From an uncultured Ignavibacteria bacterium (GTDB lineage Bacteria; Bacteroidota; Ignavibacteria; SZUA-365): a stretch of DNA of 64,000 bases. The stretch covers positions 124,001 through 188,000 of the forward strand of contig CAJXVM010000009.1 in the NCBI GenBank assembly GCA_913061095.1, read 5' to 3'. The notes under the pieces were generated by a model that was not told where the DNA came from, did no database searches, and saw nothing but the letters and a program-made list of their open reading frames with translations. Numbering within the stretch: position 1 is the first letter of the stretch; the number at the start of each line of letters is the position of its first letter. Shown here one piece after another: positions 1 through 64,000 of this stretch. The translations under genes and the position numbers were made by a program.

Positions 1-129
1 CACCGCGTCGCGGAACTGCAGGAGCCGTGGCAGTGGCGTCCCGCTCCCGCCCTTCGCGCCGGCATGTACTTCGCCCGCATCCACACCGGAGGTGGCGTGC
101 AAATGCGCAAGCTCCTTCTTGTGCGGTAG
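1..129 (+). CDS. C-terminal end of a T9SS-secreted protein (partial)
   Basis: The frame is open from base 1 and ends at TAG 127-129, giving 42 residues. The last part, GMYFARI followed by MRKLLLVR, matches the closing strands of a type A T9SS sorting domain: a glycine-aromatic turn, an alternating strand, then a short basic/hydrophobic end. Such tails direct outer-membrane passage and cell-surface attachment. The functional domain lies upstream of the window, so the role of the protein is unknown. Confidence 0.7.
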   Translation, partial: HRVAELQEPWQWRPAPALRAGMYFARIHTGGGVQMRKLLLVR

Positions 130-220
130 GGAATTCGAGAAAGAGAAAGATCACGGAAAGGCAGAGGCCGCGGCTATGCCGCGGCCGCACGCAGGAGGGC
201 CAAGCGTGGTAGCAGTAAGC

Positions 221-345
221 CATGCGCTATCCACACGCGATGGTGTGTGACACGCGATGGTGTGTGACACGCGATGGTGTGTGACACGCGATGGTGTGTG
301 ACACGCGATGGTCTTGCCGCATGCGCTATCCACACGCGTAAGCGT
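221..345. repeat. 17-bp tandem repeat inside a REP-like hairpin element
   Basis: A 17-bp unit (ACACGCGATGGTGTGTG) is repeated 4.8 times head to tail from 233 to 313. Each unit can fold as a small hairpin (ACAC/GTGT around GCGATG). The array is flanked by two copies of CATGCGCTATCCACACGCG (221-239 and 320-338). The right copy continues into a hairpin with stem CCACACGC/GCGTGTGG and a GTAA loop. Related hairpins occur at 11230-11330, so the array looks like a local expansion of a dispersed palindromic element. There are no spacers, so this is not CRISPR. Confidence 0.8.
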
Positions 346-376
346 GTGGTGCGGTCCGTGCCCCCCCCCGCACAGA

Positions 377-922
377 TTACCGGTACGTGATCTGAATCCG
401 CGTCCTGAAATTCTCCAGAAAATCCTCATCCACACTGCGCACTTCCTCGGAACCGTGGTTCAGTGCGGTCACCGAGACAAACGGCGTGTTGTTTGTAATG
501 AAGTCGTTGCCCCTGCCGGGCTGGAAAACATGGAAATGTTTTTCATAGCTCCAGCCGCGCTCGTCCACCAGCTCCCGGATGTAGAAATCCTGCACGGCCT
601 CGGCCGCGTCGGAACAGATCAGCGTGACGAAGTGCAGTTCCGTGGCGCCCTCACCGATGCTCCCGCTGTTGATGATGTAGGAGTCGGGGAAGGGCGTGAT
701 GTCGATGTCTTTCAATCCCGGTGCGTCTTCGGGATGGATGGCGGAATACGCTTCGCCCTTCATCTTGGCCCAGGGTGCGTAGGCGTCATGCACGACGGTC
801 GGAAACTGGCTGCCTGCCGCCTGCACCGTGGTGATATCCTGAATCTGCGTGTCGGCGTCTCGCTCATTCGAGCAGGCGGTGATCAAAAGCAGGGCGGCGG
901 TCACGAAAAGGATGGACTTCAT
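377..922 (-). CDS. Lipoprotein of unknown function
   Basis: 181 aa. I chose the internal ATG at 922 because AGAGG stands 7 nt before it and a lipoprotein signal starts there: MKSILFVTAALLLITAC, with a lipobox ending in Cys-17. The longer open frame upstream has no such logic. The mature part is acidic and soluble, with no motif I recognise; a central PFPDSYIINSG segment precedes alternating strand-like stretches. It is expected in the periplasm, anchored to a membrane. It stands alone, divergent from the exported protein at 1420. Confidence 0.75.
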   Translation of the reverse strand: MKSILFVTAALLLITACSNERDADTQIQDITTVQAAGSQFPTVVHDAYAPWAKMKGEAYSAIHPEDAPGLKDIDITPFPDSYIINSGSIGEGATELHFVTLICSDAAEAVQDFYIRELVDERGWSYEKHFHVFQPGRGNDFITNNTPFVSVTALNHGSEEVRSVDEDFLENFRTRIQITYR

Positions 923-1419
923 ATTGTACCTCTCAGCAGATGATTGTGTGCAACGGAATACGACCGGTAGGCCCACGCGGGCCGATATGCGGCCGGACCC
1001 CTCCGGGCCAATGGCGTAGATCGCCTGACTGTGTGGCCCGTGGCGGGGATGAAGGTGCTGCGGATTATCAGGTGCGGATATGTGATTTAGGCGGACGAAA
1101 ACGCCGCGTCTCCAATCCGGTGCCGCGTAAAACGTGCGAGTCACCTGCGGAAGGAATAAAAAGGTGCGGATATCAACTATTTCCAGTGTAATTACGAAAA
1201 TATTTGCGATTTGTCAAGTCCGGATTTCGGGAAAAAATTCTCGAACCTCTGGTGAAAAGGTCTTTCGGCGATGTCCTTGACTTCCGGGGAGAAAAATCTT
1301 ATTTACGGGCATCATTCAATGCAGATGTTAATCAACGTTGCTTCGCCGGCGTCCGGCGGGTACGCGTTGCCACTGCTGTCCTGCTGCGTATTCATCCCAT
1401 CCTGATACGGAGGTATACC
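923..1419. promoter_or_regulatory. Divergent intergenic region with a promoter for the gene at 1420
   Basis: This 497-bp gap separates two exported-protein genes pointing apart. A good sigma-70-like promoter reads rightward: TTGACT at 1277-1282, a 17-bp spacer, then TATTTA at 1300-1305, about 115 bp before the start at 1420. The remainder of the gap shows nothing I can name. Confidence 0.5.
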
Positions 1420-2946
1420 ATGGACCGCTCGCTTTTCACCCAGGCGGCGATCGCAGTTGTCTGCGTGCTGTTTGCCGTGCTGCTTCGACCGCATGTCTGC
1501 CATGCCCAGTTTGATCTTGAGAAGGTGAAAAAAAAGGCTGAGAAGGAATTGAAGCGTGATTCCGATGACCGGAATGAGTCTCGTGATGATGAGCGATCGC
1601 CCGTGCCAGAGGCGGCTGTGCCGTCGCCCGAGGCACAGCAGCAGATGGGCGGTGCCGACGGAGGGGACGCGGGAGAGATGCTCACGAAGGCCTACCATGC
1701 CATACGCCCGCTGCTCGATATCAACAGCGTGTACGGCGGGATGCTCAGTGACAAACGCGAGGCACAGAATTTCTACGACAAGTGCAGGACGGCCGACTAT
1801 CCGAACAACCGCGAGGTGGCCGAGCGCGCCATCGAAATGAATCCCGACCTGAAGCGCACCGAGTCCTTCAAGATCGATGATATCATGACGAAATTCCCCG
1901 CGCATTTTGACGAACTGATCCGCGAGTACCTGATCAGGGAAATCAACGCCGCGATTGAGCTGGCGTATGCGGAAAAGGCGAAGGGTGCAAGCCGCGCGGG
2001 TGCCGCCCTTGAGGCGGCCGAGGCCGCATTGCTCACCGCAGACGGCGTGCTGATCTGCGCGCCCGGCAACACGCAGGTGCAGCAGCTGCGCGCGGATGCC
2101 GCGGCCGCCGCGGAGAGCATGGGGGCATCGCTTGCCTCGGCCGTGTACACCGGCGACTTCCACAGAGAGAATGCGGGGAGAATTGTCTTCGCATCCGCCC
2201 CGATCACGCCGGGCCAGGAAGACCCGTCCGCCATGCGCGACGCTTTCGCTGCAGGAGACCGCATCTACGGCATGATGTATTTCAAAGGAACCTATTCCGA
2301 GGTGACCGGAGGATCGAACATCGCATACACGAAAATGCTCGTGGACGGCAACGAAATGGTCAGCTACAATTTCAAGCTCGATGCCGCCGCCGGCAAGGCC
2401 TCGACACTCAAGTCGGAAGTCGTTCCCGATACCGCAGAATCCACCACCCGCGGCGCACTGATCTTTACCGAGAAGCTGAAAGACATTTCTCCCCGGCGCC
2501 ACACGATTACCATTCGCACAACGGACGATTACAACAATACCATCGCGGAGGGATCCTTCTCGCTGGATTGCTCGGGCGGGCTCGACCGCGTCGCCGAGGT
2601 GTACCGCCAGCTCGAGGAGAAAAAACTCGCGGGCGTGGAACTGCCGGCGCCGGCCATGCGCAACGCCGCGCTTGAGAAACAGATGATTGCCGCACTCGGT
2701 GAGTGGAATGAGACGCCGCTGAAAGTCATCATCACTGATCGCGACTGGACGATCCAGCATCATCCCGTGACGGGCGCCATCGTTTCGCGCACGATCAACA
2801 CCACGACTGTGTTCAAAAAGGCCGACGGCGGATGCCGCATGTTCGAGATATCTTTCCGGCAGCAGTACACCGGAAGCGGCTACGGCTCGGCGCAGCAGTA
2901 TGGCGTGGGTGATTCGGCTGACGTCCTCTGTTCGAAAGTGAAATAG
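1420..2946 (+). CDS. Exported protein of unknown function
   Basis: 508 aa. The start is ATG 1420, eight bases after GGAGG; the frame is open further upstream but has no ribosome site. Residues 1-29 form a signal peptide with a hydrophobic core (AIAVVCVLFAVLL) and a likely cut after HVCHA. A short charged, probably disordered stretch (KKKAEKELKRDSDD) follows, then an alanine-rich helical region, and a beta-rich C-terminal half with several aromatic strands. I recognise no catalytic motif. It is probably periplasmic or surface located. It precedes the methyltransferase gene but has its own promoter and is probably a separate unit. Confidence 0.75.
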   Translation: MDRSLFTQAAIAVVCVLFAVLLRPHVCHAQFDLEKVKKKAEKELKRDSDDRNESRDDERSPVPEAAVPSPEAQQQMGGADGGDAGEMLTKAYHAIRPLLDINSVYGGMLSDKREAQNFYDKCRTADYPNNREVAERAIEMNPDLKRTESFKIDDIMTKFPAHFDELIREYLIREINAAIELAYAEKAKGASRAGAALEAAEAALLTADGVLICAPGNTQVQQLRADAAAAAESMGASLASAVYTGDFHRENAGRIVFASAPITPGQEDPSAMRDAFAAGDRIYGMMYFKGTYSEVTGGSNIAYTKMLVDGNEMVSYNFKLDAAAGKASTLKSEVVPDTAESTTRGALIFTEKLKDISPRRHTITIRTTDDYNNTIAEGSFSLDCSGGLDRVAEVYRQLEEKKLAGVELPAPAMRNAALEKQMIAALGEWNETPLKVIITDRDWTIQHHPVTGAIVSRTINTTTVFKKADGGCRMFEISFRQQYTGSGYGSAQQYGVGDSADVLCSKVK

Positions 2947-2966
2947 CACGCCCTGTACATGACATC

Positions 2967-2995
2967 TTGACCTTTTGCCCGGGAATTGCTACATC
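2967..2995 (+). promoter_or_regulatory. Promoter of the methyltransferase gene
   Basis: TTGACC at 2967-2972 and TACATC at 2990-2995 are separated by 17 bp and lie 38 bp before the ATG at 3033. Several other genes here have the same arrangement (a TTG-starting -35 box, 17-18 bp, then a TANNNT box). Confidence 0.5.
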
Positions 2996-3032
2996 ATACT
3001 ACGGATTGTTCAGCAATCAACCCGGGGTACGC

Positions 3033-3782
3033 ATGAAAAACAATTACGACCGCATCGCCGATCTCTACGATCTGTATGTGACCACAGACTATGACATCGC
3101 CTTCTGGCGCCGGGAATGCGCCAGCGCGGGTGATGTGCTCGAAATCACCGCTGGCACGGGACGCGTGACGCTGCCGCTGCTCGAAGACGGGTTGCGCATC
3201 ACTGCCGTGGATGTGTCCTACGGACAGCTCGAACGGCTTCGCGCCAAGGCGCAGGAACACGGGCTGTCGGTCGAAACCGTGCACGCCGATATGCGCGAAT
3301 TCGATCTCGGACGGACCTTCCCGCTAGTGATCATCCCGTTTCAGTCCCTGCAGGAAAACATCGACACCTGTGATACCACGGCCACGCTGCGCCGGGTGCG
3401 CGCACACCTGTCCGACGACGGTCGCGCCATCATCACCCTGCATCATCCCGAGAAGCAGAAGAGCATGGACGGCAGCGCCCTGCGACTTGTCGAGGAGTAT
3501 GAACTGAAAAACGGCAACCGCATGCTCTTCTGGCGCTGCCGCCGCTATGACGAGGCAACGCACACCGGCACGAGCCACCAGTTTTATGAGGAGTACGATG
3601 TCGACGGCATGCTGCGCCGCAAGCGCGTCTTTTCCGTGAATTACCACGTCTACGAACGCGCGGAAATCGAGCAGCTCATCGATCAGGCCGGACTCCGCGT
3701 CACGCGCGCGTGGGGCGGCTATGACTGGTCCGAGCTCACCGGTGACTCGTGCTTCATGATTTTCGAATTGCAGAAGGCGTGA
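3033..3782 (+). CDS. Class I SAM-dependent methyltransferase
   Basis: 249 aa. Motif I, LEITAGTGRVTLPLL (about residues 35-49), is the glycine-rich loop that binds S-adenosylmethionine. ITAVDVS is the acidic end of strand 2 (motif II). HADMREFDL and LVIIPFQSLQ follow as motifs III and IV. The overall form resembles the Methyltransf_25/UbiE-like group, which methylates small molecules or lipids. The substrate cannot be read from the sequence. It is cytosolic, with no signal peptide. The start ATG at 3033 sits directly behind a good promoter. Neighbours do not suggest a pathway. Confidence 0.8.
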   Translation: MKNNYDRIADLYDLYVTTDYDIAFWRRECASAGDVLEITAGTGRVTLPLLEDGLRITAVDVSYGQLERLRAKAQEHGLSVETVHADMREFDLGRTFPLVIIPFQSLQENIDTCDTTATLRRVRAHLSDDGRAIITLHHPEKQKSMDGSALRLVEEYELKNGNRMLFWRCRRYDEATHTGTSHQFYEEYDVDGMLRRKRVFSVNYHVYERAEIEQLIDQAGLRVTRAWGGYDWSELTGDSCFMIFELQKA

Positions 3783-3865
3783 GACAGCAGTAAGCGGTAT
3801 GCAGCAGGCAGTATGCAGGGCGAGATCTATTTTGCCCATCATGCGAATGCACTTGAGGACGCAAC

Positions 3866-6412
3866 ATGTGCCGCAACGTATTTTCCCGGATGCTCGCGCA
3901 ATGGATGATTCTCGGAATCATGCTGTCCACCGCGAACACACAGCACTCTGACGCACAGCAGTCTGACGCAGCGCCGTCGGCTCTGCGCTCACCCGGCTTC
4001 ACCGCTCTCATCGATTCGGCGATGCGCTGCTCGCACGCCGGCATGCATGCCGCGGGACTCGCCATCCTCGACCAGGCAGCGGAACTGAGTGCCACCGAAC
4101 CGGACGCTGCGGATGCGTCGGCGCAGCGGCACGTGATTCTCTCCGGACTCCGTGCTTCCATGCTCTCGAATCTCGGGCTTCTCGCCGAGGCGGAATCCCG
4201 CTTTCGATCCATCGAAAACGATCTCAAGACCATCCCCTACGCGCCTTACGGCGCCTGCCTGCGCGCACATCTTGCCATGCATGATTACCGGATGGGGCGC
4301 CATGAGGAGGCGTTCAACCTCATCACTGCCGCGGTGCGGCTGAAGGGCGACGCCGCGCAGTGCCGCGCGGAGGCGAGCGGGTTCTACCATCTCGCAACGC
4401 TCTACGTCTGGGAGGGCAATCATGCCGAGGCCCGTGAGATGTTCGCCATGGCGGCGCGCACCATCAAAGTGTTACCGCGCCCGGGCGCCGCAGGCGCCTG
4501 CTACTGGGCGGCCGGCGCCGAAGCCTTTTCCGACGCCGGCGAAGATGTCGAGGCTGACGAAGCATACGGCCGCGCGTACCGATACGCGGTCTCCGATGCG
4601 ATCTCCGCCGGACGCTGTGCGGCCACGATCGCGATGCGTCACGCGGAGTTGCTCCTGCGAATGGGCGAAACGGCAAAGGCGGAGGACATGCTGCGCCGGG
4701 CCGCGCGGCATGCCGATCCCGGCGCTTGTCCCGCCCTGCTCGGCGGCATCGAAGAAGTCCGCGCCCGGCTTGCGTTTCGCACAGATGCGGTGGAAAGCGC
4801 GCAGCACGTGCTCGCCGGGGCGCTGTGGCATTATTTCCGTGGATTGACGCAGGAGCACTGCACACTGACACCCGCGGAATGCGTCATCATGCGCACCGGC
4901 GCACAGCGCGCGGTCGACCGCGCATTCGCTTCCCTCATGCACGACGGTGCGCGCGACGCGCTGCTGGCCCCGGCAGCCTGGAACACGCATCTCGCGCTGC
5001 GCGAGTTTCACGGGCTCCCGCGCTGCCGGCACACCGCGGATCCGGGTGCGGAAGCGCACACCTGGCTGCAACGGCGTCTCGCGAATGAATTCCGCTGTGT
5101 CGCCGGTACAACCGCTGATACCGTCCCGGTGTCCACCGGTCCGACACTGCGCCTCCTCCAGCGGCGTCTGCAGCGTGAAGCCTCTGCCATCGTGATCCGC
5201 CGCTTCCTCGATCGAACGCAGGATCCGCCGCGATCCTGTTACGCCGCCGTGCTCCTCGAAAACGCCTCAGCTGTCATTCCGCGCATGTTCTGGCTCGACG
5301 CTGCAGGTGTATTCGACCGCACCGTCGTTCCGCGCTACCTGAATCAATTCACCGATGCGCGGGAACTGTGGAACAGCGTCGGTCCCCAGTTGCAGGCAAA
5401 CGCTGTCAGCATCCTTCCGCAGGACGAGACGATCTGGGAGCGCTGCGTCAGTCCGCTGCTGCGGCGGCTGCCCGAGCATGGACCGCTGTATCTCCTGCCC
5501 GACGGCCTGTACCGGCATCTCAATCCAACCGCGATGTACGATCCCGCCGGCGGCGACTTCCTGACAGATCGCCTGCGCATGCATATGATCCACACCGTGG
5601 GGACCGGTGCGGTCGAGGCCCCGCGCGACGATTTCACCGCCTCCGTGCTCGTGGAGGATGTGCCCGGTGAGCTGCGCGTCGCGATGCCCGCCGTCGGCAG
5701 GCGTGCATACAGCGCATCCGCACGGGAGATGTTTGCCGGGTCGCACGCCGGCAGTCGCGGCGGACCATCCTCCGCGACCCGCAGGGCAGAAAACGCGCCG
5801 ACGACATCAATCGAAGACACAGCTGTGCAGCACATCGATCCATCCGTGAGCGAGGCCGACCTGCGCGCACGCAAACTCGGACGCATCTTCGTGCTCGATC
5901 TGCCGACCGTCCTGCTGCCCGATGCCGAAGCCGTCCCGGTGCGGTTCTTCCTGCCCTGGGTTCCTGCCGGAGAGGATCCGTACATCCGTGCCGGTGTCCT
6001 GCTCGCTGATGCGCCGTCCGCGGAAGATCTGTTCTCCCGCCATCAGGTCATGTGCGGCGAAAACGACGGCGTGCTTCTTGCCGATGAAATCGCCTCGATG
6101 GATCTCCGTTTTCGCCAGTGCGTACTTCTCCCGCGCTGCGACCTGCTCGGTGAGGACTCCGTCCCTCATGCCTCCGCCGCCGCGCTTCTGCACAGCTTTT
6201 TCCATGCCGGGGCTCCCGCCGTGCTGCACACACTCTGGCTGCTGCCGCCGGAGGTGCGCGCGCAATTTCTGCGGCGCTTCATTGACGAGTACGACGGACT
6301 CAATCTCGATGAAGCCTTCCGTGCTGCCCGTCGTGTCATCCGCGACCGCTGGCCGCACCCTTTCTTCTGGGGCGCCTTCCAGCTGACCCGAGGGGAGATC
6401 TCATCTCATTGA
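3866..6412 (+). CDS. Exported TPR protein with a degenerate CHAT-like C-terminal domain
   Basis: 848 aa. GAGGA lies 6 nt before ATG 3866. A weak signal peptide is followed by alanine-rich helical repeats of TPR type (about residues 40-330). The last 350 residues have the CHAT layout: LYLLPDGLYRHLNP, a cysteine at about residue 758 in CVLLPRCDLLGED, then AGAPAVLHTLWLLPPEV and the closing HPFFWGAFQL. CHAT domains are caspase-fold peptidases, often joined to TPRs. The catalytic histidine usually found before the cysteine block (a HLATHG-like strand) is replaced by RIFVLDLPTVLL, so the domain may be inactive. It stands alone. Confidence 0.7.
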   Translation: MCRNVFSRMLAQWMILGIMLSTANTQHSDAQQSDAAPSALRSPGFTALIDSAMRCSHAGMHAAGLAILDQAAELSATEPDAADASAQRHVILSGLRASMLSNLGLLAEAESRFRSIENDLKTIPYAPYGACLRAHLAMHDYRMGRHEEAFNLITAAVRLKGDAAQCRAEASGFYHLATLYVWEGNHAEAREMFAMAARTIKVLPRPGAAGACYWAAGAEAFSDAGEDVEADEAYGRAYRYAVSDAISAGRCAATIAMRHAELLLRMGETAKAEDMLRRAARHADPGACPALLGGIEEVRARLAFRTDAVESAQHVLAGALWHYFRGLTQEHCTLTPAECVIMRTGAQRAVDRAFASLMHDGARDALLAPAAWNTHLALREFHGLPRCRHTADPGAEAHTWLQRRLANEFRCVAGTTADTVPVSTGPTLRLLQRRLQREASAIVIRRFLDRTQDPPRSCYAAVLLENASAVIPRMFWLDAAGVFDRTVVPRYLNQFTDARELWNSVGPQLQANAVSILPQDETIWERCVSPLLRRLPEHGPLYLLPDGLYRHLNPTAMYDPAGGDFLTDRLRMHMIHTVGTGAVEAPRDDFTASVLVEDVPGELRVAMPAVGRRAYSASAREMFAGSHAGSRGGPSSATRRAENAPTTSIEDTAVQHIDPSVSEADLRARKLGRIFVLDLPTVLLPDAEAVPVRFFLPWVPAGEDPYIRAGVLLADAPSAEDLFSRHQVMCGENDGVLLADEIASMDLRFRQCVLLPRCDLLGEDSVPHASAAALLHSFFHAGAPAVLHTLWLLPPEVRAQFLRRFIDEYDGLNLDEAFRAARRVIRDRWPHPFFWGAFQLTRGEISSH

Positions 6413-6527
6413 CGCAAGAAGAGAATGTGAACAACGAAGATAAGAAAAGAACGAAAGCTTCTTTCAGGCAGCTTCCAACATGCTCCTTCATTTACCCTTC
6501 GCGTGCTTCGTTGTTCTCATTCGTTAA

Positions 6528-8870
6528 TCAAAATTCCACTTTGATCCCGCCCACGAAGAACATCCCGGTCTGGTACACCGGCTCCTCGGAGCGCGTTTTC
6601 TCATTCCACAGGTAGGTGAAAATATTTCGCCGGCCGTAGGCGTTCTGCAGCTCGAAGTAGGTGACGAGATTCCATCCCGAGAAATTCTGCCGGTTGTCGA
6701 TGCGCAGGTCGAGTCGGTGATAGTCGGGCATGCGCGCGCTGTTGAGCCGCGACATGTCGAGCACCCAGCGGTTCTGCTCGTACGAATCCGGTTGCAGCAG
6801 CGGGGTGCGGGGACGGCCCGTCGCATAACTGAACTTTGTCGAAACCTCCCACTCCTCGTTGAGGCGATACCCGCCGACGAGGTATAGCACATGCGGGATG
6901 TCGAAGCTCCCTGGACGCTGCACGCCGTCGAGCGCCTGATGCCGCGCCCGCGAGAGCGTGTAGCTGACCTGCCCGTACAGACCACTGCTGAGTTTCTTCT
7001 GCAGGAAAAACTCGAGCCCCTCGGACCAGCCTTCCCCCGCGCTGGTCATCGGAATCAGCCGGCCGTTGATCGTGTAGGAATCCCCATCGTTGGCCAGTGA
7101 CACCTGCGGGAACTCCACGCTCACCGGGTAATCGTGGTAGTTCTTGCGATAGCCCTCCACCGAGAGCTTCAGATCGGGAAGGGGATACCACGCCCAGCCC
7201 AGGATGTAATGATCCGCGCGCATCGGCAGCAGATCGCGGTTGGAAGGATGTCCGTTCAGGAAGATCAGCGCGGGCTGTTGCGCAAACCGTCCCCAGGATG
7301 CGCTCAGCGTCATCGCATCGATGAACTGCCAGCGGATCGCCGCGCGGGGGCTCACCGTTTGCTCATCGGTAAAACCGAAACGATCCCAGCGCACGCCCAG
7401 CGCCAGGTCGGTGCGGGGCAGGGGGGAGATCGTCGCCTGCAGGTAGGCCGCACTGCGGTCGGTGGTGACGCGGTTGACGAGATCGGGCCGCGGGATCCCC
7501 GCGCTGTCCTGCACGAACGGACCCGAATCCACACCACTGAAGATATCGTAATCAGCGCGCACAAAGCGATGGCTCACGCCCGCCGATACGTCGCCGAAGC
7601 CCCTGAAATGCCGCAGTGCGTCGTACTTGACAATCGTTTCGCCCTCGGCGGATTCGTTGCGGAACTGCAGCGGACTCCCCGGCAGACGCGGATCGCGGGC
7701 ATCCTGCTCATAGAAGCTGTACGTGTCGGAGACCGTCAGCATGCCGTATCCGGCTTCATCCCAGAGCCAGCGCCATGTGGCGCCCGTCGTTGTGCGCCAG
7801 CCGCTGCTGCGGATATCCAACACTTCGGGATCCTCGGTGTCCTCGTAGTCCGGCTCGAATTGAATATCGTCGATGCCGCCGAGGCTGATCACGGAGATGC
7901 GGTGAGAAGGTGCGAGGTCATAGACGCCCTTGGCCTGGTAGCTGCTGTAATTGGGGATCGCCGTCAGGCCGAAGCTGTCGAAAATCAGGTCGAGGTAGCT
8001 TTTGCGCGCCGAGGCCATCCAGGAGCCGCTCTTGCCGATCGGACCCTCGACGATCAATCCCGCTCCGGCCATCCCGAGGTCGAACGTGCCGGCGAGCTGT
8101 TCGCGGCTGCCCTCGCGCAGGCTGATGTCGAGCACCGACGAAAGGCGTCCCCCGTAGCGGGCCGGGAAACCGCCCGCCGAGAAATTCGCTTCGCGGATGA
8201 ACTCCGCGCTGAGCATGTTGATCGGTCCGCCCGTCGCGCCCTGCGTGCCGAAATGGCTGATATTCGGCACTTCCACATTGTCGACCAGCGTCAGGTTTTC
8301 CGAGGGCGCGCCGCCGCGCACGATCAGGTCGTTGCGCTGGTCGTTGGAGGGAACCACGCCCGGCATGGTCTGGATCATGCGCGAGACGTCGCCCGCCGCG
8401 CCGGGCTGACGGCGGATTTCCTCGTAGTTCATCCCGTAGATACTGGTGGTTTGTTCCCGTGGTGCGTGGAAATACGACGCCGTGACTTCCACCGTTCCTT
8501 CGAGTTCCAGCGCCTCCTCCTCGAGCTGGATGAGCAGCTGGCGCGCATGCGCCGTAGCGATGATCAGGTCGCTTTCGATATGCGTGCGGTAGCCGATGAA
8601 AGTAAAGCGCGCGCGGTACGTCCCGACGGGGATGCCCGCGATGCGGAAGCGGCCGTCCTTGCCGGTGGTGCCGCCGATCTTTGTATCGAGCAGGAGGATG
8701 TTGACGCCCGGGAGCGGCGCCTGCGTGGCGCGTTCGATGACGCGTCCGGTGAGCACGCCGGTATCCTCGCGCGCATCCGCCTCCAGTGCGTCCGTTTCCT
8801 GCGCGATCAGCGATAACGTGCCGCCGAGCAGCGCCGTCAGCATGAAAAACAGCAGTCTATTGTTCATCAT
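6528..8870 (-). CDS. TonB-dependent outer-membrane receptor with carboxypeptidase-regulatory-like domain
   Basis: 780 aa. ATG 8870 was chosen because MMNNRLLFFMLTALLGGTLS begins a signal peptide cut near LIAQ, and AAGGAT precedes it. Residues about 35-110 form a CarboxypepD_reg-like sandwich (GVLTGRVIERATQAPLPGVN), then the plug (MIQTMPGVVPSNDQRNDLIV, LVDNVEVPNISHFG, FSAGGFPARYGGRLSSVLDI), then a 22-strand-type barrel that ends in phenylalanine. This is the SusC/FecA-like importer class that uses TonB energy for large or scarce substrates. No SusD partner is beside it and the ligand is unknown. It is transcribed away from two small barrel proteins. Confidence 0.9.
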   Translation of the reverse strand: MMNNRLLFFMLTALLGGTLSLIAQETDALEADAREDTGVLTGRVIERATQAPLPGVNILLLDTKIGGTTGKDGRFRIAGIPVGTYRARFTFIGYRTHIESDLIIATAHARQLLIQLEEEALELEGTVEVTASYFHAPREQTTSIYGMNYEEIRRQPGAAGDVSRMIQTMPGVVPSNDQRNDLIVRGGAPSENLTLVDNVEVPNISHFGTQGATGGPINMLSAEFIREANFSAGGFPARYGGRLSSVLDISLREGSREQLAGTFDLGMAGAGLIVEGPIGKSGSWMASARKSYLDLIFDSFGLTAIPNYSSYQAKGVYDLAPSHRISVISLGGIDDIQFEPDYEDTEDPEVLDIRSSGWRTTTGATWRWLWDEAGYGMLTVSDTYSFYEQDARDPRLPGSPLQFRNESAEGETIVKYDALRHFRGFGDVSAGVSHRFVRADYDIFSGVDSGPFVQDSAGIPRPDLVNRVTTDRSAAYLQATISPLPRTDLALGVRWDRFGFTDEQTVSPRAAIRWQFIDAMTLSASWGRFAQQPALIFLNGHPSNRDLLPMRADHYILGWAWYPLPDLKLSVEGYRKNYHDYPVSVEFPQVSLANDGDSYTINGRLIPMTSAGEGWSEGLEFFLQKKLSSGLYGQVSYTLSRARHQALDGVQRPGSFDIPHVLYLVGGYRLNEEWEVSTKFSYATGRPRTPLLQPDSYEQNRWVLDMSRLNSARMPDYHRLDLRIDNRQNFSGWNLVTYFELQNAYGRRNIFTYLWNEKTRSEEPVYQTGMFFVGGIKVEF

Positions 8871-8926
8871 CGATATCCTTTTCCTCCAAGTACGGAAATA
8901 ATTCATGTCAGTCAAGCAGAAATACC

Positions 8927-8956
8927 TTGCATGCTTCTCCCACTGCGCCGTATTAT
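8927..8956 (+). promoter_or_regulatory. Promoter of the outer-membrane protein pair at 8978
   Basis: TTGCAT (8927-8932), an 18-bp spacer and TATTAT (8951-8956) lie 22 bp before the ATG at 8978. The region between this gene and the divergent TonB receptor is only 107 bp, so both genes probably share regulatory sequence. Confidence 0.5.
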
Positions 8957-8977
8957 CGGTGAAACAAATCCGGAACC

Positions 8978-9724
8978 ATGAAATATCTCTGTTTTCGTAT
9001 CCTTCTCGGGACGATCGTCGCCGCGTGTCTTCTGTGCGCCGCGCCGCTGCCTGCGCAGGAGCATGGGGATTCCCGTTCCGTTCCGAGCACGAGTGACACC
9101 CTGCAGACCGGCGATCACGGTCTTCCAACGCGGCTGCTTCTCGCGATCGGTCTCTCGCGTCCGATGGGAGCCTTCGCCGCGCCCCATTCCATCTCCTATC
9201 ACTCCGATCGCGGCGGAGCGTCCACTGAAGGACCGGCACTGCTCGCCGAGCTGCAGGTGCCAGTCTCACGCGTTGTGCATCTGACCTTCGGCACCGGACT
9301 CACCTGGAATCCCTCCGACGACGATTATCGTCGCCAGGGCGACCAGGACGGAGGAAATGGAACTGACGGGGATGGATGGTACACGGTGCCGCTGCTGGCC
9401 GGATTGCGCCTGTCCACGCAGGTTGGCGGCGGCGTGTCGTTCAGTTTCCTGGGCGGACTCGGCGCGTGCGTATTGCTGCCATCGCCACGCAGCGCTTCCT
9501 CCGCCTATTCCGACACCCAGCTGGAATACGGTACCGGAGTGGCGATCGCCGTCAGTGGCGGTGTCGGGCTCACGTTCGCCGGCCGTTTCGCGCTGGAGCT
9601 CCGCTATTTCGATGGTGGCGAGCCGCCATTCGAGCAGCGTGTCAGGAGTCCTGCGAGCGAATTCGTCAACAGGCCCACTCGACCGGTCAGCTATACGCTC
9701 ATTCTCATGGGGGTACGATTCTGA
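8978..9724 (+). CDS. Small outer-membrane beta-barrel protein
   Basis: 248 aa with a signal peptide (MKYLCFRILLGTIVAACLLC, cut near LPAQ). The mature protein alternates glycine and aromatic residues in amphipathic strands (VHLTFGTGLTW, VSFSFLGGLGACVLL, FALELRYFDGGEP) and ends in a strand closing with phenylalanine (LILMGVRF), the usual signature for BAM-dependent barrel insertion. Eight to ten strands are likely. No enzymatic motif is seen. The TGATG overlap couples it to the next gene, which encodes a similar barrel; the pair probably forms an operon. Confidence 0.75.
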   Translation: MKYLCFRILLGTIVAACLLCAAPLPAQEHGDSRSVPSTSDTLQTGDHGLPTRLLLAIGLSRPMGAFAAPHSISYHSDRGGASTEGPALLAELQVPVSRVVHLTFGTGLTWNPSDDDYRRQGDQDGGNGTDGDGWYTVPLLAGLRLSTQVGGGVSFSFLGGLGACVLLPSPRSASSAYSDTQLEYGTGVAIAVSGGVGLTFAGRFALELRYFDGGEPPFEQRVRSPASEFVNRPTRPVSYTLILMGVRF

Positions 9725-10353
9725 TGCGTCGGGGAATGTTCATAGCGCTGCCGCTGCTCCTGTTCCTTCACTGCGGAACCGCCGCGCAGCAGCCCGACTC
9801 CTCCCTCCGCGGGGACGGCCGTTTCCTGCGTCTGCTCGCCGGCGGCAGCATCCCCGCGGGACGTTTTCAGCAGGGTGGCGATCTTCAGCTCGGCATTCCC
9901 GAACCCGGCTTCGTCGTGGGGGTGGAATACACGCTTCCCATCTCCGGCGCCCGGGTGGGATGGAGCACCTCGCTGCAGTACACCTTTTTCGATACCGATC
10001 CCGGACTGGAAGGGAAGTTCGACACCCAGTACTGGCTGATCCGATCCCTGCATACCGGTCTGCGCCTGTGCGGTCCGGTGGACTGGGACATCGACATGTA
10101 CCTGCAGCTCATGGCCGGCTGGACAGGCATTTACCCGGGAAAAGCACGATACACCGGATTCGGGCGCGGCGGGACACGCAGGTTCGATTATGTCGGTACT
10201 CCCAGTCTGCGTCTCGAGGCCGGATTCATTGCGCGTCCGTTCACACTAGGCGTTTCGGTTTTCGATTGCGGCACGCCTACCTTCACATATCACTACGTGG
10301 AAATCGAGCATCGCACGGTGCTCGTTCTCGTGATGCTTGGTGTGATGTTCTGA
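9724..10353 (+). CDS. Small outer-membrane beta-barrel protein, second of a pair
   Basis: 209 aa. The start ATG at 9724 overlaps the stop of the preceding gene (TGATG), and MRRGMFIALPLLLFLHCGTAAQQ is a signal peptide. The mature chain has repeated strand-like segments (FVVGVEYTLPI, WSTSLQYTFFD, MYLQLMAGWTGIY) and ends in LGVMF with the terminal phenylalanine expected of a barrel. It resembles its upstream neighbour in architecture and may be a diverged duplicate. Translational coupling suggests equal expression. Function is unknown. Confidence 0.75.
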   Translation: MRRGMFIALPLLLFLHCGTAAQQPDSSLRGDGRFLRLLAGGSIPAGRFQQGGDLQLGIPEPGFVVGVEYTLPISGARVGWSTSLQYTFFDTDPGLEGKFDTQYWLIRSLHTGLRLCGPVDWDIDMYLQLMAGWTGIYPGKARYTGFGRGGTRRFDYVGTPSLRLEAGFIARPFTLGVSVFDCGTPTFTYHYVEIEHRTVLVLVMLGVMF

Positions 10354-10758
10354 TTCCGCCACCCCTATCTTCCATGAAATTCATCATTTTTTTTGCGAAT
10401 ATCTCGCCACCGGGGCATTTTGATGTCTATAGAGAGACGTGGCACTTGATATTGAAGATATAATTCCGTATTGTCGGTCTGAGGAGGGGGCGAAGACATC
10501 CAAGTCGGTATACGCTCCCATACATGGCAGGAAAAGACGCCATACTCCTGAACCCGTTCGCCTTACTGTGATGGGGGTCACCGGTTGTTTCCACGGAAAC
10601 TGCCGAATGAGAAGGGGATGTCGAGAAGGCGTTGACATACAGACTGCCATCATCCCTCCGCCCGAGCCGGCACAGACGAGCAACGTCGCTCATCACCGCA
10701 TCGTGCTTCGATTGTTACGCGTGTTGCAACGGCGGAGGGATTTTTATTATGTTTGGCC
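10354..10758. other. Intergenic region without recognisable gene
   Basis: About 400 bp with no reading frame that looks coding on either strand. A short hairpin (GTTTC CACG GAAAC, around 10587) and an SD-like GGAGGG at 10735 are the only marked spots. Base composition is slightly lower in GC than the flanking genes, in keeping with the start of an accessory block. Confidence 0.3.
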
Positions 10759-11037
10759 ATGCACATGGATCACGACTGCGAATACCTGTTCCAGCGCATC
10801 GACGCGAATCCCATTCTGTACCCCCGGCAGAAAGACATGCTCAAGCATACCTGCACCGAGGGACACATCACGCGATCGGAGTATGTTCGCCGCACCGGTG
10901 TGTCAGACAGCACCGCCGGGCGCGACCTTTCCGAACTGGTACTTGCCGGCTGGCTCGAGCGCATCGCGCCCGGCCAGTTCGTCATGGGCGACCAGGGCAT
11001 CGACCACGAGTCCCTGCACCGGCTTTTCCACCCGTGA
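10759..11037 (+). CDS. Small winged-helix DNA-binding protein
   Basis: 92 aa from ATG 10759; TTG 10753 and ATG 10765 are alternative starts, and none is ideally placed behind GGAGGG at 10735. The core, HITRSEYVRRTGVSDSTAGRDLSELVLAGWLERI (in two parts: helix-turn-helix, then wing), is the winged-helix form found at the C-terminus of Fic proteins and in MarR/DeoR-like regulators. It is free-standing here and could be a remnant of a larger protein or a small regulator. Downstream lie palindromic repeats and the 56-aa/nuclease pair. Confidence 0.55.
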   Translation: MHMDHDCEYLFQRIDANPILYPRQKDMLKHTCTEGHITRSEYVRRTGVSDSTAGRDLSELVLAGWLERIAPGQFVMGDQGIDHESLHRLFHP

Positions 11038-11229
11038 ATTCGCTGCGCTCTTTCCCCCGCGCTGCCGCGCTCGCCCCGTAATTCAGAAAAATCACAATTC
11101 ATACTCCCGACTTCTGGAAACTGTCCGGAAAATGTGCTATTATCACGGCAATTGCTACCTGAAGCCGTCTGATATGGCAGATGCCGACTCCCGTTTCGCA
11201 AGCACATCCTCGCAAGTGTCCGCACGCCC

Positions 11230-11335
11230 GTTGTCACGTGCGCTAGCGACACGTGTAAGCGTGGCCGACCATACATTGTCACGAGCGGTATCCACACACG
11301 TGAGCGTGTGGTTGGACCGCGTGTCCCGCCCATTA
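11230..11335. repeat. Two copies of a REP-like hairpin element
   Basis: Two related segments of about 45 bp start at 11231 and 11275 with TTGTCACG. They share the order GCGSTA...CACACGTGTAAGCGTG or CCACACACGTGAGCGTGTGG with the element at 314-360. The second copy forms a stem CCACACAC/GCGTGTGG with a GTGA loop (one mismatch). The pair lies just before the ribosome site of the gene at 11356. Dispersed copies with a GTRA loop suggest a repetitive extragenic palindrome family. Confidence 0.65.
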
Positions 11336-11355
11336 TTTCATTCAGAGGAGAATCC

Positions 11356-11526
11356 ATGAGCCTCTTATCCAATGTTCTCGGCAACGCCGGGGCGATCGAA
11401 CCCGACAAACTCGACGCCGAACTCAAGATCTGGATCGGCAGCGATCCCATGCCCCTCTCGAAGAAATTCAACAAGAAAGTCAACATCTACGACCTGCAGA
11501 AAGTCCTCGCCGGGCATGTGGGGTGA
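11356..11526 (+). CDS. 56-aa protein preceding the nuclease-like gene
   Basis: ATG 11356 follows GAGGAG by 5 nt. The product is MSLLSNVLGNAGAIEPDKLD followed by a basic helical end (LSKKFNKKVNIYDLQKVLAGH). The first 20 residues resemble the N-terminal lead of YvbH-type bacterial PH-domain proteins, but the PH domain itself is absent. It ends three bases before the GTG of the nuclease-like gene, so the two are almost certainly co-translated. It could be an inhibitor, adaptor or truncated relic. Confidence 0.6.
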   Translation: MSLLSNVLGNAGAIEPDKLDAELKIWIGSDPMPLSKKFNKKVNIYDLQKVLAGHVG

Positions 11527-11529
11527 AGG

Positions 11530-12900
11530 GTGAAATATTCCAACCTCTTCTGGCACGAAGGCGTCAGGATATTCGAAGAACGCATGCTGGAGACAGCGAA
11601 GGGACAGCTTCGCATCCGGCACCTGGAGAATGACGTCACCAAGGCGCTGCTGAATGTATTCGAGCACGGCTCGGATGGCATCCTGCGCGCCTTCCTGCGC
11701 CTTGTCGGTGTGCGCGATGCGCCGGCATCCTTCCAGTATGATTTCCAGGTGACGGACACCGAGGCCTACCGCCAGCAGCCGCGGCGGATGATGCTCTCCA
11801 TCATTGCCGATTCCACGCAGGTGACGTCCAATCCTCGGTACCGCGTGGATACGAGCAGACCGGACGGCTGCATCTTCAACGAGCGCAGCGCCATCCTGAT
11901 CGAGGTGAAAACGCAGAGCCCGCTGGTGGAGGAGCAGATCGAGGGACATATCCGCGGCTATCTTGGCTCGGCCACCGAGCGGAGGACGATCACCTGGGAG
12001 GACATCAGCGATGCGTTTCGCCAGCTTCTCAGGCAGGGGAAGACGCGGGACGTGGATCGCCTGCTGCTTACGCATTTCCTCGGACTTCTGGAATTGCTCG
12101 GCATCGCGCGTTTCAACGGCTTCGCGGATAGCGATTTCGCGATGCAGGACGTCGCGGGGCGCATTCCCGACGAGGAGTTTCTCGATTTCCGCCGGCAGTT
12201 CATGCGCAAGGCCGAGAAGTTCACCGAGGGCGTGTACGAGGAGGTCCGCGATGCATTTCCCTTCCGCGCACTCGACTGGTATCCGCGCCGCGACCGCCGG
12301 GCGAATCTCACGGGCTGGACGGCCCTGTACTTCCACGACGGGGATCCAGGTCTGCCTGTGAATCACTATCCCAATATCAATTTCAATTTCCACACGGGTG
12401 GCATCGAATTGTCCCTCAACGGCGAAGTGCGTTCGTCACTCAACCGTTTCCTCGCGAAGATGAAGGCGGATCCCGACCGTTTCGACGCGCTCGTGCGGTC
12501 CCTCCCCGGCATGCATCTCGCCGTGTATTTCAAAATGCAGTATCGTCCCCAGGATCATTTCCGCTGGAAATTTCTGCCTGGCTATCCCGTGGACGTGCGG
12601 GAGGCGCATGCGGTGGATATCCTCACCGATATCGATCGTCTGAAGCAGGACTGGGAGAAACATCGCCGCACTATGCTCTTCGAGATGGAGAACGGCCTTG
12701 TGCTCAGTCGAGCGGGACGTCCCTTCACCGCCAACGAACTGGAGTTCGCTCTGGCGCGCAATCCACGTGCCAACTTCGCCTTCCGCATCGAAAAGCGCTA
12801 TCCCGCCGCGGACGTTGTGCAGATGAAAAAGCACGTCATCCGCCACATCGCGAAAGATGTGCGCAAGACCGCAGCGTTCATGAGGTTCGTCGTGGAGTGA
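11530..12900 (+). CDS. PD-(D/E)XK nuclease-like protein
   Basis: 456 aa with start GTG 11530, three bases after the previous stop and behind GTGGGGTG. Residues about 112-128 read PDGCIFNERSAILIEVKTQS: an aspartate, a strand, then the E-x-K triad of PD-(D/E)XK nucleases. An upstream glutamate-bearing helix (LRIRHLENDVTKALLNVFEH, residues 22-41) fits the first core helix of the fold. The C-terminal 250 residues are alpha/beta, with many charged and aromatic residues, and I do not recognise them. Its 56-aa upstream partner and the accessory neighbourhood suggest a defence role; that is inference. Confidence 0.6.
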   Translation: MKYSNLFWHEGVRIFEERMLETAKGQLRIRHLENDVTKALLNVFEHGSDGILRAFLRLVGVRDAPASFQYDFQVTDTEAYRQQPRRMMLSIIADSTQVTSNPRYRVDTSRPDGCIFNERSAILIEVKTQSPLVEEQIEGHIRGYLGSATERRTITWEDISDAFRQLLRQGKTRDVDRLLLTHFLGLLELLGIARFNGFADSDFAMQDVAGRIPDEEFLDFRRQFMRKAEKFTEGVYEEVRDAFPFRALDWYPRRDRRANLTGWTALYFHDGDPGLPVNHYPNINFNFHTGGIELSLNGEVRSSLNRFLAKMKADPDRFDALVRSLPGMHLAVYFKMQYRPQDHFRWKFLPGYPVDVREAHAVDILTDIDRLKQDWEKHRRTMLFEMENGLVLSRAGRPFTANELEFALARNPRANFAFRIEKRYPAADVVQMKKHVIRHIAKDVRKTAAFMRFVVE

Positions 12901-13447
12901 ATCTTCGAGGTTTCAGAGGATGAAATTTGAAATATCCTGTGATGAATTGCACCCGGACGTGTTATGGTCTCGGAGTAACAGGAAGGCAGACTATGCACTG
13001 ATCGGCAGTTTGGGGATGCCAGCGGTCGCGAGTATGAAAAGGCACGATTCGTGACGGCGTATGTCGCGGATAGCAGTATTGATTAGATCCGGGCAATGCC
13101 ACGTCGGACCGGATTGAAAAGTGCCGCTGGTTTGCCACGCGAACCCGGCGTAAGAAGCCTCTGCAGATTCCTAACCATGGGTTGAGAACAATGTCAGGGT
13201 ATGACATTTATCCCCACTTGCCAACACAATTTAATGTCCAAGCTGGCAATGCGACCCGTCACAACGATCTGTTTACACCGCTTGAGGATGCACGGACGTG
13301 CCCACTTCGCCGTCCGCTGATTGCATGTGTGCAGAGTCAACAATACAGTATGGGAAGGTTCGGGGGCAGAAAAATGGTATCAAACATTGATACGGATAGC
13401 GCTGAAGTGAGGAGTAGATTTTATCAAAATCGAAGGAGGACGGCTTT
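12901..13447. other. Intergenic region, no supported gene
   Basis: This 547-bp stretch has only short frames. One of them (about 12994-13086, encoding a DRQFGDASGREYEKARF segment) has protein-like composition but no start or ribosome site and may be a relic. GGAGG at 13435 belongs to the next gene. Confidence 0.3.
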
Positions 13448-14791
13448 ATGGATGCGACAGTCATGATCATTGCAATTCTAGCCCTCATCGGAATCGCGGG
13501 TACAATCTGGTTTGGAGTAAAACTCGCGGCGGTCCGGAAGAAGTACAGAGGCATCATCGACATTGATGCCGCCGTTGCTGAGCGGCAGAACCAGGTCGAT
13601 GCAAGCGAAAAGCAGATTGAGGAGTTGAAAGCGGACTACAGAACGAAGAAAGAAGTGTACGAGCGCTTGGCGCACGATGTCTCTGTCCTCGAAGAAGATA
13701 TGGAGATGATCTCGTTCGGCATTTACAAACCACACTATGATTTTGATACTGCTGAGGATTTCAAAAATGCTCTAACTGATGTGCGAGCTCGCCAGAAGGA
13801 AATGATCAAGGTAAAGGAGGCGGCGAAGTGTACAACGCAATGGACCGTGGAAGGCAGCGCGAGCAAAGGGCGCACAATGACGAATAAATATATTCGTCTC
13901 ATGCTGCGGGCGTTCAATGGGGAAGCGGATGCGACGATCGCGAAGGTTCGGTGGGACAATATCACCAAGATGGAGGCCCGGCTGGAAAAAGCGTTCGAAG
14001 TCATCAACAAGACCGGTGAAGCCAATCACACATTCATAACGCAGGATTATCTGGATCTGAAACTGGAGGAACTGCGGCTCACATACGAATACCAGGTGAA
14101 ACGACACGAGGAGAAGGAGGAGCAGCGTCGAATAAAGGAAGAGATGAGGGAAGAGGAACGCGCCAGGAAGGAGTATGAAAAAGCACAGCGTGAAGCAGCA
14201 GCGGAGAAGGATCGATATGAGCGTGCTCTGGCGAAGGCCCGGGAAGAAGTGGAACAGGCTTCAGGTGAAAAGCAGGCGAAGCTTCGGGAGCAGATGGCGA
14301 AACTCGAGGCCCAGCTCGCAGAAGCGCTGGCCAAAGGGGAGCGCGCGAAATCCATGGCGGAACTCACGAAATGCGGTCATGTCTACGTGATTTCCAACAT
14401 TGGTTCATTTGGCGAGGATGTGTACAAAATCGGTCTCACCCGACGACTCGAGCCTCTCGAACGCGTCAAGGAGCTCGGTGACGCTTCGGTCCCGTTCGAT
14501 TTCGATGTGCATGCTCTGATGTACTCCGAAAATGCTCCTGAGCTCGAGAAAGAGCTGCACAAGGCATGCGAGGAACATCGCATCAACCTTGTCAATCTGC
14601 GGCGCGAGTTTTTCCGTGTGCCGCTGGCTGAGATTGAGAAAATTGCTCGAAAATTCAACACTGAAGTGAAATTCACAAAGCTCGCCGAAGCGAAGGAATA
14701 CCGGGAGAGTCAGGCCATGCGGCAGGCTGCAGCGTTTGCGAAACAGAAAGAAAAAGCGCCCGCTGAACCGGTGTTTCCTGATGAACTGTAA
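13448..14791 (+). CDS. Membrane-anchored coiled-coil protein with C-terminal GIY-YIG (T5orf172/MUG113-like) domain
   Basis: 447 aa. One N-terminal membrane segment (VMIIAILALIGIAGTIWFGV, residues 5-24) is followed by a DUF4041-like region with coiled coils (residues 35-80 and 195-300, rich in E, K and R). The C-terminal domain starts GHVYVISNIGSFGEDVYKIG and continues LTRRLEPLERVKELGDAS, which matches the GIY-YIG core of T5orf172 proteins: the two tyrosine motifs and the conserved arginine. The glutamate that binds metal would be in ELEKELHKACEE. Such proteins occur in phage and defence regions. GGAGG precedes ATG 13448. Confidence 0.8.
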   Translation: MDATVMIIAILALIGIAGTIWFGVKLAAVRKKYRGIIDIDAAVAERQNQVDASEKQIEELKADYRTKKEVYERLAHDVSVLEEDMEMISFGIYKPHYDFDTAEDFKNALTDVRARQKEMIKVKEAAKCTTQWTVEGSASKGRTMTNKYIRLMLRAFNGEADATIAKVRWDNITKMEARLEKAFEVINKTGEANHTFITQDYLDLKLEELRLTYEYQVKRHEEKEEQRRIKEEMREEERARKEYEKAQREAAAEKDRYERALAKAREEVEQASGEKQAKLREQMAKLEAQLAEALAKGERAKSMAELTKCGHVYVISNIGSFGEDVYKIGLTRRLEPLERVKELGDASVPFDFDVHALMYSENAPELEKELHKACEEHRINLVNLRREFFRVPLAEIEKIARKFNTEVKFTKLAEAKEYRESQAMRQAAAFAKQKEKAPAEPVFPDEL

Positions 14792-14861
14792 TTGAGTCCA
14801 ATCCCGGTCACGGGATCGTTGTCTTAAGACTCTTTCGCAAACAGACCAAAGTATTTGTCGG

Positions 14862-15524
14862 ATGTCCAACTCTATGGCAGTATGTAAAATGACTTTTCGA
14901 AAGCTCGTGCAAATAATCATTATGGTGTTACCATTCCTGATACTTCCCGGCTGCAGCACCGAATATCTCGTGTATGAAAGCGATGCGAATCATATCTATC
15001 ACGCTGATGCCATATTCACGCAAATGGAACTTGTTGCCGATGCCGGGGCGTATGGTATCATCGCAGCAAAAGATGAGGATGGGGAGCAGGAGGAGAATTA
15101 CTACCTGCTGATCGCAATGAAGACAGATAAGACTGGCGGTGATGAGCTCGTCGATTACAGACTGACGACCGCATCCACGATCCCACATGACAAAATCGAA
15201 GACCTCATGGGTGCCGCGCAGCGAATTCTCGGGATGTGGGCGGAAAAACGGAATGAAGCCCAAGGGAATGTGGTCGATTTTTCGCTTTACGAAATGGTCG
15301 ACGCAACGGTCGATGGTGAGCAGATTGTGAGTGAGACGTTCAATATTTACTACAGTCACGTTGATGAGGCGCGGCTTGTAAGACTTGAACTTGCAGATAT
15401 TCGTATCGGAGAAAATCTCCTCTCACAAACCGTCACGATGAAGAAATTCAGCAGTGTAGAGGCTTTCCGCGACCACCTTGCACTTGGCCGAAAACGCCTC
15501 AGGGAGATGGGCATGAAGGACTGA
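14862..15524 (+). CDS. Lipoprotein of unknown function
   Basis: 220 aa from ATG 14862; ATG 14874 and 14889 are possible alternatives, and none has a strong ribosome site. The N-terminus (LVQIIIMVLPFLILPGCS) is a lipoprotein signal with Cys as the first mature residue. The mature part is mixed alpha/beta and acidic. A hairpin at 15521-15537 overlaps the stop codon. It follows the GIY-YIG gene by 70 bp and may be co-transcribed. No motif allows a function. Confidence 0.65.
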   Translation: MSNSMAVCKMTFRKLVQIIIMVLPFLILPGCSTEYLVYESDANHIYHADAIFTQMELVADAGAYGIIAAKDEDGEQEENYYLLIAMKTDKTGGDELVDYRLTTASTIPHDKIEDLMGAAQRILGMWAEKRNEAQGNVVDFSLYEMVDATVDGEQIVSETFNIYYSHVDEARLVRLELADIRIGENLLSQTVTMKKFSSVEAFRDHLALGRKRLREMGMKD

Positions 15525-15537
15525 CCGGAGCGGTCAG
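15521..15537 (+). terminator. Hairpin at the end of the lipoprotein gene
   Basis: CTGACCG-GAG-CGGTCAG forms a 7-bp perfect stem that includes the stop codon of the lipoprotein gene. No long T-run follows, so termination strength is doubtful. Confidence 0.35.
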
Positions 15538-15616
15538 CTCAAGGTTTTCGCATGTACGAATGAACGGAATCATCATTCATTACTGTGGGAGTTTTCCATG
15601 TTAAAAAAAAGAGCAA

Positions 15617-15940
15617 ATGCCGGCGCTGAGCGTGCGGCAGCCGTACTGTGAACAGATCCTGCGGGGGGAGAAAACCGTTGAATATCGCAGCAGGCCGACG
15701 AAGCGCAGGGGACGCGTGTACCTGTACGCGAGCCTGACGCCGGGTCCGGAAGAGGAGTGGGACTGGATGGGACTCGCCCCCGGCGACCTGCCCACCGGCG
15801 TCATCGTCGGCACCGTGGAGGTCACCGGCTGCACCGGCGAAGACGGCGATTACGAATGGCACCTCGCCAATCCCGAACGCGCAAAGCGTTTGCGCAAGCC
15901 GAAGAATCAGCCCATGCCGAGCTGGTTTTTTCCGTTTTAA
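15617..15940 (+). CDS. ASCH-domain protein
   Basis: 107 aa. LSVRQPYCEQILRGEKTVEY followed by RGRVYLYAS and GVIVGTVEVTGC is the ASCH (PUA-like) fold: the N-terminal SxRQPxxxxIxxGxKTxE motif lines a nucleic-acid or nucleotide-binding groove. Members act as RNA-binding factors or small nucleases/amidohydrolases. The protein is small and stands alone in an accessory region. An A-rich stretch with AAAGAG precedes ATG 15617. Confidence 0.75.
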   Translation: MPALSVRQPYCEQILRGEKTVEYRSRPTKRRGRVYLYASLTPGPEEEWDWMGLAPGDLPTGVIVGTVEVTGCTGEDGDYEWHLANPERAKRLRKPKNQPMPSWFFPF

Positions 15941-16122
15941 TCTGGATTGAGGATTTTGAGCAATATGGAATGAAAACCGAGGCGTTTCAGCGCTACCGCG
16001 AATGAATTGCCGATAACCACATTCTCGTTCAGCATGAGCGATATGTAAACCTCTCGGATCTCTCGGACGAGGATCTGGATGCGATGCTCGAGGTAGCAAC
16101 GCAGCTGTTTCTTGGGAAGTAG
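15935..16122 (+). pseudogene. Remnant of an unidentified gene interrupted by a stop
   Basis: Directly after the ASCH gene, one frame reads IEDFEQYGMKTEAFQRYRE, then TGA (16003-16005), then continues in the same frame as HERYVNLSDLSDEDLDAMLE and VATQLFLGK to TAG 16122. Composition and helical periodicity look like real coding sequence, but there is no start and one internal stop. I do not recognise the family. It may be the tail of a gene displaced by a rearrangement next to the Fic locus. Confidence 0.35.
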
Positions 16123-16143
16123 TGTATTGTGCTGCTGAAAAAC

Positions 16144-16191
16144 TGCAACAAACAACCGCAGTATTGTGGTTTCTGCAAAAAACAGCCGCAC
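16144..16191 (-). repeat. Two repeats downstream of the Fic gene
   Basis: TGCAACAAACAACCGCAG (16144-16161) and TGCAAAAAACAGCCGCAC (16174-16191), 30 bp apart, match the repeats upstream of the Fic start at 17771-17868 and have the same orientation relative to the gene. They begin about 40 bp beyond the Fic stop codon. Confidence 0.7.
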
Positions 16192-16233
16192 TCTGTGCTC
16201 ATTCGTGTTTTCCGTTTCCAGATGTGGGAATCA

Positions 16234-17760
16234 CTATGTGTCATCAGCGGAAATCTTGCGGTACGCTTCCTCAATGCGTTCGATGTCATCGGCTGAGATG
16301 AAGCTGAATTCCTTCTTCCTCGCGCGGGCGGAAAGCGTCCCGTTACCGTGTTCAAGAAAGCTGATGAGCAGGGTGTCAGTGCTGTCGGAAAATTCGAAGT
16401 GCTCCTCCAGCCAGGATTTCATCGCGTCGTGCCGACGCAGGATAGCGATCTCGGCCGGTAGCGTGCTCTCGACGGTCTGACGGACGCAGTCATACAGAAA
16501 TTCCGCCAGTGCTGTGGCGTCGAAGTAGCGATAGAGGTCGATGGTGTCGTTGTGGATGCGCACGTTGTAGTGTTCATCGGGTGACCACTCGATCAGGTTC
16601 AGCCGCGGCAGGGAGAAGGACTGCAGCACGCGGCGGTATTCGTCAATCCGTTCCAGCATGATGGATGAAACGGGGAAGATCAGGCCCTCATCACTGAAAC
16701 CTTTTGCGGCGAGCATGTGGTGGATGAGCCATCGGTGCAGTCGCCCGTTGCCGTCCACGAAGGGATGAATAAAAACAAAACCGAACGCGATGCCGACTGC
16801 GGCGATGACAGCATCCATATCCGCTGCTTCGAGCATTGTGGCGGTTTCTTCAAGTCCACCCATCAGCCGTTCGAGATCCTCGGCCTTCGCGGAGATGTGC
16901 TCCGGCAGTGGCTCATGCGTGAGCCTGTCGCGGTCGCCAATGAATCCCTCCCCGGTGCGATATCCCATACTGAAGGCCGGACGCGGAATCATCAGCTGTT
17001 GCAGACGCTCGAGCTCCGTCCGTGTGATCGGCGCACGTCCCGCCTGTCCGATCGCGGCCGCCCAGCGTTGCGCATGTCCGATAGTCGGTTTTTCTCCCTC
17101 AATGGCAAAGGATGCGCGCGAATCAGCGAGCATCAGAAAGGCCGCAGCACGCAGCAGGAGATCACTCGGTACATCACGGGTTTCACCGCGGATTTTCGAA
17201 GACAGGTTCATCGCGATGCAATTATCGAGCATTTCTGTCCGGTGGATCAGCGGACAGAAATCCACCGTTCCCGGAAGGTTGTTGCGGATTCCGTGACGCC
17301 GTGAATTCCGGGGCGGACCTGGGTACTGCAGATCCGGATCGACGAGATCGTAATAATCGCGCGTTCCGAGATCCGGAATATCGAGAACAGTATCCAGCAG
17401 CCATTCACAGAGGAACCACAGACGCCGGGCATATTGTCCCGTCGGCTCGCGACGGATCATCCCGGCGATGCGCTCGCTTCCCAGCAGCTCGCAAAGCACC
17501 TTGATCAGATGCAGATCGATCCCCTCATATTTCAGGGCGAACACGAGATGCTCGTACGGATCATCCTCCGGGCGATAGGGATCGTCGAACAGCAGCCAGT
17601 CACCCTCGCTGCGCCTTCCTCTTTTTCCGTCGATAAGTGCCAACCGCTGGGGAGGAGGAACCGCGAGCGCGTACTCCTGGATGAGCCATCCATACCCTGC
17701 CGCATATCCCTTTCGCGGAGCGGCACGGCCGAACATTGAACGAATGGGCCTGTTGTTCAT
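16234..17760 (-). CDS. Fic-domain protein AMP-transferase
   Basis: 508 aa from ATG 17760 (TTG 17775 would extend it into a repeat). The catalytic motif HPFVDGNGRLHR is at about residues 332-343, with the base histidine, phosphate-binding GNGR loop and arginine intact. An inhibitory helix SFAIEGE at about residues 217-223 fits the [S/T]xxxE[G/N] pattern that self-blocks class II Fic enzymes. Fic proteins usually transfer AMP to hydroxyl groups of target proteins. The N-terminal 200 residues resemble the Fic-associated region of long bacterial Fic proteins. Repeats occur on both sides and probably control expression. The target is unknown. Confidence 0.9.
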   Translation of the reverse strand: MNNRPIRSMFGRAAPRKGYAAGYGWLIQEYALAVPPPQRLALIDGKRGRRSEGDWLLFDDPYRPEDDPYEHLVFALKYEGIDLHLIKVLCELLGSERIAGMIRREPTGQYARRLWFLCEWLLDTVLDIPDLGTRDYYDLVDPDLQYPGPPRNSRRHGIRNNLPGTVDFCPLIHRTEMLDNCIAMNLSSKIRGETRDVPSDLLLRAAAFLMLADSRASFAIEGEKPTIGHAQRWAAAIGQAGRAPITRTELERLQQLMIPRPAFSMGYRTGEGFIGDRDRLTHEPLPEHISAKAEDLERLMGGLEETATMLEAADMDAVIAAVGIAFGFVFIHPFVDGNGRLHRWLIHHMLAAKGFSDEGLIFPVSSIMLERIDEYRRVLQSFSLPRLNLIEWSPDEHYNVRIHNDTIDLYRYFDATALAEFLYDCVRQTVESTLPAEIAILRRHDAMKSWLEEHFEFSDSTDTLLISFLEHGNGTLSARARKKEFSFISADDIERIEEAYRKISADDT

Positions 17761-17770
17761 GGTGCAAATC

Positions 17771-17868
17771 TGCAAAAAATAACCGCGGATTACAAAAAAT
17801 AACCGCGATTATATCGAGAATGCAATAAACAGATGTGAAAACATAGGGAATGCAAAAAACGGCCGCGA
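17771..17868 (-). promoter_or_regulatory. Helically phased repeat array over the Fic promoter
   Basis: Copies of TGCAAAAAAYRRCCGCGR start at 17771, 17791 and 17851, with a degenerate one (TGCAATAAACAG) at 17821. Spacings are 20, 30 and 30 bp, whole multiples of the DNA helical repeat. A TATAAT box reading toward Fic (complement of 17808-17813) sits between the second and third copies. The first copy ends 11 bp from the start codon. The layout suggests several protein molecules bound on one DNA face, over and downstream of the promoter, as in autorepression. Confidence 0.7.
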
Positions 17869-17931
17869 AACGACTGTTTCCGCAGCGCGGATCGCCATGC
17901 CTCCGGAATGACGTCCTCACCGCTCGTCCCC

Positions 17932-17960
17932 TTGCGTCTGTTCCCCCGATGCGCTAGTAT
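17932..17960 (+). promoter_or_regulatory. Promoter of the DUF2235 gene
   Basis: TTGCGT (17932-17937), a 17-bp spacer and TAGTAT (17955-17960) precede ATG 18008 by 47 bp. Confidence 0.5.
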
Positions 17961-18007
17961 GAACGTGATCAAACCGAACATATGTGGTACGTCTTCGCGA
18001 GCGGGAA

Positions 18008-19036
18008 ATGAAAAACATCGTGATCTGCGCGGATGGCACATGGAACCGGCCCGAGGAGAACCTGGCCGAGGATGTGCCGACGAATGTGCTCAAGGTGGCG
18101 CGGGCCGTCGCGCCGGTGGACGACAAACGGCAGCACCAGGTGGTGTTCTATGACTGGGGGATCGGGTCGTATTACGATTCGGTCAAGGGCGGGGCGTTCG
18201 GCGACGGGATCAACAAGAACGTGATGGACTGCTACCGCTTCATCGTCCAGAATTATGATCCCGGCGATCAGCTGTATTTCTTCGGCTTCAGCCGCGGAGC
18301 ATACACGGTGCGCAGTCTGTCGGGACTCATATACAACTGCGGCATCCTGAAGCGCTGGCAGGCGAAGCGCATCGCACAGGCATATGAAATGTACCGGTCG
18401 CCGGACGTACATCCCGAATCGCAGGAGGCCGCCGACTATCGCAGGAAATATTCCGTCGCGTCGGATATCCGCGTGCGCTTCATCGGTGTGTGGGATACGG
18501 TCGGATCGCTCGGCATCCCGATCCGCATGCTGGGCTTCCTCAACGAGCGGCATTTGTTCCACGACAACAAGATCGGACCCAATGTGGACTGCGCCCGGCA
18601 CGCCCTCGCCATCGATGAACTGCGGGATGACTTTCGTCCCACCATCTGGAAGCAGCGCCGCGGCATGGATCTCAAGCAGGTGTGGTTCCCGGGCGTGCAC
18701 TCGGATGTGGGCGGGGGATACCGGCCCGGCCGTGGAGGGAAGACGCTCGCAGATATCCCGCTGAAATGGATTCTCGGCGAGGCCCGGAAAAACGGCCTGG
18801 AGGTGGAATCCCACCTGTTCTCAAAGCTCAAGCCCGATCCGCTGGCCGACCAGCACGAGGAATACGAGGGCTTTTTCAAGGTGCTCGGCAAGCACGAACG
18901 TCCCATCGCGCGCGGCACGTATCTGCATTCCAGCGTGCGGGAGCGCTACGAGGGGATGTCCTCATACCGCCCGCCAAAGCTGGTCGCGCATGTGAGGACA
19001 CACGGATGGAATCACCTGCTGAAAGCGGATACCTGA
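18008..19036 (+). CDS. DUF2235 alpha/beta hydrolase (Tle1 phospholipase-like)
   Basis: 342 aa. I chose ATG 18008 because the conserved opening KNIVICADGTWNRPEE starts there; GTG 17984 is the longer option. The nucleophile elbow GFSRGAYTVR (serine at about residue 101), the aspartate in FIGVWDTVGSLG and the histidine in PGVHSDVGGGY form the expected Ser-Asp-His triad. The family includes Tle1 type VI effectors that cleave phospholipids, but many members are free-standing and cytosolic. No VgrG, PAAR or immunity gene is adjacent. It is convergent with a four-gene cluster. The biological role is open. Confidence 0.85.
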   Translation: MKNIVICADGTWNRPEENLAEDVPTNVLKVARAVAPVDDKRQHQVVFYDWGIGSYYDSVKGGAFGDGINKNVMDCYRFIVQNYDPGDQLYFFGFSRGAYTVRSLSGLIYNCGILKRWQAKRIAQAYEMYRSPDVHPESQEAADYRRKYSVASDIRVRFIGVWDTVGSLGIPIRMLGFLNERHLFHDNKIGPNVDCARHALAIDELRDDFRPTIWKQRRGMDLKQVWFPGVHSDVGGGYRPGRGGKTLADIPLKWILGEARKNGLEVESHLFSKLKPDPLADQHEEYEGFFKVLGKHERPIARGTYLHSSVRERYEGMSSYRPPKLVAHVRTHGWNHLLKADT

Positions 19037-19056
19037 CAGCTGCGCCGATAGAGCAA

Positions 19057-20130
19057 TTACAGCGTCACCTCCGGTGTCGCCAGCCGCAGGTTGACACCGC
19101 CGGTGATGCGCGTAGCGTCGCTGCCGGCTTTTTCGAGTCCGGCCGACCCGTCGATCCAGATGCCGTTGGAGAGATTCAGCTCGATGCCGAGCGCGCCGGT
19201 CGACATCGGTGTCATGCCGCTGCGCGCGAGGAAGTCGAATTCCAGGAATCCCTTGAAATCATTGCTGCCCACGTAGCAGCGCAGCGCCGCCGCGGCTTCG
19301 TCCTCACCGAACGCATTGTCCGCGCCGCGCACGGAGGCGCCGCGCAGTCCGATAAGGAGCTGTCCGTGTGGACCAAACACCGGCTGCGCCAAGGTTGCCC
19401 AGAAGGAATACGCCGATGACATCAGGTTGGCCACGAGCGAGTCGCTCGACCGCGCCGCGCCGGCCGCTCCGATTTCGAGGATGGCGCTGTTCCAGGATGT
19501 ACCCCGGATTCGTGTGCGCTCAGCCCGGATGATGGAGTCGACGAGAATCCCCTGGATCTCGAGTTTCTTGCGTACGCAGCTGTCAATCAGTTGTGGCATG
19601 TTGTCCGCATTCACATCCTCCCGATTCCGGATTTCATCGAAACATTTCGACTGTGCGGTGTTTGACAGATCCGCCAGGTCGCGATAGGCATCGAGGAGCT
19701 GGTCGTTCGTCCGCAGATCCGTCTCGTCGATGAGTGAAATACGGATGCCGAAAGAGAGCTGCCGCGCGCCGTTGTTCTCCGTTGACGTCGCAAAAGAAAC
19801 ACGCGTGCTGTAGAGCCACCGCTGGGCGGCATAGGTGTCGAGCGTCGGATTGCTCACGAGCAGCATCGGAGAAATTTCGAATGCGGTCGCTTTCGGGATG
19901 ACCGGATTCGAACTCAGCATGTCTCCGAGAAGCACGCTTACTTCACGCAGACTCGAGGGACGCAGTATTTCGGACGAGCTTCCACCAATGATATTGAATG
20001 CCGGATTGTCGGGGACGGCGAGATCGATACGGCCCGCTTCGACACGATCCTCGATATCCTGCGCGGGGAGCGTGGCTGCGGTGCCGAGCAGGAGAAGGGC
20101 ACTCGCGACCACGCGAATGGTGATGCGCAT
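19057..20130 (-). CDS. Exported, probably outer-membrane protein of unknown function
   Basis: 357 aa with a signal peptide (VVASALLLLGTAATLPAQ). The mature part has strand-like alternation toward the end (GALGIELNLSNGIWID, ITGGVNLRLATPEVTL), while the centre is helical and contains two cysteines. The N-terminal part has no recognised motif. It starts one base after the stop of the 134-aa gene and is the last gene of a leftward cluster that also encodes a metallophosphoesterase and two small proteins. Confidence 0.65.
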   Translation of the reverse strand: MRITIRVVASALLLLGTAATLPAQDIEDRVEAGRIDLAVPDNPAFNIIGGSSSEILRPSSLREVSVLLGDMLSSNPVIPKATAFEISPMLLVSNPTLDTYAAQRWLYSTRVSFATSTENNGARQLSFGIRISLIDETDLRTNDQLLDAYRDLADLSNTAQSKCFDEIRNREDVNADNMPQLIDSCVRKKLEIQGILVDSIIRAERTRIRGTSWNSAILEIGAAGAARSSDSLVANLMSSAYSFWATLAQPVFGPHGQLLIGLRGASVRGADNAFGEDEAAAALRCYVGSNDFKGFLEFDFLARSGMTPMSTGALGIELNLSNGIWIDGSAGLEKAGSDATRITGGVNLRLATPEVTL

Positions 20131-20131
20131 G

Positions 20132-20536
20132 TCAATCCTCCTCCACCTCGAGTTTGAGGATTGTCTGCTTCATCTCGAGCTCGCCGCTGATGTCATACTT
20201 CGTGTCGGGCGACTTCCACAGCACCGTACCGCCCTGGCGGATGGTGACGCTGATTCTGTATGAGCCGCCATCGCCGTTCTGATCCATGATGGTGTGGAAG
20301 ATCATCAGCACGCATCCGTCATTGACATATGCCGGCGTCGGGAGGGCATAGGTGTCATCGGCGCTGTTTTCATTGTCCCCCCTGATATTGTCGTACCCCT
20401 CGATGAATTCGTTTGTATCGGCATCCCGCAGCTGCAGGAGGTATCTGCAGAACAACAGCGTTTCCGGGTATGCGATATCCACCCAGAGCGTACCTTTATC
20501 GGGATGGAACTTCACGATCGGTAGTGTGATGGGCAT
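20132..20536 (-). CDS. Small beta-rich protein of unknown function
   Basis: 134 aa without a signal peptide. Strand-like segments (TLWVDIAYPETLLFCRYLLQ, GGSYRISVTIRQGGTVLWKS) suggest an immunoglobulin-like or jelly-roll sandwich. ATG 20536 is preceded by GAGAGGAGT. One base separates its stop from the next start, so it is cotranslated with the exported protein. It may be a cytosolic or unconventionally exported partner. No homologue recognised. Confidence 0.6.
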   Translation of the reverse strand: MPITLPIVKFHPDKGTLWVDIAYPETLLFCRYLLQLRDADTNEFIEGYDNIRGDNENSADDTYALPTPAYVNDGCVLMIFHTIMDQNGDGGSYRISVTIRQGGTVLWKSPDTKYDISGELEMKQTILKLEVEED

Positions 20537-20644
20537 GGTGTACTCCTCTCTCGATTATTGGTGCATTGTGCGTTGTGGTTTCGGGATGCATACAGCGACG
20601 GAACTGGAACATTTTCACCAGATGGGTCTTTCACGGGGCTATGT

Positions 20645-21685
20645 TCAGGCGCACACGCTTTGCAGATAGGTGACAATCGACTCATGTTCGAGCACGTCGG
20701 CCGCCGCTTGCTTCGGCGCATGCCATTTGACCAGGCGGATCTCCTGGTCATCGAGCTCGATCGCCGTGATGCCGTTGGTGTAGAGCGCGCAGCCGGTGTT
20801 GAAGAAGCAAGGCTTGAGCTTCCGTCCGGTGACCATAGGATCGATGTCGCGTCCTTTCATCCGCTCCTTGAGCAGGACTCTCTGCTTCTCGGTGATCTGC
20901 TTGATCTTCTCCTCGATGAGCTTTGTGTTGCCGCTGTTCTGCTGGATTTCCAGCTGCAGATCCTCGATTTCCTCCTCCAGCTTTTCAGCGTAGGAGCGGG
21001 AGGCGAAGATGGCGCGATGCGAATGGCCGCAGATCACCATGACCTTTTTTCTCTTCGCCCACCCGTGATAGATCTGTTCGAATTCCTGCGTGACCTGGGA
21101 TTTCGTGTAGGATGGATTGCCGTATATCCCGAGCCAGCGCATGGCGGATTCGATGGGGGTCCAGGGACCATGCACGGCGAGACGGCTGATCCAGCTGCTT
21201 TTGTCGGACTCGGTGCTTCCCTGGTGTCCGTGAAGGAGCAGTATTTTCGGGTCATCCCCCTTTTTGTACCGCATTTTCACCGCTTCGACGGCACGGCGGC
21301 GTGCGCTGCCATCGGAGTGGATCGGATCCTCCGGCCAGCTCCAGTCGATATCGTGGTTGCCGAACACGCGGATGATGCGGTCGCCGAATTGCCGCATGGC
21401 CTCGTACACGCTGTCATCATACGTGTCACGGATTTCCGCAAGGTCGAATTGCCAGAGCTCCTCGATATCGCCGAGCAGGATGAGCGTGTATCCCTGCGCA
21501 TTGTACTTCTCGAGGGCATTTACCATGATGAATTTGTTCTCCCTGAAATCGTCCGCTCCGCTGTCGTTCCCGAGATGCACGTCACTGATCATCACGTATT
21601 TGTTTCCCACGATATCCAGCACCTCGAGTTTCTGTTTCCACAGTGCATCGAGACGTTTCTTTGTGTCTGCGCGGTCATGTGCCAT
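20645..21685 (-). CDS. Calcineurin-like metallophosphoesterase with coiled-coil insertion
   Basis: 346 aa. AAGGAGA precedes ATG 21685; the open frame further upstream is not used. All metal-binding blocks are present: MISDVHLGN, ILLGDIEELW, RVFGNHDIDW, LLLHGHQG and VICGHSHRAIF. Between the last block and the C-terminal strand lies a 45-residue highly charged helix (EKLEEEIEDLQLEIQQNSGN onward) predicted to be coiled coil, unusual for these enzymes, which may mediate dimerisation. Possible substrates are nucleotides, lipids or phosphoproteins. The DUF2235 hydrolase nearby makes a lipid-related pathway conceivable but unproven. Confidence 0.85.
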   Translation of the reverse strand: MAHDRADTKKRLDALWKQKLEVLDIVGNKYVMISDVHLGNDSGADDFRENKFIMVNALEKYNAQGYTLILLGDIEELWQFDLAEIRDTYDDSVYEAMRQFGDRIIRVFGNHDIDWSWPEDPIHSDGSARRRAVEAVKMRYKKGDDPKILLLHGHQGSTESDKSSWISRLAVHGPWTPIESAMRWLGIYGNPSYTKSQVTQEFEQIYHGWAKRKKVMVICGHSHRAIFASRSYAEKLEEEIEDLQLEIQQNSGNTKLIEEKIKQITEKQRVLLKERMKGRDIDPMVTGRKLKPCFFNTGCALYTNGITAIELDDQEIRLVKWHAPKQAAADVLEHESIVTYLQSVCA

Positions 21686-21826
21686 GTCTTGTCTCCTTGG
21701 ATGTTGATGGATGAATGTCTGCGGTTTCGCTCCTGCTTGCAGCGCCGGTGGATTCCCCCGCCGATGAGCACACACTCCTTCATGCAGGAGCGGAACTCCT
21801 GCTGCGGCGGGGGATTCCCGCTGTGA

Positions 21827-22138
21827 TCAGCTTTCTTCCTCACCGATCGGCTCTGACGCCGTTCCGAGGAAACCTCTGCCGGCGGCGAAGTAGATGTACA
21901 CCGGCTTTTCGTTGCGCAGGATATCGATCACGTTTTCGAACATCGCGGAAGGCAGGTGCATGCGGATGATGCCGTTGGACTCGTAGTCGCTTTCAAAGAA
22001 CTGCCCCGGATCATTGAAGCGGATCCAGGCGCGGACCTTGTTGTTGGTGTCTTTCAGCTGGATCTGCGCGCGGTTCGTCTGGTATCCGGACGGACTGCCG
22101 TAAATCAGCACGCTGTAGCTGTCAATTGTGTAGGCCAT
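21827..22138 (-). CDS. Small conserved hypothetical protein
   Basis: 103 aa. The sequence MAYTIDSYSVLIYGSPSGYQ continues with two notable stretches, AWIRFNDPGQFFESDYESNG and IIRMHLPSAMFENVIDILRN. The latter looks strongly constrained, as in a conserved family, but I cannot name it. It has no signal peptide. It is the first gene of the leftward cluster that includes the metallophosphoesterase. The upstream 400 bp leader contains a promoter and a palindromic operator at 22539-22558. Confidence 0.65.
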   Translation of the reverse strand: MAYTIDSYSVLIYGSPSGYQTNRAQIQLKDTNNKVRAWIRFNDPGQFFESDYESNGIIRMHLPSAMFENVIDILRNEKPVYIYFAAGRGFLGTASEPIGEEES

Positions 22139-22845
22139 GGGAGCATCCTTGGATTATGAATCTGTCGTTCAGGCGATGTGGTTGTCTCGTCCGGCTGCAC
22201 AAGTGTCGCCAGGCGGCACGCGTGCTCCAACGCGTTAGACAGTATTTTCTGCGGATGAATCGGCGATTCATCTATCCGGCGTCCGCGATCCCCGTACCCC
22301 TGCACATATTCATCAGCTGACTTCCCGGGCGAAGATCCCGGTCACTCTCGCGCGGCTGCGTTTTTGCAATCGCACATGGTGGAACCTCATCCGCTGCGTC
22401 TGTAATGGCGTTCATGCCGCGCATCCTCCTTGCGGGCCACAGTCGAATCGTTCGGCGTGTCTCCCGTCCCGGGATCGGCGCGGCATTCATGAACAGATGA
22501 TGGTTTATGCAAACCTAAAATACATATTTCAGGATGTCAATAGGTGGTACTACCCATTTTTTGAGGAAAATCTCTCCCTTCCCTGCGGATTTTTCTCCCT
22601 GCCGCCGGGGTGATCGGGACGTGATTCGAGTGATGGCGTTTGGATGAGCCCGGACGCGCGCCGGGACGAGTGCCATGCTGCTGTCGTGCTGATGGTATCA
22701 CCGGAATACCGCAAACCTGCGCAGGCCCATCGATGTCGATGGCAGCTGGTCTGCGGCAGGGTTTGTTCCTGGCTGAACGGGAGAGTATCTTTCGGATATA
22801 CACATCCTGTTCACCGCCTGATAACGGGTCAACGGAGGAGGACTC
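22139..22845. other. Long divergent intergenic region
   Basis: 707 bp between the leftward small-protein gene and the rightward VWA gene. It contains a palindromic operator at 22539-22558. Overlapping this is a leftward TTGACA box (complement of 22533-22538). Reading frames in the remainder (for example 22272-22490 on the minus strand) have no ribosome site and look random. The rightward gene has AGGAGG just before its ATG at 22846. Confidence 0.4.
22533..22558 (-). promoter_or_regulatory. Palindromic operator next to a leftward -35 box, copy 1
   Basis: AATAGGTGGTACTACCCATT (22539-22558) is an imperfect 20-bp palindrome with a TGGT/ACTA centre. On the minus strand it runs directly into TTGACA. 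Copy 2 at 28153-28172 is a perfect version with the same TTGACA junction. TGGT-ACCA cores are typical of FadR-subfamily GntR regulators, which is family knowledge rather than proof. No such regulator is encoded in the window. Confidence 0.6.
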
Positions 22846-25827
22846 ATGAAACGCCTCATCGTCTCCTGGGGATTACTGCTTGGACTACTGTGCGTATCCG
22901 GCACGGACACCCTCGCACAGACGAATCTCAATTTCAAGCGCGTCTTCGTCAACCCTCCGATAATCGAGCTGTATTTCTCGGTTGGCTGCAACGGGAATCC
23001 CGCCTACAACATGACGAAGCAGGATTTCCGAGTGTTCGAGGACAGTGCCCTGGTAAAGGATTTTGATCTGTGGTGCCCCGATCCCACTGTGCGCTGCACG
23101 ATTTCGGCCGCACTCGTGTTCGATGCGTCCGGCTCCATGAGTGGCAGCGGCAATGCCGGTGCGAAGGCGGCCGGCCGCACCTTCGTGGATCAGATGGATG
23201 GATGGCTCGATGAGGCCGCGGTCTTTTCCTTCAATACGACGGTGACGCTGGAACAGAAGACAAGCACGCAGAAGCGCCTGCTGTACGCCGCGATCGACAG
23301 TCTGCCGGCGTTCGGAGGAACGGCCGTGTGGGACGGCGCACACGCAGGCATCGTCGAGATGATCAACAACGGCGTCAATCAGTGTCGTGCCGTCATCGTC
23401 CTTACCGATGGTCATGACAACTCCTCCAACCGCACACCGGGGGAAGTCATCTCGCTCGCGAACCGCAATCGTATCCGGGTGTTCACGATCGGACTGGGGT
23501 CATCGGTCAGCGCCGCGGAACTGGAGATGGTCGCCGTGCTTACAGGCGGTCGGTATTACCAGACGCCGGATGCAGCGCAGCTGGCGGCGATTTACAAAGA
23601 CATTTCGACGACGATGTTCCAGGGATTCAATGAATGCGTCATCGCCTATGAAAACGGCTGCATGGACGGCTCGATGCGGGACGTGGAACTGCGCCTGGAG
23701 GATTTCTGCGATGGGAGCGTCTCAAAAACGAAAAGCTACCTCGCTCCGACGGATTCGTCATCGTATTCCCGACTGGCAATGGATCTCGGTGATGCGGTGG
23801 CCAGGGGGAATGAGGATATTACGCTGCCCCTGAACCTCCTCACGCCGGTGAATACGCAGGCCGCACTTCGCAGACTCGCCTTTACGCTGCAGTTCGATTC
23901 GCAATACGTGCAACTCGCTCGCGCCGAAGCGCCGCCGGGAGCGCTGCTGGAGGGCAGTACATTTGATGTCACGCCGGTACCTGGCGGGGTGCGCGTCTGC
24001 ACGGAGGATGCGGTCATGGTGCAGGGCGACGGACTGCTGATGGATCTTGTGTTCCATGCCGCCAACGTGCTGGACACGACATCCTGCAGCATCGATGTGA
24101 CCGACGCGTCCTTCAGCGAAGGATGCTTTAGCCCCGCGATCACCGGCGGCACAATCCGCGTCGTTCCTGCCGAAGCGCTTGTCACCTGCGATATCGACAT
24201 GCCGTCGCGGCTCCGCTGGTCCGAAGCGAAGAGCGATTACGAACCGAATCCATTCACCGTCACGAGCCGCTTTTCCAACACCGGCGGAACAGCTGCGAGG
24301 GGCAGCATCTTTCGGATCACCTATGATCCCGCGAGGTTCAAACTCGTCTCGCCCACGTCTAATACACAAACCAGAAATCCCGCTGACATCGAACCCGGGG
24401 AGTTCTTCGACATATCATGGCAGGTGATGGCGTTTCCCGCTTCGTCCCATGACTCCGCGTCATTCTGCATCCGCGCAACGTTCGATAATCATATGAGTGT
24501 CATCTGCTGCGACCGCATGTATATCCCCAGGCGAGAGAGTGATCTCAGTTGCAGCGTGGAGGTGCCGGAGATACGCATCAATCCCGACAGCACCGGATAT
24601 GCGACCATGCCGTTCACGGTGCGCGCCGGACTGCTGAATGGCAGCAGCACCCAGAGCGGGTTTGTGCAGGCACACATCCATGTGCCGGACGGCTTCACGC
24701 TCGCCGGTGCGCCCGGCGAACGTCAGGAAGTGAGGACGTTTTCACCCCTGATGCTTCCGCCGGGACACAAGGCCTTCATCGATTGGCATCTGGAGCATCC
24801 CGTTACATCCCGGGCAGTGACGGAAATGATTCGTGTCGAATTTTTCGAGGAAGGTGAAGTGGCCTGTGAGTCCGCAAGCGAGGTGACCGTGCCCGCGCTG
24901 GATCTCTCCTTCAGAATCACACTCAACGCGGATGGTCCCCTGACGTTCTGCGAGGGCGACAGTGTGATACTCTATGCTCCCGGGGGATATGAACGCTACC
25001 ACTGGTCCAACGGAGAAGAGGGACAATCGATCGTGGTGAACTCAACGGATGCGTATTTCTGTACGGTCACGAATGCGTTCGGTCGCACGGGATATTCCGA
25101 CACCGTCCAGGTCGTGGTACACCCGCGTCCGCGTCCGCGGCTTGTCGTGCAGGGAGACAATCCACTCTGTGAGGGGGATTCGCTTGTGCTCGATGCCGGC
25201 GCGGACTATCGCAGCTATCTGTGGAACACGGGAGCGTCCTCGCGCAGCATCACGGTGAAGGAGGCGGGGAGCTACCATGTGCTCGTCGATGACGAGCGAG
25301 GCTGCATCGGTTCGTCGGACACGCTGGCCGTGGAGATGTATCCGTCGCCACCGAAGCCGGTCATCACGCGCAGCGGTGATGTGCTGACGACAGATCCGGC
25401 ATCGAACTACCAGTGGTATTTCAATGGACAGACGCTGCAGGGGGACACCAGCCAGTATCACCAGGCCGTGCGTACGGGCGTCTATCAGGTGGCGGTCACA
25501 AACACGTATGGCTGCACAGCCATTTCGGAAGAGCTTCCCGTTCGCGTGCTCCGTGTCGGACACGCGGAACTGCCGCCATCTCCTTCAATCACCGTCTACC
25601 CGGATCCCGTCAGCGGTACGGCCACGCTGCACGTGCGCATGGCACATACCGCGAACGGCAGCATCTGGCTCGTCAATGTGCTCGGACATGCGACTCGTAT
25701 CGGTGTCTTTCGCGGTGAGCACACGCGCACGATCATGCTGGACATGTCCGGTCGCGTCAGCGGCATATATCATATCGTCGTTCTCACTGGCTGCGACATC
25801 CACACGACGAAGTTCATGAAGCGATAA
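22846..25827 (+). CDS. VWA-domain surface protein with T9SS sorting tail
   Basis: 993 aa. AGGAGG precedes ATG 22846; the signal peptide ends near DTLAQ. A von Willebrand A domain spans about residues 85-265, with MIDAS residues in FDASGSMSGSG, a TAVWDG threonine and the aspartate in VLTDGHDNSS, all compatible with metal-dependent adhesion. Several cohesin- or Ig-like beta domains follow, two of them sharing LCEGDSLVLDAG/FCEGDSVILYAP repeats. The end (SITVYPDPVSGTATLHVRM, then GIYHIVVLTG) is a type A T9SS sorting domain. It is probably a cell-surface adhesin. Confidence 0.85.
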   Translation: MKRLIVSWGLLLGLLCVSGTDTLAQTNLNFKRVFVNPPIIELYFSVGCNGNPAYNMTKQDFRVFEDSALVKDFDLWCPDPTVRCTISAALVFDASGSMSGSGNAGAKAAGRTFVDQMDGWLDEAAVFSFNTTVTLEQKTSTQKRLLYAAIDSLPAFGGTAVWDGAHAGIVEMINNGVNQCRAVIVLTDGHDNSSNRTPGEVISLANRNRIRVFTIGLGSSVSAAELEMVAVLTGGRYYQTPDAAQLAAIYKDISTTMFQGFNECVIAYENGCMDGSMRDVELRLEDFCDGSVSKTKSYLAPTDSSSYSRLAMDLGDAVARGNEDITLPLNLLTPVNTQAALRRLAFTLQFDSQYVQLARAEAPPGALLEGSTFDVTPVPGGVRVCTEDAVMVQGDGLLMDLVFHAANVLDTTSCSIDVTDASFSEGCFSPAITGGTIRVVPAEALVTCDIDMPSRLRWSEAKSDYEPNPFTVTSRFSNTGGTAARGSIFRITYDPARFKLVSPTSNTQTRNPADIEPGEFFDISWQVMAFPASSHDSASFCIRATFDNHMSVICCDRMYIPRRESDLSCSVEVPEIRINPDSTGYATMPFTVRAGLLNGSSTQSGFVQAHIHVPDGFTLAGAPGERQEVRTFSPLMLPPGHKAFIDWHLEHPVTSRAVTEMIRVEFFEEGEVACESASEVTVPALDLSFRITLNADGPLTFCEGDSVILYAPGGYERYHWSNGEEGQSIVVNSTDAYFCTVTNAFGRTGYSDTVQVVVHPRPRPRLVVQGDNPLCEGDSLVLDAGADYRSYLWNTGASSRSITVKEAGSYHVLVDDERGCIGSSDTLAVEMYPSPPKPVITRSGDVLTTDPASNYQWYFNGQTLQGDTSQYHQAVRTGVYQVAVTNTYGCTAISEELPVRVLRVGHAELPPSPSITVYPDPVSGTATLHVRMAHTANGSIWLVNVLGHATRIGVFRGEHTRTIMLDMSGRVSGIYHIVVLTGCDIHTTKFMKR

Positions 25828-25896
25828 GGAGACGGGTGAAGATCGACTCGAATGGACCGCGGAAGCGACGACTATATGTTGATCGTGTCCGGATGC

Positions 25897-27888
25897 TCAG
25901 GCGACGCTGAATTCGCTGGTCTTTCCTGTATACCGCCGGTACCGTTCGCGGAATCCCTTCCGGTACCCCACATGCCGGATGCGATAGTTCCCCCCGGGGG
26001 TGTCGAGTGGAATGGTCCAGCGTACGGTGATTTTCGAGGATGCGATGCCGTGCCGTTCCCATTTGAACACGGTCTCGGGATCCCAGTCGTATGCCACGGC
26101 TTCCCATCCGTTTCCATTGCGTCGCTCGACATACAGAAATGATTTCTGCGTCATGTAGTCGTTCTTCGGATGTGCGCCCCAGAACACTGCCTCGACGGTT
26201 TCCCCGCGGAGATAGCGTTGCTTGATGCGGTTGTCCATCTGTCCCCAGCGCTTGAACCACGGCACGCGATCGAGAAGCACCGGCAGCTGCCGGATTTTCT
26301 GCGCGTCGCGGAGATCGGGCGGTTGCAGCGCCCGCGTGACCGGAGCATGGGCGTGCATCGCCGATGCGAGACGACTGAATTCCTGCTGATACGCGTTGAG
26401 TGTGAAGGGACCAAAGTGTACTGACGCCCCTTCGTAATGCTGCAGCCGGTATTCCTCCCGCGTCGTGACGTATCCGGCGTAGGCGTTCGCATAGCAGGTG
26501 AGCACAATGTGGCGCAGCCCCGGAAGTTCGCGACAGACGGCGTCCTTCAATCGGCGCGCGGCCATCGTGCTACACTCCGCCGGCAGCGCAATGATACCGA
26601 GTTGTCCGATACGGATCAGCTGTATCGGCAGGATCTGCGGCGTCCATGGGACGGGATTGATCTTTCCGGTGACCAGAAGGATGGATTTCTCCGCATGGCA
26701 CTTCTGCAGTTCGCGATCGACGATAACATCGGGGAGGGAGACGCCTCCGTAATTGGCTCCTTCCGGAATGGCTTCGAATCCCCTGCCGTCTTCGAATGAT
26801 CCGGAAAGTTTAGACAGTCCGATCGCCGCCGGACAGGTGGTGACGGTGCCGCCATGGCCGGGATTGTGGTTCTGTATCCAGCGCTGTTCGATCATGATGT
26901 TGCTCATGTCGAGGTACCGCTGGCGGTAGTCGATAGCTCCTTCCAGTTCCTCCGCGCTGTGGCGCGTGTTCTTCTCGCCGGCGCGATCGAACAGGTCGCG
27001 CGCCGCATCGTACTGTCGCTTCCCGATGACTTTCATCCTCCAGAAATCGTTGACACCGTCCGGATACCCCCAGTGGTTCGGTGACACGTCGCCGCATTCA
27101 CTCTGGGCGAATCCTGCGATGAACGTATCATCGTCGTCGACGTCGTAGCGGGTTCCCATGTCCTTCTCGAACAGGTATGCCGCATAGCCTTTGTTGTCCG
27201 GACTGATCAGCCGGTTCGTGTTTCCGAGGTTGGTCGGGTGAACCGCATACCAGTTCAGCATGGCCACCGGCCGGCCGTCGTCCGCTTCGAAGCGCAGAAG
27301 CGTCATGGTGCTGTTGGTGCGGATTTCGTGTGCTTCACCGGTTTCCGGATCGGTTTCGCTGTAGCGTGCGCGCTCCTCGGCGGGATTTTCGGCATAGGGC
27401 AGGGGGGAGCGGTTGAAGCCGCAGTCGCGAACCTCTCCCTCGACAATGCGAATTCTGCAGCGGGGACAGTTCTCGTACCTCCGGTGTGCCTCTTCGATGG
27501 CGGTGACGATGCCGTCGACAATTGCATTGAAATGCTGTTCATCGTAGCCGAGTGGCGCGAGATTGTAGAGGGCATGATGTGAGTATCCACCGGGGCCCGC
27601 ATGCGTATGCGTGGCGCTCAGGCAGACGTTCTGCGCGGTGTAGATATCGCCGTATCGCTCACGCAGCCGGCGGAGCACCGCAAGCGTCACCCCCTGGAAA
27701 ATCATGCAGAGATCAGCTGTGACAAAAACAATGCGGCGATCGCTGTCACCGATGATGAACGCACGGCAGCGCAGCCGCATATGAATGCCCGCGGTTTTCT
27801 GATGCACCATTGAATATCCCATCATGCCGCTTTCGGCTGCCGGACCGGTGATGTCATACATCCCTGTACCGCATCGGTATCGTGCCAT
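25897..27888 (-). CDS. Neutral/alkaline ceramidase-like hydrolase
   Basis: 663 aa; GGAGGGG precedes ATG 27888. Family features are the opening GTGMYDITGPAAESGMMGYS, the zinc ligands in SATHTHAGPGGYS and NWYAVHPTNLG, GDVSPNHWG with the catalytic serine loop, and the C-terminal beta-sandwich end. Neutral ceramidases split ceramide into sphingosine and fatty acid. Unlike secreted bacterial and eukaryotic members, this one has no visible signal peptide, so it may act in the cytosol or leave by another route. A TTGACA/palindromic operator unit lies 265 bp upstream. Confidence 0.85.
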   Translation of the reverse strand: MARYRCGTGMYDITGPAAESGMMGYSMVHQKTAGIHMRLRCRAFIIGDSDRRIVFVTADLCMIFQGVTLAVLRRLRERYGDIYTAQNVCLSATHTHAGPGGYSHHALYNLAPLGYDEQHFNAIVDGIVTAIEEAHRRYENCPRCRIRIVEGEVRDCGFNRSPLPYAENPAEERARYSETDPETGEAHEIRTNSTMTLLRFEADDGRPVAMLNWYAVHPTNLGNTNRLISPDNKGYAAYLFEKDMGTRYDVDDDDTFIAGFAQSECGDVSPNHWGYPDGVNDFWRMKVIGKRQYDAARDLFDRAGEKNTRHSAEELEGAIDYRQRYLDMSNIMIEQRWIQNHNPGHGGTVTTCPAAIGLSKLSGSFEDGRGFEAIPEGANYGGVSLPDVIVDRELQKCHAEKSILLVTGKINPVPWTPQILPIQLIRIGQLGIIALPAECSTMAARRLKDAVCRELPGLRHIVLTCYANAYAGYVTTREEYRLQHYEGASVHFGPFTLNAYQQEFSRLASAMHAHAPVTRALQPPDLRDAQKIRQLPVLLDRVPWFKRWGQMDNRIKQRYLRGETVEAVFWGAHPKNDYMTQKSFLYVERRNGNGWEAVAYDWDPETVFKWERHGIASSKITVRWTIPLDTPGGNYRIRHVGYRKGFRERYRRYTGKTSEFSVA

Positions 27889-28381
27889 TACTATCCCCTC
27901 CTGTTGAGAATCCCGTGCTCAGAGCAGGCCTGCACCCGCCGCATACTGCGTCACTATTGATGGCGAACGTGCCGCGTTCCAGTCTGGATTTCGGCAGCGG
28001 GGCAGGCCGGCGAGATGATGAACATCCACGCATGATTCGATCCCCGGGTGAAATAGCGCATCCACCGGTGTTTCGAACCATCTGCTCAGGGATTCTGTCA
28101 GATGACTGGAATACGTGTTTGCGAGAAACTAGTTCTTTGTTTCCTGTTTGTCAATAGGTGGTACCACCTATTTTGCGGGTTTGCATACATATTTATGTGG
28201 TTTTTATTCCCCGGATTGGTGTGACGGATGGGAGATAGCAGATAGCAGGCAGCGGATAGGAGATAGCAGCGAGCAGATAGCGGATTGCTGATGCCAGGTT
28301 GCCGGGATCGGAGCGGGAGAGCGGAGCGGGGAAGGCGCTGCCATTGAATCTCGCGCTGAAGGGTGTTACCTTCGAAATACA
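27889..28381. other. Divergent intergenic region with operator and GCAG-type repeats
   Basis: 493 bp between the ceramidase gene and the DUF4153 gene. It holds the perfect palindrome at 28153-28172 and, at 28231-28290, an irregular run of GATAGCAG/GGATAG units. A similar low-complexity run (AGCAGTAAGCGGTATGCAGC) is at 3786-3818 between two other genes. Nothing else is discernible. Confidence 0.45.
28147..28172 (-). promoter_or_regulatory. Palindromic operator next to a leftward -35 box, copy 2
   Basis: AATAGGTGGTACCACCTATT (28153-28172) is a perfect 20-bp palindrome. On the minus strand it runs into TTGACA (complement of 28147-28152), with TAGTTT 17 bp further as a weak -10 box, pointing at the ceramidase gene. 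The same arrangement stands at 22533-22558. GTATGCAAACC-like sequence is also shared near both sites. Confidence 0.65.
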
Positions 28382-30283
28382 ATGAAACTTCCATCTGTTC
28401 ACCAGGTCGCCGAGGCGTCGATGCGGACGTTGCGGCGTTTCCCGTACGTTCTCGCGATTGCCGCGCTGGGGACGATTGTTTCCATCGTGATTGTTGAACA
28501 GGAGCGGCATGGACATCAGGCCTCGGCCTATCCCGTCCTGTTTGCAGCCCTGCTCGGGGTGCCCTTCCTTGTCGCGCTTAAGCTGTTCGCGGAAAAACGG
28601 CGGTGGTCCATCATGCGAATCACCGGACTGCAGCTCACAGGTGTGATCCTGCTTGCCGCGTACGCCTGGTCGCTGCCGGTGGACACGCCCGCCGCGCCGG
28701 CGATACACATGATCCGCTTTCTGATGCTCGTGACAGGGATGCACCTGCTGGTCGCGGTGTCGCCGTGGCTGGGACGCGGACAGGAAAACGGGTTCTGGCA
28801 TTTTAATCGCATTCTCTTTCTGCGTCTGCTCACCGCCGCCCTCTTCAGCCATGTTCTCTACGCGGGACTCGCCATCGCACTCGCCGCGGTGGAAAATCTG
28901 TTTGAAGTCAACATCCCCGGTGAGCGCTATCTCCAGCTGTGGATCCTGCTCACCGGCATGTTCATGACATGGTTTTTCCTCTCCGGCATCCCGTCCGACC
29001 TGCAGGCTCTCGACAGGCGGGACGATTATCCGAAGGGACTGAAGATCTTCGCCCAGTACGTGCTGCTTCCGCTCGTCGTGATATACCTGGTGATTCTCGT
29101 CGCGTACAGCGCGAAGATCATCGTCTCATGGGAGTGGCCGTATGGGTGGGTCAGCCGACTGATTCTGGGTTTTTCCGCAGCGGGGATGTTCTCCCTGCTT
29201 CTGCTGCATCCCATTCGTGAGCGCAGCGACAGCGCATGGATCGCCGGCGCTGCCCGCTGGTTTTTCCTCGCGCTCGCCCCGCTGCTCGTCATGTATTTCC
29301 TCGCTGTCATGCGGCGGCTCTCCGATTACGGCATTACGGAGGCGCGCTATCTCGGCATCGTTGTCGGTATATGGCTGGTCGCGATGACGCTGCATTTTCT
29401 CTTCACCCGCGGAATGAATATCAAATTCATACCGCTGAGTCTCTGTGCGCTGGCATTCCTTGTGTCTGTCGGCCCCTGGGGCGCCTTCAGTGTCTCGGAG
29501 AGCAGCCAGGTCGGACGTATCCGCACGCTGCTGGAAGAGCATCAGATGATTGCGGACGACACCGTCCGTCCGGCCCGGGCAAATGTGGGCATCAATGATC
29601 GGCGGGAAATCAGCGCGGTGCTGGACTACCTCCATGATGTGCATGGCTACGGGGCGATTGAGCGGTGGTTCACGGAACCGCTGCGGGTGGATTCGACGGA
29701 TTCGCGCAGTGCGTGGAAAGTGCCGGGTGATGTCGCCGGAATGCTGGGGATCGAGTTTGTATCGGCGCCGCGCATGGCCCCGGGAGGATTACTGACCTAC
29801 AGTGTCTCACCTTCGGCAGTCATGATCGTGGAAGGGTACGACCGCGTGCTTCCCCGTCATGCGTTCAGCAGACGCAGTGAGAAGCGGACCTTCACCGCCG
29901 GTCAGGCCACGCTTGTGCTGAATTCCACCCTCGACACCCTGACCCTCATGCTGTCGGACTCAGAGCGGGATGATCATGTGTCCACCGCAGCGACGAAAAC
30001 ATTCCCGGACGACACGGCCGCGGGAGTCCGTGATGCCGAAATGCTTCCCGTGGATACGCTCATGATTCCGCTCCATCCCGTTACTGATGCGCTGCTCGCC
30101 GAATTCGGAAATGCGGGCGCGCGCGATGTGCCAGTGGAACTGACCGCAATTGAAGCCGCGTCGTCCCGTCTCCGCGTCAAGGTCTACCTCCCATACCTGC
30201 AGCTGATCAGCGACAACGGCGCGATGCGCACAGAGATGCTTCGCGTGCGGGTGATCTACGGGAAGCGTCAGCGGGACCGGTAA
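28382..30283 (+). CDS. DUF4153 integral membrane protein
   Basis: 633 aa. About ten to twelve hydrophobic segments fill the first 370 residues (for example VLAIAALGTIVSIVIVE and LLLLHPIRE near the loop). The motif DDYPKGLKIFAQYVLLPLVV is typical of DUF4153 proteins. The last 260 residues form a soluble domain with strands, probably extracytoplasmic. Family members are linked to envelope functions but have no settled biochemical role. The gene is transcribed away from the ceramidase gene. The ATG at 28382 lacks a strong ribosome site (GAAATACA precedes). Confidence 0.75.
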   Translation: MKLPSVHQVAEASMRTLRRFPYVLAIAALGTIVSIVIVEQERHGHQASAYPVLFAALLGVPFLVALKLFAEKRRWSIMRITGLQLTGVILLAAYAWSLPVDTPAAPAIHMIRFLMLVTGMHLLVAVSPWLGRGQENGFWHFNRILFLRLLTAALFSHVLYAGLAIALAAVENLFEVNIPGERYLQLWILLTGMFMTWFFLSGIPSDLQALDRRDDYPKGLKIFAQYVLLPLVVIYLVILVAYSAKIIVSWEWPYGWVSRLILGFSAAGMFSLLLLHPIRERSDSAWIAGAARWFFLALAPLLVMYFLAVMRRLSDYGITEARYLGIVVGIWLVAMTLHFLFTRGMNIKFIPLSLCALAFLVSVGPWGAFSVSESSQVGRIRTLLEEHQMIADDTVRPARANVGINDRREISAVLDYLHDVHGYGAIERWFTEPLRVDSTDSRSAWKVPGDVAGMLGIEFVSAPRMAPGGLLTYSVSPSAVMIVEGYDRVLPRHAFSRRSEKRTFTAGQATLVLNSTLDTLTLMLSDSERDDHVSTAATKTFPDDTAAGVRDAEMLPVDTLMIPLHPVTDALLAEFGNAGARDVPVELTAIEAASSRLRVKVYLPYLQLISDNGAMRTEMLRVRVIYGKRQRDR

Positions 30284-30337
30284 TCCGGCACAGGACCTTC
30301 GGGAACGGCATCGCGGGATCTGAAAAAACTGCCGTGC

Positions 30338-30366
30338 TTGCGTCTCTCGTCGCGTGATCATATATT
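30338..30366 (+). promoter_or_regulatory. Promoter of the 1096-aa T9SS gene
   Basis: TTGCGT (30338-30343), a 17-bp spacer and TATATT (30361-30366) lie 61 bp before ATG 30428. Confidence 0.5.
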
Positions 30367-30427
30367 CAGATCATCTTATCTGAAACATGCGACACGATCT
30401 GACGATCCCAAATTCGGAGGCGCCTCG

Positions 30428-33400
30428 ATGCGGTATGCACTGCACACCCTCACAATGATCCTGGCCGCTGCCACGTACATCAGCTGCGCGCCGCGTCTCC
30501 ATGCACAATGCGGTTCGAAGGAGGCCGCGGTCGACGGACTCGCGAAACGCAGCCTGACGCTGACGAACGATGATAGCCGACAACTCGATGTCAACAGTCT
30601 CGTCTGGTGGCTCTGGAACAACGGACGATCATCGCGTGATCCCGACACGCACGGTTCCGGACTGCGGTGGCGCGCGCCGGAACCGATCAGCATCGTCTAT
30701 GAGGATGGACCGATCTGGAGCACTGAAGCAGGCAATGAGATCCATGCCGGCGGAGCACTGTTCCGGGGAGGATTGCAGGCGGGCAACATTGTCCGTGACA
30801 GTACTCAGCCGGACCCGACGCCCGCTGATCCCGCTGATCCCCGGCACCGCATCTACCGCGTACGGCAGCTGGACCGTCAGGAGTTCGAGACACTTTCCGC
30901 CGGAGCACAGGATTCGCTGCGCATGGATTTCAACGGGTGGCCCGCGGACCTCGGCGCGCCGTTCGTCGACAATGACGGCAATGGAAACTACGATCCCGAT
31001 TTCGAGACATGGCTCGATGCTCCGCGGAATTCCGATCATCCTTTTTTCCCCGGAGAACAGGTGCTGTGGTTTGTCGGGAATGACCTCGATACACTGCGCA
31101 CACAGCAGACACTCGGGTCGCGCCCCCTCGGATTGGAGGTCCAGGTGTTCGCATGGGCGGGAACAGGCGGGACGATGAGGGAACATACCGTTTTTGTCGA
31201 GTACACCATCGTCAATCTGGGCTCCGACATCCTCGAGGATTTTCGTCTCGGTCGGTGGAGCGACCCCGATCTCGGCTTCGCAGTGGATGATCTCGTCGGG
31301 GTCGATACCACGCTGAATCTCCAGTACGTGTACAACGGCAGTGGACAGGATGAAATCATGCCGGTTCCGCCGCCGGCCTTCGGGTATGTGTGGCTGCAGA
31401 CACCGCAGACAGCGGAAAGGGGCACCACCGCGGATTTCGGATTCGGCACCATGGCGGATGCGCGAAATGTGCCGCTTGCGTCGCTTTCATTCTATGTCTG
31501 TGCCGATCCCGTGTACCGCTGCCCGGATTTGGGTTCATCGCACAGCGCCCTGCAGGTCAGCCGCAACCTTCATGGACTGCTCGATGACGGATCCCCGATG
31601 ATCGATCCGACCACGGGCAGCTCGACAGCCATGGCGCTGGCGGGAGATCCGGTGACCCGAACAGGCTGGATCGACGGGATTATCCATCCCCCGCATGACT
31701 GCCAGTTCATGAGCGGGACCGCCGGCGTCCGGCTTGCAATGGAAGACACGCTGAAATTCATCCAGGCTTTGACTGTGGTGCAAGGGGGCAATCATCTGCT
31801 GAGCGTGCATGCATTGCGTGAACAGACGCGGCAGCTGCATGACTATTACCGGTATCTGCGGTGCACGGGCGCGGCGCCTGCGTTCACCCACGCGGTCCGC
31901 TATCCCGATGCTGGCAGCTGGGAGGTGGCCGTCACGTGCGGGCCGTTCCCCGCGGGCAGTGCGTCGGCGGTCATGCGTGAAACATCGGGAGCGGAGGTTG
32001 CGAGAGTGAATCTGTTCGATGACGGGCAGCACGGGGACGGAACTGCGGGAGACGGAATATTCGGCGGCACCCTGCGCGGGAATCGCGTTCCTGCAGCGGG
32101 CACGCTGTCTGTCGAGTACGACGACGGGACGCATATCCAGTCGTGGCATGTGGCATCCGACATCCCGCTTTCCGGCGACGTGCACTGCCGCGTGCATGCG
32201 ATCCTGTCGGACAACCTGAATTACGACGGCATTGTGAATCCCGGCGAGCATGTGCGTCTGCAGATCCGGCACGAAAACCGCACGACGGCGGCGATATCTT
32301 CCTGGCACATATTCCCCGTGCACGAGGCCGTGCCGCTCGTCGGGCAGTCCTCCCAGCATTTCGCACTCACCGTGAGTGCCGGTGACGACGGCATCCCATT
32401 CTATGATTCGGACAGTCTCGAGACATATCTCGCGGTGCAGGTGCCGGATGACCACGTCCCCGGAACGCCGCTGCTGCTCCCGCTGGCTGTGCTGGTCCCG
32501 GGACGCGGCCTTTGGTATGACACGCTGCGCGTGGATGTGGAGGATTTCGGCGTGCCGGTGCGGGAGGGACGTCTCGAGCATGTGGCCGGGAATGCAGCCG
32601 GGACGTTCGACTGGCGTGCTGCCGATAACGCGACACTGAAAAATGCGCGCTATCGCGTTCTCGTTGACGGAGAGCGGTACGAAGAAGTGACACTGCGTGT
32701 AGTGAACGAGAGCGAGGGCACGACGGTGGCGGATGGAATTCGATTCCCTGATGTATTCGGCCACGATGCGCCGGCACACGATGGCTGGAAGATTCTGGCG
32801 GGATCCGCGTATTCGGCTGTCCTCACCGATGAGAACGGAAAACGGGTCGACAGACCGAGAGCGCTGCGATGGGAATGGGGAAATCCTGAGCGTGCATGGT
32901 TTGAACCGTATGCGCAGAACATCTTTTACGGCATGGATTTTTTTGGGAGCAGTCTGACGGTGTATGATCTTCATCCCGTGCGGCTCGTCTTCGACCGCGT
33001 GAGCACGCAGCGCGCATATCGCTGGCTGCGCGGGACGCCGCCGAACTACGCGTTTCAGGATTATGTGGATGTTCCGCTGCGCGCATATGATATCTCAGAC
33101 AGCACGGCGCCTCGTCAGGTGACCCTCGGCTTTGTCGAAAACATGGGAAGTGCGGCGGAAGACGGCCGCTGGATGCCGACCGGGTCAGCAGCCGACCGGG
33201 AATACCTCCTGGTATTTGCCGATGATTATCATGTTCAGCCCCGTGCGGAGTACCAGCAGCCTCTGCTGGATATCGTGGATTTCCTCCCCTGTTCCTATGG
33301 ACTCTGGGCTGTACGGGATGTCACGCGCCCGATGTTCGAGGACGGTGATACGTTCACCTTCCGGCCGCAGGTCCCGGTCAGCAGCGCGGATGAATACGTA

Positions 33401-33718
33401 TTGGATTTTGACTCGTCGGATGTGTTCACCTCCCGCGCGGTCACAACGCATTACGCCCTGCATCAGAGTTATCCGAACCCCGCCACGGCCTCCGACGGTG
33501 CTGCCGTCATCCTGTTCGACACACCGCGGGATGGAGCGGTGCGCCTCGAACTGTACGACCTTCTCGGCCGCGGCATACGCACGCTCACGAATCGCCAGCT
33601 CGTCGCGGGGAGGCACAGCGTACGAGTGGATCTCGGTGAACTGGCTGCCGGGACGTACGTCTACGCCATGTCCGCACCCGGTGTCCGCCTGACACGGATG
33701 ATGCAGATCGTGCGCTGA
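30428..33718 (+). CDS. Large T9SS-secreted protein of unknown function
   Basis: 1096 aa. GGAGG stands 8 nt before ATG 30428; a signal peptide ends near RLHAQ. The first half describes an all-beta module with NDLDTLRTQ and FVEYTIVNLGSD segments seen in long Ignavibacteria/Bacteroidota surface proteins. A central FDDGQHGDGTAGDGIFGGTL motif resembles the choice-of-anchor/Ig-like calcium loop. The end, SYPNPATASDGAAVILFDT then LYDLLGRGIRTL and AAGTYVYAMS, is a type A sorting domain. No enzyme motif was found. It is probably surface exposed. Confidence 0.8.
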   Translation: MRYALHTLTMILAAATYISCAPRLHAQCGSKEAAVDGLAKRSLTLTNDDSRQLDVNSLVWWLWNNGRSSRDPDTHGSGLRWRAPEPISIVYEDGPIWSTEAGNEIHAGGALFRGGLQAGNIVRDSTQPDPTPADPADPRHRIYRVRQLDRQEFETLSAGAQDSLRMDFNGWPADLGAPFVDNDGNGNYDPDFETWLDAPRNSDHPFFPGEQVLWFVGNDLDTLRTQQTLGSRPLGLEVQVFAWAGTGGTMREHTVFVEYTIVNLGSDILEDFRLGRWSDPDLGFAVDDLVGVDTTLNLQYVYNGSGQDEIMPVPPPAFGYVWLQTPQTAERGTTADFGFGTMADARNVPLASLSFYVCADPVYRCPDLGSSHSALQVSRNLHGLLDDGSPMIDPTTGSSTAMALAGDPVTRTGWIDGIIHPPHDCQFMSGTAGVRLAMEDTLKFIQALTVVQGGNHLLSVHALREQTRQLHDYYRYLRCTGAAPAFTHAVRYPDAGSWEVAVTCGPFPAGSASAVMRETSGAEVARVNLFDDGQHGDGTAGDGIFGGTLRGNRVPAAGTLSVEYDDGTHIQSWHVASDIPLSGDVHCRVHAILSDNLNYDGIVNPGEHVRLQIRHENRTTAAISSWHIFPVHEAVPLVGQSSQHFALTVSAGDDGIPFYDSDSLETYLAVQVPDDHVPGTPLLLPLAVLVPGRGLWYDTLRVDVEDFGVPVREGRLEHVAGNAAGTFDWRAADNATLKNARYRVLVDGERYEEVTLRVVNESEGTTVADGIRFPDVFGHDAPAHDGWKILAGSAYSAVLTDENGKRVDRPRALRWEWGNPERAWFEPYAQNIFYGMDFFGSSLTVYDLHPVRLVFDRVSTQRAYRWLRGTPPNYAFQDYVDVPLRAYDISDSTAPRQVTLGFVENMGSAAEDGRWMPTGSAADREYLLVFADDYHVQPRAEYQQPLLDIVDFLPCSYGLWAVRDVTRPMFEDGDTFTFRPQVPVSSADEYVLDFDSSDVFTSRAVTTHYALHQSYPNPATASDGAAVILFDTPRDGAVRLELYDLLGRGIRTLTNRQLVAGRHSVRVDLGELAAGTYVYAMSAPGVRLTRMMQIVR

Positions 33719-33927
33719 ACAATCGTAAGAAGAGGGCTCAGCTTCTCACCGCCGTGCTGTTTCCCATGTTGCTGCTTCAGTCCGGTTTCCCGCTGCGGGC
33801 ACACTGGAACTGGCGCTCCGACGTCAATATTGACAGCGCCGGGATCCGCAGAATGGAACGACGCATCGCAGGCTGCGCATGCCGCCCTGAGGCAGCAAGG
33901 AATGGTTCTCAGCATTCCATGATTTGA
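33715..33927 (+). pseudogene. Possible remnant of an exported protein gene
   Basis: A frame overlapping the preceding stop codon encodes NRKKRAQLLTAVLFPMLLLQ, then SGFPLRAHWNWRSDVNIDSA, which has the look of a signal peptide and mature N-terminus. It runs to TGA 33927 but has no ATG (only CTG 33715) and the rest is not protein-like. It may be a decayed 5' end. Confidence 0.25.
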
Positions 33928-34067
33928 TTTTTTTCCGGATGGAACTATATTCGGTCACAAACGACCGTATTATCGCCTGACTGTCCCCGTTCTCGAAGGG
34001 AAGCCGTCGTATGCGCTGTCCTGCCGGGCGAAGGCAGCAGCAGTATTCACGTCTGGAGGAGCATGTC

Positions 34068-34895
34068 ATGAACAGCAATGAAAATGACCGTCGAAGCTGG
34101 TATCGTCGGTGGGTGTTGGGTGAATCCCACCTGGACCTGATCATTCCACCGGTATTCCATTCGGAGCAATTGGATGGCAACGAATACCGGAACGAACTTG
34201 TGCGCTGGCTGCGTGAGGTCGAACAGCGCGCGCAGAGCTTTGTCCATTCGCGGACATTCGCCGAAGAAGTGCTTCCCTTGACGCAGCAGGCACGGGAGCA
34301 CCTGGACAGGAAAGAGGAAGTCGAAGCGGCCGAATTCATCCATCAGGCGCAGGCGCGTGTCAACCGTGCGATCATCTCCCGGGAATCGCGCGGTTACCGC
34401 ACCCGCCTGTTTATCGCCGGCCTGCTCTGGTTCGCCGCATTCTATGGTCTGCAGCTGCTTCTGTTCTGGATCATGGATGCCGGAAGCGAGGTCTGGACGG
34501 TGATCGCCGAGCTGCTCCCCTTTGCCTGGATCGGCATGCTCGGCGGCGTACTGGTGTCATGGTGGGGATTCGTGGTGCACACGCGAAACCTGGAATACGA
34601 TCCGTCCTACAATACCTGGTATTTGCTCAAACCGCCGATCGGAGCTGTCATGGGAGTGTTCAGCGTGGTGGTGATCAAAGCCGGATTGATCACGCTGCAA
34701 GGCAGCACTGAAGTGAACTCCGCCGAACTGCTCTACATTGTGGCATTCCTGGCCGGATTTTCGGAGCGTTTCTTCGTGCAGATGTTCGACAAGGTCATGA
34801 CCGCGCTTCTCGGTGGAGAAAACACCGGGAGCGGAATGAGTTCTCAGCCACTCGTTCCAAAGAAGAAACGGGCACCGCTGAGTAGCAAAGGATGA
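34068..34895 (+). CDS. Membrane protein of unknown function
   Basis: 275 aa. GGAGGA lies before ATG 34068; an upstream extension is not needed. The first 115 residues are soluble and helical (EVEQRAQSFVHSRTFAEEVL). Four hydrophobic segments follow at about residues 115-245 (LFIAGLLWFAAFYGLQLLLF, LLPFAWIGMLGGVLVSWWGF, PIGAVMGVFSVVVIKAGLIT, LLYIVAFLAGFSERF). The loop GFSERFFVQMFDKVM is striking and may be the conserved core. Related membrane proteins are common in bacteria but lack a function. It is monocistronic, followed by a hairpin at 34925. Confidence 0.65.
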   Translation: MNSNENDRRSWYRRWVLGESHLDLIIPPVFHSEQLDGNEYRNELVRWLREVEQRAQSFVHSRTFAEEVLPLTQQAREHLDRKEEVEAAEFIHQAQARVNRAIISRESRGYRTRLFIAGLLWFAAFYGLQLLLFWIMDAGSEVWTVIAELLPFAWIGMLGGVLVSWWGFVVHTRNLEYDPSYNTWYLLKPPIGAVMGVFSVVVIKAGLITLQGSTEVNSAELLYIVAFLAGFSERFFVQMFDKVMTALLGGENTGSGMSSQPLVPKKKRAPLSSKG

Positions 34896-34924
34896 AAGCG
34901 TGATGATTCTGAAGCGGCAGCGCC

Positions 34925-34969
34925 CCGCAGGGGCTCAATGGCCCTGACAAAACCATTGCGCCCCTGCGG
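34925..34969. terminator. 17-bp inverted repeat after the membrane protein gene
   Basis: CCGCAGGGGCTCAATGG (34925-34941) pairs with CCATTGCGCCCCTGCGG (34953-34969) with one mismatch around an 11-nt loop. It lies 30 bp after the stop codon. There is no T-run, so it is either a factor-dependent terminator or mRNA-stabilising hairpin, or a copy of an extragenic palindrome. Confidence 0.45.
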
Positions 34970-35147
34970 AGGATGAGAAGGAGAGAGATGAGGCTGCCGC
35001 CGGCAAATGCCGACAATGGGAATGTGTAGAGTGGCTACAGGCAGATAATATGGAGAAGATGCATTAATGTCAAGAAAAAAATGCGGGATAGACGGATAGT
35101 GCCGGAATAATGACCTGATATTAAGGGATGCTGTACCCGCCTGATGC

Positions 35148-35504
35148 TCAATACACCGTCCACATGCGTTCCTCGCCACCGGATGTGAACGATTTTTCGT
35201 AATCGTATTCGTCCATATCCATACCGTCACGGACGAGACGGAAGGTATATGTTTCTCCGGCACGCAGCTGGTTGATGCGGTAATTCACGTTTGACAGCAC
35301 AAAACCGGTTTTCCGGAATCCCTCTCCAGCCTCGGTGGGCGACTGGTACAGGTGGAAATCGTTCGCGGTCTTGTTCGTAATAAGGAGTGAAAAATACACC
35401 GGCGGATCGGTGCTGTCATCCCCATCGTCACTGCAGGAGAGTACCAGGACAGGAAACAGGAAAAGCGTGAGAAGCAATGGGACTCTGTGAATACGCGTCA
35501 TCAT
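35148..35504 (-). CDS. Small lipoprotein
   Basis: 118 aa from ATG 35504, five bases after GGGGA; ATG 35510 and 35501 are alternatives. VPLLLTLFLFPVLVLSCSDD is a lipoprotein signal with cysteine followed by aspartates; in Bacteroidota, acidic residues after the cysteine can favour surface export. The mature 95 residues look like one small beta domain (YFSLLITNKTANDFHLYQS). It stands alone with no operon partner. Confidence 0.65.
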   Translation of the reverse strand: MMTRIHRVPLLLTLFLFPVLVLSCSDDGDDSTDPPVYFSLLITNKTANDFHLYQSPTEAGEGFRKTGFVLSNVNYRINQLRAGETYTFRLVRDGMDMDEYDYEKSFTSGGEERMWTVY

Positions 35505-35510
35505 GGGCAT

Positions 35511-35855
35511 CCCCGTGTGGATTGGAAATTTCTCCGAAAGATAATGTTCCTCCCGTTGTATTCACAGCACAGGCCGGCAGGATCGATCCTGTATCCCGGT
35601 CTGAAATGCATGTATTTCCCCGGTGATGTAACCAAAGTTCGGATTGCGTGTTACTGATGAAAGGGATGGAATCGCCCGTTCGCCAGCACTGAAATACGTA
35701 TGTCCCCGACATGCGATCACCATGTGGAAAGGCACTGCGCATGATGCGCAGTGCCTTTCCGCGTGAATGTCCGCCTGTTACGCCTTTCTCTATATTGCAG
35801 TATCGGCTCTGTTCACAGCATCTCCGTAATTGCGGTGTCAGCTGTGGTCGCGTGA
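35511..35855. other. Intergenic region containing a long hairpin
   Basis: 345 bp without a supported gene. The only distinctive part is the inverted repeat at 35726-35760. Confidence 0.4.
35726..35760. terminator. Perfect 17-bp inverted repeat
   Basis: GGAAAGGCACTGCGCAT and its exact complement ATGCGCAGTGCCTTTCC are separated by one base, giving a very stable hairpin between two leftward genes. It is about 95 bp beyond the stop codon of the YbaK-like gene and 220 bp before the lipoprotein start. The lack of T-runs leaves its action as a terminator unproven. Confidence 0.5.
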
Positions 35856-36326
35856 TCAGTCGGCATGTACGGAAAACGTGATAACCTTCGGGTCCACCAG
35901 TTTCACGAAGTCCTTGTACGCCATTTTCAGCAGCTCGCGATGTGAACACGCGTTAAAGGCGATTTCGTCGTTCTCCGCCAGACTCCGCGAGACGTACACC
36001 GGCATCCCGTACAGGTTGCCGAACGGCGGCATGGCACCCAGTTCGCAGTCGGGGAAGCGATCCTCGAAATCCTCTTCGTGGGCGAGTGTGACCTTGTCCG
36101 CGCCGAGAGCTCCCTGCAGGAGGTCAAAATCCACAGAGAACGAGGCTGGCACGACGGCCATCGACAGTTGCCCATCGATCCTGACCATCACGGTTTTCGC
36201 AAGGATCCTGCCGGGGATGTGGGCAGACGCCGCCACCTCCTGCGCCGTAAACGCGGGCGAGTGCACGATACTCACATACTTGACTCCCTCACTGTCGAGA
36301 AAATCCTTCAGTTTTTGCTTCGGCAT
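35856..36326 (-). CDS. YbaK/EbsC-family aminoacyl-tRNA deacylase
   Basis: 156 aa. AGGAGGA precedes ATG 36326, and the family domain begins immediately (LKDFLDSEGVKYVSIVHSPA). LAKTVMVRIDGQLSMAVVPA contains the invariant lysine of YbaK-type editing domains. LGAMPPFGNLYGMPVYVSRS is the conserved PxG loop that holds the substrate. Family members hydrolyse mischarged tRNAs, mainly Cys-tRNA(Pro) or Ala-tRNA(Pro). It is cytosolic and a stand-alone editing domain. The exact amino acid specificity is not readable here. Confidence 0.85.
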   Translation of the reverse strand: MPKQKLKDFLDSEGVKYVSIVHSPAFTAQEVAASAHIPGRILAKTVMVRIDGQLSMAVVPASFSVDFDLLQGALGADKVTLAHEEDFEDRFPDCELGAMPPFGNLYGMPVYVSRSLAENDEIAFNACSHRELLKMAYKDFVKLVDPKVITFSVHAD

Positions 36327-36503
36327 GCGGTCCTCCTTCTGAATACACGTTGCCGGCATGCGCCCAATGCCGGTGGGGTGGATATGGGAAATAAGAGCGT
36401 ATGATCTGATCTTACTGAGTTCCCTCTCAAAAGTCAAGAGCGGAACTGCATAGATGAGCCCTGCTTCGTATATTCCTGTTTTCACCTGCAAGGAAACGGC
36501 ATC

Positions 36504-37457
36504 ATGTCCCGCTACTTCACGCATTTCTGGTCCGACGAACTCTGTGACGCGCATTACCGGGCGGGATTCAGCGGTGTGCCGCTGGAATTCACTGCGGGCG
36601 AGGGATTTCTGGGTTCCGGAGTGGAAACAGGCGACCAGGTGTACATCATCAGTGCCTACGACGGCAAGGTGATGCTCGTCGGACGGATGACCGTCGGACG
36701 TATCATCACGTCCTACGGTGAGGCAGTCGCGCTGCTTTCACCGGAGATCGAGGAAGCTCCGGAATACGTGCTTCCTGCTGAAGGGCTGGCCACCGAGCAG
36801 TATTTCACTCGTCCCCTGACGATGGAGGAAACAGGCGACCTGCGTTTTCTTACCACGGATGGCACCGCCAAGCCGCTGAAATTTGCCGATGACGCGGGGG
36901 TCGACGAAAATGCGCTCGGCGGTGTGCGTGAAATCGCACCCGGATCGGCGGTGATTCTCGACCAGGTCATCTCGCAATCCTTCGAAGACACTCCGCCCGA
37001 TGCGTCCGACGGCGATGAGGAAGACGAAATCGACGACAGCGATCTCGCCGCGATCAGCCGCACGTTTGCCGACGAAGATACCAACCGCCGCGCGCGGGAG
37101 GCGGCGTTCGATTACGTGGTCGGCGCGTTCGAGGAAAAGGGTTGGACGGTAATGCGGGTGGACGATCCCGAAGAAGGATATGACCTGCAGTGCACCGCCG
37201 GTGATGATCATCTGCATGTTGTCGTCAAGGGCAACGTGCATAATTCGCTGGAGTTCATGCTGAGTGAACTCGAGTACGCACGTGCCGAGCGGGACGGGCA
37301 CTTCGCGCTCTGCATCGTGACCGAAGCGCTTTCCTCTTCACCCTCCCTCGCTACCTTCAGCGGTGAGGATCTCTATGACCTCTTTGATGCCCGTCCCGTC
37401 CAGTGGGCCTTCCGCTACCGTGATGATGACGACGGACTCGATACCGAGGATTTCTGA
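36504..37457 (+). CDS. Protein of unknown function with DUF3883-like C-terminal domain
   Basis: 317 aa; AAGGAA precedes ATG 36504. The N-terminal half (YFTHFWSDELCDAH, GFLGSGVETGDQVYIISAYD) resembles a beta-barrel/EVE-like ligand domain. An acidic linker (DASDGDEEDEIDDSD) follows. The C-terminal part NRRAREAAFDYVVGAFEEKG, then GYDLQCTAGDDHLHVVVKG, is like DUF3883, a restriction-endonuclease-fold relative; here D-x-Q-C and V-V-K occupy the active-site positions. It ends with TGATG overlap onto the rlmI-like gene, so the two are coupled. Confidence 0.6.
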   Translation: MSRYFTHFWSDELCDAHYRAGFSGVPLEFTAGEGFLGSGVETGDQVYIISAYDGKVMLVGRMTVGRIITSYGEAVALLSPEIEEAPEYVLPAEGLATEQYFTRPLTMEETGDLRFLTTDGTAKPLKFADDAGVDENALGGVREIAPGSAVILDQVISQSFEDTPPDASDGDEEDEIDDSDLAAISRTFADEDTNRRAREAAFDYVVGAFEEKGWTVMRVDDPEEGYDLQCTAGDDHLHVVVKGNVHNSLEFMLSELEYARAERDGHFALCIVTEALSSSPSLATFSGEDLYDLFDARPVQWAFRYRDDDDGLDTEDF

Positions 37458-38644
37458 TGCATCAGATCCGGCTCAGGCGCGGGCGCGCGTCTTCCCTTAT
37501 GCGCCGCCATCCCTGGATATTCTCCGGCGCGGTGCAGCGGGTCGAAAGTGAGCCTCCGTCAGGCGCGACAGTGCGCGTGATCGACGCAGACGGACGCGCA
37601 CTCGGCCATGCCGCGTATTCTCCATCCTCCCAGATCCGCGCGCGCATGTGGACCTTCGATCCCGCCGAAACCGTGGATGCTGCGCTGCTGCAGCGACGCA
37701 TCGCCGCGGCCGGACAGCGTCGTTCGGCCCTTCTTGCTTCCGGTCAAACGACCGCATGCAGGCTGATCGCTTCGGAAGCCGATGGTATTCCCGGCCTTGT
37801 TGTGGATCGCTATGACCGCGTGCTCGTCTGCCAGTTTCTGTCCGCCGGAGCGGAATACTGGCGGGAGACGTTGCTTGATATCCTGCGGGATGCGTTTCCG
37901 GGCACCGTGCTGTTTGAACGCTCCGACAGCGACGCGCGGGTAAAGGAGGGACTCCCATCGCGCACTGGTCCCCTGCACGCTGTCGAACCGCCTGATAGCG
38001 TCACCTTTCTCGAACATGGATTGCACTTCCGCGCCGATATACGATCCGGGCACAAAACAGGGTTTTACCTCGATCAGCGGGAGAATCGCCTCCTGCTCGG
38101 CCAGCACGCGGAGGGTGCGGAAGTACTGAACTGCTTTTCCTACACCGGCGGCTTTGCCGTGCATGCGCTCGCGGGCGGTGCCGCGCATGTCACCGATGTC
38201 GACGTCTCGGCTGATGCGTTGCGGCTCGCGGGGGAGCATGTGCGGGAGAATGGTTTTGATTCCGGGCGCTACGAGCAGCAGGAGAGTGATGTGTTTCACT
38301 TCCTTCGCAGCTGCAGGGATGCGCGCCGGGAGTTCGACGTCATCGTGCTGGATCCGCCGAAATTCGCTGCATCGTCGTCGCAGGTGCGGCGCGCATCACG
38401 CGGCTACAAGGATATCAACCTGCTTGCGATGAAACTGCTCCGTCCGGGCGGACTGCTCTTCACCTTTTCCTGCAGCGCTCACATGACCGAGCCGCTCTTC
38501 AGGAAAATTGTTGCCGATGCTGCCGTCGACGCCGGCCGGGAGGCGCAGGTGCTCTCGCAGCTGTCGCAGTCGGTTGATCATCCGGTCGTGCTGCACATCC
38601 CGGAATCCTGGTATCTGAAAGGCTATCTGTGCAGGATCGGGTAG
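37457..38644 (+). CDS. rlmI: RlmI-like 23S rRNA m5C methyltransferase
   Basis: 395 aa, overlapping the previous gene by one base (TGATG). An N-terminal PUA domain (about residues 3-75) opens LRRGRASSLMRRHPWIFSGA. The central RlmI-like beta domain contains GIPGLVVDRYDRVLVCQF and KTGFYLDQRENR. The Rossmann fold has motif I VLNCFSYTGGFAVHAL and the DPPKFA motif, and TFSCSAHM holds the catalytic cysteine. In E. coli RlmI methylates C1962 of 23S rRNA; the same position is likely here. A terminator hairpin follows at 38653. Confidence 0.85.
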   Translation: MHQIRLRRGRASSLMRRHPWIFSGAVQRVESEPPSGATVRVIDADGRALGHAAYSPSSQIRARMWTFDPAETVDAALLQRRIAAAGQRRSALLASGQTTACRLIASEADGIPGLVVDRYDRVLVCQFLSAGAEYWRETLLDILRDAFPGTVLFERSDSDARVKEGLPSRTGPLHAVEPPDSVTFLEHGLHFRADIRSGHKTGFYLDQRENRLLLGQHAEGAEVLNCFSYTGGFAVHALAGGAAHVTDVDVSADALRLAGEHVRENGFDSGRYEQQESDVFHFLRSCRDARREFDVIVLDPPKFAASSSQVRRASRGYKDINLLAMKLLRPGGLLFTFSCSAHMTEPLFRKIVADAAVDAGREAQVLSQLSQSVDHPVVLHIPESWYLKGYLCRIG

Positions 38645-38652
38645 AAATGAAA

Positions 38653-38678
38653 CAGGGCCGGTCGGAGAACCGGCCCTG
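38653..38678. terminator. Bidirectional terminator hairpin between rlmI and the protease gene
   Basis: CAGGGCCGGT and ACCGGCCCTG form a 10-bp perfect stem around a 6-nt loop, 9 bp after the rlmI stop. The convergent protease gene ends at 38717, so the hairpin probably serves both. Confidence 0.6.
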
Positions 38679-38716
38679 CTTCCAGGAGACGCATGAAGGG
38701 AACAGTGAATGCGCGT

Positions 38717-39856
38717 CTATTTTCCGTCGATCTGCACGTTGAAACGCGTCAGAATGGGATCGATGGGGGAAACGTAGATGTAATTCCCGCTCTTAGCATA
38801 GAGGATGCCCAGGGGATTCGCGTTTGCATCATCCGTAACGACGAGCGCTCCGGAATCCCCACTTTCCGCAAACGACTTATTTTTTCGTTTCGGCTGCACG
38901 ACGATCTGATTTGTGAACAGGGCGGGGCCTGAGGGATAGGGCACAGTCAATGCCATGTTGATGGCACAAATTTCGCCGGTTGTAAGTCCTGTACTGCGAC
39001 CATATTTCTGTACCTCCATGCCGAGTGCCGGGGACTTCGGAGTGGAGGAAGGGATGCCATAGCCATCCTGCGGTGTCGAATTCGAAATGAGCGCTGGTGT
39101 CGTGCTGACCAGTGCTGCGTCCATAATATTCGAACTGCTGCTGCCATATGTGACATACTCCACCGCCGCCAGCTGTCCGATCCGGTCGTTGAGGTTCTGC
39201 CCGCAGCTGACATCCGAACGCCCCGGCTGCAGGATGTGCTCGCCGATGGAGGCGGCGTTGAGACGGGCGAATACGTGATTGCAGGAAAGAACGTAGTAGT
39301 TCTCGCCGTTTTTCACCCGCACGCCAATGGTTCCGGCGCTGCAGTCGTACCAGTTGCTCGTGGATGTCCCGATCGGGACCGGACGCGGGAGCCGCGCGGT
39401 CGTCGAAGGACTTGTGGTATTCGAGGGGGAGGTTTTCTTGTTGTTTGAATTCCCGCCCTTTCCGGTGAGCATGATGCGGCCGCTGACACGCTCGATGACG
39501 GGAACACCTTCGATGCGCTCGGGCAGTCTGCCCATGCCGAGTGATTTCTCGGTGAAAACGACGATTGCCGGTTCACCGTTCTCCGTGAGACCGGTGCCGA
39601 CACCAACCACGCCTTTTTTCTCCAGAAAGCGCTCGAGGTTCCGATTCTGTACTTCCATTGCCCGGCGCACGCCGGGATTATCCTTGCTGAGCGTTCCCGC
39701 CGCCGCGGACTGCGCGGATACAGGCTGCACCGGCGCAAACGCCGCTTCCGGGGCGTTCGGCTGGTCATCGCCGCAGCCTGCCAGGCTGAGCGTGAGCGCA
39801 AGGATCGCGGCGAGATATCCTGCCGCAATGGTCGACGAGCGGTGACTCCGTGTCAT
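38717..39856 (-). CDS. Lipoprotein serine protease, trypsin-like
   Basis: 379 aa. AGGAGGAAGT precedes ATG 39856. A lipoprotein signal (ILALTLSLAGC) is followed by an Ala/Pro-rich segment, a 70-residue region with a VVGVGTGLTENGEPAIVVFT motif, and an Asn/Ser/Thr/Lys-rich linker. The protease domain shows the histidine in YVLSCNHVFARL, a candidate aspartate in SNIMDAALV and the serine in FAESGDSGALVV, the chymotrypsin-like triad in order. The N-terminal GVGTG region is found in related secreted proteases with a chymotrypsin fold. It is membrane-anchored facing the periplasm or surface. Substrate unknown. Confidence 0.8.
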   Translation of the reverse strand: MTRSHRSSTIAAGYLAAILALTLSLAGCGDDQPNAPEAAFAPVQPVSAQSAAAGTLSKDNPGVRRAMEVQNRNLERFLEKKGVVGVGTGLTENGEPAIVVFTEKSLGMGRLPERIEGVPVIERVSGRIMLTGKGGNSNNKKTSPSNTTSPSTTARLPRPVPIGTSTSNWYDCSAGTIGVRVKNGENYYVLSCNHVFARLNAASIGEHILQPGRSDVSCGQNLNDRIGQLAAVEYVTYGSSSSNIMDAALVSTTPALISNSTPQDGYGIPSSTPKSPALGMEVQKYGRSTGLTTGEICAINMALTVPYPSGPALFTNQIVVQPKRKNKSFAESGDSGALVVTDDANANPLGILYAKSGNYIYVSPIDPILTRFNVQIDGK

Positions 39857-40035
39857 ACTTCCTCCTGATACTTCCGTTTTTCTCCAGGATCCCGGTCGTT
39901 CTCCAGCGACCGAAATCTGCAGTGCAATCTAGGAGGTGAACCTTTCGGCAGGCTGAATTTCGGATTACAGAGTCCTTACAGTTGCATGAATACATTGTAA
40001 GGTTACTCCGCGCCGCGATATCCCCGATCTCCGTC

Positions 40036-40064
40036 TTGGGCGGTTTCTCCGGGATGGCTATCTT
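40036..40064 (+). promoter_or_regulatory. Promoter of the GH13-like gene with very short leader
   Basis: TTGGGC (40036-40041), 17 bp and TATCTT (40059-40064) end only 9 bp before ATG 40074, which would make the leader close to zero. Confidence 0.4.
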
Positions 40065-40073
40065 GAACGCCGT

Positions 40074-43426
<3,353 letters not shown>

Positions 43427-43437
43427 GCGGAGCACAC

Positions 43438-43845
43438 ATGGCCAATCTGTTCAACCTGGAAATCGTGACCCCCGAACGCGTCGAATTCAGCGGTGCGGTG
43501 CAGTCCGTGACCTGTCCTGGTGTGCAGGGCAGCTTCCAGGTGCTGCATAATCACGCACCCTTTCTCTCCTCCCTCGACATCGGCGTCGTCAAGGTACTCG
43601 ACGGCGAGGGTGCCGAGCAGCTCTACGCCGTCAGCGGCGGCATATCGCAGGTATTCCACAACGAGATGCGCGTGCTCGCCGACAGCGCTGAGCGCGCCGA
43701 CCGCATCGATCTCGACCGGGCGCGCCGCGCCCGCGAACGCGCCGAGCAGCGGCTTCGCGAACGGGATGAAGCCATCGATCATGAGCGCGCGCGCACATCG
43801 CTGATGCGCGCGATCAACCGCATCAAGCTCGTGGAACAGGAGTAG
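43438..43845 (+). CDS. atpC: F-type ATP synthase subunit epsilon
   Basis: 135 aa, 11 bp after atpD. The beta-sandwich (LFNLEIVTPERVEFSGAVQS, then GSFQVLHNHAPFLSSL) is complete, followed by the two C-terminal helices (LDRARRARERAEQRL) that can inhibit ATP hydrolysis. The paired helices are arginine-rich. A strong rho-independent terminator closes the operon. Confidence 0.95.
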   Translation: MANLFNLEIVTPERVEFSGAVQSVTCPGVQGSFQVLHNHAPFLSSLDIGVVKVLDGEGAEQLYAVSGGISQVFHNEMRVLADSAERADRIDLDRARRARERAEQRLRERDEAIDHERARTSLMRAINRIKLVEQE

Positions 43846-43865
43846 GAATAAAAGTACCGAACTGT

Positions 43866-43900
43866 CCCGCTCCCGCCGTCACGGGAGCGGGTTTTTCTTT
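43866..43900 (+). terminator. Rho-independent terminator of atpDC
   Basis: CCCGCTCCCG and CGGGAGCGGG form a 10-bp perfect stem around a 6-nt loop (43876-43881), followed by TTTTTCTTT. It is the best intrinsic terminator in the window. Confidence 0.9.
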
Positions 43901-43950
43901 GAATGCGCCTTTACGGGGGCGCACATGAACACGAAACAGCAACTGAGCAC

Positions 43951-45036
43951 ATGGAACCCTACGCATTGATCATCGCCGGCGGAGTCGGCGCCCGTTTCTG
44001 GCCGCGAAGCCGCGAGCACACCCCGAAACAGCTGCTCGAGATCATCGGCCATGGAACGATGATTCAGAATACCGTCTACCGTCTCGATCCCATCATTCCG
44101 CGTGAGCGTATCCTCATCGTCACGAATGCGCTGCAGGCGGAGGAAGTGGAGCGACAGCTGCCGCAGATCCCGCCCGAAAACATAATCATCGAGCCCTTCG
44201 GCAGAAACACCGCGCCCGCGATCGGACTCGGAGCGGAAATCCTCAAAAAGCGCGTCGGGGATGCCGTGATGGTCGTCCTTCCCGCCGATCATCTCGTGCA
44301 CGACATCACCGCATTCCAGGAGACACTCAAAAACGCCATCAGCGTTGCGACCGAATCGCGCGGCTTCGTGACTGTCGGCGTCACGCCCACGCGTCCCGAA
44401 ACGGGATACGGCTATATCCAGTATCACCGCAATGACGAGCATCGCGCCTACACCGACGAGGATGCGTACAAGGTTGTGACCTTCGCGGAAAAGCCCAATC
44501 TCGAGACGGCACAGCGTTTTCTCGAAAGCGGCGATTTCGTCTGGAACAGCGGGATGTTCATCTGGCGTGTTTCCACGATTCTCAACGGCATTGCCGACCA
44601 TCTGCCCGAACTCGCCGAAGAACTCGACCGCCTCGAGGAACATATCGACACCGACGGTTTTTCCGAGGCGCTCGAAAATGCGTACGGGGAAATGCGTCCC
44701 ATTTCCGTTGATTACGGTGTCATGGAAAAGGCCGACGACCGCTACGTCATTCCCGCGGATTTCGGATGGAACGATCTCGGGAGCTGGGACGAGGTCGCGC
44801 GCATTTTCCCGAAGGACGAAGACGGGAACGCTATCGAGAAAGAAATGTTTGTTAAGGACGTGCGGAATTGTCATATCTCTTCCGCCAACGGACGCTTCGT
44901 CGCCGCCATCGGCGTCGAGGACCTGATCATCATCGATACGGACGACGCCGTGCTGATCTGTCGCAAGGGGCAGTCGCAGGGCGTCAAGGAAGTCGTTGAT
45001 TTCCTCAGGAAAAAAGGTATGACACAGTACCTGTAG
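43951..45036 (+). CDS. manC: Mannose-1-phosphate guanylyltransferase
   Basis: 361 aa. ATG 43951 was chosen because the nucleotidyltransferase fold starts at once (YALIIAGGVGARFWPRSREH, with the TPKQ lysine). IIEPFGRNTAPAIGLGAE, VLPADHLV and FAEKPNLETAQRFLES-GDFVWNSGMF are hallmarks of GDP-mannose pyrophosphorylase. It makes GDP-mannose from mannose-1-phosphate and GTP for surface polysaccharide and glycan synthesis. It is the single-domain form, with no phosphomannose isomerase fusion. It precedes rlpA but is separated by 48 bp. Confidence 0.92.
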   Translation: MEPYALIIAGGVGARFWPRSREHTPKQLLEIIGHGTMIQNTVYRLDPIIPRERILIVTNALQAEEVERQLPQIPPENIIIEPFGRNTAPAIGLGAEILKKRVGDAVMVVLPADHLVHDITAFQETLKNAISVATESRGFVTVGVTPTRPETGYGYIQYHRNDEHRAYTDEDAYKVVTFAEKPNLETAQRFLESGDFVWNSGMFIWRVSTILNGIADHLPELAEELDRLEEHIDTDGFSEALENAYGEMRPISVDYGVMEKADDRYVIPADFGWNDLGSWDEVARIFPKDEDGNAIEKEMFVKDVRNCHISSANGRFVAAIGVEDLIIIDTDDAVLICRKGQSQGVKEVVDFLRKKGMTQYL

Positions 45037-45084
45037 GAACGCGGCATGAATCATGACGTATGTTCAATAGCATGTATGCCATGA

Positions 45085-45519
45085 ATGAGTATCCCGAAAC
45101 TCGCACATATGCTGCCGGTGGCCATCGCAGTGCTGCTGCTTGCCGGCTGTTCCTCTACCCGCGAAACTGCGGCGGACTGGCATGACATTCGCAATTATCC
45201 CCAGCTCGAGCCCGTGGAGGTCGACGAGGGAATTGCATCCTATTATCACAACAAGTTTCACGGGCGCCTGACCGCCAACGGCGAGCGCTACAACAAGCGC
45301 GAACTCACCGCCGCGCACCGCGATTATCCGTTCGGAACCTATGTCCGCGTGACGTCGCTGAGCAGCGGGAATTCGGTGATCGTGCGTATCAACGACCGGG
45401 GACCGCACATCCGCAACCGCATCATCGACCTGAGCCGCGCGGCGGCAGAGGAGATCGACATGATTCATGACGGATTGGTCCCGGTGCGTGTCGAAGTGCT
45501 CGCCTGGGGAGGCTCCTAG
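45085..45519 (+). CDS. rlpA: RlpA-like lipoprotein (septal ring lytic transglycosylase family)
   Basis: 144 aa. ATG 45085 opens a lipoprotein signal ([12 protein letters not shown]). The double-psi beta-barrel shows [20 protein letters not shown], the [17 protein letters not shown] strand, [20 protein letters not shown] with the conserved aspartate, and a final VRVEVL strand. RlpA proteins cleave or bind denuded glycan strands during cell separation. It is short, with no SPOR domain for septal targeting. It is 28 bp before the next gene, likely an operon with manC and the deacetylase-like gene. Confidence 0.88.
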
Positions 45520-45547
45520 CACCACTCCCGCAATCCCGGAGGCATTC

Positions 45548-47035
45548 ATGCGGCGGGATCTCCCGGTCTCGTATTCCACCGACGGCGCGTTCGATCTGTC
45601 AGCGCGATACGCCCTTGTCATGCTCGGACTGATCGCGGGTGTGCGCGTGCGTTTTGTGCGCGAGTGCGGTGTTGTGCATTACGGTCCCGCTCCCACTGGC
45701 GACGCCCTGTGGCTGCCCGCCGATCCCGTTGCGCAGCGGGCGCTGCTGTCCCGCACGCGCATGCATCCCACCGCGCATGACGACAGCGCCTGGGGACGGA
45801 ATTTCCTTTCATTGTTTCCTGTCGATTCTCCCGATGCTCCCCTGCAGTCTGACATCGTCGCGGCTGCCTTTTTCTTCTTTTCCCGTCACGAGGAATGGAC
45901 TGCGGAAGAGGGAGATCAGTTCGGGCGTTTCCGCGAGGCAGACAGTCTGTTGGGAATGCGCGGGGAGACGGATCGTCCGGTGACGGCGGAATACGGCGCC
46001 GTGCTGGCGGCAGGACTGCGTGCGCGGGGATATGACGTCCCGCAGGAGGACCGATACGAGGGTCGTGCAGCCGCGGCGGTGATGACGCACGACATCGACT
46101 ATCTCTCCAAATTCACGCCCGGATTGCTTTTCCGCGAAACCGTCAAGAATGCTCTGTTCAACCGCCGGCGCGTGCCGCTTTCCGATCGCCTGCGTCGACT
46201 CGGAGAGTACCTGCGGTTTTTCCGCCGCGAGCGGGATCCCTACGTGTATTCCATTCTCCGCATGCTGGAGATTGAACAGCAGTGCGGCATCACGGCGAGT
46301 TGGCTGTTCAAGGCGGGCGGCAGGGACAAGCGGGATGTCAGTTACCGTCTCAGCGGTGCGCGGGCGCGAATGATTCTCGATCTGCTCTCCGGGCGCGGCC
46401 ACGACATCGGTCTGCATCCGAGCTTCAACGCGCATGACGATCTGCCGATGCTGCGCGGGGAGGCGGAAAAGCTGCGTGCGGCGCTGAAGCACACCCCGGT
46501 ACGGGGGTCGGAGCAGATGCCGGAGTGGACGCCGGTGAGCGTGCGTCAGCATTACCTGCGTTTTCGGTACCCTGTCACCTGGCGCAACCAGGTGGAAGCC
46601 GGATTTAGCGTGGATTCCACGCTGGGATTCGCCGAACGCGAGGGATTTCGGGGCGGTGCGGCGCATCCGTTTCTGCCCTTTGATCTGGAGGCGCACCGCG
46701 TGCTTCCGATCTGGGAAATACCGCTCACCGTCATGGACGGAACGCTGGCGCATTACCGCGGACTCGATCCCGATGCATCCGCCGTGCGGATCGCGCAGCT
46801 CCTCGACATCACGGCAGCGGCGGGAGGCACCGCCGTTCTTCTCTTCCACAATACGGCATTCGACCGGCACGATTTTCCGGGATGGGGCAGGGTGTTCAAA
46901 CAGGCATGCGAATCGATCTCTGATGGGCGTTTTTACACTGGCAGTCTGGCGGATACGGCACAATCCTGGGCGGCCTCAGCCGGCTATGCTTCCCTCAAGG
47001 AGGTCGTGGAGGTCATTAATTCGGAACCTGCTTGA
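45548..47035 (+). CDS. Polysaccharide-deacetylase-like protein with N-terminal extension
   Basis: 495 aa. GGAGG precedes ATG 45548. The first 180 residues form an unassigned domain found in proteins of this type. The NodB-like region holds AVMTHDIDYLS (metal aspartates), HDIGLHPSFNAHDD (metal histidine) and LFHNTAFD near the end. Families of this size are often encoded in capsule and exopolysaccharide loci. There is no signal peptide, so it is probably cytosolic. Its place behind manC and rlpA supports a role in glycan or wall metabolism. The substrate cannot be stated. Confidence 0.75.
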   Translation: MRRDLPVSYSTDGAFDLSARYALVMLGLIAGVRVRFVRECGVVHYGPAPTGDALWLPADPVAQRALLSRTRMHPTAHDDSAWGRNFLSLFPVDSPDAPLQSDIVAAAFFFFSRHEEWTAEEGDQFGRFREADSLLGMRGETDRPVTAEYGAVLAAGLRARGYDVPQEDRYEGRAAAAVMTHDIDYLSKFTPGLLFRETVKNALFNRRRVPLSDRLRRLGEYLRFFRRERDPYVYSILRMLEIEQQCGITASWLFKAGGRDKRDVSYRLSGARARMILDLLSGRGHDIGLHPSFNAHDDLPMLRGEAEKLRAALKHTPVRGSEQMPEWTPVSVRQHYLRFRYPVTWRNQVEAGFSVDSTLGFAEREGFRGGAAHPFLPFDLEAHRVLPIWEIPLTVMDGTLAHYRGLDPDASAVRIAQLLDITAAAGGTAVLLFHNTAFDRHDFPGWGRVFKQACESISDGRFYTGSLADTAQSWAASAGYASLKEVVEVINSEPA

Positions 47036-47320
47036 TTTTCTTGCAATTCCTGTGTGCATCCCGTACATTTTTACCGTCTATCTGACAATAGGGCCTTCTA
47101 TAGATCACATCGCTACAGAAAACGCCGGACGCTGAAACATTTTCGCTCCTTTTCACGTTAAAGGAGATGAGTCCAAAAACTGTCCGGTCACGCGATTGTA
47201 ACCTTTTTTGTTCTCGCGTGTCTTAGCAGATGAGTGACGATCAAAAGGAGAAGAAGTATCGATAGCTGTTGTTAGTGCTTCACAAGTACTTGCTTCATCC
47301 ACATCCTTACAGGAGGCACT

Positions 47321-47566
47321 ATGCATAACGAACTGAAATCCGGCGAGAATCCCCTGCAGGATCTCATTGACGACGATGTGTTTTTCGAGCTGAACAAGCA
47401 CAACCTTTTCAGTGAGAAAGCGATTCGTGACTACAAGATCCGCCGCATGTTCCGCAGCATGCGCAAGGACATGAGTGCCGGAGATGCCATAGACAAGATC
47501 CGCGAGATGTATCCCTATCTGCAGTTTGATACGGTCCGCAAGATTGTCTATCAGATCAACAAGTGA
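47321..47566 (+). CDS. Small conserved helical protein
   Basis: 81 aa; AGGAGG stands just before ATG 47321. The sequence is helical and charged (DYKIRRMFRSMRKDM, then DAIDKIREMYPYLQFDTVRKIVYQ). The last 30 residues look like a helix-turn-helix of the kind found in small DNA- or ribosome-associated proteins. It is soluble and followed by its own terminator. Function unknown; it sits just before the tRNA gene. Confidence 0.7.
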   Translation: MHNELKSGENPLQDLIDDDVFFELNKHNLFSEKAIRDYKIRRMFRSMRKDMSAGDAIDKIREMYPYLQFDTVRKIVYQINK

Positions 47567-47587
47567 TAACCGTCAATGACGATACAG

Positions 47588-47619
47588 ACCCCGTCCCGCC
47601 CAGCGGTACGGGGTTTTTT
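47588..47619 (+). terminator. Rho-independent terminator
   Basis: ACCCCGT and ACGGGGT enclose a 13-nt loop, followed by TTTTTT, 21 bp after the stop of the 81-aa gene. Confidence 0.75.
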
Positions 47620-47665
47620 GTTCATCTTGCGTTTCGGGGGTGACCCTCGTATTTTACTGGTCTTC

Positions 47666-47748
47666 GGAGGGTTAGCATAATTGGTAATGCAGCAGTCTTG
47701 AAAACTGCCGTCCGCAAGGACTTGTGGGTTCGAGTCCCTCACCCTCCG
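47666..47748 (+). tRNA. tRNA-Ser(UGA)
   Basis: Acceptor strands GGAGGGT (47666-47672) and ACCCTCC (47741-47747) pair fully; the discriminator is G. The D arm is AGCATAATTGGTAATGC. The anticodon stem GCAGT/ACTGC holds loop CTTGAAA, giving anticodon TGA. A variable arm with stem GTCC/GGAC (GCAA loop) marks a class II tRNA. The T arm is GTGGG TTCGAGT CCCTC. CCA is not encoded. The 3' end faces an integrase gene, so it is the probable attachment site. Confidence 0.93.
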
Positions 47749-47761
47749 CTTGCCATACGAG

Positions 47762-47795
47762 ACAGCCCGGAATCACTGATTTCGGGCTGTTTTCG
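47762..47795 (+). terminator. Terminator after the tRNA
   Basis: ACAGCCCGGAA and TTTCGGGCTGT pair (one G-T) around TCACTGA, followed by TTTCG, 14 bp past the tRNA. Confidence 0.65.
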
Positions 47796-47813
47796 TTAAT
47801 TCCAATCCTCCTG

Positions 47814-47858
47814 ATCCACCTGAATCCACTGGTTTTTACTGGATGGTGGATTTTTTTT
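47814..47858 (+). terminator. Second hairpin with T-run near the junction
   Basis: ATCCACC/GGTGGAT plus an inner ATCCA/TGGAT stem, with a three-base bulge, is followed by eight T. It separates the tRNA unit from the integrative element. Confidence 0.6.
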
Positions 47859-47873
47859 GGATGTTTTTCGAGG

Positions 47874-47903
47874 GAAAGAAAAGCCCCGGCGGTGACCCGG
47901 GGC
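47874..47903 (-). terminator. Terminator of the integrase operon
   Basis: GCCCCGG/CCGGGGC stem (47883-47889 and 47897-47903). On the minus strand it is followed by TTTTCTTT. It lies 7 bp beyond the integrase stop. Confidence 0.7.
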
Positions 47904-47909
47904 CGAAGA

Positions 47910-48992
47910 CTACTTGATCTTGACGTTGCAGATGATGTTCACCTGCAGGTGCATGCCATCGGGCGCGAGGTAAGCATAGACCTCGGTTTCCTTGATGCTG
48001 GAATGGCCGAGGAGCTTGCTCACGTCCTGGATCTTTACTCCCATTTGAACCAGGTGGCTTGCGAACGTGTGGCGGAATTTATGCAGCTTCGCAACCTTGA
48101 TCCCTGCTTTCTTCGCTGCCTTCTTGCACTTGTCCAGTGCTGTGCGTTCAGGGATCTGCCGGCCCGTCTTCGTGGCGAAAACGAAGTCCTCCGAGTACGG
48201 TTCCTTGCGGAGCTTCTCCAGCTCTTCATACAGCCTCTCACTGATGGGAATCGTGCGATTGGCGTTGGGAGTCTTCACGTCGAAATCTGATCGCTCATGG
48301 ACGTGGAGAACACGCTTTTTGAAATCGACATCCTCCCAGCGAAGCGAGGCGGCCTCGTTGAACCGCATGCCGGTATCGAGGAGGCCGAGGAAGAAGAGCC
48401 AGTAGGGCCGTGAAATAGGTTGTGCGAAGAACCGCTTCAGCTCATTCTCGGAGAAAAAATCCGGCCGTTTCCGTTCGATCTTGAGTGGCTTGATATGCAG
48501 GAAAGGGGAGCGGGCGATGTGTCCTGCCGCCACTTCCTGGTTGAATACCGCGCGCACGACCATCAGGTACATGTTCACGGTTTTCGGTTTCGGTTTCAGG
48601 ATTCGATCAGTCGAGCCTTTCGGATCTTTCTTCTCGGCGATCAGAGCACCGTAATACTCCGTGGCGAGATCCGTGGAGAACTCATTCACGTACGCAATCC
48701 CAACTGCCGCACAGAAGTGTTCGAACTGGTCGAGAATGTAGTTGTACCGCTTGGTCGTTCGTGGTGTGAGGTCTGCCTTGCTGGCCTTGAAATCCCGGAC
48801 AGCGTCGTCGATGCGGTAGCGGACTTTCCGTGCACCCGCGCCGATCAACTTGTGATCCAGTCGTTCTTTCTTGATTGCGTCTTCGTAGTCACGTGCATCA
48901 GTCAGTTTCTCGAACATGCGCTGATGACGCTTCCCGAAGGCGTCTCGTTGGTCGACCTTATAGCGGCCGTCTTTCTGTTTTTTTATTGCCAT
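47910..48992 (-). CDS. Tyrosine-type site-specific integrase
   Basis: 360 aa; AAGGAAA lies before ATG 48992. It has an N-terminal arm-type region (AIKKQKDGRYKVDQRDAFGK), a core-binding SAM-like domain (KRYNYILDQFEHFCAAVG), and a catalytic domain with Arg in LDTGMRFNEAASLRWEDV, HKFRHTFASHLVQMG (H-x-x-R), LLGHSSIKET and the nucleophile tyrosine in VYAYL. It cuts and rejoins DNA at the tRNA-Ser gene, 160 bp away. The C-terminus is extended by 18 residues beyond the tyrosine. It is the last gene of the leftward arm. Confidence 0.93.
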   Translation of the reverse strand: MAIKKQKDGRYKVDQRDAFGKRHQRMFEKLTDARDYEDAIKKERLDHKLIGAGARKVRYRIDDAVRDFKASKADLTPRTTKRYNYILDQFEHFCAAVGIAYVNEFSTDLATEYYGALIAEKKDPKGSTDRILKPKPKTVNMYLMVVRAVFNQEVAAGHIARSPFLHIKPLKIERKRPDFFSENELKRFFAQPISRPYWLFFLGLLDTGMRFNEAASLRWEDVDFKKRVLHVHERSDFDVKTPNANRTIPISERLYEELEKLRKEPYSEDFVFATKTGRQIPERTALDKCKKAAKKAGIKVAKLHKFRHTFASHLVQMGVKIQDVSKLLGHSSIKETEVYAYLAPDGMHLQVNIICNVKIK

Positions 48993-49084
48993 GCTATTTC
49001 CTTGAAATTGTTTTGAGTCAAGTCGCCGCATGGTGCCGGTTGGATCCGACACCCGCAGCGATAAGACTAATCCGACAGCGAGTT

Positions 49085-49501
49085 TCACACTGCCATAGCA
49101 GAGTAAATGGTGAGCTTCACCTCCCAGGTGGGAATTCCATCAGTGGCGGATGGCCAGTTCATCCCGTAGGCAAGCAGGTTCATGACAAGCTGGTACGTCA
49201 CGGCAACCAGATCCGCATGTACATCATCACTGATCGTTGAATTTTCGCCATTTTCGATCAGCTCATACTGATCCCAGAGCGTGCTGGTCGATACGACCAG
49301 CGATGCAAGGTTGCAATTTCCTAAAGCCAACTTCTCGGCTGCCTCCTGAATCAAATAAATTAATTGTTCCTCGGATTCAGCGGGCCGATTCATTTTTAGA
49401 AGCCCAAGTATTCCGAGCATCCCGCTTGTACTCCACCACTGCAATACCTCGGTCGGATCGGGGAGAGTGGTCCAGCCGAGACTGTGAGTATTTAAACGCA
49501 T
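49085..49501 (-). CDS. Element-borne protein of unknown function
   Basis: 138 aa; AAGGATC precedes ATG 49501. It is soluble, mostly helical and acidic (LIYLIQEAAEKLALGNCN, LWDQYELIENGENS). No motif or homologue is recognised. It lies between the helix-turn-helix gene and the integrase in the leftward operon, so it may modulate excision or replication; this is by position only. Confidence 0.6.
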   Translation of the reverse strand: MRLNTHSLGWTTLPDPTEVLQWWSTSGMLGILGLLKMNRPAESEEQLIYLIQEAAEKLALGNCNLASLVVSTSTLWDQYELIENGENSTISDDVHADLVAVTYQLVMNLLAYGMNWPSATDGIPTWEVKLTIYSAMAV

Positions 49502-49512
49502 AATTGATCCTT

Positions 49513-49824
49513 TTATATGGTAATTCCGTACACCAGCAGTTCTGCCAGCGTTTCCAGTGAGATCCGTCGTTGCCGTCTGCCATGCGGCGTTGAAGCTATC
49601 GTGCCTGCTTTGACGCGGCGGCGGACGAATTCGTATTGAGCGTTCAGAATTTCAGCCGCCTCGGAAACGGTGAATACGTGTTTGCCGGGATGCTGCTCTT
49701 TCAGCTCTGTGATTTTTTCTTCGACCGTGGCGGAAGGGAGAGGGGCCGGAGATCCGGCCTCCTCTTCTTGCTTCCGGCTGCGCATCGGCCGCTGTGCTTT
49801 GTATGTGGAGAGATCAATTGCCAC
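49513..49824 (-). CDS. MerR/excisionase-type helix-turn-helix protein
   Basis: 103 aa from GTG 49824; ATG 49785 would remove 13 residues. The C-terminal half, HVFTVSEAAEILNAQYEFVR followed by RRVKAGTIASTPHGRRQRRI, is the excisionase/MerR-like recognition fold (a helix-turn-helix then an arginine-rich wing). Such proteins bend DNA for excision or repress element promoters. Its position between replication protein and integrase fits an Xis or control protein. It starts within 21 bases of the preceding stop, so is cotranscribed. Confidence 0.7.
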   Translation of the reverse strand: MAIDLSTYKAQRPMRSRKQEEEAGSPAPLPSATVEEKITELKEQHPGKHVFTVSEAAEILNAQYEFVRRRVKAGTIASTPHGRRQRRISLETLAELLVYGITI

Positions 49825-49844
49825 TTCTCGCGTCCTGAGTCCTG

Positions 49845-51623
49845 TCAGCCTTCCTGAATGCTGCGCTTGGATGGCAGGATCGTGCGGCCAGTAGGCAGCG
49901 GATCTCCCGGGAACAGCAGAGCGCGACGCCCGCGGCCACCGGCCCCGTTCACCAGGTAGCCGTCCTCCACGCAACGCTTGACGCGACGTGAGACTGTGCT
50001 CTTGTCGAGACCGAGAGCATCTGCGAGTTCGGTGATGCTCACGCCATTCCGAGTCTCGGATTCTTCCATGATCTCGATCACAGCGTTGACGGTTTCACTC
50101 GTCTGCGGGCTAACGGTCATCTCGACCATTTCGGAGAGAATCGGGTTGAGAAGATGACGGACTGCTTCATAGTCAGCCCAGATTGCCACGATGCTGCCTT
50201 CATCATCCCGCGAGCGCTTGTGCACATGCAGCAGCGCGTGTGATTTGATCAGACCAATCAGCAAGTTTTTGTCCCGCCGGAGCCGCAGCGACACCGGGGG
50301 AATCTTTCCGAGCAGAGCGCCGAGATACGGGATATGAACCGGCGCGGCATTATGGGCGATGCATTCCTGCAACGCTTTCCACAGACGCACGACTTTTTCC
50401 GGAATCGGCGTGTCCACGGCAGCGATCATGCGCGCGGTGGTATCCGCATCATCTGCAACGGTCAGTGAGAAGAGCCTCGTTTCTGTTTCTGCGTGAAGCT
50501 TGATACCTGTCGTTGTCGTGATAACGGCGACAGGTCCTTCCTTTTTGATGACGACGCCCTCACGGCCGCCGCCCCGTTTTGGCCTTGTCGTATGGAGCTG
50601 CAACTCGCCCTCGGTGAGAAGGCTACGCAACGTGTAGGCGAGTTTTCGGCTGTCGATGCCATCTGCTTCGTTGATAAGCAGTACGCGGTGAGCGAAAGTC
50701 GCATTACTGTAGTAGAGCGACGCCGGGCTCATCCCCGTCATTTTAAGGTAAGCGGCTTCTGGCATGAGCTTCGTCACGCGATCAACGGCATAAGATTTGC
50801 CTGCCGCGCTCGAGCCTTTGATGGCAAGAGAAACCGGCCGGTCAAGCAGCCGTGATGTGAAAGCCAAGTAAATGAGCTTGACATGATCGATGTCCCCTGC
50901 GAATCCTGTACCGAGGAGAACCTTTGCCAGGTCATCCAGCAGGTTGCCGGAACGAAGGAGTGAACCCGCATCGACCTGGGCGCGTTCAACTGACTGTTCG
51001 CCAACGGAGTCCATGTCCACCTGCCACGGACGGAGGTTCTTCAGTTCGGAGCGGAGGTGAGATTTCAGGTCCCCGTCATACCGTGATGCCATGGAGAGCA
51101 GGTCACCAGCGGTGGACGGCGCTAGCGCAGCATGCTCACGCAGATCAGAGGTCGTGAGCCATTCCGGGAAATCGTTACCGAGGAAGACAACGTGGTCCAC
51201 GCCGTCGAGGAATGTGTCCCAGGTTGCTTGCCAGATGCGGTCGGCACCAGGACTGACTGCCTGGAATCCAAGACTCCACGCCAGCGCAGCGTCCAGTTCG
51301 GACGGAAGGATGAATACCGGCTTTCTCAGGTTCCAGCCGGTACGATGCCAGATTCCATACGGCACGTCGGCTGCTTTGCCCTTCCAGAACCAGTTGACAG
51401 GAACATCGGAGTCACCGTCGACCGTACGAAGGACACGCGTACCTAGCACGCTGCCCTGCGTATTATAGTAAGGGACGTGCAGTTCGGAGAGACCGTCCTT
51501 CGTGGCATAGCCGCCGCCGTTGAGCCGGAGAATGATCCAGAGTGCGGCTGCCGTCGCCTTGCCGACGATGGTCGTGAGCCAGGAAGGCGGGGGTTGAGGA
51601 GAATTGTGAGAAGATGTCTTCAT
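49845..51623 (-). CDS. TOPRIM/AAA-type replication protein with C-terminal winged helix
   Basis: 592 aa. AGAGG precedes ATG 51623; the extra upstream frame is discarded. An N-terminal TOPRIM-like region (VFILPSELDAALAWSLGFQA, with VVFLGND) comes first. Walker A KGSSAAGKS is at about residues 268-276, Walker B-like VLLINEAD further on, and an arginine-finger region later. The C-terminus is a winged helix (SITELADALGLDKSTVSRRV). This order is that of primase-helicase or replication initiators of mobile elements. It may unwind the element origin. Two palindromic operators lie 65-100 bp upstream. Confidence 0.75.
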   Translation of the reverse strand: MKTSSHNSPQPPPSWLTTIVGKATAAALWIILRLNGGGYATKDGLSELHVPYYNTQGSVLGTRVLRTVDGDSDVPVNWFWKGKAADVPYGIWHRTGWNLRKPVFILPSELDAALAWSLGFQAVSPGADRIWQATWDTFLDGVDHVVFLGNDFPEWLTTSDLREHAALAPSTAGDLLSMASRYDGDLKSHLRSELKNLRPWQVDMDSVGEQSVERAQVDAGSLLRSGNLLDDLAKVLLGTGFAGDIDHVKLIYLAFTSRLLDRPVSLAIKGSSAAGKSYAVDRVTKLMPEAAYLKMTGMSPASLYYSNATFAHRVLLINEADGIDSRKLAYTLRSLLTEGELQLHTTRPKRGGGREGVVIKKEGPVAVITTTTGIKLHAETETRLFSLTVADDADTTARMIAAVDTPIPEKVVRLWKALQECIAHNAAPVHIPYLGALLGKIPPVSLRLRRDKNLLIGLIKSHALLHVHKRSRDDEGSIVAIWADYEAVRHLLNPILSEMVEMTVSPQTSETVNAVIEIMEESETRNGVSITELADALGLDKSTVSRRVKRCVEDGYLVNGAGGRGRRALLFPGDPLPTGRTILPSKRSIQEG

Positions 51624-51686
51624 AGTACCTCTGTACATTGAAAATGATGATGGGCTATGTTTTTTCGCCCTGTACAGGTACCTGCG

Positions 51687-51721
51687 GGACAAAACGTGTC
51701 CGACCCGGACATTTCATGTCC
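51687..51721 (-). promoter_or_regulatory. Tandem palindromic operators or iterons upstream of the replication gene
   Basis: GGACAAAACGTGTCC (51687-51701) and GGACATTTCATGTCC (51707-51721) both have GGACA-N5-TGTCC symmetry and are exactly 20 bp apart, placing them on the same DNA face. They lie between the start of the replication gene and the end of the 465-aa gene. A repressor site or origin iterons are both possible. The HTH protein at 49513 is a candidate ligand. Confidence 0.65.
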
Positions 51722-51801
51722 GAGTGATTTTTTTGGAGATTTTTCTGAATTGCGGGGAAATTAAGGTAGGGTGAGCAACTGCGCCCGCGGTCAATCCACC
51801 G

Positions 51802-53199
51802 TCACCGTTTGGGCGGCAGTGTCACGTACCAGTCGCGGTCGGGATCAGGTTTCACATCGTAGCCGCCACTTCGGGCCTTGAATCTCGGTGGTGCTACGTA
51901 ATCGTAAAATGCCTTGGCCTCTGGTACTTCTTCTAGCGCCTCCTTCATCCTGTCGAATGCCTTTCGAACTGATTCTTGCGCCAATTTCAGCCTATCCATC
52001 AACTTTCGTGGTCTCCCTTCTTGGTCAAAATGGATATTATACTCCTGATTGAACTCTTTGAGCGTATTCGCCGCCGCCTCTCGCTCCTCAGGGGCAGTGC
52101 AGGTGTCTCGATACGCTTTCAGTTCAAGAGCATATTGTTTCCATGCCGTTGAGTCCTCGCGAGCATCCTCAGGGATCATGCTCATGAACCGGGAGACGAC
52201 GATATTCTCATCGCCCATATCGACAGGTGTCTCTGCTCCCGCGTCCGACTCGTTCGGGTTCCTCAGGTATAGACTTAATCTGGTTACATGGCGGTACTTG
52301 TTGATGCTATCCAAAAGCAGTGCAAGGTAGATGCTCCCGACACGTACCCGGTATCGACCCACAGGTTCCCCATCGAACCAGATTTCAAAATATTCCCCGC
52401 TGCATACCATCCGATTCGGATAATCTTCCAACCGATGCTCCGCGGCACCCTCTTGTTCCGACTCGCCCTGTAGTGTATCAGCTACATCCTGAGCGGCAGC
52501 TTCCTCCTGCGCGTCAGTGTCGCCGATCAACTGCGCGTAAACTTGCTCATCAACGATTCCCTCACCCTCAACTATGGCCTCAATCAGCTTTCCTACACCT
52601 TCATCTGAAATCGGTAACGTCCTCATCGTGACAGGAGGAACAGATTTGAGAGAAACTATATCGCTTTTCCCATCATGCCGGCCGAGATACCAATGCAGAA
52701 ACGGAAGGACGGCCGTATCCCACAGCGCGCGGATTTTCTGGGGAGAAAACTCCGGCGCGAATATATCACTCCAATCCTCATCCAGAATGACTCCCGGCAA
52801 TATCTCATTCTCGAAGTCTGTCCATACTTTTCTTATACCGACAGATTCATCCAACCGAAGCGTGTCCAGCACGAACACCTGGAACGTTGCGAGCAGCGCA
52901 ACGGCATCCTCGAAAGATCGCCCGGTCACTCCATGAATCCCGCGTAAAAGCGGCTCAATCTCCTCCACTGCCGCATCGGTGAGCGTACCCTGAATGAAAT
53001 ATGGTGGCATCACGGCAAGCAGTTCGACGCCCAACTTTGCTGATCTATCAGCCTCAAAGATTCTGACAGATATGGTCTCGTCCGCTGCTAGCACGGATGG
53101 TAATGTCATGTGGAACGAGACCTGTACGCGCTGGCGCAATTTCAACCACCTCTCATACGCGGGGAGATACTCGGCAACTAAATCCTCGATCTCTGACAT
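51802..53199 (-). CDS. Large element protein of unknown function
   Basis: 465 aa; GAGGGAAG precedes ATG 53199. It is soluble and acidic, with helices at both ends (RQRVQVSFHMTLPSV, MDRLKLAQESVRKAFDRMKE). The middle has an Ala/Asp/Glu-rich linker (DTDAQEEAAAQDVADTLQGE) and strand-like ends that include GEYFEIWFDGEPVGRYRVRV. No signal peptide or membrane segment. I do not recognise a family. First gene of the leftward arm, divergent from the 36-aa gene by 75 bp. Confidence 0.6.
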   Translation of the reverse strand: MSEIEDLVAEYLPAYERWLKLRQRVQVSFHMTLPSVLAADETISVRIFEADRSAKLGVELLAVMPPYFIQGTLTDAAVEEIEPLLRGIHGVTGRSFEDAVALLATFQVFVLDTLRLDESVGIRKVWTDFENEILPGVILDEDWSDIFAPEFSPQKIRALWDTAVLPFLHWYLGRHDGKSDIVSLKSVPPVTMRTLPISDEGVGKLIEAIVEGEGIVDEQVYAQLIGDTDAQEEAAAQDVADTLQGESEQEGAAEHRLEDYPNRMVCSGEYFEIWFDGEPVGRYRVRVGSIYLALLLDSINKYRHVTRLSLYLRNPNESDAGAETPVDMGDENIVVSRFMSMIPEDAREDSTAWKQYALELKAYRDTCTAPEEREAAANTLKEFNQEYNIHFDQEGRPRKLMDRLKLAQESVRKAFDRMKEALEEVPEAKAFYDYVAPPRFKARSGGYDVKPDPDRDWYVTLPPKR

Positions 53200-53273
53200 T
53201 TGGCGACTTCCCTCATGGAATCGGGTATAAGAATCCTGTACTGGTACTGATTCTACAACACAGGAGACATCAC
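53200..53273. promoter_or_regulatory. Short divergent control region of the element
   Basis: Only 74 bp separate the two arms. AGAATC and GATTCT (53230 and 53250 region) flank CTGTACTGGTACT, a dyad that could be a shared operator. AGGAGA for the rightward arm is at its end. Confidence 0.35.
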
Positions 53274-53384
53274 ATGCAAATCCCCAATCCTACCCGATGG
53301 ATCAACGTCGTCATCGTGCTCGGCGAAGAGGCCGTGCGCTGGATCTTCCGCAAGATTCGTGGAGGCCATACGGATGAGTACTGA
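53274..53384 (+). CDS. 36-aa protein, first of the rightward arm
   Basis: ATG 53274 follows AGGAGA by 7 nt. It encodes MQIPNPTRWINVVIVLGEEA, ending in IFRKIRGGHTDEY: one hydrophobic stretch with a basic tail, possibly membrane associated. Its stop lies 11 bases inside the next gene (start 53374), giving translational coupling. Too short to classify. Confidence 0.5.
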   Translation: MQIPNPTRWINVVIVLGEEAVRWIFRKIRGGHTDEY

Positions 53385-53910
53385 ACCGCATTTCATGGAA
53401 GCCCTGCTTGACGAAGCCATCGAGCAGGAGCAGGTCCAGTCCGAGGCATACGCGGATCTTGTGCTCATCGAGATTCGTGACCTGACCGCGCGCATCGAGA
53501 CAACGCTGGAGCAGGCCGCCGCGGAAAAACAAATTATCGATGACTGGGCTCTCACCCGCAGCGCCAAGCTTCAGGAGCGCATCGACTTTCTCTCAAAAAA
53601 ACTCGAAGCATTCATCGCCGAGCGCAACGTCAAGACCATCGACCTGGCCAATGGTCAGCTGAAGGTGCGGAAGAAACCGGATCGCGTGGAGGTGCAGGAC
53701 ATGGATCAGTTTCTGCTTCACGCGTCGCGCGATCTCGTATCGACAGTGCCTGAGTCCGTGAAGCCGGACCTGATGGCGATTAAGCAGTTCGTCAAGCGCA
53801 CCGGTGGACGGGCGCCACAAGGTGTCCGCATCATCGAAGGCAAGGAAGAATTTTCATACAAGCTGAAAGGAACAACGAATGGAAAATCAGAGAGCAAAGC
53901 TGGAGCTTGA
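53374..53910 (+). CDS. Siphovirus Gp157-like / Gam-like protein
   Basis: 178 aa from ATG 53374, behind GGAGG; GTG 53359 is an alternative. An N-terminal coiled coil (EAIEQEQVQSEAYADLVLIE, IETTLEQAAAEKQIIDDW) precedes LSKKLEAFIAERNVKTIDLA and LKVRKKPDRVEV. The latter matches the strand-turn of Gp157 and of Gam host-nuclease inhibitors, in which coiled coils are followed by a KT-GxLxxRKxPxxVEV-like motif. Such proteins bind DNA ends or confer phage resistance. Heads the phage-like recombination genes of the rightward arm. Confidence 0.65.
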   Translation: MSTEPHFMEALLDEAIEQEQVQSEAYADLVLIEIRDLTARIETTLEQAAAEKQIIDDWALTRSAKLQERIDFLSKKLEAFIAERNVKTIDLANGQLKVRKKPDRVEVQDMDQFLLHASRDLVSTVPESVKPDLMAIKQFVKRTGGRAPQGVRIIEGKEEFSYKLKGTTNGKSESKAGA

Positions 53911-54397
53911 GCTCAACGAACCGCGTGAGCTGGTGCTCCTCTACGATCAGCCCAAGACCGGAACGAGCAATTATGGTGACTGGCAACTTTTCGCACTGGT
54001 AGATCCCAGTACCGGCGTCGAGTACAGTTTTTTCAGCCCGAGTGATATCGTTACGCAGCAGCTCAGCCAGTTCAATGCGGGCGACAAGGTTCGACTCGTC
54101 AAGACCGCCAAGCAGGTTGGCAAGAAAGTCATCACCGATTACTCCGTGACATCTGCGAACGGCGGACCGCTGAAGTCCAAGCTCAATGGTAACGGGAATG
54201 GGCAAGATGCTGTGGCGCAGACTGAACCGTCTGCATCGGATGCGCTCTTCCAAATTCTGGAGTCCTGCTATGCCGATGCGATTCGGCTGCAGGAACGCTT
54301 CAACGGAATGGTCGATGTGAACCGACTGGCCATCACGCTGTTCATCGCGCGCAGCAAGACCAACGGCCACGCACTTGCCGGCGGGGTGTCATCATGA
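53879..54397 (+). CDS. Possible OB-fold single-stranded DNA-binding protein
   Basis: 172 aa; AAAGGA precedes ATG 53879, which overlaps the previous gene by 32 bases. Strands GDWQLFALVDPSTGVEYSFF and GDKVRLVKTAKQVGKKVITD suggest a five-stranded OB barrel. The glycine/asparagine-rich segment LNGNGNGQDAVAQTEPS and helical C-terminus recall SSB-type linkers. The start of the next gene overlaps its stop (ATGA). Its place between Gp157-like and DUF932 genes supports DNA recombination. The fold is inferred, not shown. Confidence 0.5.
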   Translation: MENQRAKLELELNEPRELVLLYDQPKTGTSNYGDWQLFALVDPSTGVEYSFFSPSDIVTQQLSQFNAGDKVRLVKTAKQVGKKVITDYSVTSANGGPLKSKLNGNGNGQDAVAQTEPSASDALFQILESCYADAIRLQERFNGMVDVNRLAITLFIARSKTNGHALAGGVSS

Positions 54398-55167
54398 GAA
54401 CGGACATCGAACGCAGACTTGAACCTTACCTTTTCCCGGTAACCGAAACCGCCGTCTACCGTGACGGCGCTGGAGAGAATGGCGTGCCGCAGATATCGAA
54501 AGACCATAAGGCCATCGTGCGCAAGGATAACGGAAAACTGATTTCCATTCAGCGAAACAGCTACAAGCTCGTTCCGAATTCCGAAGTCATCAAGCCGCTC
54601 ATGGATCAGCTGCACAAACTCGACACGTCCTGGTATATCGACAGCTCTCATTCGTTCGTCGATGATGCCCGCATGCGGCTTCAGATAACGTTCCCTGAGC
54701 TCGTGGTTCACGATGGACGATCAGATATTGCGCTCAGCCTCTATCTGCACAACAGCTACGACAGTTCTGAAGGTGTTCGCATGTACTTTGGGGCTATTCG
54801 ATTTCTCTGTAGAAATGGATTCGCGTTCGGGCAGATCCTTTCCAAGTTCTACGGCAAGCACACGACGGGCTTCGACATGCAGAACCTGCAACGTGAGCTT
54901 TCGGCCACTGCGGAAAAGCTTCCGGTCATCAAGCACAGAATCGGCACTCTTCTGGAAAGCAAGGTGGACAAGAACCTTCGCCTTGAAATTGACCGCCGCC
55001 TGGGCAAGCGTGTGACCAAGTACATCGAGCAGCAGGAGCAAGAGACGCAGAGGGCACAGAACCAGTGGGCGATGTACAATATCATCACGTACTACGTGTC
55101 CCATCTGGTCAAGCAGCGTATGCGAGCTGATTACCAGCTTCGGGCGAGCAAGATTTTCGGACTTTGA
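54394..55167 (+). CDS. DUF932 (phage/plasmid-like) protein
   Basis: 257 aa, overlapping the previous stop by four bases. Characteristic pieces are KDHKAIVRKDNGKLISIQRN with YKLVPNSEVI, IDSSHSFVDDARMRLQITFP, and GAIRFLCRNGFAFGQI, the layout of DUF932 proteins found on phages, plasmids and integrative elements near RecT/SSB genes. The C-terminus is helical (KYIEQQEQETQRAQNQW). Biochemical activity is not established. It supports a mobile origin of this arm. Confidence 0.8.
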   Translation: MRTDIERRLEPYLFPVTETAVYRDGAGENGVPQISKDHKAIVRKDNGKLISIQRNSYKLVPNSEVIKPLMDQLHKLDTSWYIDSSHSFVDDARMRLQITFPELVVHDGRSDIALSLYLHNSYDSSEGVRMYFGAIRFLCRNGFAFGQILSKFYGKHTTGFDMQNLQRELSATAEKLPVIKHRIGTLLESKVDKNLRLEIDRRLGKRVTKYIEQQEQETQRAQNQWAMYNIITYYVSHLVKQRMRADYQLRASKIFGL

Positions 55168-55169
55168 CG

Positions 55170-55472
55170 ATGTGGTTCCGAAGGAAGAAACTTCCTGACC
55201 CTCGTGAAGCAGAACCGTTCTGGCCTATGCGCTGTCCTAACTGCGGGTCCGACAAACTCCAGAAGATCGTCTTTGGCATCCCAACGGAGAACGAAAAGCT
55301 GCTTGGGAAGCGCCGCATGGCCATCTTTCTCGGGTGCGATGCAGACTTGGTGAACCTGCCACACTGGTACTGTAAAAAGTGCAAACACGGCTGGCAGGAC
55401 AAGAACGATTTCCGCTGCTATGAATGGAAGGAATGGTTGAAGGCATTCAGCAAGCTATCCCACGATCCGTAA
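55170..55472 (+). CDS. Zinc-ribbon protein
   Basis: 100 aa from ATG 55170 (TTG 55164 is possible). Two cysteine pairs, MRCPNCGSDKLQ and HWYCKKCKHGW, enclose about 50 residues and form a zinc ribbon; a fifth cysteine and tryptophan follow at FRCYEWKEW. No catalytic domain. It probably binds DNA or protein. It starts two bases after the DUF932 stop, so belongs to the same operon. Confidence 0.65.
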   Translation: MWFRRKKLPDPREAEPFWPMRCPNCGSDKLQKIVFGIPTENEKLLGKRRMAIFLGCDADLVNLPHWYCKKCKHGWQDKNDFRCYEWKEWLKAFSKLSHDP

Positions 55473-55543
55473 CCCACTATATATCCAACATATACAGCGG
55501 CCTTGTCGATTTGGATGAGGCCGCTCTTCATTCGGAGGCAATC

Positions 55544-56128
55544 ATGCAGTATGAGCATTGGAGCACCGAAAGGCTGGTTCAGGCTATCACAGGCAGACGA
55601 ATACATGAGCTGCCTCACCTTCGTGAGATAAGGCGCAATCCTGATTTGCTCCTGAGTATTGACGGTATCGGCACCGCATCGGCTAGACGCATACGCGCGG
55701 CACTGGAGCTTGGAATCCGGTATGCCACCGAACCTGCGACGGACAAGCCCGTGATCACGGGACCGGAAGACGTCGCGTCGATATACGGCCCGAGACTGCG
55801 CGACCTGAACCATGAGAGATTCTACGTGCTGGTGCTGGACAACGGCGGCCGCATTACGCATGAGCACCTGGTATCCCAGGGAATCGCAAACGCCTCGATC
55901 GTTCACCCCAGAGAAGTATTCCGCGAAGCGATCAGGCGCGGAGCATCGAACATGATATTGCTTCATAACCATCCATCAGAAGTGAAGGAGGCTTCGAGAG
56001 AAGACCACCTCATCACCCGGCAGCTCGTCGAAACTGGAAAAATCATCGACATAGAAATTCACGATCACATCATTATCGCTGGCCATTCCTACGTGAGTTT
56101 CGCGGAAAACGGCTGGCTGGAGGCCTAG
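55544..56128 (+). CDS. RadC-like JAB-domain protein
   Basis: 194 aa; GGAGG precedes ATG 55544. A longer frame from 55424 would overlap the zinc-ribbon gene and has no ribosome site. A helix-hairpin-helix region (LLLSIDGIGTASARRIRAAL) precedes the MPN/JAB fold: RFYVLVLDNGGRITHEHLVS, then LLHNHPSEVKEASREDH, with the two metal histidines and aspartate of RadC, while the usual G and P after HPS are replaced. RadC proteins are common on mobile elements and have no agreed function. It is the sixth gene of the rightward arm. Confidence 0.85.
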   Translation: MQYEHWSTERLVQAITGRRIHELPHLREIRRNPDLLLSIDGIGTASARRIRAALELGIRYATEPATDKPVITGPEDVASIYGPRLRDLNHERFYVLVLDNGGRITHEHLVSQGIANASIVHPREVFREAIRRGASNMILLHNHPSEVKEASREDHLITRQLVETGKIIDIEIHDHIIIAGHSYVSFAENGWLEA

Positions 56129-56132
56129 AATC

Positions 56133-56594
56133 ATGAAGAGAACAAACATCGCTCTGCTGGTATTGGCAGGGCTGCTTGCACTCTGGGATCTGACGCAGGG
56201 TCAGACCATCACCCAGGATACGTCCTGGTTTCGGAATGGGACCGTCAGCGCGCTTACGAGATATCTTGACGGCCAGCGCGTTGAACGTTGTGTCTTCTAC
56301 CCCACCGGTGAAGTCTGGATGATTGCGGAATACGATCCGGTAACGGAATTGCAGGACGGTGATGAGTTCTGGTACTGGCGAAATGGGGAAGCCCAGCACG
56401 CCTGCATATACGTTCGAGGCTATGCTCACGGTGAGGCCTACTGGTGGGACGAGTCAGGAAACTGGACGAAGACTGAACTCTACGTCGAGTCCCGGCGAGT
56501 GCCGCTGGACGACTTCTACAAGTACTTTCCTTCGGATGAATACGAAGCAGAACCAGATCCATCAGCGTTCGCGCTGAAAGCAAAGGGCCAATGA
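56133..56594 (+). CDS. Exported MORN-like protein
   Basis: 153 aa with an N-terminal signal peptide (IALLVLAGLLALWDLTQGQ). The mature part has repeats of the type GTVSALTRYLDGQRVERCVF, GEVWMIAEYDP and GEAYWWDESGNW, which are MORN-like hairpins. It starts five bases after the radC stop. Exported proteins at the end of mobile-element operons may be cargo. A terminator overlaps the stop codon. Confidence 0.6.
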   Translation: MKRTNIALLVLAGLLALWDLTQGQTITQDTSWFRNGTVSALTRYLDGQRVERCVFYPTGEVWMIAEYDPVTELQDGDEFWYWRNGEAQHACIYVRGYAHGEAYWWDESGNWTKTELYVESRRVPLDDFYKYFPSDEYEAEPDPSAFALKAKGQ

Positions 56595-56606
56595 GGCCCT
56601 TTCTTT
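56582..56606 (+). terminator. Terminator of the rightward arm
   Basis: AAAGGGCC and GGCCCTTT (8-bp stem, 5-nt loop) are followed by CTTT; the stop codon lies in the loop. It ends the operon that starts at 53274. Confidence 0.7.
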
Positions 56607-56676
56607 ATCTCCGGGCGCCATATAGGGGCATTCATATTTCCCAAACAAAAAATCTGATATGGCTTTTCCCTGGCGG

Positions 56677-56690
56677 AGGTACCGGTACCT
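56677..56690. repeat. 14-bp palindrome
   Basis: AGGTACCGGTACCT is a perfect palindrome. The following TGCG makes GGTACCTGCG, a string also present at 51676-51685 beside the tandem operators. A shared regulatory site at both ends of the element is possible. Confidence 0.35.
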
Positions 56691-56851
56691 GCGTTCCACT
56701 GCCGGGGCGTAAAGGGAGGCTCATTTTGGGAAGAAGTGTTTTGATTGCGATTTGGCACCTGCTGCCTCGCTTGTTGCCCGATTTCAACGTAGCTTTGCGG
56801 GTCTCATCGGACATCCGTATCTTCTGACATCCAATCAAGACGGGAGATCAG

Positions 56852-56935
56852 ATGCCGATTCCTGATTTTCAGACGATCATGCTGCCGTTACTCGAAGTTG
56901 CGAAGGACGGGGAGGGGTTTCATGATGCCTGCTGA
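56852..56935 (+). pseudogene. Truncated 5' end of an Mrr-type restriction endonuclease gene
   Basis: GGGAGA lies before ATG 56852. The 27 codons MPIPDFQTIMLPLLEVAKDG, then EGFHDAC, match the N-terminal helix of the Mrr winged-helix domain. The frame then stops at TGA 56933-56935. The rest of the gene is missing, and the next open frame starts within it in a different phase. A deletion or insertion junction must lie at about 56920-56935. Confidence 0.55.
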
Positions 56936-57634
56936 TCCCAACGAGCCGTTCGACTCTGATCCGCAGCAGATCGGTTGGATCTGGACGTGCAATGAAGAAG
57001 GAACAAGCCAAGGCTGTGATCACACGGTACAGATCATCCCGGCTAATCCGACAGGGATAGAACTGTCGCCGCTGTATCTGCATTTCGAAGCGGAGCGAGG
57101 TGGAGCCGTACCGGCAAAGCAAAACGCACAGCTCTGGACAGGTGGTGGACTTGCGATGCCGTGGACAGCTGTTCCTGATGCATGGTGGTTCGACACTCAG
57201 CCTGCTACGGGAAGTCAGGCATCGCAGATTGAAGTACAACCGAACAGCACGTTGCTGGATGAGGGGATACATGAAAGCGATCTCCTTTTTAGCACTGCAA
57301 GCACGGCGGCGAATGTAATGGTGACCTATGCCATCCATAAGAGCCCCGGCGAAATCGAAGAGACATCTCCAGTAGAGTTTTCTGTGGAGGTATGGCCGCA
57401 GCCTGTATCAGTTGGAGGGTTGCTATTTATAAAACAAATAATGATTTACCAAAAGGAAGTAGAATCAGTTTATGTGATATACTAGGACGGGACTGGATTA
57501 CGAATGAGAAGATGCATGATAACTTCACGACGATGGACCTTGGAAACAAAAAGCTCCCTGTTGGAAGCTATGTATTACGAATACTGACTAGTCGAAATGA
57601 GTACTACACTCGCATGGTTTTTGTTGTTCCATAA
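56922..57634 (+). pseudogene. T9SS surface protein, 5'-truncated and frameshifted
   Basis: From ATG 56922 a frame encodes a BACON-like beta domain (LSPLYLHFEAERGGAVPAK, WTAVPDAWWFDTQP, QIEVQPNSTLLDEGIHE) and the start of a sorting domain, VEVWPQPVSVGG. After the A-run at 57431-57434 the reading changes: one additional A restores KTNNDLPKGSRISLCDILGR and VGSYVLRILTSRNEYYT to TAA 57634. There is no signal peptide and the 5' part is missing. A real frameshift or a homopolymer sequencing error are both possible. Confidence 0.7.
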
Positions 57635-57844
57635 AACTAGGTAATAGGATGGGTGGGTAATGCACTATATTAGGCATATGAAGCAGTGATTAATATCGCA
57701 TCTACTAAATACTGAAACCGCATAGGTGTAGATGCAACTATTAATATCTAAGTTAAAGTAACATTATTGGTAGGAGGCAATCCCGAAAAACGTGAGCGCA
57801 ATTGTGCGTCAGAACGCATTAGTTATATACATTATGAAGAAATT
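57635..57844. other. AT-rich intergenic region
   Basis: 210 bp of clearly higher AT content than the sequence to the left. No gene or obvious promoter can be assigned with confidence. Confidence 0.3.
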
Positions 57845-59167
57845 ATGAATGGGATCATGAGAATAGTGAAACGTCGTGAGATTCTATTATTAGCGTCTAT
57901 CGGCTTCATTCTAGTATTGACGGATAGTACGGCTGAAGCGCAGATATGGGAGCGAAAGGCATTTCGTTTGCCAAACAACCAATTACTGACAAGTCGTACT
58001 GAGATTTTCTTTAATTCACGCGATACAGGGTGGCTTCACAGCGGTGGATATCTCAATAATGGTAATTATATCGGTGATGTACTAAGAAGCACAGATGCTG
58101 GAGATTCATGGCAGCTTATGCTCGACAGCATTGACAGATTCTATGCATTTAATGCTACGAGCCTGTGGGCAATACAAAATGATAGTCTGTTGATGAGTGT
58201 TGATGGCGGAAGAACGTGGGATGGTATTCAGTTTCATCAGCAGGTACAACAGATGTACTTCAGTGATCGGGCGCATGGATTGGCGTTAATACCGGATGGA
58301 GAAAAGTGTCTTTATACTAGTGACGGAGGACGGAGTTGGTTGAGCGCTGACAGTTTGGTTGCGCAGTCATATAAACAAGGATTTAGCTTCCCGACTCCAA
58401 GTATCGGATGGATGGTGGCAGATAGGAGCCCCTTTGCTATTGGTAACGGAATGATAGCTCGTACGAATAATGGTGGTAAATCATGGATATACCAAGAGCT
58501 CTACCCAGATTATCAGGTGCCTGTTCTACATAGTGTGCTGTTCGTAGATACCTTACATGGTATAGCTACGGGTCCTGGTCATGTACTAACGACCTCAGAT
58601 GGAGGTAACAGCTGGTCTAGAGAATACATACCCACGAGTGGATGGGCTATGGCGAAATCGGAAAGCAACGTAATATATGCATCCGGATGGAATGGTGATA
58701 TTCTATATTCCGACGATAGGGGAAAAAATTGGCAAACAATACAAACAGGAAGTAAAAATACGTTCACGCATATATATGCAGAAGGTACTGGAGGTAAGAT
58801 TGTAGCATTTGCGCGCATCTCCGAAGCAGAAGGAGAGCTTCTAATCGCAGAAGAGGTAAAGCTGTTGTCTGCTGAGGAACGCTGGACGAATAATGCAGAG
58901 AGCAATATCGTATTAAGTGTGTACCCGATGCCATTTATGGACAAAATACACTCTGAAATAATCGCACCAGTAGGTGAGTATCTATATGTTAGTGTTTTCA
59001 GGCTGTCCGGGCAAATGGTGTATCATGAAAAATTAGGTATCAGTACGTCTGATCTGATAAATTGGGAATGGCAGCCGAGTGCTATCAACTTAGATGCCGG
59101 GTCGTATATGTTGGTTGTGTATTCACGCAGTTCATATAGAAGCATCATATTGCAATACAATAAATAA
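57845..59167 (+). CDS. BNR-repeat (Ycf48-like) T9SS protein
   Basis: 440 aa from ATG 57845; ATG 57857 is an alternative, and a longer frame from 57767 is unlikely. The signal peptide is ILLLASIGFILVLTDSTAEAQ. Repeats of the BNR/Asp-box type appear throughout: RSTDAGDSW, SVDGGRTW, TSDGGRSW, RTNNGGKSW, TSDGGNSW, YSDDRGKNW, giving a beta-propeller. It ends in a T9SS type A domain (LSVYPMPF, VFRLSGQMVY, GSYMLVVY). Codon use is AT-rich. It is followed 27 bp later by the peptidase gene and probably shares its transcript. Confidence 0.8.
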   Translation: MNGIMRIVKRREILLLASIGFILVLTDSTAEAQIWERKAFRLPNNQLLTSRTEIFFNSRDTGWLHSGGYLNNGNYIGDVLRSTDAGDSWQLMLDSIDRFYAFNATSLWAIQNDSLLMSVDGGRTWDGIQFHQQVQQMYFSDRAHGLALIPDGEKCLYTSDGGRSWLSADSLVAQSYKQGFSFPTPSIGWMVADRSPFAIGNGMIARTNNGGKSWIYQELYPDYQVPVLHSVLFVDTLHGIATGPGHVLTTSDGGNSWSREYIPTSGWAMAKSESNVIYASGWNGDILYSDDRGKNWQTIQTGSKNTFTHIYAEGTGGKIVAFARISEAEGELLIAEEVKLLSAEERWTNNAESNIVLSVYPMPFMDKIHSEIIAPVGEYLYVSVFRLSGQMVYHEKLGISTSDLINWEWQPSAINLDAGSYMLVVYSRSSYRSIILQYNK

Positions 59168-59194
59168 AGTACTTATTATGGAGAAGGAGTTGGT

Positions 59195-62100
59195 ATGTCC
59201 AGATCATTAGTATGGTTTATGCTTGGATTCATGATACTAATAATTAATTGCGATCCGTCACATGCTGGGAAGAACAGCAACGCGCGGCAGCAGCTAACGG
59301 ATGGACAGAATGCGAGACTGTTACGTCCCTCGGTTAGGTCTTGCAAAATACCGAAAGATGTCCTTGTTCAAGGCACAGCAAGGATGATCGCGGATGATTA
59401 TATAGGGCGATATTTTAAGGATCTATATGTTGATGCAAGTGCAGATCTGGTTCATACAGAAAGAATAGCAAATCGAAGTCTGGAACACAATGTATACCAG
59501 CAATATCACCACGGAACAATTGTATTGGATTCGTACGTAATAGTATCAGTTGCAAACGAAGGGCGTATAGTGTCAGTATCAGCTAGCACTATGAAGATTA
59601 AAGGTGTTGATCTATCGCCGTCGATCAGTAAGAGCACTGCTCTTGAACTCGCAATGAGTTCATTAGGCATGAGCAGCAGCAGTGAGCGAAGACCGGATAA
59701 AATGAATTTATGTATTGTGCATGGCAGTGATACTACAGCGACTCTTGCATGGCGGATAGAGTACGGGGCGAATAGAAAACAAAATCCTGTTGAGATGTTG
59801 ATTTCAGCAAAGGACGGCGTCATATTAGAGTTAGTTGAGCCGATAAGTAGATCAGAAAATGGGAAAGGACGAGTGTTTAGCCCTGATCCGATAACAAGAT
59901 CTGGTGATAACACTCTTTGGGACAATAATAACACTAACTATCATCCTGTAAGTACATATTACGTTGATAATGTCGATCTACTGGAGCTTGACGATCCTGA
60001 CAACAATAAATACTATCTACGTGGTAAATATAGTTACTCAGTTGATTGGCGTGATCCAGTTGTAAGCATAATGGAGGAGAGTAATTCATCTGATTTTAAC
60101 TATACGAGGGATCAGCCGGGTTTCGAGGAAGTGAACATATACTACCATATTGATTGCTTCCGACGCTATATTGCATCACTAGGCATAAACCCATTGTTCG
60201 GATCATCGCAAGAACAATACATCTCTTTCGACGCCCATGGTTTTAATGGCGACCATGGTGCGGGGTATTGGAATAACATCAATGGGAAACCATTGCTTGA
60301 TTATGGTGATGGGATAAATGAAAATGATGTTGTTGATTCAGGAGAAGATCAGGATGTAATCATCCACGAATATACACATGCGATTCATGACGCATTGATG
60401 GGTACATCGTGGCCGCCGCAAATGGATGAAAATTCGATAGCTGAAGGAAGCGCTGACTATCTTGCAGTGAGCTACAGGCACAGCATTAATAGCCAGTATC
60501 AATATGGGAGGGTGTTTCCGTGGCATCATAACGATAATTCCATAGTGGTGCTTGGCCAACCTAGATACGTTGTCGATACTGACCCGAATAATCCCAAGAG
60601 GTATCCTACGCACTGGATAAATATTTATGCAGCAGGTTCTGTTTGGGCTTGTACTATGATGGATTTAGAAGCGAGCAGCACATATAGTATCGGAAGAGAC
60701 AAGACGAATGCACTTCTTCTTGGTTCTTTTTCATTCGCTTCTTCTACAACATCTGCTCCGAGACATATGTATCACATTATGCAAGTAGACGCGATTGAGT
60801 ATGACGGTGAAGACTTAGCATCAATTGGTCATGTGTTCTATGAGCGCGGATTCTTTAATGGAATTGGTACGCAACCAAGCCATACTATAAGTGCAAACAT
60901 AGTAAGTAACTTAGCACTAGATGAAGCCTATTGGATCAACGGGCAGATCTCAATCGCTCCTTCGGTCGATGTAACAGTGGAGGCATCCTCATTTCTCTAT
61001 ATTGGGCCGAATTCGAAATTATCGGTTGGGTCCGGATCCTCTCTAACAATCAAGGATGCAGCCTGGTTAGTTGCATTAGAGAATGGGGCGATTGAAGTAA
61101 GTGACGGTGGATATCTAGCACTTGAAGGGACGGCCGCTGTCCTGTTAGAGAGTGGTATAATACGGTGCTTGGGCTCAGGAAGCATCTCTATAAACGATTC
61201 TCGTGGCCTCCGTGGAAGTGGTACCCTCTCCAATGCTAATATCACTTCGATACACGGCATTGATATTCGCGAGGACCAAGCTATAGTGATGCAGGACGGT
61301 GGTGTCTTCGAATTCGATTGTGCCCCAGACAATCAGCCGCAGTACTTTCTTAACAGCGGCAATATCACGTTTCAAGGAAGCATTGATGAGTATGTTTTTG
61401 GTTCATGCCTGGACGAAATACGTGTTCACGCTTCCGGCGCCTTCGTTTCGGAAGCTGGAACCATATTGCAAAATCTACCTACGCTGATATCATGGGACAA
61501 TGCCGTGTTGGAAAGCAATGGGGATCAACCGGAACCATGTGAGTGGTTGTTCCGATCTGGTGCAGCGCTTGATATCTATACGTCACTTGTTGCCACATAC
61601 ACCACCTTTGGAGGTAGCACCATGCTCGGAATGCCCCCGGAAGAATGGGATGGAGTATTGGTTGGTGACGTGACTTCTTGGATCGATTTGGACTATTGCA
61701 CTGTGCAGGACGTTTATGTAGATCCTGTGTACAGCGGTAGCGGAATTCACTTCTACCAATCCGGAGTACAGTACATCAGCAGGATACGGAACAGTCGCAT
61801 TCTCCGGAACACTGGTGGTCAGTATAAGCATGGAGATGGTATCTTCCTGCAACCTGGGAATGCCTTTTCATATGTTAAGTTGGAGTGCTCAGAAATCAAT
61901 CAGGACTGGTACACCGGCTTTACCAGTGTTGGAAGCTACCCACGCATCTTCGACAGCAAGATCATGTACAACAACGTAGGAATTGGAGTCAGTGCCTCCT
62001 CAATCCTCACCATGCAGAGAAGTTGTGTCGAAGGGCATGTTTTTGAAGGAATCGATGTTAATGCATCAGAACTTTCTTTTGCATCGCAAGGCACAGCCGG

Positions 62101-63331
62101 TGGGAATAGAGTCGTTGGAAATGCGAACCAACAACTGGATGTAACCAACGGTTCGGTTGTGTACGGCGGGTGGGATCCGGCAGGAGGCAACAACTTCGAA
62201 GGACACGACAATAACATCAGTTCGACAACCCAAGCCTGGGCCGCAAACGTCAGCGGTTCCACGGCATACCTTCAGCAGAATTGGTTCGGCTTGGTGCCTG
62301 GTATATACGATCCAGTGACCGGGTATTGTTATCTCACGGCGACGCAGGCGACACAGCTTTTCAATGGTGCTACGATTCTATATGATCCTGCTCATTGCAG
62401 CGAGATACTGCCCAATTGCTCGACCGAATGTCCGGAGCTGCTTCAAAATTCCAGCGTTGTTGCTTCATTTAGCAAACAATCATCCTTACCCACCTATGCT
62501 AGTGGCTTTTCACAACTACGTGCATACGCAAGAGCAGGGAATTTTGCTGAAGTGTATCGTTTCGTAGGTGCAAGCTTACCCAATAATGTATCCGGTTCTC
62601 TTGCGAAGCAATATACCTCCTATTTGATGCATCTTGAAAACGAGCACGTGCGGAATCATCCAGATACCATTGCAGTGAGTCGGAGCCGTTTGAAGGCATT
62701 TCTGTTGTCGCGTTTAGGCACATCAAATAGGTCTGAAGCAAAGGCAGCGATCTTGAATGTACTTGCTCGTAGCTTGTTCGCTCTTGAAGATATTTATGGT
62801 GCGGATAATCGAATCAGTCAGCTTCGCAATTTGTATCCAAACAGTCCTTATGCACAGGATATTCTTCCGGTGCTTCAACTTGTGGCGATGGCTCAGAGAG
62901 ATTCAGTAAAGATGGACAATACGATATCACTTATGCAGTCAGCAGGCTTCTCAGCAGATGAGATGCGTCTAGCTCGAGCAATGAAACGAGCTTACCATCG
63001 ATTCCGGCCACAATCGCCTTCTCCAAAGCGTGTTTTCGTTTTTGATGACTATCAAGCTCATCCTCAAGCAGTATCTTTGGATGTCAAGAACTATCCAAAT
63101 CCATTTAATCCGACAACGGTGATCGAATACGTACTCCCTGAATCTGGATATGTAAAGTTGCTCGTGTACGATCCGCTTGGACGTGAAGCTGCGGCACTCG
63201 TGGATGAAAAGCAGGTTTCAGGAGTTCATTCCGCTGTTTTCGACGCAGGAAGTTCTCCTTCGGGTATCTACATGTACATCCTGATCACGCCTTCCAGACA
63301 GATAACTGGAAAGATGATGCTTGCAAGGTAA
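59195..63331 (+). CDS. Gluzincin metallopeptidase (M4/M36-like) with beta-helix and T9SS tail
   Basis: 1378 aa. GGAG lies before ATG 59195; the signal peptide ends near SHA. Residues about 50-215 form a propeptide of FTP/PepSY type. The zinc site is HEYTH at 391-395, with the third ligand in ENSIAEGSADYLAVSY (Glu412 or Glu417), as in fungalysin- and thermolysin-like enzymes. From about 560 to 1060 there is a parallel beta-helix-like repeat region. The last 85 residues contain YPNPFNPTTVIEYVLPESG and LLVYDPLGREAAALV, a T9SS sorting domain. It may degrade surface or environmental proteins. It lies on an AT-rich segment. Confidence 0.82.
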   Translation: MSRSLVWFMLGFMILIINCDPSHAGKNSNARQQLTDGQNARLLRPSVRSCKIPKDVLVQGTARMIADDYIGRYFKDLYVDASADLVHTERIANRSLEHNVYQQYHHGTIVLDSYVIVSVANEGRIVSVSASTMKIKGVDLSPSISKSTALELAMSSLGMSSSSERRPDKMNLCIVHGSDTTATLAWRIEYGANRKQNPVEMLISAKDGVILELVEPISRSENGKGRVFSPDPITRSGDNTLWDNNNTNYHPVSTYYVDNVDLLELDDPDNNKYYLRGKYSYSVDWRDPVVSIMEESNSSDFNYTRDQPGFEEVNIYYHIDCFRRYIASLGINPLFGSSQEQYISFDAHGFNGDHGAGYWNNINGKPLLDYGDGINENDVVDSGEDQDVIIHEYTHAIHDALMGTSWPPQMDENSIAEGSADYLAVSYRHSINSQYQYGRVFPWHHNDNSIVVLGQPRYVVDTDPNNPKRYPTHWINIYAAGSVWACTMMDLEASSTYSIGRDKTNALLLGSFSFASSTTSAPRHMYHIMQVDAIEYDGEDLASIGHVFYERGFFNGIGTQPSHTISANIVSNLALDEAYWINGQISIAPSVDVTVEASSFLYIGPNSKLSVGSGSSLTIKDAAWLVALENGAIEVSDGGYLALEGTAAVLLESGIIRCLGSGSISINDSRGLRGSGTLSNANITSIHGIDIREDQAIVMQDGGVFEFDCAPDNQPQYFLNSGNITFQGSIDEYVFGSCLDEIRVHASGAFVSEAGTILQNLPTLISWDNAVLESNGDQPEPCEWLFRSGAALDIYTSLVATYTTFGGSTMLGMPPEEWDGVLVGDVTSWIDLDYCTVQDVYVDPVYSGSGIHFYQSGVQYISRIRNSRILRNTGGQYKHGDGIFLQPGNAFSYVKLECSEINQDWYTGFTSVGSYPRIFDSKIMYNNVGIGVSASSILTMQRSCVEGHVFEGIDVNASELSFASQGTAGGNRVVGNANQQLDVTNGSVVYGGWDPAGGNNFEGHDNNISSTTQAWAANVSGSTAYLQQNWFGLVPGIYDPVTGYCYLTATQATQLFNGATILYDPAHCSEILPNCSTECPELLQNSSVVASFSKQSSLPTYASGFSQLRAYARAGNFAEVYRFVGASLPNNVSGSLAKQYTSYLMHLENEHVRNHPDTIAVSRSRLKAFLLSRLGTSNRSEAKAAILNVLARSLFALEDIYGADNRISQLRNLYPNSPYAQDILPVLQLVAMAQRDSVKMDNTISLMQSAGFSADEMRLARAMKRAYHRFRPQSPSPKRVFVFDDYQAHPQAVSLDVKNYPNPFNPTTVIEYVLPESGYVKLLVYDPLGREAAALVDEKQVSGVHSAVFDAGSSPSGIYMYILITPSRQITGKMMLAR

Positions 63332-63608
63332 ATCATCTTGAAATAGAGATAGAAACTGATGTCGATTTCTGGGCTGATGAAAGAACAGCCTCAAACATTT
63401 GTTTCTCAGTCTGACACATTATCGTGAAACCACAGGTGTTGAAGTCACTGAATGCACCAAGCAGAAATAGGGCAAGATGATATCCTGAATAGTAGGAAGA
63501 ATAGAAGCGTTCTTGTGCTGCTTCTACTCTGTGACCTGTCCTGTAGAAAGTACACCATGCCCTATGAACTGAATGACTTCAAGCTTCCAGAGGTAGCACA
63601 GGGATAAG

Positions 63609-63638
63609 TAGAAAAGTAGGCGACCGCCTACTTTTCTA
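63609..63638. terminator. Perfect 14-bp inverted repeat
   Basis: TAGAAAAGTAGGCG and its exact complement flank AC (a 13-bp stem with a GACC loop is the physical form). Being A/T-rich at the base on both sides, it works as a bidirectional terminator in principle. It stands 280 bp after the peptidase gene. Confidence 0.6.
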
Positions 63639-63729
63639 TGCCTTCACGATACGCGGATTCCACCAATTCACCTTCCAACCCTACCCTGCTCGACAAGAGC
63701 AGATCCGGCCTTCTTGGGGCGCCCCACAT

Positions 63730-63909
63730 TCAGGGCAAAAGTTGCTCTGAGAAGGGGTAGTTTAATAAAGTATATTATCATCCAGTTGGTAGAATCTCTG
63801 AGTTTTGCCCTGAAATCCTTTAATACGAGCTGGAATCGCCAAAATGGCAGGGCAAAAGTGGTGAGTTTTGCCCTGAATTTTGCCCTGATCCGGACAAGTT
63901 TTGCCCTGA
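63730..63909. repeat. Six copies of an 11-bp motif
   Basis: TTTTGCCCTGA occurs at 63803-63813, 63866-63876, 63878-63888 and 63899-63909 on the plus strand, and at 63730-63740 and (one mismatch) 63847-63857 on the minus strand. Five lie within 110 bp, just beyond the stop of the leftward gene entering from the right edge. The mixture of orientations and irregular spacing (12, 21 and 63 bp) suggest protein-binding sites rather than a satellite. Confidence 0.65.
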
Positions 63910-63931
63910 ATCAGTCACCACGGCGCTCTTC

Positions 63932-64000
63932 TCACCACACGAAGTAGTGAGTCCCGTCAGATTTCTTCGAGTCAATGCCGTACAGAGCGAGTTTTTTCCC
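63932..64000 (-). CDS. C-terminal end of an unidentified protein (partial)
   Basis: An open minus-strand frame enters from the window edge and stops at TGA (complement of 63932-63934). The 22 visible residues include ALYGIDSKKSDGTHYFVW. The aromatic end looks like a genuine C-terminus but is too short for a family call. The repeats at 63730-63909 lie directly downstream. Confidence 0.5.
   Translation of the reverse strand, partial: GKKLALYGIDSKKSDGTHYFVW

Follow-up and report, generated by a model that had tools for sequence, protein, structure and literature searches.

The locus

The window, a stretch of 64,000 nucleotides from an uncultured Ignavibacteria bacterium, contains two ORFs on the plus strand that are separated by only three bases (Table 1). 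The first opens with ATG and encodes 56 aa, and the second opens with GTG and encodes 456 aa. In the larger product the tripeptide PDG occupies residues 111-113 and IEVKT residues 124-128, so the first-pass annotation had described this arrangement correctly. It had also called the small protein basic at its end, which is loose: the lysines are there, in the segment SKKFNKK, but they lie ~15-20 residues before the C-terminus. An open frame of 456 codons has a chance probability of ~1e-8 at the local base composition, and the frame is kept open, at 41-45% identity, in three homologous loci (L035, L037 and L038); it is therefore a real gene. The 56-aa ORF has its own start, stop and Shine-Dalgarno-like sequence, AGAGGAGA.

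Just upstream of the 56-aa ORF there is a REP-like repeat (core GCGGTATCCACACGCGTGAGCGTGTGGT), copies of which are found on many contigs. A tandem array of the same repeat, with a period of ~72 bases, lies near G000:C21:30962-31349.

Table 1. Features of the two-ORF locus, numbered from the first nucleotide of the window
Feature	Position	Strand	Basis or remark
Copy of dispersed palindromic (REP-like) repeat	11285..11333	+	28-nt core GCGGTATCCACACRCGTGAGCGTGTGGT recurs on other contigs
56-aa ORF, internally deleted bPH_1 (PF08000) remnant	11356..11526	+	Pfam and alignment to 14 homologues
Residues 1-18 of the 56-aa product, N-terminus of full-length bPH_1	11356..11409	+	Alignment, phmmer
Residues 19-56 of the 56-aa product, last 38 of bPH_1 (LDAELKIW ... 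NIYDLQKVLA)	11410..11523	+	Sequence match
456-aa ORF starting at GTG: PD-(D/E)XK nuclease, its C-terminal domain YktB/DUF1054-like	11530..12900	+	
N-terminal PD-(D/E)XK domain, residues 1-196	11530..12117	+	Two AlphaFold2 models
E33, acidic, first core helix, invariant	11626..11628	+	Alignment
D112, PD motif, invariant	11863..11865	+	Alignment
E125-V-K127, (D/E)XK motif, E and K invariant	11902..11910	+	Alignment
Q136, helix after the (D/E)XK strand, invariant	11935..11937	+	Alignment
C-terminal domain, residues 194-456, YktB/DUF1054-like fold	12109..12897	+	Structure and profile match

The 56-aa ORF

The 56-aa product matches the bacterial PH-domain family bPH_1 (PF08000; E 6.8e-9, 36.2 bits, above the gathering cut-off of 27.7), and this match rules it out as an orphan gene. 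Only profile positions 86-122 of 122 are covered. A search of 296 genomes across the phylum found matches in 27 further genomes, beginning at query residue 14-19 and lying in frames of at least 126 residues, all of them longer than the 56-aa ORF. When 14 of these PH proteins, all full-length at 125-126 aa, were aligned with it, the first 18 and the last 38 residues of the small protein matched and ~68 core residues were absent, in frame. The product thus falls well short of the ~120 residues expected of a complete PH domain. A phmmer comparison with solved structures agrees, residues 3-47 of PDB 3hsa being matched weakly and residues 87-122 more clearly.

The sequence DKLDAELK at the junction is similar both to GKLAAEL in the N-terminal part and to DMDAELK in the C-terminal part of the full-length proteins, a likeness that points to a deletion between short stretches of similar sequence; the event was possibly an in-frame deletion between the segments coding for K-L-x-A-E-L and L-D-A-E-L-K. 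Alternatively, the ORF may have arisen by collapse of the PH gene during assembly. The bPH_1 fold consists of seven strands and a C-terminal helix (PMC2817789). The 56-aa ORF resembles this family (formerly DUF1696; PDB 3hsa and 3dcx) in its residues 1-18 and last 38, but it is without most of the strands of the published fold and so would be unable to form it. No other bPH_1 gene was found in the source genome or in 25 relatives, which makes it probable that the gene came in from elsewhere and suffered damage afterwards. The 56-aa ORF is the debris of a separate, probably horizontally acquired bPH_1 gene, and its product is probably no inhibitor.

The nuclease domain

The assignment of the 456-aa protein to the PD-(D/E)XK nucleases, made at first from the two short motifs, is now well supported. 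An alignment of 25 sequences, with identities down to 23%, shows E33, T37, K38, Q73, D112, E125, K127, Q136 and W156 to be invariant; the catalytic residues expected of the PD...(D/E)xK motif, D112, E125 and K127 together with E33 and Q136, are thus retained in distant phyla. The homologue from Aminicenantes (L036), which is not among the 25 aligned sequences, has an in-frame stop at L036:8214-8216, exactly at the otherwise invariant Q73.

Structure prediction, one of the checks proposed in the first-pass annotation, gave the expected core. An AlphaFold2 model of the whole protein, made with an alignment of 21 sequences, is confident (pLDDT 85.3, pTM 0.84), and so is a model of the N-terminal domain alone (pLDDT 86.1, pTM 0.84). 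The modelled domain has a helix at residues 26-46 that carries E33, a strand at 85-92, a strand at 113-116 with D112 just before it, a strand at 120-126 that contains E125 and is followed at once by K127, a helix at 134-145 with Q136, and a strand at 150-155. This is the alpha-beta-beta-beta-alpha-beta order of the PD-(D/E)XK core, and it is found in both models.

Direct comparison with solved structures is less telling. The PDB entries that lead in VIA-align, R2 endonuclease (Z 3.3), MspJI (Z 3.1) and Bax1 (Z 3.0), are weak matches that fall below a safe fold match, and Foldseek found no PDB match below E 0.001 for either model. Against viral models, two PD-(D/E)XK proteins were the best matches (probabilities 0.89 and 0.97). 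Profile comparison with a protein recognised by Pfam as PDDEXK_4 (L076) brings the TKAL, D and IExK motifs into register over 112 columns, and a second, unannotated nuclease-like family is matched at 96.9% probability.

The closest known proteins are PDDEXK_4 (PF14281) and the wider PD-(D/E)XK superfamily, e.g. HSDR_N_2 and VRR_NUC. In PDDEXK_4 the TKAL helix and the D and IExK motifs line up with those of the 456-aa family, but the C-terminal domain is a different one, and no member of the 456-aa family reaches the Pfam cut-off of PDDEXK_4: the protein itself has no match to PF14281, and four of the 25 relatives have sub-threshold matches, the best at E 0.045-0.048 and below the gathering cut-off. 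No other Pfam family reaches its cut-off on the 456-aa protein, no model in NCBIfam or PADLOC-DB 2.0 covers it, and PADLOC matches neither protein of the locus. A literature search for PDDEXK_4 gave no result.

The C-terminal domain

The remaining 300 residues, which the first-pass annotation could not assign, turn out to have a known fold. In VIA-align the C-terminal domain superposes on YktB (PDB 2a8e) with Z 17.0 over 192 residues at 2.9 A, and on a second DUF1054 structure (3mqz) with Z 15.6; both stand well above the rest, the next being 1yb3 at Z 8.7. The relationship is also seen in sequence profiles, hmmsearch matching 2a8e with E 1.2e-6 for the full alignment and E 4e-4 for the C-terminal domain alone. 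The 456-aa protein has no match to DUF1054 (PF06335) at the Pfam gathering cut-off, and one relative has a match of E 0.009. The likeness concerns the C-terminal 263 residues. YktB itself, at ~210 residues, stands alone and has no nuclease domain, and the identity is ~10%. In the listed papers on DUF1054/YktB the mentions are passing ones only.

The two domains differ in how well they are conserved. In close homologues the N-terminal domain is 51-58% identical and the C-terminal domain 34-36%; in distant homologues the figures are 24-35% and 8-19%, and in the Bacillus relatives the C-terminal part is much shorter. A conserved catalytic part joined to a variable second part is the pattern of restriction-type enzymes, and the C-terminal domain probably chooses the target of the nuclease.

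Distribution and neighbourhood

The closest homologues come from the same order (L002/L035, 45% identity) and from three other phyla (L036 from Aminicenantes, L037 from Desulfobacterales and L038 from KSB1, 42-43%); their neighbourhoods bear no relation to one another, and no partner is constant among them. A further 22 loci at 22-32% identity include representatives from Bacillus, Chloroflexi, Planctomycetes and a Lokiarchaeon. The gene was absent from the four congeners searched, and in genome G004 the upstream winged-helix gene is kept and then followed by unrelated sequence. Searches of IMG/VR and INPHARED found no viral or phage relatives, and there is one plasmid relative, in Cytobacillus. 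The 456-aa protein defines a cross-phylum nuclease family in which a PD-(D/E)XK domain is combined with the YktB/DUF1054 fold and which is uncatalogued in Pfam, NCBIfam and PADLOC as searched.

The accessory, defence-like setting proposed for the locus is plausible. A homologue of SNIPE/PD-Lambda-1 (DUF4041 and GIY-YIG with a hydrophobic N-terminus; PADLOC E 9.6e-174) is encoded at 13448-14791, and a Fic-domain protein of the PADLOC candidate family PDC-S24 (E 9.4e-175) on the minus strand at 16234-17775, both within 5 kb; an ASCH protein is also found in this neighbourhood. As a membrane nuclease, SNIPE cleaves the DNA of a phage while this DNA is being injected (PMC13190303). Its homologue here adjoins the 456-aa gene and is likewise a stand-alone nuclease, but it is a GIY-YIG, DUF4041 membrane protein with no sequence relation to the 456-aa protein. 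Further along, 17984-19036 encodes a catalytic domain of phospholipase type that is Tle1-like (PF09994, E 1e-87).

Elsewhere the surroundings are mixed. The neighbours are DUF3179 and CoA-binding proteins in L035, a Usp protein in L038, and HNH and DUF6946 proteins in L037; with such mixed neighbourhoods among the four close homologues no defence enrichment is established. A PADLOC scan of 81 neighbours, made without a control set, found scattered defence families. One distant homologue (L005:528-3439) has a PDC-S14 GIY-YIG protein on one side and a uracil-DNA-glycosylase-like protein on the other, in a tight run that is perhaps an operon.

A solitary nuclease beside gene debris

The nuclease in an accessory region stands; the two-gene unit of the first-pass annotation does not. 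On balance we favour the view that the 456-aa protein acts on its own as a metal-dependent PD-(D/E)XK nuclease of a restriction or anti-phage type, encoded by a mobile accessory gene, and that the 56-aa ORF next to it is bPH_1 debris. E33, D112 and E125 of the N-terminal domain would bind Mg2+, and K127 and Q136 would complete an active site with which this domain cuts DNA, the most likely substrate. The YktB-like domain would recognise either the substrate or a trigger, so that a solitary nuclease would cut foreign DNA with its choice of target residing in that domain.

A special case of this explanation, which we think unlikely though worth stating, is a modification-dependent (Type IV-like) restriction enzyme whose YktB-like domain reads modified phage bases; that its PD-(D/E)XK domain cuts near those bases is doubtful to the same degree. 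A single protein with no methyltransferase partner and a fast-diverging C-terminal domain would fit such an enzyme, and the modification-dependent MspJI is among the weak matches to the N-terminal domain. Several entries for the DNA-binding domain of McrB also match the C-terminal domain at Z ~5, but this is the level reached in the same list by unrelated proteins such as CapZ, and we know of no function of DUF1054 in favour of base reading.

That the solitary nuclease serves DNA repair, recombination or a mobile element and has no part in defence is likewise improbable, at about one chance in five. Such a role would suit the close homologues that sit beside HNH proteins or ordinary genes, and the uracil-DNA-glycosylase-like gene adjoining the distant homologue in L005. 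The patchy cross-phylum spread and the absence from congeners are unlike a housekeeping repair gene, however, and the neighbours in the window are of a defence type.

Rather less probable still is a function for the 56-aa ORF itself, either as a mini-protein made from the two PH ends or as a leader whose translation is coupled to expression of the nuclease. The ORF is in frame, has a good Shine-Dalgarno-like sequence and stops three bases before the GTG of the nuclease gene, which lacks a strong, well-spaced Shine-Dalgarno sequence of its own. As only a single copy is known, selection for keeping it is not visible, and close nuclease homologues do without any such leader gene. At most, the ribosome-binding site, start and stop of the 56-aa ORF would deliver ribosomes to the GTG just after them.

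That the two genes form a toxin/inhibitor module, the 56-aa protein binding the nuclease and holding it in check, is very improbable in spite of their three-base spacing on the same strand, since the small product retains the start and the end of a PH-domain protein but has lost its core, and the comparative loci speak against the pairing in both directions: no PH gene occurs among all ORFs of the 26 nuclease-homologue loci (or of L002), and a nuclease profile search of 14 full-length PH loci found no match. The two genes are therefore not conserved together as those of a toxin-antitoxin or effector-inhibitor module would be. The first-pass annotation had itself named homologues without the small gene, in housekeeping contexts, as grounds for giving up the pairing, and the first half of that description applies at 26/26 loci.

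Recognising the apparent gene pair as a nuclease beside gene debris averts a false toxin/antitoxin annotation. With the nuclease considered by itself, the joining of a PD-(D/E)XK domain to the YktB fold suggests that this fold can serve in the recognition of nucleic acid or another target. It is a long shot that a DNA reader of the YktB/DUF1054 fold, possibly of modified phage bases, makes up with the PD-(D/E)XK domain an uncatalogued single-protein restriction system; if true, the YktB/DUF1054 fold, so far uncharacterised, would gain a function.

Follow-up and report, generated by a model that had tools for sequence, protein, structure and literature searches.

The 64,000 nucleotides analysed here (the window: positions 124,001-188,000 of contig CAJXVM010000009.1, assembly GCA_913061095.1, from an uncultured Ignavibacteria bacterium) very probably carry a cargo-bearing integrative element at tRNA-Ser(TGA), one that is probably able to excise and replicate. 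An integrative element at tRNA-Ser had been put forward in the original prediction, and three findings speak for it: a second, displaced tRNA end, empty sites in relatives, and a homologous element next to a different tRNA-Ser gene.

The target tRNA gene is intact (47666..47749, +; ARAGORN) and the 18 nt of its 3' end form the left att core (47732..47749, +; blastn and sequence), which is repeated outside the window at C28:113-130 with 18 of 18 nt identical. An intact tRNA and a displaced end copy thus mark the two borders, on contigs (C9 and C28) that are placed at one locus by synteny; the C9-C28 junction itself is not assembled, so that more att sites or a second element could lie in the gap. 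Behind the tRNA stands a terminator-like hairpin (47762..47790, +; left-end alignment) that was brought by the element and is unlike the terminator which the host has at the vacant locus of G004, a relative in the same genus. On integration the final 18 nt of the tRNA are duplicated, the tRNA is left whole and the element's own terminator comes to lie behind it. Further in lies an arm-type motif, TGGATTTTTTTTGGATGTT (47847..47865, +; left-end comparison), with its right-end counterpart, TGGATGTTTTTTGGATGTT, at C28:35-53.

The original prediction had ended the element at 56606, which is not a border, as there is no att copy or right-end motif there, homology to the related element of G009 extends past the last small gene of the operon to about 56710, and cargo lies beyond. 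The right border is outside the window, and the element measures at least 19.3 kb plus the assembly gap (C9 to C28), at least double the 8.9 kb first given. It was correctly noted that no second copy of the tRNA end lies in the window, where the quoted 20-mer occurs once even with up to 3 mismatches. The suggested search beyond the right edge finds that 20-mer only once in the genome (up to 2 mismatches), what lies beyond being the shorter exact 18-nt copy at C28:113-130. A match to CGATTCCCTCACCCTC at 52554, within a gene, was discounted as due to chance.

It is apparent from relatives that the locus can be vacant. In G004 the site is cleanly empty, and none of the backbone genes was seen there in G001, G002, G003 and G008, the readable stretch behind the tRNA being only about 3.6 kb in G002 and about 2.9 kb in G003. 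The original prediction had named, as evidence against itself, an identical gene block at this position in every relative and no vacant site, which is not what is seen. In G009, which belongs to a different genus, this backbone is found at tRNA-Ser(GCT) together with type I restriction-modification cargo, and a sibling element lies in the same genome at tRNA-Ser(CGA), its right-end motif 97% identical over 98 nt, its attR containing the CGA tRNA end, and the host terminator there as at the tRNA of G006. In the finished chromosome of G008 a left end of the window type and a right end of the C28 type are joined in one unit. No second backbone copy shows a complete right side. We know of no way of moving for many genomic islands at tRNA genes, and here, with the ends mapped, vacant sites known and a finished genome holding a relative, excision is directly testable. 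As far as the available text on Islander describes them, tDNA-integrated genomic islands have an intact tRNA, a displaced copy of its end and an integrase between the two (PMC4383910), all of which are found here together with the empty site in G004.

The leftward arm, in which an ATPase and an integrase had been expected, consists of five ORFs. The first is a tyrosine integrase (47910..49088, -; PF00589, 112.6 bits; the true start may be further inside), 64% identical to its G009 counterpart, whose C-terminus points to tRNA-Ser(TGA), so that it does face the tRNA 3' end as proposed. It is followed by an ORF of 138 aa (49085..49501, -; ORF list) that overlaps the integrase ORF by 4 nt and for which no counterpart was found in G009, and by an AlpA/excisionase-like HTH_17 protein (49513..49947, -, start uncertain; PF12728, 28.9 bits against a cut-off of 27), 65% identical in G009, which may steer the integrase to excision. 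Next are the 615-aa ATPase (49845..51692, -) and a 465-aa protein (51802..53199, -) that on comparison with G009 is 81% identical at its N-terminus and unlike it at the C-terminus; the latter is present in 2 of 294 genomes and its structure model (mean pLDDT 37.7) is too poor for structure search. The space between the divergent arms (53200..53358, no strand), judging from the ORF positions, is presumably a control region.

The ATPase is, on fold and motif evidence, a TOPRIM / MCM-like AAA+ / winged-helix helicase in which the primase site has been lost. Its AAA+ part aligns with MCM 6mii (Z 22.0, rmsd 3.1 over 271 residues) and the C-terminal winged helix lies at about residues 545-590. The best 50 rows of VIA-align were MCM-containing entries only, which leaves room for other AAA+ families, and Foldseek also gave RuvB, RavA, NtrX and Twinkle/T7 gp4; phmmer with the ATPase alone gave weak matches only, mostly winged-helix regulators, and PADLOC matches were confined to the C-terminal region. 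This helicase would unwind the free form of the element. As the TOPRIM half is without an active site, priming is probably carried out by a PrimPol-SF3 protein near the right end. Homologues of the helicase occur at 34 loci of other bacteria, with the window integrase matched by tblastn in the fetched stretch of 17 of them and a tRNA 120-190 bp from the integrase match in three (L058, L062 and L064). The family spans many phyla, and Pfam has a name for its winged helix only.

The rightward arm opens with a Mu Gam-like protein (53359..53910, +; PF07352, 44.4 bits), followed by a 172-aa protein (53879..54397, +), a DUF932 protein (54394..55167, +; PF06067, 52.7 bits), a 102-aa cysteine-rich protein with weak matches only (55164..55472, +), a RadC-like JAB protein (55424..56128, +; PF04002, 137 bits) and a small exported MORN-like protein (56133..56594, +; PF07661, 26.5 bits against a cut-off of 29.6). 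Gam, DUF932, RadC and the small exported protein had thus been named rightly, whilst 'zinc ribbon' and 'MORN' stay below curated cut-offs and the 'OB-like' 172-aa protein, 50% identical in G009, belongs to no family, as Pfam and PHROGs give no match and the one from NCBIfam (E 0.058) is at chance level. The DUF932 protein is 84% identical in G009, where no counterpart of the 102-aa protein was found. The Gam-DUF932-RadC operon, which probably protects or repairs the element's DNA when it is free or entering a cell, was found among the 34 helicase loci only at L057, on the G009 contig; L089 has a lone RadC match.

As integrase, Gam-like and HTH_17 genes occur in phages too, a decayed prophage was considered, and is rejected as extremely improbable, because the PHROGs scan finds no structural, lysis or terminase gene, and the backbone is intact and its genes are kept together in a different genus, at a different tRNA. 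No structural phage gene was found among the ten backbone proteins scanned, in keeping with the claim that capsid genes are absent, the best head-type match (E 0.018) falling on the Gam protein. Movement by a conjugative helper, as an integrative and mobilizable element with an unseen oriT or relaxase, would account for the integrase, the cargo and the DUF932/RadC-type genes, which are common on conjugative elements. It is nevertheless quite unlikely: the scan of backbone and cargo proteins, which stops at the C9-C28 gap, found neither a relaxase nor a type IV secretion family.

A closer comparison is with phage satellites, in which a helper phage would induce the element and package its DNA. 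In the PICMIs of Vibrionaceae, as the accessible text describes them, an integrase, a small ORF with a 4-nt integrase overlap, an AlpA/HTH_17 gene (PF12728) and a primase/helicase stand in the same order as here, both are without capsid genes, and the integrase (PF00589) and AlpA-type regulator (PF05930/PF12728; here PF12728) that mark PICMIs are both over cut-off (PMC10803314). By the same account, PICMIs have a DUF3987/DUF5906 primase next to AlpA and integrate next to fis, whereas in the 615-aa protein Pfam finds neither domain, DUF5906 being found only in the right-end PrimPol, and the target is tRNA-Ser; the window element is also larger, carries cargo and has no known helper (PMC10803314). 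The resemblance to satellites drawn in the original prediction thus holds for gene order, and 'compact' does not fit a unit of at least 19 kb with cargo. A second likeness is to SaPI Rep and SCCmec Cch. On the available description these are MCM-like AAA+ helicases of integrative elements, with a winged helix behind the AAA+ part and a link to a primase, but here DUF927 is absent among 22 Pfam matches at E up to 0.1, the primase half is TOPRIM-type and degenerate, and recombinase and host are others (PMC7581432, PMC10061031). A search of 50,697 phage records gave no match to the helicase, and searches of viral contigs with the ATPase, the 465-aa protein (two scans that detect close relatives only) and the left-end pattern gave none. 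No terminase, capsid or packaging-redirect gene was found among the proteins scanned, which is not decisive, as some satellites such as PICMIs are likewise without packaging genes, yet it leaves 'satellite' unproven despite the matching gene order. A strict satellite is therefore regarded as somewhat unlikely.

Behind the two divergent arms, which form the backbone of the integrative element, lie cargo and then the PrimPol. The cargo begins with an mrr gene reduced to a remnant of its start (56808..56886, +; 80% identical to the intact mrr locus of the same genome) and fragments of an exported-protein gene (56898..57634, +; ORF list), the first without a Pfam match and the end T9SS-tail-like by eye. 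These are followed by an exported BNR/YCF48-like repeat protein (57767..59167, +; PF14870 41.6 bits, PF15902 46.8) and an M36-like metallopeptidase with a T9SS tail (59195..63331, +; PF02128 31.1 bits; TIGR04183 27.6, cut-off 23). The C-terminal end of the PrimPol/SF3-type protein (63932..64000, -; sequence) closes the window, its gene running on to L027:2277 beyond and encoding AEP-TOTE (80.9 bits) and DUF5906 (63.6 bits) domains. This region may be an exchangeable cargo bay, filled by exported proteins and the mrr remnant here and by type I restriction-modification in G009. Tycheposons, by the criteria quoted in the available text of PMC10872708, have a tRNA border, a tyrosine recombinase, cargo and a size of 4-200 kb, and all of these, with variable cargo, are found here; they are elements of Prochlorococcus, in another phylum than the window host, and the likeness is one of architecture.

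GC is about 53-56% in the backbone and drops to about 42-48% beyond 57 kb, as might be expected if the backbone to about 56.7 kb were one element and the cargo and PrimPol another, stacked on it at the shared tRNA. The PrimPol-SF3 of G009 lies on another contig, so the PrimPol might be part of some other element nested at this place, and stacking is seen at this very locus in C28 unit 2. Two stacked elements are still unlikely, given that no att core or right-end motif lies near 56.7 kb, and that in the tRNA-Ser(CGA) sibling, too, mrr and PrimPol lie between the integrase and the right end, the PrimPol being near the right contig end in both elements of this genome. A single element, probably standing in front of an older unit at the same locus, is preferred.

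The ends of this element belong to a family that 9 of the 12 host-family genomes carry at tRNA-Ser and tmRNA genes (24 matches, some weak at 31-40 bits, from at most 104 candidates scored per genome). Ten of these sequences match model R1 by construction, as R1 was built from those ten, found with the window's own stretch. Several units are without an intact integrase, and in six a T9SS gene adjoins the end, the tails having been detected with a small profile built from three own-genome tails rather than a curated model. With at least 150 T9SS genes in the genome, finding them as cargo is weak evidence, and only the abutting position is unusual. It is possible, as a tentative joint reading, that a system spanning the host family has the window element as its autonomous member, and that passenger units without an intact integrase share the ends of this element (the tRNA-Ser or tmRNA 3' end, terminator and arm motifs) and are moved in trans, often with a gene for a T9SS-secreted protein at the end, replication being split between the MCM-like helicase, with its dead DnaG-type primase half, and the PrimPol at the other end. 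The shared ends provide a testable link between the autonomous element and the integrase-less units with secreted proteins. If this reading is true, serine-tRNA and tmRNA genes would be stacking sites for swapping secreted proteins, loosely like integron cassettes.

The tRNA-Ser(TGA) gene (47666-47749), the integrase that faces it and both divergent arms were all found as originally predicted, and the 20-nt tRNA end quoted in that prediction has no further copy in the window or in its own genome. An exact 18-nt copy lies outside the window at C28:113-130, C28 being a contig of the same genome, as are C9, whose positions 124001-188000 make up the window, C12 and C1. With window 47300-47800 as query against 61 genomes, its own among them, the portion beginning at the tRNA end was also detected away from this tRNA, in its own genome and in relatives, which allowed the other border to be traced. 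C9 runs 2,953 bp past the window and then stops, C28 starts with a right-end motif followed by the 18-nt copy, and the sequence to the left of the tRNA and that of C28 from ~7,800 onward adjoin in three relatives (G001, G004, G008). In G004, of the same genus, host sequence corresponding to C28:6740 begins within ~40 bp behind the tRNA, G004 is therefore an empty site at this locus, and the proposed integration stands up to comparison with a relative.

From the empty site and the synteny of C9 and C28, the insertion at the locus comes to no less than 25.9 kb, to which the unread gap between these contigs has to be added, and it comprises two units or more. Of these, the one in the window covers at least 19.3 kb (47750-64000, the further 2,953 bp and C28 1-130) with the gap on top. 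The older unit runs from C28:131 to about 6,740 (C28:113 to about 6644 when taken by its two family ends), is without an intact integrase and encodes three large exported-type proteins, one of which reaches 29.4 bits with the Pfam T9SS-tail model (cut-off 27), the other two falling below it (20.8 and 21.5). A 16-nt motif (TGAGTTTTGCCCTGAA and variants) is present four times at 63799-63910, right after the 3' end of the PrimPol gene, possibly as iterons.

The same genome carries a sibling element at tRNA-Ser(CGA) (C12:122742-122830). Behind this tRNA come an integrase, sharing 40% identity with that of the window where the two match, and an HTH_17 gene, then a Prim-Pol/AAA_25 protein and an mrr that is intact. 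Further cargo follows, and a PrimPol-SF3 gene lies close to where C12 ends. The end of C1 shares the right-end motif with the beginning of C28 (97% over 98 nt), then has AATCCCAGTCTCTCCGC, which is the CGA tRNA end, and behind this a terminator-bearing stretch 91% identical to sequence directly 3' of tRNA-Ser(CGA) in the genome G006. Therefore, the elements pair as C9-C28 and C12-C1, which places PrimPol towards the right end in both. C9 and C12 both terminate inside one 227-nt repeat (81% identical), and the remnant of an mrr start in the window (56808-56886) is 80% identical to the sibling's mrr. The two PrimPol-SF3 proteins (L027:1-2277 and L097:12623-14872) are 46% identical, and both show similarity to PrimPols associated with CRISPR and to the primase portion of the DRT UG10 defence proteins.

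A model built from ten left ends matched (E up to 0.001) in 9 of 31 genomes, that is in nine of the 12 inside the host family and none of the 19 outside, the sites lying behind tRNA-Ser of four anticodons and tmRNA. Units with both ends occur in the one-contig chromosome of G008 (L153, 1675 to about 8790), with only a 126-aa integrase fragment, and in G001, a short one (L150, 11252 down to 9794) without an intact integrase. At 8 of the 29 end sites examined (one of which, L054, offers no more than about 30 bp of flank), the ORF met first on going inward encodes a T9SS-tail-profile protein and reads towards the end. In six of these it stops no more than 10 bp from the model's end, where chance would give about 0.0006 per site for that orientation, a rough hand estimate that takes as many as 289 T9SS gene candidates in 4.6 Mb and assumes equal density across genomes. 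The bodies of these end-abutting proteins are unlike between several sites, most tails being 50-63% identical. At two sites, L031 and L146, the T9SS gene at the end is followed by an integrase fragment, thus the integrase-less units may be elements in decay and not functional passengers. A full family left end also lies behind the tmRNA gene on C12 (L029:10106-10247), where a T9SS-tailed protein terminates about 100 bp inside and the stretch read has no integrase match. Behind tRNA-Ser(GGA) of G008, L153:263-1568 holds a 427-bp unit 3.1 times (100% match), each copy with a tRNA-Ser end and terminator and the full copies with a GIY-YIG ORF; it is a small cassette-like array.

The backbone of both arms is also present in G009, of another genus, at tRNA-Ser(GCT). 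Identity to the window is highest for DUF932 (84%), the ATPase (82%) and the N-terminus of the 465-aa protein (81%), then RadC (66%), HTH_17 (65%), the integrase (64%), the exported protein (55%), the 172-aa protein (50%) and Gam (47%), with no match in G009 to the 138-aa and 102-aa ORFs. Its cargo includes a weakly NACHT-like NTPase, a NYN protein and a type I restriction-modification system, and it retains parts of a second DUF932 gene and a second exported-protein gene, which suggests an earlier stacked copy. The 465-aa gene, first in the leftward arm (51802-53199; L030:5348-6337 in G009), has a C-terminus that looks unrelated between the two genera despite the alike N-terminus, as if this part had been exchanged. 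Of 391 genomes sampled across the class, five have the ATPase, and of 294 genomes two have the 465-aa protein, thus the backbone is sporadic.

This ATPase (615 aa, 49845-51692, minus strand) is a helicase whose structure was modelled from a 20-sequence alignment (mean pLDDT 81.7), its AAA+ part fitting MCM helicases (6mii, Z 22.0, rmsd 3.1, 271 residues), with a winged helix at about 545-590 (Pfam) and an N-terminal part for which profile search yields the DnaG and T7 gp4 primases (2au3, E 1.9e-5; 1nui, E 3.5e-4). The first TOPRIM motif has an EG, catalytic in the DnaG family, which 18 of the 20 aligned sequences keep; in the window and G009 proteins PS takes its place and the second TOPRIM motif is absent, while both retain the ATP-site GKS and an RLRRD segment. 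Helicase relatives were found at 34 loci from many phyla, the window integrase being matched by tblastn in the fetched stretch of 17, and a small helix-turn-helix-like ORF precedes the helicase gene directly in L064, L083 and L084 (ten loci inspected by eye). The helicase had no match among 50,697 phage records and was matched in 27 of 72,556 plasmid records, 13 of them Leptospira. On a Thermomonas beijingensis contig (L088:6593-14516) helicase and integrase matches occur twice with equal spacing, which looks like two elements in tandem.

The site, ends, empty sites, gene content and loss of the TOPRIM motifs are the observed part of how the element is explained; beyond these, the integrase and HTH_17 protein would excise it, its free form would replicate with PrimPol providing the priming, and Gam, DUF932 and RadC would offer protection. 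The order of int, an ORF sharing 4 nt with int, HTH_17 and primase/helicase, as outlined for PICMI satellites in an excerpt of PMC10803314, is equal in the window, where the 4-nt overlap holds only if GTG is the true integrase start, but the overlapping ORF has no conserved counterpart in G009. SaPI and SCC elements have MCM-like helicases tied to primases, according to passages of PMC7581432 and PMC10061031, and the element has the form of a tycheposon by the criteria quoted in an extract of PMC10872708. It therefore seems to work in the manner of a satellite- or tycheposon-type cargo element and is assigned to neither group; the predicted resemblance to phage satellites is kept for gene order. 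No publication title describing the element or its end family was met in the literature searched, mostly by titles and with subscription papers largely uncovered. Tandem tRNA-gene islands are already known, with Islander counting 125 arrays of two or more (excerpt of PMC4383910).
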